NCBI GenBank assembly: GCA_016926795.1
Contig: JAFGNW010000009.1
Span: 1-35,823, forward strand
DNA from: Candidatus Zixiibacteriota bacterium
GTDB taxonomy: Bacteria > Zixibacteria > MSB-5A5 > GN15 > FEB-12
Direction of reading: 5' to 3'
Length of the DNA stretch: 35,823 bases
The stretch's first letter is position 1; every line of letters begins with the position of its first letter. The notes beneath the pieces were generated by a model. It saw only the letters and a list, made by a program, of their open reading frames with translations. It had not been told where the DNA came from and did not search any database. Positions 1 through 35,823 of the stretch are shown one piece after another. The position numbers and the translations under genes are program-made.

Positions 1-1028
1 TTCAAAAAGTGTTTAACCAGCAGGGCGACATCCTCGACGCGTTCCCTCAGGGGGGGTAATCTTATTTCCACGGTGTTGATGCGGTAGAGCAAATCCTGGC
101 GGAAACGGTTGTTATCGACCATCTCGTATATGGACATATTGGTGGCGCAGATTAACCTGATATCAATCGGGATCGGTTTGTTCGAGCCGACGCGGGTGAC
201 GGTGCGATTTTCCAGTACTGCCAGAAGCTTCGCCTGCAGAGCCGGCTGGAGGTTGCCAATTTCGTCGAGAAAAAGCGAGCCGTCTTTGGCCATCTCGAAA
301 CGGCCGATGCGGTCCTCCCGGGCGTCGGTGAAAGCTCCCTTAACGTGCCCGAAGAGCTCGCTTTCAAAAAGGGTTTCGGTGATAGAGCCCATATCTACGG
401 CTATAAAGACCTTGTCGCGGCGTAACGATTTCCGGTGGACCTCCCGGGCTATGAGCTCCTTGCCGGTCCCATTCTCGCCCAGGATGAGAATATTAGCGTC
501 GGTTTGAGCCACTTTAGCGATATCCGCGAATATCTGCCGCATCGCTTCGGAATCGCCGATAATGTTCAGGAATTTCTGGTCAATGTCGGTGGCCAGCTGT
601 TTTTCCCGGGATTTAAGGGTGGTTATTTCGGTCTGGGATTGACGAAGTTTCAAGCCGGCGGAAATAGTGGCCAGGAGTTTCTCGTTCTGCCAGGGTTTCA
701 TAACGAAATCCGCCGCTCCCTGTTTGATAGCCTGCACCGCCATCTCGACATCGCCATAGGCGGTTATCATGATAACCACTGCCGCCGGGTCGATATTCAG
801 AATCCGGTCGAGCCAGTGAAAACCTTCCTGCCCGCTGGAAACATCGCGCGTAAAATTCATATCCAGAAGGATAACGTCGAAATTATCGCCGGCCATCAGG
901 GTCGGTATTTTGTCCGGATTATTTTCGGTCTGAACCGTCTGAGTATGCTGTTTTAAAAGAAGCCTGGCCGCCTGAAGGACATCTTCATCGTCATCTACCA
1001 CCAGGATTTTGCCGGTTTTATTACTCAT
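1..1028 (-). CDS. Sigma-54-dependent response regulator, NtrC family (C-terminus outside window)
   Basis: Reading leftward from ATG at 1026-1028, 342 codons are open to the window edge with no stop. Residues about 7-125 form a receiver domain: acidic pocket VVDDDED (10-16), phospho-acceptor Asp56 in VILLDMNF, and Lys111 in FVMKPW. A short helical linker follows. The AAA+ sigma-54 activator domain then shows Walker A GENGTGKE (184-191), the sigma-54 contact loop written GAFTDA (231-236) instead of GAFTGA, Walker B SLFLDE (251-256), and the arginine-finger region FRQDLLYR. The DNA-binding C-terminus is missing because of the window edge. It is divergent from the adaptor/ABC/permease run, whose upstream region carries a -24/-12 match and paired sites, so it is the likely activator of that run (inference). 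Its kinase is probably further left. The family call is firm; the target is inferred. Confidence 0.95.
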   Translation of the reverse strand, partial: MSNKTGKILVVDDDEDVLQAARLLLKQHTQTVQTENNPDKIPTLMAGDNFDVILLDMNFTRDVSSGQEGFHWLDRILNIDPAAVVIMITAYGDVEMAVQAIKQGAADFVMKPWQNEKLLATISAGLKLRQSQTEITTLKSREKQLATDIDQKFLNIIGDSEAMRQIFADIAKVAQTDANILILGENGTGKELIAREVHRKSLRRDKVFIAVDMGSITETLFESELFGHVKGAFTDAREDRIGRFEMAKDGSLFLDEIGNLQPALQAKLLAVLENRTVTRVGSNKPIPIDIRLICATNMSIYEMVDNNRFRQDLLYRINTVEIRLPPLRERVEDVALLVKHFL

Positions 1029-1139
1029 TTAGGGTCACCCTTTGATTTATCATTTAATCGTTTTTTTAACCTAAAGAATCAAACCTGAATTAAAAAGTAG
1101 TTTTTGCTTTTCAAATAGGAACTCAATTACTTTTCTTAC

Positions 1140-1185
1140 TGTACGCAAGCGAACACCATATGTTTCATAAACGAACACTTTATGT
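1140..1185 (+). promoter_or_regulatory. Candidate paired upstream activator sites for the sigma-54 regulator
   Basis: Two imperfect palindromes lie side by side: TGTACGCAAGCGAACA (1140-1155) and TGTTTCATAAACGAACA (1161-1177). Their right arms extend into near-identical direct repeats, CGAACACCATATGT (1150-1163) and CGAACACTTTATGT (1172-1185), which begin exactly 22 bp apart, about two helical turns. They end some 47 bp before the -24/-12 element, a normal place for NtrC-type activator dimers. The symmetry and spacing are directly visible; that the divergent regulator binds here is inference. Confidence 0.55.
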
Positions 1186-1231
1186 AATATAATATAAGGT
1201 AATTTATTGCTATTCATCAAGATAAATTTAG

Positions 1232-1247
1232 TGGCACCACACTTGCT
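1232..1247 (+). promoter_or_regulatory. Sigma-54 (-24/-12) promoter upstream of the export run
   Basis: TGGCACCACACTTGCT matches the sigma-54 consensus TGGCACG-N4-TTGC(A/T) at all conserved positions except the seventh. The GG and GC elements are separated by exactly 10 bases. Transcription would begin near 1258, about 60 bases before the adaptor start codon. The divergent gene encodes a sigma-54 activator, which independently supports the call. The element is read from sequence only; the start site is predicted. Confidence 0.8.
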
Positions 1248-1319
1248 CTATTAATAAAATGAATATAAAAAGGCGAAACAATGCACGGAAGAAACCATAT
1301 ATGAAATGAGACCAAAAAA

Positions 1320-2585
1320 ATGGATAGAAAAATAGAAAAAAAGAAGTGGACGCCTAAAAGAATCGTCTGGTCGGCTGGAGGACTGGCGCTGGTGGTTCTA
1401 ATTGTCTATGTCCTTTTATCTTCGACCAGCGGTTCCACTTTGCGTATAGATTCCAACCGCCTCACTATCTCCGAGGTTACCCGCGGCGAATTCCAGGAAT
1501 ACATAACCCAGACCGGGACGGTATCGCCGATCCGGACCCATTATCTTGACGCCACCCAGGGGGGTAGCGTCATCAAGGTTTTCGCTGAGAACGGGAGTCT
1601 GGTCGAGATCGGTGATAGTCTTTTACAGCTGGACAACACCGACCTGCACCTGGATATCATGTACCGCGAGGCGCAGTTATATGAGCAGATAAACAACCTT
1701 CGTAACACCCGGCTGGCTATGGAAGAGAACAGCCTGGCCCTGCGCGGCAACCTGTTGGAAATAGACCACCAGATAAGCAACAGCAAGCGGATTTATGAAC
1801 AGTATCAGCAGCTTCTCGAAAAAAATCTTTCTTCCCATATCTCGCAAAACGATTACGACAAGGCTAAAGAAGATTACGATTACTGGATGAAGCGAAGAGA
1901 GCTGACTCTGGAAACCCAGCGGCAGGACTCGATCCTGCGTACGGTACAAATCGAGCAGCTCGAAGCCTCGGTGACGAGAATGCAGGCGAACCTTGAGGTG
2001 GTCAAGCAGAAACTCGAAAACCTGATAGTTCGCGCGCCCATTGGCGGTCAGTTGACTTCGCTGAACGCCGAGATCGGGGAATTGAAATCCCGCGGTGAGC
2101 GGCTGGGGCAGATCGATGTTCTGGACGGGTACAAAATCCGGGCGGCGGTGGACGAGTATTATATTTCGCGAATTGCAGTCGGTCAGTCAGCAACCGCGGA
2201 AATCAACGGGGTGAGTTATAATCTTACGGTCAAGAAGGTATATACCGAGGTGCGCGACGGGCGGTTCCAGATTGACCTGGAATTTGACGCGGCCGAACCC
2301 GAAGGCATTCGTCGCGGGCAGTCGATTCAAGTACGTTTGATGCTGGGCGACCTGGCCCAGGCGGTACTCCTGCCCCGCGGCGGGTTCTACCAGAAAACCG
2401 GCGGCAACTGGATTTACGTCCTCGATGAATCCAGCCAGTACGCCGTTAAAAGAAATATCTCCATCGGCCGGTATAACCCCCATTTTTACGAGGTGCTCGA
2501 AGGTCTCGAGCCGGGGGAGCGCTGTATAACCTCACCTTATGACAATTTCGAGGATTTTGACCGGATTATTTTCAGTGACCGATAA
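1320..2585 (+). CDS. HlyD/MacA-like periplasmic adaptor (membrane fusion protein)
   Basis: This 421-residue protein should link an inner-membrane ABC transporter to an outer-membrane channel. A positively charged start is followed by one membrane helix (about 15-34). Then come the first half of a lipoyl-like domain (about 60-107; GGSVIKVFAENGSLVEIGD), a long charged helical hairpin (about 108-232), the second lipoyl half (RAPIGGQLTSLNAEIGE), a beta-barrel region and a C-terminal membrane-proximal domain ending with LEPGERCITSPYDNFED. This order is typical of MacA/HlyD adaptors. It is the first gene after the -24/-12 element and the only adaptor in the window, though seven permeases follow. 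The ribosome site is weak (GAG at 1308-1310 is followed by an A-rich run). The substrate is unknown; macrolides, lipids or peptides are all possible for this family. Confidence 0.9.
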   Translation: MDRKIEKKKWTPKRIVWSAGGLALVVLIVYVLLSSTSGSTLRIDSNRLTISEVTRGEFQEYITQTGTVSPIRTHYLDATQGGSVIKVFAENGSLVEIGDSLLQLDNTDLHLDIMYREAQLYEQINNLRNTRLAMEENSLALRGNLLEIDHQISNSKRIYEQYQQLLEKNLSSHISQNDYDKAKEDYDYWMKRRELTLETQRQDSILRTVQIEQLEASVTRMQANLEVVKQKLENLIVRAPIGGQLTSLNAEIGELKSRGERLGQIDVLDGYKIRAAVDEYYISRIAVGQSATAEINGVSYNLTVKKVYTEVRDGRFQIDLEFDAAEPEGIRRGQSIQVRLMLGDLAQAVLLPRGGFYQKTGGNWIYVLDESSQYAVKRNISIGRYNPHFYEVLEGLEPGERCITSPYDNFEDFDRIIFSDR

Positions 2586-2632
2586 AAAATATTTTGAAAA
2601 AAAAGATTTAAATAAAAAATGGAGTGCAGTTC

Positions 2633-3322
2633 ATGATTAAGACAGTCAGTTTAAAGAAAATTTACACCACCGATGAGGTGGAGACAACCGCCCTTAACAA
2701 TGTCAATCTCGAGATCAGGGAGGGGGAGTTCGTATCGATAATGGGTCCCTCGGGGTGCGGTAAATCAACTCTTTTAAACCTGCTCGGTTTGCTGGACAAT
2801 CCCAGTGAGGGGGATTATTATTTTATGGACGAACAGGTCTCGCAGTATTCGGAGCGCAAGCGGGCCTCGGTGCGCAAGGGGAGCATCGGTTTCGTGTTTC
2901 AGAGTTTCAACCTGATTGACGAGTTGACGGTTTTCGAAAATGTCGAGCTGCCGCTTCTGTATCTCGGCGTTTCCGGCTCGGACAGAAAAAAACGGGTCGA
3001 GGAAGTGCTGGAACAGATGCAGATAATGGCTCGTCGGAATCACTTTCCCCAGCAGCTATCGGGCGGGCAGCAGCAGCGGGTCGCCGTCGCGCGAGCCGTC
3101 GTTGCCCGTCCGAAAGTCATTCTGGCCGACGAGCCGACCGGTAATCTCGATTCCAAACACGGCGACGAAGTGATGGACCTGCTTAACCAGCTCAACGAGG
3201 AAGGTACGACCATTATCATGGTTACCCATTCCCCCTCGTACGCCGAGCGCGGCCAGCGGGTGGTGCACCTTTTCGATGGTCATATCGTGACAGAGAACAT
3301 AAAAGATAAATTCCATGTATAG
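2633..3322 (+). CDS. ABC transporter ATP-binding protein, MacB/LolD-like (ATPase 1)
   Basis: A 229-residue cytosolic ATPase that should energise the permeases encoded downstream. All key motifs are canonical: Walker A GPSGCGKST, Q-loop FVFQSFN, signature LSGGQQQRVAVARA, Walker B with D-loop VILADEPTGNLDS, and switch histidine in VTHS. Length and the DELTV segment after the Q-loop fit the MacB/LolD/FtsE branch, which works with FtsX-fold permeases. An in-frame GTG at 2624 would add three residues. I prefer ATG at 2633 because GGAG at 2621-2624 is then correctly spaced. The gene ends inside the first permease (8-base overlap), suggesting translational coupling. Confidence 0.95.
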   Translation: MIKTVSLKKIYTTDEVETTALNNVNLEIREGEFVSIMGPSGCGKSTLLNLLGLLDNPSEGDYYFMDEQVSQYSERKRASVRKGSIGFVFQSFNLIDELTVFENVELPLLYLGVSGSDRKKRVEEVLEQMQIMARRNHFPQQLSGGQQQRVAVARAVVARPKVILADEPTGNLDSKHGDEVMDLLNQLNEEGTTIIMVTHSPSYAERGQRVVHLFDGHIVTENIKDKFHV

Positions 3323-5696
3323 AAATTATCTGAAAATTTCGCTGAGGAATATCGTTCGTAACCGCGGCTATACTTTTATCAATGTCGCGGGTCTGGCTGT
3401 CGGTTTGGCCTGCTGTATTCTTATAATGCTCTGGGTAACGGATGAAATCAGTTTCGATAAATTCCACAAAAATTATGATAATGTTTACCGCGTAATCGCC
3501 TGTTACAACGATACCGAACAAACGGAATACGAATGGAAGACCGCCCCGCCCCTGGCTTCGGCTCTGAAAGCCGATTTTCCCGAGGTGACAGCCGTCACCC
3601 GCTACCGGCCGATGAACGGTCATTTATTTAAAATCCCGGACAATATATCTCACGAACTGGACCTTGGCCTGGCCGAACCGGCTTTCCTCGACATCTTCAC
3701 TTTTCCTCTGACCGCCGGCGATGCTCGTACGGTCCTTAACGAACCCAATTCGATTATATTAACGGAAAAAACTGCCCGAAAACTTTTTGGCGTTCAGGAT
3801 CCTCTGGGGAAGAGCATATCCGTGGATAATGCTTTGGATCTGACGGTCACCGGTGTTATGGCCGATGTCCCCGCGAATTCTCATCTTCAATTTGATTGCC
3901 TGGCACCTTTTGTACTTATAGAAAAATTCATGCAGGAATACGGTTCGGTTCTTGATAACTGGGGTATGGGAGGATTCGCTACCTATGTGCTTCTTGATGA
4001 TGCCGCGACCGGTGAAGATATGAACCTCAAGCTACCGGGCTACCTTAAGAAGTATGCCGAAACAGAGACAGAGCTGTCATTGCAGCCGTTGAAGGATATT
4101 TATCTTTATTCATCGCACATTAATCATAATCTTTTCGGAAACGGGGATATCAAATATGTTTACATTTTTTCCCTGATTGCCCTTTTTGTTTTGGGGATAG
4201 CCTGTTTTAATTTCATGAATCTGACGACCGCCCGTTCTGCCAATCGCGCTCGGGAGGTCGGTTTGAGGAAAGTAGTGGGTGCGGCCCGGCATCAAATTAT
4301 CGTCCAGTTTTTTAACGAATCTCTGCTGTTGGCCTTTATAGCGCTGGTTTTTGCCGTTCTGATGGTTGAGATATTTTTACCTGCCTTCAACAATTTGTCC
4401 GGCAAGGAACTGACGATAACATTTTTCGATAACCCGGGAATGTTGACCGGTCTTATACTGATCGTGCTTTTCACGGGTTTGTTATCGGGTTCTTACCCGG
4501 CGTTGTTCATGTCATTTTTCAAACCCGTCAAGGTTCTTAAGGGTTCTTTTAAAGCCGGTGGAAGCGGGGCGATGTTGCGAAAAGCGCTCGTCGTGACCCA
4601 GTTTACCATTTCCATTTTACTTATTATTTCCACCCTGGTAATATCAAATCAACTCGATTTCATGCGCCACAAAAAACTGGGCTTTGACAAAGAACAACTG
4701 CTTTATATGAAGATGGCTTCGGATATGCCCGCCCAGTACGAGGCATTTAAAAGTGAATTATTGCATGAGACCGGGGTAACATCCGTAACTGTAACTTCAA
4801 GCCTGCCCACCCACGGTATCGTATTTTCTACTTCACACATAGAATGGCCCGGAAAAACGGGGGAGAATAAATGGCTGATGAACGCCGTATCGGTCGGGGA
4901 GGGCTATATCGAAACCTTTGGTATGAAATTAAAAGAAGGGCGGTTTCTTGCCGTCGGAACTAGCTCGTTTTCCGATTCGATACGAGAAGCGGTTTTGAAC
5001 GAAACCGCGGTTGAGAAAATGAATCTCGATTCTCCAGTAGGAAAGACCATAGAATTCAGCGGTTTCAAGGTCACCGTCGCCGGTGTCGTCAAAGATTACT
5101 ATTTTCAGTCCCTTCATCACAGTATGGAGCCGCTGGCTATCGTCTCTGTGCCCGAATGGTACAGCTATATTTTTGTAAAAATAAATTCCGACAGCATGCC
5201 GCGAACGGTAGCCACAATCGAGCAGATATGGAAAAAGTTTTCTCCGGATACACCTTTTAGCGGTCGTTTCCTGAGTGAAGCATATGAGAGCCTTTACCGG
5301 TCGGAACAGAGGATGGGGCAGCTTTTCAATTACTTCACCAGCCTGGCTATTTTTATTTCCTGCCTGGGATTGTTCGGGCTGGCCGCTTATATGGCGGAAC
5401 AGCGTACGCGGGAAATCGGTATCCGTAAAGTTCTTGGAGCATCGCTGTCAGGTTTGACTTTTATGATTTCCAGCGAGTTTATTAAATGGGTGCTTATCGC
5501 CAACGCGATAGCCTGGCCGCTCGCATTCGTGGTCATGAACCGCTGGCTGCAGTCTTTCGCTTATCGCATCTCAATTAGCTGGACCGTGTTTGTCGTTTCC
5601 GGGGCTCTGGCGGTCATCATTGCTTTGCTGACGGTCAGTTTCCTGGCTTTTAAAGCCGCCCTGAGCGACCCGGTGAAAGCCCTGAAATATGAATAA
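3315..5696 (+). CDS. MacB/FtsX-type ABC permease, copy 1 of 7
   Basis: A 793-residue inner-membrane permease of the two-unit FtsX type. A short amphipathic start (NYLKISLRNIVRNRGYTFIN) leads into helix 1 (about 20-40) and the family motif EISFDKFH. A MacB-like periplasmic domain follows (about 45-280), then three helices near 282, 337 and 378, a fifth near 424, a second periplasmic domain (about 450-665), and three helices near 669, 725 and 759. Each half has an ATPase-contact motif after its helix: EVGLRKVVGA (about 314) and EIGIRKVLGAS (about 699). One chain thus looks like two fused FtsX-fold half-permeases, eight helices in all. It overlaps ATPase 1 by 8 bases and ends with DPVKALKYE, a tail conserved in all seven copies. 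The substrate is unknown. Confidence 0.92.
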   Translation: MYRNYLKISLRNIVRNRGYTFINVAGLAVGLACCILIMLWVTDEISFDKFHKNYDNVYRVIACYNDTEQTEYEWKTAPPLASALKADFPEVTAVTRYRPMNGHLFKIPDNISHELDLGLAEPAFLDIFTFPLTAGDARTVLNEPNSIILTEKTARKLFGVQDPLGKSISVDNALDLTVTGVMADVPANSHLQFDCLAPFVLIEKFMQEYGSVLDNWGMGGFATYVLLDDAATGEDMNLKLPGYLKKYAETETELSLQPLKDIYLYSSHINHNLFGNGDIKYVYIFSLIALFVLGIACFNFMNLTTARSANRAREVGLRKVVGAARHQIIVQFFNESLLLAFIALVFAVLMVEIFLPAFNNLSGKELTITFFDNPGMLTGLILIVLFTGLLSGSYPALFMSFFKPVKVLKGSFKAGGSGAMLRKALVVTQFTISILLIISTLVISNQLDFMRHKKLGFDKEQLLYMKMASDMPAQYEAFKSELLHETGVTSVTVTSSLPTHGIVFSTSHIEWPGKTGENKWLMNAVSVGEGYIETFGMKLKEGRFLAVGTSSFSDSIREAVLNETAVEKMNLDSPVGKTIEFSGFKVTVAGVVKDYYFQSLHHSMEPLAIVSVPEWYSYIFVKINSDSMPRTVATIEQIWKKFSPDTPFSGRFLSEAYESLYRSEQRMGQLFNYFTSLAIFISCLGLFGLAAYMAEQRTREIGIRKVLGASLSGLTFMISSEFIKWVLIANAIAWPLAFVVMNRWLQSFAYRISISWTVFVVSGALAVIIALLTVSFLAFKAALSDPVKALKYE

Positions 5697-5721
5697 AACT
5701 TTGTTGATAAAGAGGTAAAAT

Positions 5722-6003
5722 ATGCGGGAAGTAGTCATACAGATTCCGACTCTTGAGGCCGAGCAGAATATCGAGATCGATGTCAAGATAAACGGCCGCA
5801 AGCGGACTATCAAATACCGGGTCGAGATTATCGACTGGGAAGAGGATGAAAAACCGGCCGGGGAAAAAATCGAGGTTCTCCGGCACGTGATCAAGGAACA
5901 CGAAAAAGGCTGGGAACTGATCCAGATCGGCGCCCCCACCAGGGGGAATGTCCCCATCATGTTCCGCCAGAAAATGCCGCAGACGGTCGAGGACGGCCAT
6001 TAA
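5722..6003 (+). CDS. Small acidic cytosolic protein of unknown function inside the permease array
   Basis: A 93-residue open frame with a good ribosome site (AGAGG just before 5715) and ATG 25 bases after permease 1. There is no signal peptide, membrane helix or cysteine. The N-terminal half looks like beta strands (VVIQIPTL, IEIDVKI, RTIKYRVEIIDW). A helix follows (EVLRHVIKEHEKG), then GWELIQIGAP and a closing strand VPIMFRQK. The helix-GWEL-strand ending faintly resembles the DUF4177 family, but this is by eye and weak. Its position between permeases 1 and 2 in the same direction suggests co-expression. It could be a regulator or assembly factor of the transporter; no function can be assigned. 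Confidence 0.75.
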   Translation: MREVVIQIPTLEAEQNIEIDVKINGRKRTIKYRVEIIDWEEDEKPAGEKIEVLRHVIKEHEKGWELIQIGAPTRGNVPIMFRQKMPQTVEDGH

Positions 6004-6043
6004 GGGCTATTCAAAACGTTTTGATCGGTGAAGGGTAACGGTC

Positions 6044-8413
6044 GTGTTTTTTAACTATCTGAAAATATCTTTAAGGAATTTACTGAAGTACAGGGGTTAT
6101 ACTTTTATAAATACCGTCAGTCTGTCGCTTGGCATAACCTTCTGTATGCTTGTTTTTCTCTATGTCAATCAGGAGATGACGTTCGATAATTTCCATACAG
6201 AAAAAAACCGTATTCATTCCGTCCTCTATCACCTCGTCGTGCCCGACTACAACATCGACAGTTACGGGGGAGCTCATGTTCCGGCCGGACCGGTGATACT
6301 CGGAAATCTGCCCGAGGTCGAGAATTTTGTCAGGTTGTGGGATTACCGGGATGTCGTAAGCGACGGTACGAATTCGCGGAAGGAATTGCTCACTTTCGCT
6401 GATTCTTCCCTGTTTCGGATATTCAATTTCCCTTTGCTTTACGGTGATTCTTCGACGGCTCTAAACCGTCCCGACGCCCTTGTCATTACCGAGAAAACAG
6501 CCCGAAGATTTTTCGGCGGGGAAAATCCGCTGGGCCGGACACTCACTATCCGGCTGGGACGCGAATTCGACGAATTCACGATAACCGCAGTAGCCGCCGA
6601 CATCCCGCCCAATTCCAGTATCCGGTTTGATTTTCTGCTGCCTTTTTTGCGGATTAAGGATATTCAGGGGAATGAATTCTTCACCGACTGGAGCTACCAG
6701 TCGGCGGTGACTTATCTGCTGCTAACCGAAAACGCAGAGCCCGCCGCCGTAGTCTCGAAATTTCCGGAGGTTATAAAAAATTATCTCGATACGAAGCATT
6801 ATCAGTACGAACTGAGAACGCTGAACCAGATTCACCTGGACCCGAACTGCAAGCTGCTCACCCACCTTAGCGGGGATATAACCAATTCTTACATATTGTC
6901 GGCCATTGCGGCGCTGGTGCTGCTCATTGCCTGTTTTAATTTCATCAATCTCTCGATCGGGCAGTCGGTTGGCCGGGCCACCGAGATAGGGGTGCGTAAA
7001 GTAGTTGGGGCACTGAGGTCTCAGCTGATGGTTCAGTTCTGGATGGAAACCCTGGTCTTGAGTTTTATTTCCCTTTTCCTGGGTATCGCCCTAGCGGAGT
7101 TGTTCCTTCCGACTTTTAATTCTCTTACGGCCCGAGAACTGCAGCTGAACCTTATCGACAATCCCGCTCTGCTTATCGCGGGTCTGGCTGTCTGCCTGGT
7201 TACGGGTCTGCTGGCTGGCGGCTATCCGGCCGTTTTGCTTTCCGGGTTTGAACCCGTCGACATATTAAGAAATCGTTTTAAAACGACCGGGGTCGGCATT
7301 CTCAACCGAAGTCTGGTTATCATCCAGTTCGCCCTGTGTGTTTTCCTGATTTTTGTGACGGTAGTGATGTCCCGGCAGATTGATTTCATGAAAACCAAAG
7401 AGCTCGGGTTTAACGACAAGCTGCTGCTTTCAGTCGAGGCTGTCAACGTCGGTGATTCGCAGTTCGATAAAAAGTATCACCGGAAGGTAATCCAGAATCC
7501 CACCGTCCTGTCGATGAGCGCCACCGATGCTTCCTTTACCGGCGCCTACATGATGAGCGTCGGCCTGCCGACCGGCAGACCGAACGAAAGCGCCCTCATG
7601 TATCGGGTGGATTGTGATTTTGTAAAAACGGTGGGGGTTAATTTAAAAGCCGGCAGAGATTTCTCCGAAGTGCTGGTTACGGACCGGGACCGGGCTGTTC
7701 TCGTCAACGAAAAGCTGGTGGAAGTGATGGGTTGGGAAGAACCGGTCGGCCCACAACTGCGCCTTCCCGACCGGGAAGAACCCGTCACGGTGGTCGGAGT
7801 GGTTAAGAATTTTCATGTACAGTCGATGCGATACGCTCTCGAGCCGGTAATTCTGCATATCAGCGAGATTTATCCGACCCGGTATTTTTATGTCCGGATA
7901 AGTGCGGATAATATTTCCTCGACACTGTCGTTTTTAAAGGATACCTGGCAGGAGTTAGCGCCGCAGCTGCCGTTCGAATATCATTTTGTGGACGAGGCGT
8001 TTGACCGGAATTATCGCGCCGAAGAACGGTGGCATCGGATTGTCCGCTATTCGTCGATTTTCGCGATTTTAATCGCCTGCCTGGGACTTCTGGGATTATC
8101 GGCTCTGATGATTTACGGTCGCATCAAGGAAGTATGCATAAGAAAGATTCACGGCGCTTCAGAAATATCTATCACAAGCCTGTTATTTAAAAAATTTGTG
8201 ATATTCGTCCTGCCGGCCTGTGTTATCGGCTGGCCGGTGGGTTACCTGGTGATGCAGAAATGGCTGGAACATTTCGCCTACCGGATAAATATCGGGACAA
8301 CTGGTTTTATCATATCGGGTCTGGTCGTGCTGGTGGTGGCTCTTCTGACGGTGAGCTATCACACCCTGAAGACGGCCCATACCAATCCCACGGAGATATT
8401 GAGGCATGAATAA
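6044..8413 (+). CDS. MacB/FtsX-type ABC permease, copy 2 of 7
   Basis: 789 residues beginning at GTG, with AAGGG at 6031-6035 as the ribosome site and the family start NYLKISLRNLLKYRGYTFIN. The same eight-helix, two-periplasmic-domain layout is visible, with EMTFDNFH after helix 1. The first ATPase-contact motif is normal (EIGVRKVVGA, about 314). The second is altered to EVCIRKIHGAS (about 696), and the usual preceding AEQRTR is replaced by IYGRIK. The tail is NPTEILRHE. This copy departs most from the others in the C-terminal half, which may mean a different ATPase contact there or relaxed constraint. The frame is intact, so it is not a pseudogene. Confidence 0.9.
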   Translation: MFFNYLKISLRNLLKYRGYTFINTVSLSLGITFCMLVFLYVNQEMTFDNFHTEKNRIHSVLYHLVVPDYNIDSYGGAHVPAGPVILGNLPEVENFVRLWDYRDVVSDGTNSRKELLTFADSSLFRIFNFPLLYGDSSTALNRPDALVITEKTARRFFGGENPLGRTLTIRLGREFDEFTITAVAADIPPNSSIRFDFLLPFLRIKDIQGNEFFTDWSYQSAVTYLLLTENAEPAAVVSKFPEVIKNYLDTKHYQYELRTLNQIHLDPNCKLLTHLSGDITNSYILSAIAALVLLIACFNFINLSIGQSVGRATEIGVRKVVGALRSQLMVQFWMETLVLSFISLFLGIALAELFLPTFNSLTARELQLNLIDNPALLIAGLAVCLVTGLLAGGYPAVLLSGFEPVDILRNRFKTTGVGILNRSLVIIQFALCVFLIFVTVVMSRQIDFMKTKELGFNDKLLLSVEAVNVGDSQFDKKYHRKVIQNPTVLSMSATDASFTGAYMMSVGLPTGRPNESALMYRVDCDFVKTVGVNLKAGRDFSEVLVTDRDRAVLVNEKLVEVMGWEEPVGPQLRLPDREEPVTVVGVVKNFHVQSMRYALEPVILHISEIYPTRYFYVRISADNISSTLSFLKDTWQELAPQLPFEYHFVDEAFDRNYRAEERWHRIVRYSSIFAILIACLGLLGLSALMIYGRIKEVCIRKIHGASEISITSLLFKKFVIFVLPACVIGWPVGYLVMQKWLEHFAYRINIGTTGFIISGLVVLVVALLTVSYHTLKTAHTNPTEILRHE

Positions 8414-8432
8414 ATAATAGAGGTGTATAAAG

Positions 8433-10790
8433 GTGTTAAAGAATTATTTCAAAATCGCCCTTCGCAACATTGCGAGGAATAAGGGCTGTTCGTTAATTAA
8501 TATTGCCGGTCTGGCCATCGGCCTGGCAGTCTGCATCCTTATCATGCTCTGGGTGCAGGACGAACTCAGTTATGACCGGTGGCATCATAATGCCGGTAAT
8601 ACTTATTTAATGATGAGCACCCAGCAACTCAACACCGGCGAGCAGGTTATTACCACCCAGCAGGCTCCCCTGGCGCCGATATTGAAAGACAACATCCCCG
8701 AAATTATGAATTATGTCAGGTATTTTGTTTATGATATGCCGATTTCTTACGGGGAAAAATCCTTTAACGAACAACTGTGTCTGGCGGATTCATCTTATTT
8801 CAGCGTTTTTACTTTCCCGCTGGTCGAAGGGGATTCCCTAAAAGCCCTGGTTGACCCGCACTCGGTCGTTATCACCGAGCAACTGGCCCGGAAATATTTC
8901 GGGGAGGAAGAACCGCTGGGGAAAGTGCTGACTCTACGTGACCGGGTGCCGCTGACGGTGACCGGGGTGATGCGGAATATTCCCGAAAACTCCAGCCTTC
9001 AATATGAAATGGTGATTCCCTTCGCCTTACTCAGAGAATTCGGCGTGGACATTAACGAATGGAAAGGATCCGATTATTATACATACCTTCTTTTAAAGAA
9101 GGATACCGACGCTGCAGCGGTAAAGGAAAAAATTCAAAACCTGTCGAGCTCTCTTTACCGAGAGAGGACGGAAAAGGAAGTCTTTCCATATATCATATCT
9201 TTGGTGCCTTTGTCGACTCTGCACCTGCAGGGTTACTGGTATGGGGGAGGAAGTCTCCAGACGGTTTATATCATGCTGGCCGTGGCGGTGGTTATACTGG
9301 TAATCGCCTGCATGAACTTCATCAATATTTCGACGGCGCGCTCGACCATACGGGCCAAAGAGGTCGGTCTGCGTAAGGTTGCCGGAGCCCACAAGGGTGA
9401 CTTGATTCTGCAGTTTCTGAGTGAAGCCGTCCTTCTCGCCTGCCTGGCTTTAATGCTGGCGCTGGTCCTGGTGGAGCTGGCTCTGCCGGTCTTTAACGAG
9501 ATCGCCCAGAAAAATCTCGGTCTTGGACTGACTGACTGGAAACTGCTGTCGTATTTCCTGTTCCTGATGGTGGTAACCGGTATCCTCTCCGGTGCGTATA
9601 CCGCTTTTTATATCTCTCGTTTTCAACCCGTTAAAGTACTGAAGGGTGTTTTTAAAAGCGGACGGGGCAGCATGCGTTTCAGGAGAATCCTGGTCGTGGC
9701 TCAATTTACACTTTCAATCGGCATCACCGTTTGCATGTTAGTCCTTTTCCGGCAAATAGAATATGTCAAAACCAAGGATCTGGGTTACGACAAGAACAAT
9801 GTTCTATGTTTCAGGCCCACTGGGGGAGTGGCGGAACATTATGAAGCCTTTAAAAAGGAGTTGCTGAAGGATCCCGGGGTGCTCGATGTCACCTCCTCCG
9901 TGCAGAATATTGTTCACGTCAACAGCACTATCGGCAACAACTGGAGCTGGGAAGGACGTGATCCCTCAAGGAAACTTGAAATCCATTTTGACTGGGTTTC
10001 TTATGATTACGCGAAAACAATGAAGATGGAGATTGCCGAGGGGCGGTTTTATTCCCCCGACTTTCCTTCCGATACCATCGACGGTCTCGTGGTCAATGAG
10101 TCGCTGGTGCGGTTGGCGGGGATAAAGGATCCCATCGGCAAAAAAATCAGCTACTGGGGGAGGGACTGCAGAATAATCGGGGTGGTCAATGATTTTCACC
10201 TGGAACCGCTTTATGAAACTCTCAAACCGATGCTCCTGATTTATTCGTCCGACCATCAGGTCGTATATGTCAGGATTAATCCGGATAAACTACAGGCTGC
10301 GCTGGTTTATATCAAACAGGTTTACAAGGAATTTGAACCCACCGGGACTTTTAGAGCCTTCTTTTTAAATGATGCTTATGACACGTACTATATGGACGAG
10401 GTCCGGTTGCTGACGGTTTTCAAATACGCCACCGGTCTGACGATTTTCGTGTCCTGTCTGGGTTTGTTCGGGCTGGTAGCCTATCTGGCTGAACAGCGTA
10501 CCCGGGAAATTGGCATACGCAAGGTCCTTGGCGCCTCGGTCGCAAGTATTATAAGGTTGCTGACAAAAGAATTTGTCCTGCTGGTCATAACGGCTAACCT
10601 CGTAGCCTGGCCCCTGGCCTATTTATTGATGAACCGCCTTCTGGAAAGATACGCCTACCGCATCGATATCGGTGTCGGTGGTTTCATCCTGTCGGGTCTT
10701 TTAATTTTAACGGTAGCGCTGGTGACGATCAGCTATCAGGCGGTTCGGGCCGCCCTGACCGACCCGGTAAAGGCACTGCGTCATGAGTGA
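8433..10790 (+). CDS. MacB/FtsX-type ABC permease, copy 3 of 7
   Basis: 785 residues from GTG at 8433, 19 bases after copy 2, with AGAGGTG and AAAGG upstream. Motifs are ELSYDRWH after helix 1, EVGLRKVAGA at the first ATPase contact, EIGIRKVLGAS at the second, and the tail DPVKALRHE. The first 45 codons resemble those of copy 4 even at DNA level: TTCGTTAATTAATAT is identical at 8489-8503 and 10866-10880. These two may therefore be a more recent duplicate pair or have exchanged sequence. The periplasmic domains differ clearly from copy 4, suggesting different partners or cargo while the membrane core is kept. Confidence 0.92.
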   Translation: MLKNYFKIALRNIARNKGCSLINIAGLAIGLAVCILIMLWVQDELSYDRWHHNAGNTYLMMSTQQLNTGEQVITTQQAPLAPILKDNIPEIMNYVRYFVYDMPISYGEKSFNEQLCLADSSYFSVFTFPLVEGDSLKALVDPHSVVITEQLARKYFGEEEPLGKVLTLRDRVPLTVTGVMRNIPENSSLQYEMVIPFALLREFGVDINEWKGSDYYTYLLLKKDTDAAAVKEKIQNLSSSLYRERTEKEVFPYIISLVPLSTLHLQGYWYGGGSLQTVYIMLAVAVVILVIACMNFINISTARSTIRAKEVGLRKVAGAHKGDLILQFLSEAVLLACLALMLALVLVELALPVFNEIAQKNLGLGLTDWKLLSYFLFLMVVTGILSGAYTAFYISRFQPVKVLKGVFKSGRGSMRFRRILVVAQFTLSIGITVCMLVLFRQIEYVKTKDLGYDKNNVLCFRPTGGVAEHYEAFKKELLKDPGVLDVTSSVQNIVHVNSTIGNNWSWEGRDPSRKLEIHFDWVSYDYAKTMKMEIAEGRFYSPDFPSDTIDGLVVNESLVRLAGIKDPIGKKISYWGRDCRIIGVVNDFHLEPLYETLKPMLLIYSSDHQVVYVRINPDKLQAALVYIKQVYKEFEPTGTFRAFFLNDAYDTYYMDEVRLLTVFKYATGLTIFVSCLGLFGLVAYLAEQRTREIGIRKVLGASVASIIRLLTKEFVLLVITANLVAWPLAYLLMNRLLERYAYRIDIGVGGFILSGLLILTVALVTISYQAVRAALTDPVKALRHE

Positions 10791-10809
10791 ATTATAGGAG
10801 TCTTTAAAG

Positions 10810-13227
10810 ATGATAAGGAATTATTTTAAAATCGCCCTGCGCAATATCACGAGGAACAAAGCTTATTCGTTAATTAATATCACCGGTCTGGCGATAGGCA
10901 TGGCCTGCTGTATCCTGATAACCATGTGGGTCGTGGACGAGTTGAGCTTCGACAGGTATCATGAGAACGCCGGCCGCATCTACCGCGTCACTCACGAGCT
11001 CACTCTCGGCGGAACCAGCCGGACAGCCCCCCTGGTCAGCCTGCCGATGGCGCCGGCTCTCGTAGAGGAATATCCCGAAGTCATTAATGCTGTCAGATTA
11101 TCCAGAGTTCCTCGAACACCGGTTCAATACGGCGATAAGGTTTTTTACGAGGAAGGAATCCTGTTTGCCGACAGTTCCGTTTTCGATATCTTTTCCTTTC
11201 CCCTGGTCGAAGGTAACCCCGGGAATGCCCTGGCCGCTTCTTATACGGCTGTTCTGTCCGAAGCTACAGCCCGGAAATATTTCGGCGACGAGGACCCGCT
11301 GGGCAAAACTATAATTTACAACGGTAGTAGTTATTATACCGTCACCGGGGTGGTCAAGGACGTCCCGCGTAATTCGCATTTTACTTTCGATATCCTTTGT
11401 TCTTACAAAACACTAGTTGAGGATCAACCGTGGAGGTCAGCTTGGGGGAATATTGGTGACTTTGGCTATATTCTTCTTGAGAAAAACGCCGATTACCGGG
11501 CACTCGAAAATAAATTGCCGGCCTTAATCGACAAACATTTGGGCGACGCGTTGAAACAGGTGGGCGCCAGCCTTAAGCTGTTCGTTCAGCCCCTGACCGA
11601 CATTCACCTTCATTCCAATATGGTTGGCGAGCTGGGCAGTAACGGTAACATTGTTTATGTATACCTGTTTTCCGGTATCGCGGTTTTCATCCTCTTGATA
11701 GCCTGTGTCAATTTCATCAACCTGGCTACCGCTCGCGCGGCGAGTCGAGCCCGGGAAGTCGGCATGCGGAAAACGTTCGGGGCGATGCGAAGCAAATTAA
11801 TCAGGCAGTTTGTAAGCGAGTCGATTTTGTTCTGTTTCCTCGCGGTCATCCTGTCGCTGGTGCTCCTGGAATTATTTTTGCCCCTTTTCAACAGTATTGC
11901 CGGCCGTGAATTAAGCGTAAGCTTCTGGAGGTCACCCTGGTTTATCCCCGGACTTCTGGGCCTGGTTCTGCTGGTCGGCCTGGCGGCGGGCAGTTACCCG
12001 GCTTTCTACCTGTCATCGTTCCAGCCTATCAGGGTTTTGAAAGGGGATCTGAAATCCGGCCGCAGCAATGCCCGTTTCCGGAGTGTCCTGGTCGTCTTTC
12101 AATTCACCATTTCCATCGCTCTCATAGCCGGCACGGTCATTATTTATAACCAGCTCAACTATGTGCGTTCAGTTAATCTCGGTTTTCAGCAGGACCAGGT
12201 GGTGGTGATTTCCAACATGAACAAATTCCAATTATATCAGCAGGAGTCATTCAGAAACGAAATGTCCGGTCTCGCCGGCGTTGTTGATGTCACCCTGTCC
12301 TCAGGGGTACCGGGTAAATCTGGCGGCTACTTGCAGAATTTTCTGCCCGAGGGCTTTTCCGAAGACCAGAGTCAGTTAGTAAGGGTGATGAAAATCGACG
12401 AACACTTTCTCTCCACCCTGGGTATAGAACTGGCGTCCGGCAGAAATTTCTCGGAAGAGATAGCTTCCGACAGCGTGGAGTCGGTGTTAATCAACGAGAC
12501 GGCCGCCGCCATGTTCGGCTGGGATGAGGCGATTGGCAAAATTATCAAGCAACCGGACACACAGTCTCCGGAAAGAGATTATATCTCTCACAAGGTGATC
12601 GGGGTCGTTAAAGATTTTCACATCAACTCGCTTCATGAGCCTATAGAACCTCTTATTATCACCAGCAAGTATGAACCGTGGCTTGAAACTATTAGAAATT
12701 TGTCGGTGCGACTGGCACCCGGAAATATCAGGAACACCATGGATTTGATTAAGGACCGCTGGTCCGCTTTCAGTTCAAACCTTCCCTTTGACTATTTTTT
12801 CCTTGATGAAACGTTCGCCCGGCAGTACCGCGAGGATGAACGCCTGGGTAACCTGGTGCTATCGTTCAGCCTGCTGGCGGTAATAATCGGTTGCCTGGGA
12901 TTGCTGGGTCTGTCCTCGTTTACCGCCGAGCAACGCACCCGGGAAATCGGCATCCGGAAAGTTCTCGGAGCTTCCATGACCGGCATTGTAAGATTGCTGT
13001 TAAAGGAATTCACGCTGCTGGTGCTGGCAGCCAACGTCATAGCCTGGCCGCTGGCCTACTTCGTGATGAAACGCTGGCTGGAAGGATTCGCTTATCATAC
13101 CGATATCGGTCCCGGTACTTTTATTGTAACCGGGCTGATAGCGCTGGCGATAGCGATCCTGACTGTCAGCTACCAGGCTGTCAGGGCTGCCGTCCTCAAC
13201 CCGGTGAAGGCGTTGAGACATGAATAA
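10810..13227 (+). CDS. MacB/FtsX-type ABC permease, copy 4 of 7
   Basis: 805 residues, the longest copy, starting at ATG 10810 with GGAG at 10797-10800, 19 bases after copy 3. It shows NYFKIALRNITRNKAYSLIN, then ELSFDRYH. The first ATPase-contact motif is EVGMRKTFGA, with Thr-Phe where the other copies have a Val followed by a small or aliphatic residue. The second is standard (EIGIRKVLGAS), and the tail is NPVKALRHE. Its extra length is partly in the second periplasmic domain, around the segment containing KQPDTQSPERDYISHK before VIGVVKDFH. That VxGVVKDFH-type strand recurs in the other copies and marks the core of the second periplasmic domain. Confidence 0.92.
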   Translation: MIRNYFKIALRNITRNKAYSLINITGLAIGMACCILITMWVVDELSFDRYHENAGRIYRVTHELTLGGTSRTAPLVSLPMAPALVEEYPEVINAVRLSRVPRTPVQYGDKVFYEEGILFADSSVFDIFSFPLVEGNPGNALAASYTAVLSEATARKYFGDEDPLGKTIIYNGSSYYTVTGVVKDVPRNSHFTFDILCSYKTLVEDQPWRSAWGNIGDFGYILLEKNADYRALENKLPALIDKHLGDALKQVGASLKLFVQPLTDIHLHSNMVGELGSNGNIVYVYLFSGIAVFILLIACVNFINLATARAASRAREVGMRKTFGAMRSKLIRQFVSESILFCFLAVILSLVLLELFLPLFNSIAGRELSVSFWRSPWFIPGLLGLVLLVGLAAGSYPAFYLSSFQPIRVLKGDLKSGRSNARFRSVLVVFQFTISIALIAGTVIIYNQLNYVRSVNLGFQQDQVVVISNMNKFQLYQQESFRNEMSGLAGVVDVTLSSGVPGKSGGYLQNFLPEGFSEDQSQLVRVMKIDEHFLSTLGIELASGRNFSEEIASDSVESVLINETAAAMFGWDEAIGKIIKQPDTQSPERDYISHKVIGVVKDFHINSLHEPIEPLIITSKYEPWLETIRNLSVRLAPGNIRNTMDLIKDRWSAFSSNLPFDYFFLDETFARQYREDERLGNLVLSFSLLAVIIGCLGLLGLSSFTAEQRTREIGIRKVLGASMTGIVRLLLKEFTLLVLAANVIAWPLAYFVMKRWLEGFAYHTDIGPGTFIVTGLIALAIAILTVSYQAVRAAVLNPVKALRHE

Positions 13228-13244
13228 ATTAAAGGAGACGGAAC

Positions 13245-15629
13245 ATGTTTAAGAATTATTTTAAAGTCGCCCTGCGTAACCTGACCAGACAGAAATTGTA
13301 CGTAGCAATCAACGTCCTCGGCCTGGCTATCGGTCTGGCGGGGTGCCTATTAATAATCGGTTTCGTGAACAACGAACTAACGTTCGAAAACGTTCATACT
13401 AATAAGGACCGCATCTACCGGATAGACGGCATCTACCAGTTCCGCGGCTCCAGCGTCTCGATGGCCAGCATCCAGCCGGCGGTCGGCCCGGCCGTTAAGG
13501 AAGCCTTTCCTGAGGTTGAGAATATGGTGCGTCTTCGTCGCCTGTGGGATATAAAGGCCGAGTTCGGACATGATGTCTCGACCGTGGTTAAAAACACCTT
13601 TGCCGCCGAACCGTCGCTGTTCGAGATTTTCACCCTGCCGCTCGCGAAAGGCGATCCCGCCACGGCATTGAACGCTCCGTATTCAGCCGTTATCTCGAAA
13701 GAGCTGATGGACACTTACTACTCTGGCGAGAATCCCCTCGGCCGGACCATCCGGCTGATGGATAAGTTCGACTGTGAAATAACCGGCGTGCTCGCTCAAA
13801 TACCCGTCAATACCCAGCTGGGCGGTAACATCTTCGTTTCGTACGCGACTCTCGATAAGGTAGGGGAGGATGTATCCTCCTGGACTAATATATTTCAGGA
13901 TTATACCTATGTTTTGCTAAACGCCGCCGCTTCCCCGAAAGCGGTGGAGGAAAAGATTCCGGCCCTGCTCGAAAAAAATATGGGAGCGGAGACGGCGGCC
14001 CAGTACCAGCTGCAACTTCAACCCCTCAAAAATATATACCTGCATTCCAACCTGAGTTACGAGCTGTTTCCCCGGGGTGACCTGTCGGTAATTTACATAT
14101 TTTCCGTCATCGCCGTTTTGATTCTCGTTATCGCCTCCATCAATTTCATCAACCTGACCACGGCCAGGACCGGGCACCGTGTGCGAGAAGTGGGGGTTCG
14201 CAAAGTGCTCGGCGCCTTTCGAGGTCAGCTGGTGAAGCAGTTTATCAGTGAGTCGATTCTGATTACGTTTATCGCCATGCTTTTCGGCCTGGTGCTTTTT
14301 GAACTGACCCGACCCCTGCTGGAATCGTTTATCGACCGGCAGTTGCGTATCGAACTGTTCACCGACCCGGTACTTGTTCTCTCCATGTTCGGGATGATTT
14401 TGATCGTGGGTGTTTTATCAGGCAGTTATCCGGCTTTTATTCTTTCTCGGTTTCAGCCCTCGGAGATTCTCAAGGGAACCGTTAAGGGAAAATCTTCCCG
14501 CTCGCTGGCCCGGCGCATATTGGTTGTCTTCCAGTTCACCATGGCAGTGGCACTGGTGGCCCTTACATTGGCCGTTTACAAGCAAATTGATTATTCTCTA
14601 AACTCGGACCTCGGTTACGATAAGGATAATGTACTGCTGATAAACGTAGAGGACGAGATACCCTATGATAAATGCCGGATTATCCGGGACCGGCTGGTCG
14701 ATACGCATACGGCTCTGGACGCCACGGTCAGCTATTCCGTGCCCGGTGAAAACCGTTTTTCCCTTTACTCCATCCGGCCGGAAAACAAAATGGACGAAGA
14801 GCCTACTCTCATCAACGGTATCGCGGTGGACTATGATTTCTGTTCGACTTTCGAGCTGCAGATAATCGAGGGACGAAATTTCTCCGAAGAGAATCCTTCT
14901 GATGTCAGTCGGTCTGTCCTGATCAATGAAACAGCCATCAAGGAATTGGAAATTGAAAATCCCATCGGTTTCAAATTGTACCAGGGCAACAGCGACAAGT
15001 TTTTTGAGGTTATCGGGGTGGTCAAGGATTTCCATGTGCATTCCCTCAAAAACATGATTATGGCCAACGCCCTCATTCTCGACCCGGGGGGATACCGCCT
15101 GATTGCGGCCAAACTTCCACCCGGTAATATGACCGGATCTATTTCACAAGTAAAGGAAATCTGGAACGATATCGTTCCCGGCAAGACTCTTGACTATCGG
15201 TTTCTCGACGACGCCATTATGGAAAATTACGAGAAAGAGCAAAAATTGAGCGTGCTCTTTACGGTTTTCTCGGCACTGGCAATTCTGGTGGCCTGTCTGG
15301 GGATATTCGGTCTCTCGGCTTATACGGCCGAGCAGCGCACCAAAGAAATCGGTATCCGCAAAGTCCTGGGCGCCACTGTGGCGGTTATCGTTAAACTATT
15401 ATCGCGGGAGTTTGTTGTTCTGGTGGTTGTCGCCAACATTATCGCCTGGCCCCTGGCCTTCCTGGCCATAGACCGCTGGCTGGAGGAATTCGCCTATCGC
15501 ATGCATATCTCCTGGACAATTTTCATTATCGCAGGAGTCGCGGCGCTGACGGTCGCGCTGCTGACCGTCAGTTACCAGGCGCTCCGAGCCGCCCTGGCCA
15601 ACCCGGTGAAATCGCTGAAGCAGGAATGA
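13245..15629 (+). CDS. MacB/FtsX-type ABC permease, copy 5 of 7
   Basis: 794 residues from ATG 13245, with AAAGGAG at 13231-13237, 17 bases after copy 4. Helix 1 is followed by ELTFENVH. ATPase-contact motifs are EVGVRKVLGA and EIGIRKVLGAT, and the tail is NPVKSLKQE. The first helix region lacks the CC pair seen in copies 1, 4 and 7 (LAGCLLIIGF instead). It is the last permease before the second ATPase gene. The 56-base gap after it is the longest between plain transporter genes in the run and could mark the junction of two ancestral cassettes. Confidence 0.92.
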   Translation: MFKNYFKVALRNLTRQKLYVAINVLGLAIGLAGCLLIIGFVNNELTFENVHTNKDRIYRIDGIYQFRGSSVSMASIQPAVGPAVKEAFPEVENMVRLRRLWDIKAEFGHDVSTVVKNTFAAEPSLFEIFTLPLAKGDPATALNAPYSAVISKELMDTYYSGENPLGRTIRLMDKFDCEITGVLAQIPVNTQLGGNIFVSYATLDKVGEDVSSWTNIFQDYTYVLLNAAASPKAVEEKIPALLEKNMGAETAAQYQLQLQPLKNIYLHSNLSYELFPRGDLSVIYIFSVIAVLILVIASINFINLTTARTGHRVREVGVRKVLGAFRGQLVKQFISESILITFIAMLFGLVLFELTRPLLESFIDRQLRIELFTDPVLVLSMFGMILIVGVLSGSYPAFILSRFQPSEILKGTVKGKSSRSLARRILVVFQFTMAVALVALTLAVYKQIDYSLNSDLGYDKDNVLLINVEDEIPYDKCRIIRDRLVDTHTALDATVSYSVPGENRFSLYSIRPENKMDEEPTLINGIAVDYDFCSTFELQIIEGRNFSEENPSDVSRSVLINETAIKELEIENPIGFKLYQGNSDKFFEVIGVVKDFHVHSLKNMIMANALILDPGGYRLIAAKLPPGNMTGSISQVKEIWNDIVPGKTLDYRFLDDAIMENYEKEQKLSVLFTVFSALAILVACLGIFGLSAYTAEQRTKEIGIRKVLGATVAVIVKLLSREFVVLVVVANIIAWPLAFLAIDRWLEEFAYRMHISWTIFIIAGVAALTVALLTVSYQALRAALANPVKSLKQE

Positions 15630-15685
15630 GAAATTTAAAAAAGTTAAAATAACGATGGTTTGATTCATAATTTGGAGGTATTACC

Positions 15686-16354
<669 letters not shown>

Positions 16355-16355
16355 G

Positions 16356-18755
16356 GTGATGGTGTTCCCTTACTCTATGAAATACGCTGTCAGGAACCTG
16401 CTTAAGAACCGGCGCCTAACGCTTATAAATATTCTGGGGCTGGCGGTGGGCACGGCCAGTGTTCTGCTGATTCTGGTATACGTTATCGGTGAATCGAGTT
16501 ATGAGAATTTCCATGCCCGGCGCGGCCGCATCTGCCGGGTAGCGGTAGATTACGGTCTCTCCGGTTCGAAAATGGGCTTTGCCGGAGTCATGCCGGCTCT
16601 GGGACCCGCGGCGGCGGCGGAGATTCCCGAAGTGGAAAACGCGGTCCGCTGGCGGAGAGATTACCGGGCTCGACTGGAACGCGGTTCGCAAAGTTTTGTA
16701 GAACAGAATTTATTTTTCGTCGATTCCTCCGTGTTCGACATTTTTTCGTTTAACCTCTTAAGCGGCACCCGGGATATCCTGAAAGAACCGTTTGCCGTCG
16801 TTATCTCGAAAAGCATGGCCGAGAAATATTTTGACGGCGAAGACCCGTTGGGGCAGACGCTGGTTTACGATGGCGAATTTTACCTGAAAATTGCCGGTGT
16901 TATGGAAGACGTGCCGGCCAACACACATCTGAATTGTGATTTCCTGGTGTCGTACGCGAGCCTGGTTTCGATGGGGCAGGCGGACGAAGGTGTCTGGAAT
17001 TCGTGCGGCAAGGATTTCACCTACCTCTTACTTCGGGAGAATGCGGACCGGTCTCTGCTGTTGAAAAAATTGGACGGTCTCCTCGCGGCCAACGCCAACG
17101 AAGAAATGGTCAGGGTCGTTGATTTCAAACTGCAGCCGTTGACACAGATTCATTTCAATACCGACTGTTTCGTGGATTGGGGCCGGAAGGGCAATATTAC
17201 TTATGTTTATGTTTTCAGCACGGTGGCGTTTCTGATATTGCTTATCGCGGGGTTCAATTTCGTGAATTTGTCCACCGCGCATTTCGATTATCGTCGGCGG
17301 GAAGTGAGCGTCAAGAAGGTTCTCGGGGCCGGTCGGCTGCATATGATAAAACAATTCCTGGCCGAATCACTTCTTACTTCGTTAACTGCGGTGGTTGCGG
17401 CGCTGGCTCTGTACGAAGTGCTGTTCCCGCAACTGAGCGCTTTTCTCGGTAGTAACGTTCTGGTTAACCGGCTGTCTTTGTCATCGATGATTCTGATTGT
17501 TCTCGTACTCGGTGTTGCCAACGGTCTTCTGGCCGGTTTTTATCCCGCCCTGAGTCTTTCGGGGTTTAAACCGCTTATGACGAACCTTAAAAGCGCGACC
17601 GGCGGCTCGGGACGGTCGGTATTGCGGAAGGTCCTGGTTATCGCACAATTCGCCGTAACAGTGATTTTAATAATCGGCACCGCCGTTATTTTCAGGCAGC
17701 TGGCTTTCATGCAAAACGAACGCCTCGGTTTCGATAAAGATAACGTGATTATAATGAGCATCTCACCCTCTAATCAAGAGGGCCGTGATAATTATGCCGA
17801 GCTTAAAGAAATGTTCAAACAGTATCCGGGTATCATCAGCGCTTCGGGTGCCTATACCGTACCGGGCGTACGCAGCAAGGAAACCTGGACAGTGAGAAAA
17901 GAGGAGGATTCTCCGGAGAACAACTTAAACGTCCGGACAACGGCGGTGGATGTCGGTTATGTCGCGACGCTGGGCCTGGAGCTGGTCGAGGGGCGGGATT
18001 TTTCGGAGAACAATCCCCTCGATATCCGGCAGGGGATTCTGATTAATGAAGCCGCCGCCGAACAGCTGGGTCTGGGAAATCCGGTCGGAAAGAAGATTTT
18101 CGGATTGACGACCGAAGGTCAGCCGAAAACCGATATAATCGGGGTAGTGCGTAATTTCCATGTCACTTCTTTTCGCGAAAAGATAGAACCGTTCGTTATG
18201 TATATCAATCCCGCCCGCTCGTATGTCATGGCGGTTCGCCTGCATCCCGATAAAAAGCGGGAAGCTCTGGCTTATATTGAAAAGTGCTGGTCGAGCGTGT
18301 ATCCGGATAAATCTTTTGATTACACTTACCTCGAGGATATTTACAATTCTTTATACGTCTCGGAAACAAAAATGGGCCAATTGCTGGGGATGTTTACCCT
18401 GCTGGCGGTTTTTGTAGCCTCGCTCGGTTTGTTCGGGCTGGTTACTTTCATGGTGGAAAAACGCCGCAAAGAAATCGGTATCAGAAAGGTCATGGGCGCC
18501 TCGGTATCCGGTATAGTCCTGCTTTTGGCGAAAGATTTTTCCGCGTGGATTCTGTTTGCTAACCTCATCGCCTGGCCGGTGGCTTACTTTGCCTCTGTCA
18601 GCTGGCTTGAAAATTATTTTTATAGAATCAACCCGGATTGGACAATTTTCTTCGCGGCTCTATTATTGGTTATGATTCTGGCGCTGCTAACGGTGAGCTT
18701 TAATTCGCTTAAGGCGGCTTTGAGCAACCCGATTACGGCTTTGAGAGATGAATAG
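16356..18755 (+). CDS. MacB/FtsX-type ABC permease, copy 6 of 7
   Basis: 799 residues from GTG 16356. ATG at 16359 and ATG at 16377 are alternative starts; alignment to the paralogues' N-termini favours one of the first two. The gene begins one base after the stop of ATPase 2, so coupling is likely. It has ESSYENFH after helix 1. The first ATPase contact is changed to EVSVKKVLGA, with Lys for the invariant Arg and Ser for Gly, while the second is EIGIRKVMGAS. The tail is NPITALRDE. This altered first contact motif lies next to the divergent ATPase gene, which could reflect co-adaptation of the pair. Confidence 0.91.
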   Translation: MMVFPYSMKYAVRNLLKNRRLTLINILGLAVGTASVLLILVYVIGESSYENFHARRGRICRVAVDYGLSGSKMGFAGVMPALGPAAAAEIPEVENAVRWRRDYRARLERGSQSFVEQNLFFVDSSVFDIFSFNLLSGTRDILKEPFAVVISKSMAEKYFDGEDPLGQTLVYDGEFYLKIAGVMEDVPANTHLNCDFLVSYASLVSMGQADEGVWNSCGKDFTYLLLRENADRSLLLKKLDGLLAANANEEMVRVVDFKLQPLTQIHFNTDCFVDWGRKGNITYVYVFSTVAFLILLIAGFNFVNLSTAHFDYRRREVSVKKVLGAGRLHMIKQFLAESLLTSLTAVVAALALYEVLFPQLSAFLGSNVLVNRLSLSSMILIVLVLGVANGLLAGFYPALSLSGFKPLMTNLKSATGGSGRSVLRKVLVIAQFAVTVILIIGTAVIFRQLAFMQNERLGFDKDNVIIMSISPSNQEGRDNYAELKEMFKQYPGIISASGAYTVPGVRSKETWTVRKEEDSPENNLNVRTTAVDVGYVATLGLELVEGRDFSENNPLDIRQGILINEAAAEQLGLGNPVGKKIFGLTTEGQPKTDIIGVVRNFHVTSFREKIEPFVMYINPARSYVMAVRLHPDKKREALAYIEKCWSSVYPDKSFDYTYLEDIYNSLYVSETKMGQLLGMFTLLAVFVASLGLFGLVTFMVEKRRKEIGIRKVMGASVSGIVLLLAKDFSAWILFANLIAWPVAYFASVSWLENYFYRINPDWTIFFAALLLVMILALLTVSFNSLKAALSNPITALRDE

Positions 18756-18756
18756 T

Positions 18757-21150
18757 ATGTTTAAAAACTACATAAAAGTGGCGTTCAGGCATATTATCAG
18801 GCACAAGGCTTATTCTTTCATCAATATCACCGGTTTGTCGGTAGGTATGGCCTGCTGCCTTCTGATTTTTTTCTGGGTCTATAACGAAATCAGTTTTGAC
18901 CGGTTTCATCAAAAGGTCGACCGTATTTACCGTCTGACGGAGTTTACCCGGTCGGCTGACGGTTTTGTTCGAAATCGGGTGTCAACACCACCGCCGCTGT
19001 CTGAGGCGCTTGTACGGGAATTCCCGGACGTCGAGGAAGCTACCCGTTTTTACCGTATGGACGGCGTCGTTAAAGCCGGGGATGATATTTACCGGGAAAA
19101 AGATCTTTTCTTTGGCGAAGCGAATGTATTCCGCATTTTCAGTTTCAATCTCAAATATGGCGATCCGGACAAAGCTCTCGTCGAACCTTACTCGGTCGTC
19201 ATTTCACAGTCTCTGGCGGAGAAATATTTTGCGGGGAAGGCTCCGCTTGGAGAGGTCCTGACCTTGGAGAACCATTTCAATTTAACCGTCACGGGCGTAC
19301 TCGACGATATACCCGCCAACTCTCATCTGAAATTTGACTTCCTGGCTTCTTATGAAACGCTTTTATCGATGTATCCCGGATTGCGTAACCATTGGGAAGC
19401 CGGCGGCTGGACTTACGTCCTTTTAAGAGAAAATTATAACCCTCAGATATTTGAAAAAAAACTGTCAAGTCTGATTACCAAATACCGCGGTGAAGACCGG
19501 GCGCTGTCAGTTACCCTGGGATTACAACCTCTGAAAGATATTCACCTGTATTCGAATTACGGGGGCGAACTGGAGAGTAAAACCGACCTTTCGACACTTA
19601 TTGCTTTTTCCCTGATAGGCTTGTTTATCCTGGTCATGGCTTGCATTAATTTTATCAATCTTTCGACGGCTACGGCTTTGCTGCGAGCCAAAGAGGTCGG
19701 TTTGAGAAAAGTAGTCGGAGCCGGCAAGCTCAGCCTGGTAGGACAGTTTCTCGGGGAAGCGGTTGTAGTCTCCCTGATAGCTTTTATATTGTGTCTGGCC
19801 CTTACGGAATTATTACGGCCGGTAATGTCTTCCCTGCTTCAAAAACAAATCTCTTTTGCTCTGTTAGATAATTTATGGTTTTGGTTACTCGTTCCCGGTT
19901 GTTCAATCGTAATCGGTATAACAGCCGGGTTGTACCCGGCCTTTTACCTGTCGATGTTCGGACCCGTTAAAGTCCTGGGCGGTTTTTCAACCGGCTCACC
20001 GAGTACGGTACTGTTCAGAAAGATTTTAGTCACTTTTCAATATGCCGTATCGATAGCCCTCATTGTCTGTGCTCTCCTCGGATACAGCCAGTTGAATTAT
20101 CTGCTCAATAAGGACCTTGGTTTCGAGAAAGAAAACCTGCTGGTTATTCTGTTTGAGGATTATTCCTTGAAAAACGAATACAACCGGGTTAAAGCGTTAT
20201 TTGAACGGAATTCGTTTGTTAAAGGTATCAGCGGCAGTTCTCAGATACCGGGCGGTTTCAATACCAATGGTTTGTCTTTCAACACGGCTTCAATGGAAAA
20301 CGAGAAGAGAAGCTTGCCCGTCTTTTTTGTGGATTATGATTTCGCGCAGACTTTGGGGCTTGCTTTAATCGCCGGTCGGAACTTCACTTCAAATCGTGCC
20401 CTGGATACTGCCGGCGCTTTTATTATCAACGAATCCGCGGCGAAAGTGCTGGGCGATATTTCGGTCGGCGAACGGTTGCAATCGTTTTCCGGGTCGCCGG
20501 GACATTATGAGAAATGGAGCGAAGGTCCGGTTGTTGGCATTGTCAAAGACTATCATTTCCGTAATCTTTATTACAGATTACAGCCCCAGGTTTTGATTGC
20601 CGATGCTCGACGTTGTGACTATATGTTTCTCCGCCTCACGGGGAACGACCGGCAGGCTGTTCTGGCCTCTCTGGAATCACAATGGAAAAGTATTTTGCCG
20701 GACCAGCCTTTCACCTATTCTTTTCTTGAACATGAACTATATCAGATGTATCAATCGGAGAGAAATTTTGCGGCTATTTTGAAATATTTCTGCCTGCTGG
20801 CTGTATTTATAGCCTGTATCGGTCTTTACGGGTTAGCCATTGCGGTTACACAGCAACGTATCCGCGAGTTCGGGATTCGCCGTATTATGGGTGCGTCAAT
20901 ATCGAGCCTGGTTACGATGGTCTCCAGGGAATTTTTGATTCTGGTTCTGCTCGCCAACCTCATCGCCTGGCCGGCGGCCTATCTGCTTATGCGACGATGG
21001 TTGAACGGATATATATACCGCATCGATATTAGTCCGGATATTTTTGTCGTGGCCGCCCTGCTGACGCTTTTTATCGCGATGCTGACCGTCAGCCATCAAG
21101 CCCTGAGAGCCGCCCTGGCTAACCCGGTCGAGGCGTTGCGCCGTGAATAA
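18757..21150 (+). CDS. MacB/FtsX-type ABC permease, copy 7 of 7
   Basis: 797 residues from ATG 18757. GAGAG at 18743-18747 is well spaced for it, and the start MFKNYIKVAFRH then aligns with the other copies. An upstream in-frame ATG at 18748 would add three residues and overlap copy 6 by 8 bases. The motif after helix 1 is EISFDRFH. The first ATPase contact is EVGLRKVVGA; the second is modified to EFGIRRIMGAS, preceded by VTQQRI rather than AEQRT. The tail is NPVEALRRE. It is the last gene of the transporter run, with paired small hairpins immediately downstream. Confidence 0.91.
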   Translation: MFKNYIKVAFRHIIRHKAYSFINITGLSVGMACCLLIFFWVYNEISFDRFHQKVDRIYRLTEFTRSADGFVRNRVSTPPPLSEALVREFPDVEEATRFYRMDGVVKAGDDIYREKDLFFGEANVFRIFSFNLKYGDPDKALVEPYSVVISQSLAEKYFAGKAPLGEVLTLENHFNLTVTGVLDDIPANSHLKFDFLASYETLLSMYPGLRNHWEAGGWTYVLLRENYNPQIFEKKLSSLITKYRGEDRALSVTLGLQPLKDIHLYSNYGGELESKTDLSTLIAFSLIGLFILVMACINFINLSTATALLRAKEVGLRKVVGAGKLSLVGQFLGEAVVVSLIAFILCLALTELLRPVMSSLLQKQISFALLDNLWFWLLVPGCSIVIGITAGLYPAFYLSMFGPVKVLGGFSTGSPSTVLFRKILVTFQYAVSIALIVCALLGYSQLNYLLNKDLGFEKENLLVILFEDYSLKNEYNRVKALFERNSFVKGISGSSQIPGGFNTNGLSFNTASMENEKRSLPVFFVDYDFAQTLGLALIAGRNFTSNRALDTAGAFIINESAAKVLGDISVGERLQSFSGSPGHYEKWSEGPVVGIVKDYHFRNLYYRLQPQVLIADARRCDYMFLRLTGNDRQAVLASLESQWKSILPDQPFTYSFLEHELYQMYQSERNFAAILKYFCLLAVFIACIGLYGLAIAVTQQRIREFGIRRIMGASISSLVTMVSREFLILVLLANLIAWPAAYLLMRRWLNGYIYRIDISPDIFVVAALLTLFIAMLTVSHQALRAALANPVEALRRE

Positions 21151-21153
21151 AAA

Positions 21154-21183
21154 CGGGTATGCCCGGGTCATTGTTCCAATGAC
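21154..21183 (+). other. Two adjacent small hairpins after the last permease
   Basis: Directly after the stop codon, CGGG-TATG-CCCG (21154-21165) is followed by GTCATTG-TTC-CAATGAC (21167-21183), a perfect 7-bp stem. No T-run follows, so this is not a standard intrinsic terminator. It may mark or protect the 3' end of the long transcript. I see no convincing promoter for the next gene in the remaining 110 bases. Confidence 0.3.
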
Positions 21184-21294
21184 TTACGGTTATGGAGAAT
21201 TTTGAAATATCTTGTAAGAAATAGAAAGTGAAAGACACTTATAAATATCAAATTGTATATTTAAAAGTTTAAATGGGTATGGCAGAGGTTTTAT

Positions 21295-22260
21295 ATGAGA
21301 AGTGCAGTGAAGTTGTTGGTCGGTATAGCCTTAATGGTATTGATATTCACCTGGGCATATCCTGATAATAATAATGCCGATTCAAAAATGGTACTCGTGG
21401 ACGGGGGGACTTTCCGGATGGGGAATATATTCAGCGAGGGTGACGAAGATGAACTGCCGGTGCACGAGGTTATGCTCGATGCTTTTTATATAAGCAAATA
21501 CGAGGTTACGGTTGGCGAGTTTAGAGAATTCGTGAAAGCTACCGGGTACAAAACCACGGCCGAAACCGAGGGCGGAGCCAATATATTTGACGGCGTCAAG
21601 ATGGTTCACGATTCGAGTGCCTGCTGGCGTAATGTAAATTTCAAGCAGAGCGACAATCATCCGGTGATTTTTGTCTCCTGGTACGATGCGGTGGCATACT
21701 GCAACTGGCTCAGTACGAAGGAAGGTTTGATACCGTGCTATAGCGGTGTGGGCGACAGGGTAACCTGCAATTTCGAGGCCAAAGGTTACCGCCTGCCCAC
21801 CGAAGCGGAGTATGAATTTGCCGCCCGGTGTCGGGGTAAAGAATATAAATACGCCTGGGGTAACGGCGAGCCTTATATAAACGATATCAAAGCCGCTAAT
21901 ATCCGCGATGAAGCCGCCCTGCGGGAATGGGGTCCGGAGGTCGTCAAGACTTACTGGTATGATTACGATGACGAATATGTCTTTACTTCGCCTGTTGGAA
22001 TGTATGCCCCTAATGAACAGGGTGTGTTCGATATGAGCGGTAACGTCTATGAATGGTGCTGGGACTGGTACAACGAAAACTATTACCGTGACAGCCCTTC
22101 AAAGAATCCCCGCGGCCCGGAAAGCGGTGAGTTACGCTGCTGCCGCGATGTCGGCTATGGTTGTCTGCCCGAAAAAGACCGCTCCGCCAATCGTGGTAAG
22201 GGCAAACCGGGCGACCGCTTCGATAACGTCGGTTTCCGCCTCGTTCGCTCGGCCAGATAA
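21295..22260 (+). CDS. Exported SUMF1/FGE-sulfatase-fold protein
   Basis: 321 residues with an N-terminal hydrophobic segment (about 6-22) that should export or anchor the protein. The SUMF1 fold (formylglycine-generating-enzyme family) is clear: MVLVDGGTFRMGN near residue 32, YISKYEVTVGEFREFV, HPVIFVSWYDAVAYCNWLS, YRLPTEAEYEFAAR, GVFDMSGNVYEWCWDWY, and the closing NVGFRLVRSA. The usual RGGSW segment is replaced by a cysteine cluster, LRCCRDVGYGC. The C-x4-C copper-site pair of true formylglycine-generating enzymes is not evident, so sulfatase activation should not be assumed. Many SUMF1 proteins act otherwise or as binding domains. Ribosome site AGAGG at 21284-21288. It follows the transporter run by 144 bases; whether it is co-transcribed is open. 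Confidence 0.85.
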   Translation: MRSAVKLLVGIALMVLIFTWAYPDNNNADSKMVLVDGGTFRMGNIFSEGDEDELPVHEVMLDAFYISKYEVTVGEFREFVKATGYKTTAETEGGANIFDGVKMVHDSSACWRNVNFKQSDNHPVIFVSWYDAVAYCNWLSTKEGLIPCYSGVGDRVTCNFEAKGYRLPTEAEYEFAARCRGKEYKYAWGNGEPYINDIKAANIRDEAALREWGPEVVKTYWYDYDDEYVFTSPVGMYAPNEQGVFDMSGNVYEWCWDWYNENYYRDSPSKNPRGPESGELRCCRDVGYGCLPEKDRSANRGKGKPGDRFDNVGFRLVRSAR

Positions 22261-22304
22261 GTATTACCGGCTATTTAAAATATTATGAGACTGTAACAGG
22301 CAGG

Positions 22305-24569
22305 TCAAGACCGCGGGATTTCGAGCTGTTCTCTCAATTTATCCAGTATTCTTTTACCCCGAGCGCGCATTTCTCTTTTAATTTCGATCAGATTCGAGGC
22401 TGTCGGACGGGCATATAATTGCACGTGAAAACGCAGAGAGTTACTTGTTCCCGAAGGTCTGATCGTCACATGTTGCCGTAGCGATTCATCGAGGTATAAT
22501 CTAATCCCTTCATCGGGAAACTGAAAATCTTTTTCCAGAGGGTACAGCCGGTCATATTTCCCGGTGCGATAAACATCCGAAGCAGTAAATTTAAAACTGG
22601 CCAATTCCAGCCGACCCCGGTCAGCCTGTGACGCCAGTTCAAGGGCTTTTTTTAAAATTTTCTTTTTCAATCGGTCTCCCTCAATACCTGGGTACTCACC
22701 ATCCAGAGGGTCGGGTTCGTAGAAAGTCATGAACAGACCGATATCCGGGTCGAGATAAATATATTTATCCAGAAGCTCGATCAAAGTCATTTTCCGCGCT
22801 TTGGCCCAGGCGGCGATTTCGGCCAGTAGCAGACCGGCCAGCGTACCGTCCTTGTCACGGACGTGCCCGCCGCAGCCCAACGAGCGTTCGTCAGGGGGCG
22901 GGCCGCCCAGGATGGAAAAGCCGTTGCTCTGTTCCATGATCCCGATATTTATCGACCTTTGACCGTTGTCCATTCCGAGGCATTCACAGACGTACGGGTG
23001 ACAAAGGTCGCGGTAACGGTTATCGCGACCGCCTTTTAGATTTTTCAGTTCGCCAACTTTGTTCTCCCAGATATCTCTTGCCGCGGCCGCCATCGAGGCG
23101 AACCCCACCCAGGACTTCACTACTCCCACACCGTATTTCCGGGCCAGGAAAGTCAGGCTGTCGGTGGTCGTGTGAGACAGGGTAATGAATTTCTTCTCAG
23201 CCTCGGGCAGATGTCCGTATTTTTCCAGCTCCCGATGTATCCGGTACCAGATAATCAGCGTCCACATATCATCGGCGGGCAAAAGGTAGTAATCCCGATG
23301 GTCATAAATACGTTTTTGATTTTCGGGTATCCGGACGGTCAGGGCGCAGCGGTCGGCGTCGGGGTCGGTCCCGATAAGAATATCAGTATCGTCGTACCCG
23401 TCGGGGTAATCTTCCCGTAAGGCTCGAAGGGCGATTTCCGCGGCGCGGGGGTCACCCGGGTCGGGTTGCTGTTCACGGCCGGGGTCGCTGGTGAAGGCCG
23501 GGAAAAGACCGTTCAGTTGATTCAGACCCAAACGGCTGCGGTGACCGTTGACGGATTTAACTTTGGTAAAACCGACCTCGCGCAAAATTCTGGGAAACAG
23601 CCTGTACCCGGCCCCATGGTAGGGACAATAGGCGATACTCAGACCAGGTTCTCCTGCGGCCGGATTCTTCGAGACCAGAAACGATTTAATCTGCTCAAGG
23701 TATTTTTCGTGGAAGTTGATGATAAAATTTTCCCGTCCGGCATAGTCGAATCCTTCAATCGGTCGGTCGCCGCCAAGGAAACAAAGTCGGTCGGAGCCGG
23801 CGGCGTCGAACGAGACTGGCTCGGGAATATCTTTCATTTTTACGCGGCTTATATATTGTTCGTACATTTCCTCGCGCTCCCGGGGGTCGAACTGGGAACC
23901 GTTGGCTCCGGACAGCTTATAACCGTTGTAACGATAATCGTTGTGGCTGGCGGAAATTAAGATACCTATATCAGCCCGGATAGTTTCATGAGGAACGGCG
24001 AAAGTCAATTCCGGGTATGGGCAGGGTGCGTCAAAGAAGTAAACGGTATAATCAAAGGCTAATAAAAGTTCCGCAACCCGCCGGGCGAAATCAACGCCGC
24101 GCACCCGGCTGTCGTAACCGACCACGACTTTTGAAAAACCTTTTTTGAGACCGTACGCCGCCGCTCCGGCCGTGGTTTTAAGCAGGACGATGTCGTTTAA
24201 GGTGTTGGGACCTTTTAAAATAGCAGCGTCAAGACCGTCTTTTTGAAGTTTGATTATCGAATCCCGGTCGAAAGCCATTAAGCCTCGAATACCGGCGGTA
24301 CCGAACCGAAGTTCCCGGCGGAAGGCGTTAACCAGTTCCGCCCAGCGTTCTTTTTCAATATATCTGATAATGGTTTTTCTCAGGTTGGGAGAGAGAGTAT
24401 CGAGTTTTTCTTCCCTGAGCCAGGTTTCGAGATTGGCCAGAGTCTCCGCCAGAGCAGGCTGCATCCGGACGGTATCGATTTGCCCGTTTTCCCCGACCCG
24501 TTTAAAATATTCGGAAAGACCTTTCCGGGCCGATTTGACGGCTTCGTTCGTTCTCATTGAAAGGGGCAT
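22305..24569 (-). CDS. Phosphoglucomutase/phosphomannomutase-family enzyme, long form
   Basis: 754 residues of the alpha-D-phosphohexomutase family, which moves phosphate between C1 and C6 of hexoses. Visible in order: FGTAGIRGLM, the phosphoserine loop ISASHNDYRYNGYKL (Ser208), the metal loop GTDPDADR, a sugar-contact region reading MEQSNGFSI where EExxG-type motifs are usual, and the phosphate loop RPSGTSNSLRFHV. It is longer than the typical 450-600 residues because of an approximately 85-residue N-terminal helical extension and insertions after the metal loop and around the sugar loop. AAGGA lies five bases before the ATG. It converges with the SUMF1-fold gene and diverges from the hybrid kinase. 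Sugar specificity cannot be read from sequence. Confidence 0.9.
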   Translation of the reverse strand: MPLSMRTNEAVKSARKGLSEYFKRVGENGQIDTVRMQPALAETLANLETWLREEKLDTLSPNLRKTIIRYIEKERWAELVNAFRRELRFGTAGIRGLMAFDRDSIIKLQKDGLDAAILKGPNTLNDIVLLKTTAGAAAYGLKKGFSKVVVGYDSRVRGVDFARRVAELLLAFDYTVYFFDAPCPYPELTFAVPHETIRADIGILISASHNDYRYNGYKLSGANGSQFDPREREEMYEQYISRVKMKDIPEPVSFDAAGSDRLCFLGGDRPIEGFDYAGRENFIINFHEKYLEQIKSFLVSKNPAAGEPGLSIAYCPYHGAGYRLFPRILREVGFTKVKSVNGHRSRLGLNQLNGLFPAFTSDPGREQQPDPGDPRAAEIALRALREDYPDGYDDTDILIGTDPDADRCALTVRIPENQKRIYDHRDYYLLPADDMWTLIIWYRIHRELEKYGHLPEAEKKFITLSHTTTDSLTFLARKYGVGVVKSWVGFASMAAAARDIWENKVGELKNLKGGRDNRYRDLCHPYVCECLGMDNGQRSINIGIMEQSNGFSILGGPPPDERSLGCGGHVRDKDGTLAGLLLAEIAAWAKARKMTLIELLDKYIYLDPDIGLFMTFYEPDPLDGEYPGIEGDRLKKKILKKALELASQADRGRLELASFKFTASDVYRTGKYDRLYPLEKDFQFPDEGIRLYLDESLRQHVTIRPSGTSNSLRFHVQLYARPTASNLIEIKREMRARGKRILDKLREQLEIPRS

Positions 24570-24900
24570 TTATATCCTTTTCATATAGTCAGCAAAAAGG
24601 TAACAGTAATGACGCCGCTGTCAATCGGAAATTGACCCGTCGGCTGTTTTCTAAAGGATGCCTTCCGTAAATCCGATATAAAAGGATATAGTATTTTTAT
24701 CGCGCCGGCATCATGAAAGTACGGGGGAGCCAGGATTTCCTCATACTGTTAACACCTTGGCTTTTATTTTTAAAATAACGATATCTTGACGCCGTGATAT
24801 GTAATTTATGGATATTATCATCAATAATAAGCATCGGGACAACTAATTAGAGCGTCAATTATATTTTTATAAATTGGTAGCATAAGTAAAAGGAAATTTG
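24570..24900. promoter_or_regulatory. Divergent intergenic region with an inverted repeat
   Basis: This 331-base gap separates the phosphohexomutase (leftward) and hybrid kinase (rightward). It contains GTCAAT-CGGAA-ATTGAC (24620-24636), flanked by a possible outer pair GCCG (24614-24617) and CGGC (24641-24644). It lies about 50 bases upstream of the mutase start and may be an operator. TTGACG at 24786 has no well-spaced -10 partner. No RNA gene or further open frame was recognised. AAGGA at 24890-24894 is the kinase ribosome site. Confidence 0.35.
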
Positions 24901-27363
24901 ATGGAAGAATATGTCTGGATTTCGAAACTGGCATATCATCCGGTATTCGTAAGCCATGCTCATCCCGTGTTACAGCGTCTGGCGAAGCAATACCATGTAA
25001 ATATAACCATCGCCGGTCCCCGCGATACCGACCTTGAGACCTACCTTCGGGCAATCCGTGAAGCGGTTGACCGCCGGGTTGCGGGAATCATGATAATCGG
25101 CTGGGGGGATGAAAAGGCTGTCGCCGCCGTGGACACGGCGCTCGAAGCGGGTATTCCGATGGTAACCCTCGACAGCGATATTCCACACAGCCGGAGGCTG
25201 GCTCACATCGGCACCGATTGGTTCCGGATGGGTTGGGCCATGGCGGACAGGCTGGCCGCGCTGGTCGAAGAAAAGGGGCGGGTTTTGATTATGGGGATGG
25301 TCGACCTGGCCAATATGCAGGCCGGTTTCAGGGGGTTTCAGGAACGTATGGCCGCCTATCCCTCGATTATAGTGTCAGGACCGGTCGATGACCTGGATGT
25401 TGGCTTTGAGCGAGCGCGAGAGGTAACTTGTGAATATCTGAAAAAATACCCGGATTTAAAGGGGATTGCCGGATTTGACGGCAACAGCGGTCCGGGTGCG
25501 GCCATGGCCCTGGAAAGTACGGGGCAGGTCGGTGCTGTCAAACTGGTTTGTGTCGATGCCGACCGGGAGCATCTTGATTATATCCGCTCCGGCGTTATCG
25601 ATATCGCCTTCGGTCAGCGACGCGAGGCCTTTACCTATCTGGCCTTTCAGATGCTCTACAGCTACAATCACGGTTCTCCGTCCAGCGGCTATCACCCCGG
25701 TTTGATTAATATTCCGGGCAATATCGATACCGGCCATATTGTCGTGACCGGGGAAAACCTGGAGACTTTCGAATCGGAATTGAGCCTCGACGAGGCTTTC
25801 GAGCAACACGAACTCACGAAAAAATTCGCCCTGATTTCCAGCATGGTTGAAAACTGCGCCGAAATGGCTTTAGCTGCCGACCTTAACGGCCGCGTGGTTT
25901 ATGCCAATCCCGCCGCGGTCAATTTCTTCGGTTTTACTCAGGGCCAGATGATGCAGGCGACGGTAGATAAACTTTTCGAAATAGACTCTGACCGATACGA
26001 ACAGATCCTTAAGGATATCAGTGAAGGCGGTTCCTGCTGGCTGGAAACGGAGGCTTACAGTAAAATAGGAGTAGCGCGGCCGTTTCATGTAACGGTATCG
26101 TCGATGGTCAGTAATTCCGTCCTGAGGGGACTGGTTGTTATAGCTACGGATATCACGGAGCGCAAACAACTGGAAGAACAGCGCCAGAAACTGCAGGAAA
26201 AGCTGAAGCGGGCCGAAAAAATGGAGTCGCTGGGTATTCTGGCCGGCGGGGTGGCCCATGATTTAAACAATATGCTGGGACCCCTGGTCGGGTATTCCGA
26301 TTTAATCCTGGAACAGGTCGACAGCGAATGCTCCCTGGCCCGGATGATGACGCGAATCAGGAAATCCGCCCGCAGCGCCGCCGATGTCATTCAGGATTTG
26401 CTCACCCTGGCCCGCCGGGGCCGCTATGCCATGTTGCCGACCGATTTAAACGAGGTCGTACGGGCGTACTTCGATTCCCCCGGATTCCTGAAAATCAAGC
26501 AGGAAAATCCCAAAGTCGGATTAACCCTGAAGCTCGATGAATCCGTTAAATCGATTTGCGGGTCTTTCACCCACCTTCAGAAAGTAATAATGAACCTGGT
26601 CATAAATGCCTTTGACGCCATGCCCGAAGGCGGGGAACTGGTTATTGAAACCACACAGGAGTACGTTGAGGAACTGATAAGCGGTCAGTACAAGCTGCAG
26701 CCGGGCAATTATGTTATCTTAAAAGTTAGCGATACCGGTTCCGGTATCGAACCGAAAGAACTGGATAAAATATTCGAACCGTACTATTCCAAAAAGAAGA
26801 TGGGCACCAGCGGCAGCGGTCTGGGGCTTTCGGTGGTCTACGGCATTGTCAAGGACCATAAGGGATTTTACGATGTTTTCTCCGAAGTAGGCAAGGGGAC
26901 CGAGTTCATTTTATATTTCCCCATTACCCACGATATCATAAAGAAAACCCTGGAGGAAAAATCCGCTCTTGAAGACCGCCTGGGCGGAACGGAGACGGTT
27001 CTGGTCGTGGACGACATCGAGGAACAACGGGAGATGGCGTCCGAGATGCTCGTCAGTATGGGGTATAAAGTCGAAACGGCCAAAAACGGCCGCGAAGCTG
27101 TTCAGTACCTGAAATTTCATTCGGCTGACCTGGTCCTGCTGGATATGATTATGGAAAAGGATTTCGACGGTCTCGATACTTATCGCGAAATCATTAAAAT
27201 CCATCCGGGACAAAAAGTAGTCGTGGTCAGCGGTTTTTCACAAACCGACCGGGTGCAGGCTATCCTCGACCTCGGGGTCGGCCAATATGTAAAAAAACCG
27301 TATTCTCTGGCGGAACTGGCCGAAGCCCTGCGCCGGGAGTTAAGCCATGATACCGTCGGGTAA
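24901..27363 (+). CDS. Soluble hybrid histidine kinase: periplasmic-binding-protein-like sensor, PAS, kinase, receiver
   Basis: 820 residues from ATG 24901, chosen because AAGGA is six bases upstream; an in-frame TTG at 24898 also exists. Residues about 5-300 resemble sugar-binding type I proteins (RbsB/Peripla_BP_4): a YVWISKL-type first strand, AGIMIIGW, GIPMVTLDSDIP, GIAGFDGN, VKLVCVDAD. There is no signal peptide and no membrane helix, so the sensor domain should lie in the cytosol. A PAS domain follows (about 311-425), then HisKA with His453 in GGVAHDLNN, HATPase (NLVINAFDAM, SDTGSGI, GSGLGLSVVYG), and a C-terminal receiver with Asp748 (VLLDM). It probably senses an intracellular ligand, perhaps a sugar, and relays phosphate. 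No dedicated response regulator adjoins it. Confidence 0.92.
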   Translation: MEEYVWISKLAYHPVFVSHAHPVLQRLAKQYHVNITIAGPRDTDLETYLRAIREAVDRRVAGIMIIGWGDEKAVAAVDTALEAGIPMVTLDSDIPHSRRLAHIGTDWFRMGWAMADRLAALVEEKGRVLIMGMVDLANMQAGFRGFQERMAAYPSIIVSGPVDDLDVGFERAREVTCEYLKKYPDLKGIAGFDGNSGPGAAMALESTGQVGAVKLVCVDADREHLDYIRSGVIDIAFGQRREAFTYLAFQMLYSYNHGSPSSGYHPGLINIPGNIDTGHIVVTGENLETFESELSLDEAFEQHELTKKFALISSMVENCAEMALAADLNGRVVYANPAAVNFFGFTQGQMMQATVDKLFEIDSDRYEQILKDISEGGSCWLETEAYSKIGVARPFHVTVSSMVSNSVLRGLVVIATDITERKQLEEQRQKLQEKLKRAEKMESLGILAGGVAHDLNNMLGPLVGYSDLILEQVDSECSLARMMTRIRKSARSAADVIQDLLTLARRGRYAMLPTDLNEVVRAYFDSPGFLKIKQENPKVGLTLKLDESVKSICGSFTHLQKVIMNLVINAFDAMPEGGELVIETTQEYVEELISGQYKLQPGNYVILKVSDTGSGIEPKELDKIFEPYYSKKKMGTSGSGLGLSVVYGIVKDHKGFYDVFSEVGKGTEFILYFPITHDIIKKTLEEKSALEDRLGGTETVLVVDDIEEQREMASEMLVSMGYKVETAKNGREAVQYLKFHSADLVLLDMIMEKDFDGLDTYREIIKIHPGQKVVVVSGFSQTDRVQAILDLGVGQYVKKPYSLAELAEALRRELSHDTVG

Positions 27364-27410
27364 AACAAGATAGAAAGATATATAATTAGCCTAATGAAGC
27401 CTTAAATAAA

Positions 27411-27460
27411 GTCACTATTGTCACGGATTTCTATTTATTTTTTTTGTCACGACCTGTCAC
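27411..27460. repeat. Four GTCAC boxes upstream of the PAS-LuxR gene
   Basis: GTCAC occurs at 27411-27415, 27420-27424, 27446-27450 and 27456-27460, giving two pairs with start-to-start spacing of 9 and 10 bases. Helical-turn spacing is compatible with a protein-binding array. It lies about 115 bases before the regulator start. Chance is not excluded for a five-base motif. Confidence 0.3.
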
Positions 27461-27574
27461 TGTTCGATATTTCAACCTGTTTAGATTATGAACAATCCGG
27501 TCGATATCTTTAATATCAGCTACTGTAAAATTTGACAAATAAAAGAAAGTCATGGGGTTTTCTCAAAAGCTGGT

Positions 27575-28576
27575 ATGACTATTATTAATAAGGGGATAAA
27601 AGGGGTACAAAAACCCTCAACGGCATGCAAAAAAAAACAATCGCCCCGGAAGCGCATAAAAATAATCAATAATTATAATTTGCATGAAAGTACCCAACGA
27701 ATCATCGGTAACCCGCGACACCAGCTTGAATATATCATAAATTTCCTTCCGGACCCCACTTTTGCTGTCGATTTCAAAGGGATAGTTATCGCCTGGAATC
27801 ATGCCATGGAGAAGCTCAGCGGTATCCCGGCCAAAGAGATTCTCGGCGAGGGAGATTACGCTTACGCCGTTCCGTATTATGGTATCAAGCGGCCTATTTT
27901 GCTCGATCTGATAATCCAAAAGGACAATAAGCTCGAGAAGTTGTATCCTTCTATTACTCGTGACAATGATACTCTCATAGTCGAGGTATTCGCACCGGCT
28001 GTAAAACCGTCCGGTAAGTACCTGTGGGTCAAAGCCAGCCCGCTGTACGATTCTCAGGGAAAGGTAGTCGGAGCTATTGAAGCCACCCGCGATATAACGG
28101 AAATTAAAAAATCCCAGCAGGCCCTGAATGCGATGTATGAGAAGTTAAAAGAAGAGCGGTCGGCTTTACATGAAAAGAATATCGCCCTGCGTGAAATTCT
28201 CGGGCATATCGAGGAAGAGAAACTGCAAATATCCCGCCAGATGAAGGCCAATATCGAGCGGGTGGTTATGCCGGTAATAAAAACCCTGCGTGAAAAAGTG
28301 AAGGACAACGATAGGGAATATTTCTCTTTACTCGAAAACTGCCTTAAAGATATCACGGCGCCCTTTGTCAACAAACTTGAAAGCAGGTTTTCCAAACTTT
28401 CACCCCGCGAAATTGAAATCTGCAATATGGTCAAAAACGGTCACTCCAGCAAAGATATTGCGACCGCTTTAAGCATTTCCGTCCATACCGTCATAAAACA
28501 GAGACAAAGAATAAGAAGTAAACTTGGTATCACCAACGGCAGCATCAACTTGACTTCTTACCTGATGACCTTTTAA
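27575..28576 (+). CDS. PAS-domain LuxR-type transcriptional regulator
   Basis: 333 residues. A basic, lysine-rich N-terminus (1-35) precedes a PAS domain (about 50-180: DPTFAVDFKGIVIAWNHAME, ending GAIEATRDITEIKKSQQ). A long helical segment follows (about 180-265) and then a LuxR helix-turn-helix with LSPREIEICNMVKNGHSSKDIATALSIS split by the turn. It should bind DNA in response to a PAS-sensed signal; no receiver domain is present. The start at 27575 has no good ribosome site, and a TTG around 27680 is an alternative, so the N-terminal 35 residues are uncertain. Flanked by the hybrid kinase and the chemotaxis genes; the target is unknown. Confidence 0.88.
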   Translation: MTIINKGIKGVQKPSTACKKKQSPRKRIKIINNYNLHESTQRIIGNPRHQLEYIINFLPDPTFAVDFKGIVIAWNHAMEKLSGIPAKEILGEGDYAYAVPYYGIKRPILLDLIIQKDNKLEKLYPSITRDNDTLIVEVFAPAVKPSGKYLWVKASPLYDSQGKVVGAIEATRDITEIKKSQQALNAMYEKLKEERSALHEKNIALREILGHIEEEKLQISRQMKANIERVVMPVIKTLREKVKDNDREYFSLLENCLKDITAPFVNKLESRFSKLSPREIEICNMVKNGHSSKDIATALSISVHTVIKQRQRIRSKLGITNGSINLTSYLMTF

Positions 28577-28983
28577 TCGGTTAGATTGTTTTTTCCCGTC
28601 AATCACTTAGGCAATAAAATCACTAAAATCCTGGAAGGTACGATTTGTACCTGTTTTGTACCATGTCTTACCCTGTCAACCGAATCGTACGGGCGTCGAA
28701 TTTAGTATTAGCAAAGCACAGTTTTTGAATTCGGTCAAAAGGGGAACAGATTGTCATACTCTGCAGTCGGTTGCCAACAGGGGGCTGGTGATCGACTCCA
28801 TAGGATTCATGGGGAAGTTGATTTGAAGAGCACCTATAATACGACAGCGGGATGTGACCGGAAATATTGAGACTGTTAATCTTTATTTAACCTTAATGAT
28901 AATTGAACAACGGTTTATTAGGGGACTTTGGAGACAACATGTGAATAAAGGTATGCAAAGGAGGCCTTGAAAGGAGAACAACT
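28577..28983. promoter_or_regulatory. 407-base region upstream of the chemoreceptor, with palindrome and leader mini-ORF
   Basis: Close to the regulator stop is the palindrome AGGTAC-GATTT-GTACCT (28636-28652), with a third half-site TTTGTACC at 28655-28662 repeating 28644-28651 at 11-base period. TATAAT occurs at 28835-28840 without a good -35. GTG at 28941 opens a nine-codon frame ending at 28970, led by GGAG at 28930-28933 and containing AGG-AGG codons. AAAGGAG at 28970-28976 is the receptor's own ribosome site. I found neither a sigma-28 nor a sigma-54 promoter nor a recognisable riboswitch. Confidence 0.35.
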
Positions 28984-31113
28984 ATGAGTTGGAAGGATTT
29001 TAAAATCGCCAAGAAGCTGTATATCGGCTTTGGCATAATTTTGGCGCTCTGTATCGCTGTCGGTTATGTCGGCTGGAACGGTCTGTCAACGGTTTCGGTT
29101 TCGGTCCATAACGCTGCCGATGCCAACAAACTCACTATATTGGTAAAAGAGATGGGAGCGGAACGGGTCGGGTACACGGGAACCAAGGATAAAAAACATT
29201 TTGAAAAAGTCCAGCAAAAAGTGCAGGAAGCTTTTACTATACTTCAGGAGATGAAAAACCGGTTCGAGGACCGGGAGGATGTCGAACTTGCTGAGAGTTG
29301 TAATAAACTGCTTGAAAATTATCAAAAAGGATGGAATCGCTGGGTTGAAGTTTCCGACGAAACGGCGAAGGCTATGAAAAATATAGGCGATGCCGCTGAT
29401 GTTTTTGAAAAACAGGTAGCTGTTCTTCAGGAAAAAAACCTGCAGCAGCTGGAAGAAGATTTCAAGGACCGGCTCAGTCCGGACAGGTTGTATCAGAGTT
29501 ATGGCACCACCCGGGATGCCAATCGACTGGTTACGAATTTTCAGTTTTCAAGGGTGGCTTATCGTAATTTTCGTATCACCGGCGAAAAGAAATATTCCGA
29601 TGAGTACACCGCTATAATTAACAACCTTATAAATTTATCCAACGCAAGCCGGGCAGCGCTGACGGTCCAGGAGGACATTGACCGTTTTACTGAAGTCATA
29701 AATGCCTTGAAGGATATCAAGAATCAATTTGACCTGGTGCTGGCCAAGAATATCGAATCCGGAGAAGTAGCCGGACAACTGGCGGGTCTAGCGGGTGAGG
29801 TGGTCTCCGGTATCGACCAGATGCGCCAGAACCATGAGAAAAAGATGGCCGCCGCTGAAAGCGCCGCCGTATCCATGGCGGTCGGTTTTGTCATCGGGGC
29901 GGTTATTCTCGGCGCCTTTATAGCTTTTGTTATCGCCCGGGGTATTTCACGGCCAGTCTCACAGATGGCACAAATTGCCGAGGATATTGCCACCGGTGAT
30001 ATCCAGCACAACGTGGAACACGAGTCCAAAGATGAAATAGGTGTTCTGGCGGCTTCATTCCGCAAGCTTATCGATTATATGAAAGAACTGGCTTTTGCCT
30101 CGGAAAATATCGCGGATAACAATTTGACCGTTAAAGTCTCGCCAAAGTCGGACAAAGACGTTCTGGGTAATTCTTTCCGGACCATGATCAATAATCTGAC
30201 CGGTATGATACGCCAGATGGCCGACAATGCCCGCGAACTGGTCAGCGCCGCCAATGAAATCTCGTCCTCATCCGAGCAGATGGCCCGCGGCGCCCAGGAC
30301 CAGAACACCCAGGTGAGCCAGGTTTCCACGGCGGTTGAAGAAATGACGGCGACTATCCTGCAATCCTCGAAAAACGCCGGTGAAGCCACCGACGCCTCGC
30401 GCAATGCTTCCGACATCGCCACCTCGGGCGGCCAGATTGTCAGCGAAACCATTCGCGGCATGCAGAATATCGCCAACGTGGTGCGCGAGTCGGCCGAGTC
30501 AATCGGCAAACTGGCCAAATCGGCCGACCAGATCGGGGAAATTATCGGTGTTATCGACGATATCGCCGACCAGACCAACCTGCTGGCGCTCAACGCCGCT
30601 ATCGAGGCCGCCCGCGCCGGTGAACAGGGCCGCGGCTTCGCCGTTGTCGCCGATGAGGTTCGTAAGCTGGCCGAACGAACCGGTAAGGCTACCGGGGAGA
30701 TTACCGAGATGATCAAGGGCATCCAGAACGAGACCAACGACGCCGTCCAGTCGATGGAAGCCGGAATACAGGAAGTCGATAAGGGGCGGGATCTGGCCGA
30801 CAAGGCCGGCAACAGCCTCAACGAAATCGTCACCATGTCCCAGCGGGTTATGGATATGATACAACAGATTGCCACCGCTTCGGAGGAACAGTCATCGGCG
30901 GCCGAGCAGATATCCAAGAACGTCGAACATATTTCCACGGTGACCAAGGAGACGGCCACCGGCGCCGAGCAGTCGGCTGCCGCCGCCGAAGAACTTAACC
31001 GCCAAGCGGAAGGATTGCAGCATATGGTCAGCCGCTTTAAGTTGCTGGACGATGGGCATTCGGATATGAAAGTAGTCGCAGACCGGTCGGTAAAAACGGT
31101 CAACGAGGGTTGA
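28984..31113 (+). CDS. Methyl-accepting chemotaxis protein with helical (HBM/4-helix-type) sensor
   Basis: A 709-residue inner-membrane chemoreceptor. Helix 1 (about 12-32) is followed by an all-helical periplasmic sensor of about 260 residues, whose size and two-bundle look fit an HBM-type domain. Helix 2 is near 298-318 ([21 protein letters not shown]), then HAMP (about 320-370), and a long signalling hairpin whose tip contains [20 protein letters not shown] and [22 protein letters not shown] strong ribosome site precedes ATG 28984. cheW begins four bases after the stop, so the two are surely co-expressed. No CheR-docking pentapeptide (NWETF-like) is seen at the C-terminus. The HBM assignment is by eye; the ligand is unknown. 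Confidence 0.95.
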
Positions 31114-31117
31114 TGAG

Positions 31118-31609
31118 ATGGATAATTCTGTAACCCAAAATTATTCCACCGAGTTGATTCAGCTGGTTTCGTTCAACCTTGCCGATGAAGAATTCGGTGT
31201 TGATATCCTCTCGGTACAGGAAATCAACCGGATGGTGGAAATTACCCGTGTTCCTCAGGTGCCCTCGTATTGCGAGGGCGTCATCAACCTGCGGGGCCGG
31301 GTCATACCCATTATCGACCTGCGGAAGAAATTCGACCTTCCCGTGCGTGACTGGAACAAGGACACGCGCATTATCGTCTGCGATATTGACCACCAGATAG
31401 TGGGGATGATCGTCGATGCGGTTTCCGAGGTCCGCCGCATACCCGGTTCGACCGTCGAGCCGCCGCCGGATATCGTGAACTCGGTTAATTCCCGGTATAT
31501 CCGGGGCGTGGCCAAGTTGCAAGAAAGGCTGTTGCTCTTTCTTGATATCAGGAAACTGATCACGGAAGTCAATCAGGAGGTCAATCAGCTTGATACAGCT
31601 GTGTTATAA
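31118..31609 (+). CDS. cheW: Chemotaxis coupling protein CheW
   Basis: A 163-residue protein that links chemoreceptors to the CheA kinase. It shows the CheW core: LVSFNLADEEFGVDILSVQE, ITRVPQVPSYCEGVINLRG, VIPIIDLRKKF, RIIVCDIDHQIVGMIVDAVSEV and RYIRGVAKL. Length is normal for the family. It starts four bases after the receptor stop, suggesting a dedicated coupler, and is followed by a strong hairpin terminator. No cheA, cheY or cheB is in the window, so the core kinase must be elsewhere. Confidence 0.95.
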   Translation: MDNSVTQNYSTELIQLVSFNLADEEFGVDILSVQEINRMVEITRVPQVPSYCEGVINLRGRVIPIIDLRKKFDLPVRDWNKDTRIIVCDIDHQIVGMIVDAVSEVRRIPGSTVEPPPDIVNSVNSRYIRGVAKLQERLLLFLDIRKLITEVNQEVNQLDTAVL

Positions 31610-31647
31610 AAGCACCCCGATGGTTATTGAGCATAACCTCCCAAAAG

Positions 31648-31687
31648 GCGCGCGGTTTTTTCTGCGATTTTAGTCCGCGCGCTTTTT
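31648..31687 (+). terminator. Intrinsic terminator after cheW
   Basis: GCGCGCGG (31648-31655) pairs perfectly with CCGCGCGC (31675-31682), followed by TTTTT (31683-31687) and CTT. On the opposite strand the stem is followed by CTTTT, so it may also stop the converging porin transcript. A lesser hairpin, GGTTAT-TGAGC-ATAACC (31622-31638), precedes it. Confidence 0.85.
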
Positions 31688-31693
31688 CTTGCT

Positions 31694-32875
31694 CTAAAAG
31701 GAAAGTTGTACCTGAGAACGAATCAGGTAATCAGTCGTGCTGCAAGCGGCGTATGTGCGTCTAGACGAACCGGCGTCGATTTGCCATTTCAGACCGTGCC
31801 CCGAGATATAAAAGTTGAATCCGGCGGTGAGTTCTTCGTCACGGTGCAGAAGCCCGTCCAGCTCATCATCTTCAAGAGTGTTTTCAGCGCTGCGTATCAG
31901 GGCGGTCCTGATATCTACCAGAGCATAGCGAAGGGCCAGTTCGCAGCGCCGGTAAAAGCGGTAAGCGGTCTGAACCAGGGCGCCGGTCATGGCCGGTTCG
32001 GTCTTCGAGTCGTTATCCCGTTTGAAATAACCGGTGTAACCGACGGACGAAAAAGAAAATCCCCGATATTTGGTCAGCACTTCCACCGCCAGGCGCAGGG
32101 AAAAATCACGGCGGGCAACCGGGTCGAAATCGTAAGCCGCGCTCACTCCACTGCTGAGGCGCCATTTATCGCCAGAGTCATCGGTGTCGGAACCGACATC
32201 GATATCGTCGCTGTTGAAAGAACCGTGACATACAATTTCGGGATGGAATTTTTCCACCGCGACCGGGTCGGTCAGGTCGGACGGATTGGGGGTATCTTCA
32301 TTGTAAATCTCGGCAATACCGATCCCGTGCGAAGCCCGGGCGTTGGCCCCGTTGAACACGCCGAAAACAAAGCCCCAGCGGGGGGGGCGCTCAAAGCCGT
32401 TGTGCAACGCCAGTCCCATCTGACGCTCGGCGCCGAAGTACTTGGTTACCACCGCCCAGTCGGCGAAAGTTAAACGTTGAAAAGATTGTATCCGATAGCG
32501 GGTGAAAGGTAATTTGAACTGACCATAGCGGAATTGAAGGTTTTTATCGAGTTGGTAATTAAAATAAAAATCCATTAACTCCAGCGAACCAGGGGCGGTG
32601 CTGAGATGCAGTTTAAAAGTGAAATCGGGATTTAACACCGAGCCGCTCGCGGTAAGGCGGATGCGGCGGAATTTGGTGTAAAACTCACACTCGCGGTCAT
32701 CGTCGGAAGCGGTTTCTTTGATTTGCAGTTCGCTACGTAACTGTCCGACCATTTGAAGCCGTACGTAACTGCTGCTGTCGGCAGCGTACAGGTTGAAGGG
32801 TCCCACCGACGCCCGGCCCGATTGAAAGCATACAATTAAAATTACAAATCCTGAAAAAAGATAATAACGGCGCAT
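31694..32875 (-). CDS. Outer-membrane porin, phosphate-selective porin O/P type
   Basis: 393 residues with a signal peptide (about 1-22; YYLFSGFVILIVCFQSGRAS) and a beta-barrel pattern of alternating hydrophobic strands ending in Phe (VQLSF), as outer-membrane proteins do. The stretch FYTKFRRIRLTASGSVLNP, then DFYFNYQLDKNLQFRYGQFK, and RYRIQSFQRLTFAD matches the OprO/OprP-like family. Selectivity for phosphate cannot be judged; several members carry other anions or are poorly defined. An acidic loop around NSDDIDVGSDTDDSGD is likely surface-exposed. It converges with cheW over the terminator and diverges from the dCache-like kinase. Confidence 0.87.
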   Translation of the reverse strand: MRRYYLFSGFVILIVCFQSGRASVGPFNLYAADSSSYVRLQMVGQLRSELQIKETASDDDRECEFYTKFRRIRLTASGSVLNPDFTFKLHLSTAPGSLELMDFYFNYQLDKNLQFRYGQFKLPFTRYRIQSFQRLTFADWAVVTKYFGAERQMGLALHNGFERPPRWGFVFGVFNGANARASHGIGIAEIYNEDTPNPSDLTDPVAVEKFHPEIVCHGSFNSDDIDVGSDTDDSGDKWRLSSGVSAAYDFDPVARRDFSLRLAVEVLTKYRGFSFSSVGYTGYFKRDNDSKTEPAMTGALVQTAYRFYRRCELALRYALVDIRTALIRSAENTLEDDELDGLLHRDEELTAGFNFYISGHGLKWQIDAGSSRRTYAACSTTDYLIRSQVQLSF

Positions 32876-33198
32876 AAAAAAAAATATTCCTCTGACAAAG
32901 TTTGCGTAAGTAATTTCCTGATTTAAAGTTTAATAAGCAAGTAATTACTGGAGATGCGGGTCGTTTTTAAAGTTGTGGTGCTCACATCCTATTGATTGGC
33001 AAAAACTTAATAAATTAATACTTTCCAGTGAAAAAAATTAAGATTGTGAAAAAATTCACTGTTAAAATGAGCTTTTAATGCTTATTTTAAAGCGGTGATT
33101 TCATCTTGTTTTTGATTCGAGAAAATGAGATACAACCCTGCGGGTAAAAGGGTAAGAATTGTGATCATCAATAATATATCTGAGTAAAGGTCACGATC
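32876..33198. promoter_or_regulatory. AT-rich divergent intergenic region with nested inverted repeats
   Basis: Between the porin and the kinase, CAGTGAA (33026-33032) pairs with TTCACTG (33055-33061). Within it GTGAAAAAA recurs at 33028 and 33046, an 18-base period. Immediately after, TTAAAATGAGC (33062-33072) faces GCTTATTTTAA (33080-33090), an 11-position stem with one mismatch. These are good candidate operators or a curved promoter region for either gene. No clear -35/-10 or -24/-12 pair was identified. AAAGG at 33186-33190 serves the kinase start. Confidence 0.4.
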
Positions 33199-34914
33199 GT
33201 GTCGAAATCATTGTCACGCGGGAAGACGGAATCCGTTTTGGATTTTGCCCCTTTCGACGAGGAGCATTATCGCGAGATAAGGCGGAAGAATATTATTCGT
33301 CTGCTTTTAACATATTTAACACCGTTGATACTGCTCACGATTTATTTTTATGTCCAGTACGGAGTCATCATATCCGAGGGCCGGCGCTTGCACCTGACCG
33401 CTATTGCCGAGAACCAGGCTAACACCCTCGATTTATTTTTATCCGAACGTCTGGTCAATTTATCCAACCTGATAGACGACCCCAAGCTGGAGATACCCCC
33501 TTCATCGGCCAAGATGCAGCAGTATCTGGAACATCTTCAGAGGAACAGTGAAACTTTTGTCGATGTCGGTTATTTCGATTCGGCCGGAGTTCAGGCGGCC
33601 TATGCCGGACCCTACCCCTCGCTGGAGAAGCGCCATTACGGTTCTGAGGACTGGTACCTGGAGGTGAAAAATCGGGAAGATAATTTCGTTATAACCGATA
33701 TCTACCTGGGTTTCCGGCAGCGGCCACATTTCACGATTGCCGTCAGCCGTATCAAGGACAATCAATTTATTGTTTTGCGGGCCACCCTCGACCCGGAAAA
33801 GATTTACGAATACATTTCCTCCCGGCACGGGGCCGGTGAGGTATATACTTCGATTGTCAACCAGGCAGGTTTCTACCAGTTAGTCTCGGCGCGTATCGGT
33901 CATCCTTTGGAAGCTTCGCTGTTTGTTCCTCCTTCGGAACCGACCCTCGGTGCGGATGAGGTCAGTATCGACGGTTCTTCTTTCACCTATGCTTATTCCT
34001 GGCTGCGCAATGCCCATTGGGCGCTGATTGTCCAGTGGTCGACTGGGGAAAAACTCGGATTTCTGTCCGGCGCGCGTCTTCAAATACTGGCGTTTTCGGC
34101 GGTAATGATAATCCTGATTTTTCTGATAATCATCAACCGCGCCCGGAAACTGGTCTCGATGCAGATGGAATCCGACCGCACCCGGGCTCAGCTGGAACAT
34201 GCCTCCAAACTGGCATCGGTCGGCGAACTGGCGGCCGGTATCGCCCATGAGATAAACAACCCCCTGGCGGTTATCAGTGAAGAAGCCGGTTTGATGAAGG
34301 ATTTGATGAATCCCGAGTTCGGTGAGGTGACCAAACCCGAGGAGTTGACCGAATACCTCGACAACATCCAGGAATCCGTCTTTCGTTGCCGGGATATCAC
34401 CCGTAAGCTGCTCGGTTTCGTTCGCAAAACCGAAATCGATTTGAAACCGCACAATATTCACAAACTGATAAACGGTGTTATGGATGGTTTCCTGAGCAAG
34501 GAGATGGCGGTTGATGATATTGACGTTATCAGGAATTATGCATCCGATATCCCGCCGCTGGTAACCGACGGTAACCAGTTGCAGCAGGTTTTGCTCAATA
34601 TCTTCAACAACGCCTCCGACGCTATCGAGGGCCGGCCGGGTAAAATAACCATCGCGACCTCGGCTGATAATGAATATGTTTATATCGCCATCAGCGACAC
34701 CGGTAAGGGGATGACCCAGGAACAGATGAACAAAATATTCCTGCCTTTTTACAGCACCAAAGAAGTGGGCAAAGGCACCGGGTTGGGGCTGTCGGTCAGC
34801 TATGGGATTATCAAGAGCCTGGGGGGGAAAATAGAAGTAAAGAGCAAACCCGGCGAAGGCAGTACTTTTACGATAAGCCTGCCTTTAAGTAAAACTCCGG
34901 GTAAGGATAAATAA
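33199..34914 (+). CDS. Membrane sensor histidine kinase with dCache-like periplasmic domain
   Basis: 571 residues from GTG 33199 (AAAGG eight bases upstream). Membrane helix 1 is at about 32-53. A periplasmic domain of about 240 residues follows with dCache features: DVGYFDSAGVQAAYAGPYP, then YGSEDWYLEV, TDIYLGFRQRPHFTIAVS and a distal half ending HWALIVQWS. Helix 2 is at about 294-314. The kinase core has His350 in ELAAGIAHEINNPLAVISEE, NIFNNASDAI, ISDTGKGM and GKGTGLGLSVSYG. It lacks a receiver. A CBS-pair gene follows after 20 bases, then a response regulator, so it probably phosphorylates that regulator after sensing a small periplasmic ligand. Confidence 0.93.
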   Translation: MSKSLSRGKTESVLDFAPFDEEHYREIRRKNIIRLLLTYLTPLILLTIYFYVQYGVIISEGRRLHLTAIAENQANTLDLFLSERLVNLSNLIDDPKLEIPPSSAKMQQYLEHLQRNSETFVDVGYFDSAGVQAAYAGPYPSLEKRHYGSEDWYLEVKNREDNFVITDIYLGFRQRPHFTIAVSRIKDNQFIVLRATLDPEKIYEYISSRHGAGEVYTSIVNQAGFYQLVSARIGHPLEASLFVPPSEPTLGADEVSIDGSSFTYAYSWLRNAHWALIVQWSTGEKLGFLSGARLQILAFSAVMIILIFLIIINRARKLVSMQMESDRTRAQLEHASKLASVGELAAGIAHEINNPLAVISEEAGLMKDLMNPEFGEVTKPEELTEYLDNIQESVFRCRDITRKLLGFVRKTEIDLKPHNIHKLINGVMDGFLSKEMAVDDIDVIRNYASDIPPLVTDGNQLQQVLLNIFNNASDAIEGRPGKITIATSADNEYVYIAISDTGKGMTQEQMNKIFLPFYSTKEVGKGTGLGLSVSYGIIKSLGGKIEVKSKPGEGSTFTISLPLSKTPGKDK

Positions 34915-34934
34915 ACGCCAAAAAGGATTTCACC

Positions 34935-35498
34935 ATGGATACAAAAAAGGTCAAAGATTTAATGGTTCCGCTGGGGGAATATGCGATAGTTTCGCATACC
35001 GCCACGATTCTTGACGCCCTGGAAGCCCTGGAACGGTCTCAGACGAGACTTCCTCCCGGAAAGCATCGTCACCGGGCGGTACTGGTTATCGACGATGACA
35101 AAAAGGTGGTCGGTAAAATCGGCCATCTCGGTTTCCTGAGAGCTCTGGAGCCGAAGTACAGCATTCTGGGCGATATGGGCAAACTGTCCCGGGTCGGTCT
35201 GGAACCGCAGTTTATTTCTTCAATGATGGACAATTTCCGGTTTTTCGAGGAAAATCTTTCGGATTTATGCCATCGTGCCTGCCATATCAGGGTGGTCGAT
35301 GTTATGCGACCGGTGGAGGAAAACATCGATGAAAACGCGACCATCAACGAAGCCATTCACAAGCTGGTGATGTGGCAGACGCTGTCGCTTCTGGTTATCC
35401 GGGAGAAAAACGGTAAAGAAGTCGTGGGTCTTCTGCGGCTGTCGGATGTTTTTGAAGAAATTACCAATTTCATGAAGGAAAAAACAGGTTTAAAATAA
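34935..35498 (+). CDS. CBS-domain pair protein between kinase and response regulator
   Basis: A 187-residue soluble protein. CBS motif 1 covers about 5-70 (VKDLMVP, ATILDALEALE, RAVLVIDDDKKVVGKIGHL). A helical insert of about 45 residues follows (roughly 75-120, FISSMMDNFRFFEENLSDL). CBS motif 2 covers about 122-182 (VVDVMRP, ATINEAIHKLVMWQTLSLLVI, EVVGLLRLSDVFEEI). CBS pairs usually bind adenosine nucleotides, so this could feed energy status into the neighbouring two-component pair (inference). Ribosome site AAAAAGG upstream; gaps of 20 and 17 bases to its neighbours imply one operon. Confidence 0.9.
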   Translation: MDTKKVKDLMVPLGEYAIVSHTATILDALEALERSQTRLPPGKHRHRAVLVIDDDKKVVGKIGHLGFLRALEPKYSILGDMGKLSRVGLEPQFISSMMDNFRFFEENLSDLCHRACHIRVVDVMRPVEENIDENATINEAIHKLVMWQTLSLLVIREKNGKEVVGLLRLSDVFEEITNFMKEKTGLK

Positions 35499-35515
35499 TA
35501 TGATTGGAGTGGTGT

Positions 35516-35823
35516 ATGCCAAAAGTTCTGTTAGTCGACGATGAGGACTCTTATCGTACGTCTCTGGCGCGTCGTCTAACGCTGCGGGGTTATGAAACCC
35601 TCGACACCGACAACGGCGAAGACGCCATCAAGATGGTTCGAAAACACCATGATATCGACGTGGTTCTGCTCGACCGGAAAATGCCCAAAATGGAAGGCGT
35701 GCAGGTACTTCGGGAAATCAAAAGCTTCCGACCGGAACTTCAGGTCATCATGCTCACCGCCTTCGGCAGCATGCAGTCGGCGGTCGAGACCGGTCGGCTG
35801 GAAGCATATGCCTACATGGAAAA
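35516..35823 (+). CDS. Response regulator receiver protein (C-terminus outside window)
   Basis: 102 codons are open to the window edge from ATG 35516, with TGGAG at 35505-35509 as ribosome site. The receiver domain shows KVLLVDDEDSYR, phospho-acceptor Asp in VVLLDRKMPKMEGV, the switch Thr in VIMLTAFGS, and the end AYAYMEK, where the conserved Lys before Pro would be expected. No output domain is visible because of the edge; it could be a stand-alone receiver or a longer regulator. It is the probable partner of the dCache-like kinase two genes upstream. Confidence 0.92.
   Translation, partial: MPKVLLVDDEDSYRTSLARRLTLRGYETLDTDNGEDAIKMVRKHHDIDVVLLDRKMPKMEGVQVLREIKSFRPELQVIMLTAFGSMQSAVETGRLEAYAYME

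Follow-up and report, generated by a model that had tools for sequence, protein, structure and literature searches.

A soluble histidine kinase with a solute-binding-protein input domain, and a small family of putative cytosolic sensors that share it

The window (the whole 35,823-nucleotide stretch of Candidatus Zixiibacteriota DNA analysed here) encodes an 820-aa hybrid histidine kinase that is probably a cytosolic sensor with a captured transporter solute-binding protein (SBP) as its ligand-gated input, in which the SBP-PAS part is inherited and the output parts are exchanged (Table 1). Proteins that share this SBP-PAS part probably read a small molecule inside the cell. These putative cytosolic sensors are a discrete, previously uncollected family, and we found no description of it in the open-licence full-text literature on cytosolic SBP-kinase fusions and related regulators.

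Table 1. Positions of the sensor kinase and its domains in the window, and of kinase-less relatives in their own loci
Feature	Coordinates	Strand	Evidence
Soluble hybrid histidine kinase with N-terminal SBP domain, 820 aa	24901..27363	+	ORF, upstream stop, AAGGA, no hydrophobic segment
Type I SBP domain, residues 1-300, candidate ligand-binding; strand 1 = residues 3-7	24901..25800	+	Pfam Peripla_BP_4 (residues 6-255, E = 4e-40, profile positions 3-253 of 258), AlphaFold2, Foldseek, orthologues
PAS domain, residues 312-418	25834..26154	+	Pfam PAS/PAS_9 (E about 1e-9); co-linear with SBP domain in all members
HisKA dimerisation/phosphoacceptor domain; His453 codon 26257-26259 (GGVAHDLNN)	26239..26418	+	Pfam (residues 447-506, E = 3e-6), motif positions
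HATPase_c catalytic domain; N, G1 and G2 boxes intact	26569..26928	+	Pfam (residues 557-676, E = 2e-21), motif positions
Receiver domain; phosphoacceptor Asp748 codon 27142-27144	26998..27330	+	Pfam Response_reg (residues 700-810, E = 4e-23), motif positions
Kinase-less Omnitrophota member	L027:6001-8412
Kinase-less Omnitrophota member	L029:6001-7647
Kinase-less Omnitrophota member	L048:400-2424	-

SBP domains of signalling proteins are mostly extracytoplasmic (PMC8846402), and a mis-called start could conceal an exported or membrane-anchored form of the protein with a periplasmic SBP domain. We consider this extremely improbable. The ATG at 24901 is preceded by AAGGA at 24890-24894, 6 nt upstream, and an in-frame TAA at 24883-24885, the sixth codon before the start with five codons in between, makes a longer start that adds an export signal impossible. 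In six contig relatives (L022, L024-L027 and L029), an in-frame stop likewise lies 0-15 codons upstream of the start. The highest mean hydropathy over 19 residues is 0.58 in the first 45 residues and 1.51 in the whole kinase, the latter within the PAS domain, compared with 2.63 for the signal peptide of a genuine exported relative. No membrane helix was found in the kinase by hydropathy or Pfam, and no hydrophobic segment occurs anywhere in the 11 family proteins. All eleven align from residue 1, beginning M(E/Q)EY(V/I)(W/L)(I/V)S, and since the start residue and the missing signal are common to the ten relatives of the kinase, its start is not mis-called. At the level of sequence, a mis-called start is thus already refuted, barring a non-classical route, and the earlier note was right to describe a soluble hybrid kinase that has no membrane helix and whose binding fold starts at the first residues with no signal peptide; the upstream start with an export signal that it named as a way of being wrong was looked for and is excluded by the TAA. 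The interval 24560-27700 contains 13 sigma-70-like promoter matches compared with 4.7 expected from shuffles, and three of the 13 lie just before the sensor gene, in the gap at 24749-24865.

The Pfam matches of the protein, in the order SBP-PAS-HisKA-HATPase_c-receiver, lie above the gathering cut-offs, and His453, the N and G boxes and Asp748 on one chain identify a hybrid histidine kinase, just as the near-full Peripla_BP_4 match and a two-lobed fold identify a type I SBP domain. It does not belong to the ABC-transporter SBPs, the LacI/GalR regulators or the HTCS proteins. The signal of an ABC-transporter SBP is missing, and no permease or ATPase of that class is adjacent. Pfam finds no helix-turn-helix (HTH) of the LacI/GalR kind, the binding domain starting at residue 1, and neither the membrane helix nor the C-terminal HTH of a Bacteroides-type HTCS was detected by hydropathy and Pfam.

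An AlphaFold2 model of the SBP-PAS part, run with the 11-sequence family alignment (mean pLDDT 81.9, pTM 0.65), has a two-lobed type I binding fold from residue 3, and its first strand puts the beginning of that fold at the chain start. The earlier note had named the lack of a ligand pocket as a ground for abandoning its reading; the model shows a cleft-bearing type I fold that is nearest to the SBPs of sugar transporters. The best Foldseek matches in the PDB are the liganded T. maritima glucose-binding protein (2h3h) and a B. halodurans sugar-binding protein (3g1w), with AraP (6sw4), GanP (6guq), XylFII (5xss) and RbsB among the other top matches, several of them liganded; TM-scores against sugar-binding proteins are mostly 0.8-0.9 on target. 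AraP and GanP, like XylFII, are tied to sensor kinases. Sequence searches agree, finding glucose-, arabinose- and xylose-binding proteins nearest. No characterised LacI/GalR repressor core is among the best 50 structure matches listed, and an origin from LacI-type repressors is not supported, transporter SBPs being nearest by sequence, structure and tree.

Loss of the signal peptide from a transporter binding protein best accounts for the SBP domain, because the mature N-terminus of exported relatives aligns beside the family Met1 and because of the domain's place in a maximum-likelihood tree. At the start of the alignment, L041 reads ...SSAFAEEEYIYVS (...SSAFA-EEEYIYVS), the exported relative H3 ...AKETYYWIS and the family MEEYVWIS, with the cleavage site of the exported relatives judged by eye. 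In the tree, the family binding domain is one clade (100/100), and its sister is H3, an exported Mesorhizobium transporter SBP (WP_195180195.1; 100/98) encoded in the same operon as a CUT2 ATPase and permease, a setting in which H3 presumably binds a solute. With CUT2-type SBPs (RbsB, T. maritima TM0114/2h3h and WP_195180195.1), the family has in common the type I fold, Peripla_BP_4 and the Asp/Asp/Gln positions of the pocket, whereas it differs in having no signal peptide, in being fused to PAS (mostly with a kinase as well), in an invariant Gly in place of the pocket Arg, and in lying outside transporter operons. The H3 operon also has genes for an FAA-hydrolase-family protein, a zinc alcohol dehydrogenase, a Gfo/Idh/MocA oxidoreductase and an MBL-fold hydrolase, and one annotated 2-dehydropantoate 2-reductase; this content would fit a ligand of the oxidised-carbohydrate or hydroxy-acid type, which we take as a lead only. 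The H3 gene itself (L062:3887-4906) encodes the family's hinge Trp and an Ala replacing the pocket arginine.

Including the window's protein, the family has 11 members, drawn from its own phylum, Planctomycetota, Omnitrophota, Electryoneota and deltaproteobacterial genomes. With the SBP domain as query, GTDB contigs yielded eight full-length relatives (45-61% identical), from Planctomycetota, Omnitrophota (four), Candidatus Tariuqbacter (Electryoneota) and two deltaproteobacterial genomes; the window's own order contributes one relative (G065, 62% identical) and Omnitrophota one further member (G785). The PAS domain comes next after the SBP domain in all members by Pfam. Against the family profile, members reach E = 1e-137 or better, with a sharp drop to about 1e-48 or worse for the best-scoring proteins outside the family; the three of those outsiders that we inspected are frames of 326-393 aa with signal-like N-termini and an adjoining CUT2 ATPase gene. 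Within the window's phylum, 30 of 32 Peripla_BP_4 matches lie in frames of 217-434 aa, and the only long frames are the two family members, at 825 and 1432 aa. The family is rare, occurring in 2 of 133 genomes of its own phylum, 1 of 55 of its own family (the window's own genome), 5 of 384 Omnitrophota, 1 of 294 Planctomycetota, 1 of 39 Electryoneota and 1 of 395 deltaproteobacterial genomes (a second deltaproteobacterial sample, sharing genomes with the first, again gave one member), fractions that are not unbiased because the sampled groups were partly chosen for containing members. Its patchy distribution over phyla favours spread by horizontal transfer.

The search for the same domain order in other genomes, which the earlier note had proposed, was successful (L022, L025, L028 and L030 among the relatives), and comparison of the members points to a fixed input and a changing output. 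The first PAS domain is co-linear with the SBP domain in every case, with 25-40% identity over the full length in the ten relatives. The output is HisKA-HATPase-receiver in the window protein, L022, L025, L028 and L030 (in L030, HisKA is not called by Pfam and the H-box is present) and HisKA-HATPase without a receiver in L023; in L027, L029 and L048, three complete Omnitrophota proteins, PAS repeats take the place of a kinase. L024 is cut by a contig end, and L026 resembles L027 with a frameshift. That apparent frameshift (L026:6030-6960) interrupts the Omnitrophota homologue beyond the second PAS domain and could be an artefact of assembly. The kinase-receiver half of the window protein is 59% identical to that of a multi-PAS hybrid kinase from its own genome (L002, contig C206), which has PAS repeats where the window protein has its SBP domain, but only 40% identical to the kinase half of the same-order family member G065. 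Together with the varying C-terminal parts, these identities make SBP-PAS the conserved input and the outputs the exchanged part; as far as sequence comparison can tell, the SBP-PAS unit is an inherited module whose output has been exchanged between lineages. Kinase control is not the family's universal output, given that L027, L029 and L048 have no kinase, and these relatives would need a partner kinase.

Ligand binding by the SBP domain is likely. Mean pairwise column identity is 0.52 in the SBP domain versus 0.36 in PAS, as expected if the former binds something specific. In RbsB, the sequence of which we verified against the PDB, ribose is contacted by N13, F15, F16, D89, R90, R141, N190, D215 and Q235, the last of which is also a hinge residue (PMC3676853). 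The family has D/E at the D89 position, D/N at N190, D/E at D215, F/Y at F16 and always Q at Q235. In the window protein, D91, D219 and Q239 are the equivalents of D89, D215 and Q235, and across the 11 members Q239 is invariant, D219 is present in 10 (Glu in the remaining one) and D91 is D or E. The F15 position has become V/I/L, the N13 and R90 positions are variable, and the R141 position is Gly in all 11 members; the latter is Arg in RbsB, TM0114, AraP, L041, L049, L050, H1 and an SBP of the window's own genome, and Ala in H3. The first hinge segment has W107 at the position of RbsB N105, and this Trp is present in every one of the 11 members as well as in H3. These observations are consistent with a pocket that is kept but altered, and the combination of the hinge Trp with Ala at the Arg position in H3 suggests that the alteration probably began in an exported ancestor, before export was lost.

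What the domain binds, and whether it still binds anything, can be weighed on the same residues. A classical free sugar (or nucleoside) bound in the cytosol, as by the cores of LacI or XylR, is a possible but doubtful ligand: the nearest folds and sequences are those of glucose-, arabinose- and xylose-binding proteins, and D91, D219 and Q239 match ligand residues of RbsB (PMC3676853), but with an invariant Gly for Arg141 and Val/Ile/Leu for Phe15 this is not a classical RbsB-type sugar pocket, and no sugar transport or catabolic gene is conserved next to the family genes. The earlier note's proposal that an intracellular sugar or nucleoside is sensed is not established, because the Gly occupies a ligand-contacting Arg position; we also saw nothing that indicates nucleosides. 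Our best guess at a candidate is a small carbohydrate-like metabolite, and the whole family probably shares a single ligand, recognised without the usual arginine. TMAO was considered as a TorT-like ligand and rejected, the profile match being weak, partial (positions 22-123) and, at 3.5e-5, far short of the cut-off.

More doubtful still is a loss of ligand binding altogether, with the SBP domain acting as a dimerisation or protein-docking scaffold that, for example, meets a partner protein. The lost pocket arginine and aromatic position would fit such a role, as would the long invariant stretches distant from the mapped pocket (NHGS, and NIPGxID near the third hinge crossing) and the conservation of the mapped pocket columns, whose excess over the domain (0.64 vs 0.52, p about 0.10) is not significant. 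However, Q239, D219 and D/E91 have been retained at 45-62% identity, and the invariant W107 is common to H3, a CUT2-operon SBP that is presumably solute-binding. We therefore prefer the ligand-gated sensor, in which gating of the kinase by the SBP domain is likely, if putative. In this sensor, an intracellular small molecule would bind in the SBP cleft and the two lobes would close; closure would pass through the segment at approximately residues 296-315 into the PAS domain and then the HisKA helices, and would change both autophosphorylation at His453 and phosphotransfer to Asp748 in the receiver on the same chain. The SBP-PAS linker (residues 293-319) is the least certain part of the model, with pLDDT below 50, so this coupling path is not visible in it. 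The phosphoryl group might leave through an unlinked phosphotransfer protein or regulator, or act through the receiver itself. We offer only tentatively the broader scenario of an importer receptor turned inward, in which a horizontally spread SBP-PAS module was joined to available outputs and senses one shared metabolite through its arginine-less pocket.

AraPST is an SBP-dependent sensor kinase system in which, as in XylFII-LytS, TorT-TorS and LuxP-LuxQ, a histidine kinase relies on an SBP to recognise the ligand, the role we propose here, and XylFII and AraP are among the nearest folds of the window SBP domain. In all four systems a separate extracytoplasmic SBP works with a membrane kinase, whereas the window protein is one soluble chain predicted to be cytosolic. 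The Bacteroides hybrid two-component sensor 2x7x (a "sensor protein" in the PDB, which we take to be BT1754) was matched in sequence and has an SBP fold on a kinase chain; it is presumably periplasmic and part of a membrane protein, in contrast to the soluble, cytosolic window protein. XylFII-LytS, TorT-TorS and LuxP-LuxQ have been described as SBP-dependent sensor kinases (PMC6321045). LacI/GalR repressors and XylR use the type I core as a cytosolic sensor, as the window protein would, but drive DNA binding directly rather than a kinase; for XylR, the cytosolic role follows Ni et al. 2013 as related in PMC8647362. SBP-type domains in cytosolic signalling proteins have also been noted in general terms (PMC9602780, PMC8846402), and the principle is thus already known. 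The family would represent a clean step in receptor evolution, from an exported SBP to a cytosolic kinase input by loss of the signal peptide close to its cleavage point. Because the family is small and well conserved, its ligand could be sought with a single soluble domain, and a soluble one-chain cytosolic sensor of the type I fold would be a useful scaffold for engineered sensors.

No metabolic or other neighbour gene common across lineages was found beside the relatives examined. The earlier note's statement that no response regulator lies nearby holds for the adjacent genes, but the window does contain a sigma-54-type regulator at 3-1028 (minus strand) and a receiver ORF that begins at 35504 (plus strand) and is cut by the contig end, neither linked to the sensor gene. 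Among the relatives, a sigma-54-type response regulator comes after L023 with a gap of 1 bp and another lies two genes beyond L030, and a lone receiver ORF comes after L048. The gene immediately downstream of the sensor kinase in the window (27575-28576) encodes a 333-aa protein with PAS and a LuxR-type HTH; we rejected this protein as a partner, since it lacks a receiver domain and its gene does not adjoin the sensor gene in those relatives that we inspected. Transcribed divergently from the sensor gene, 22305-24569 (minus strand) encodes a 754-aa phosphohexomutase-like protein in which Pfam recognises only domains I and II, and in three syntenic Omnitrophota loci the opposite strand carries a gene for phosphofructokinase, recognised by profile in two of them; as a clue to the ligand, both neighbours are suggestive at most. 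Elsewhere in the window, 1320-21150 contains an HlyD-like gene, two ABC ATPases and seven MacB/FtsX-sized permease ORFs, all in one direction, the permeases forming an unusually large paralogous set (785-805 aa; four checked with Pfam) that is followed by an FGE-sulfatase-domain gene. The interval 28984-35823 encodes an MCP with an HBM sensor, CheW, Porin_O_P, a dCache histidine kinase and a CBS protein, and ends in the receiver ORF.
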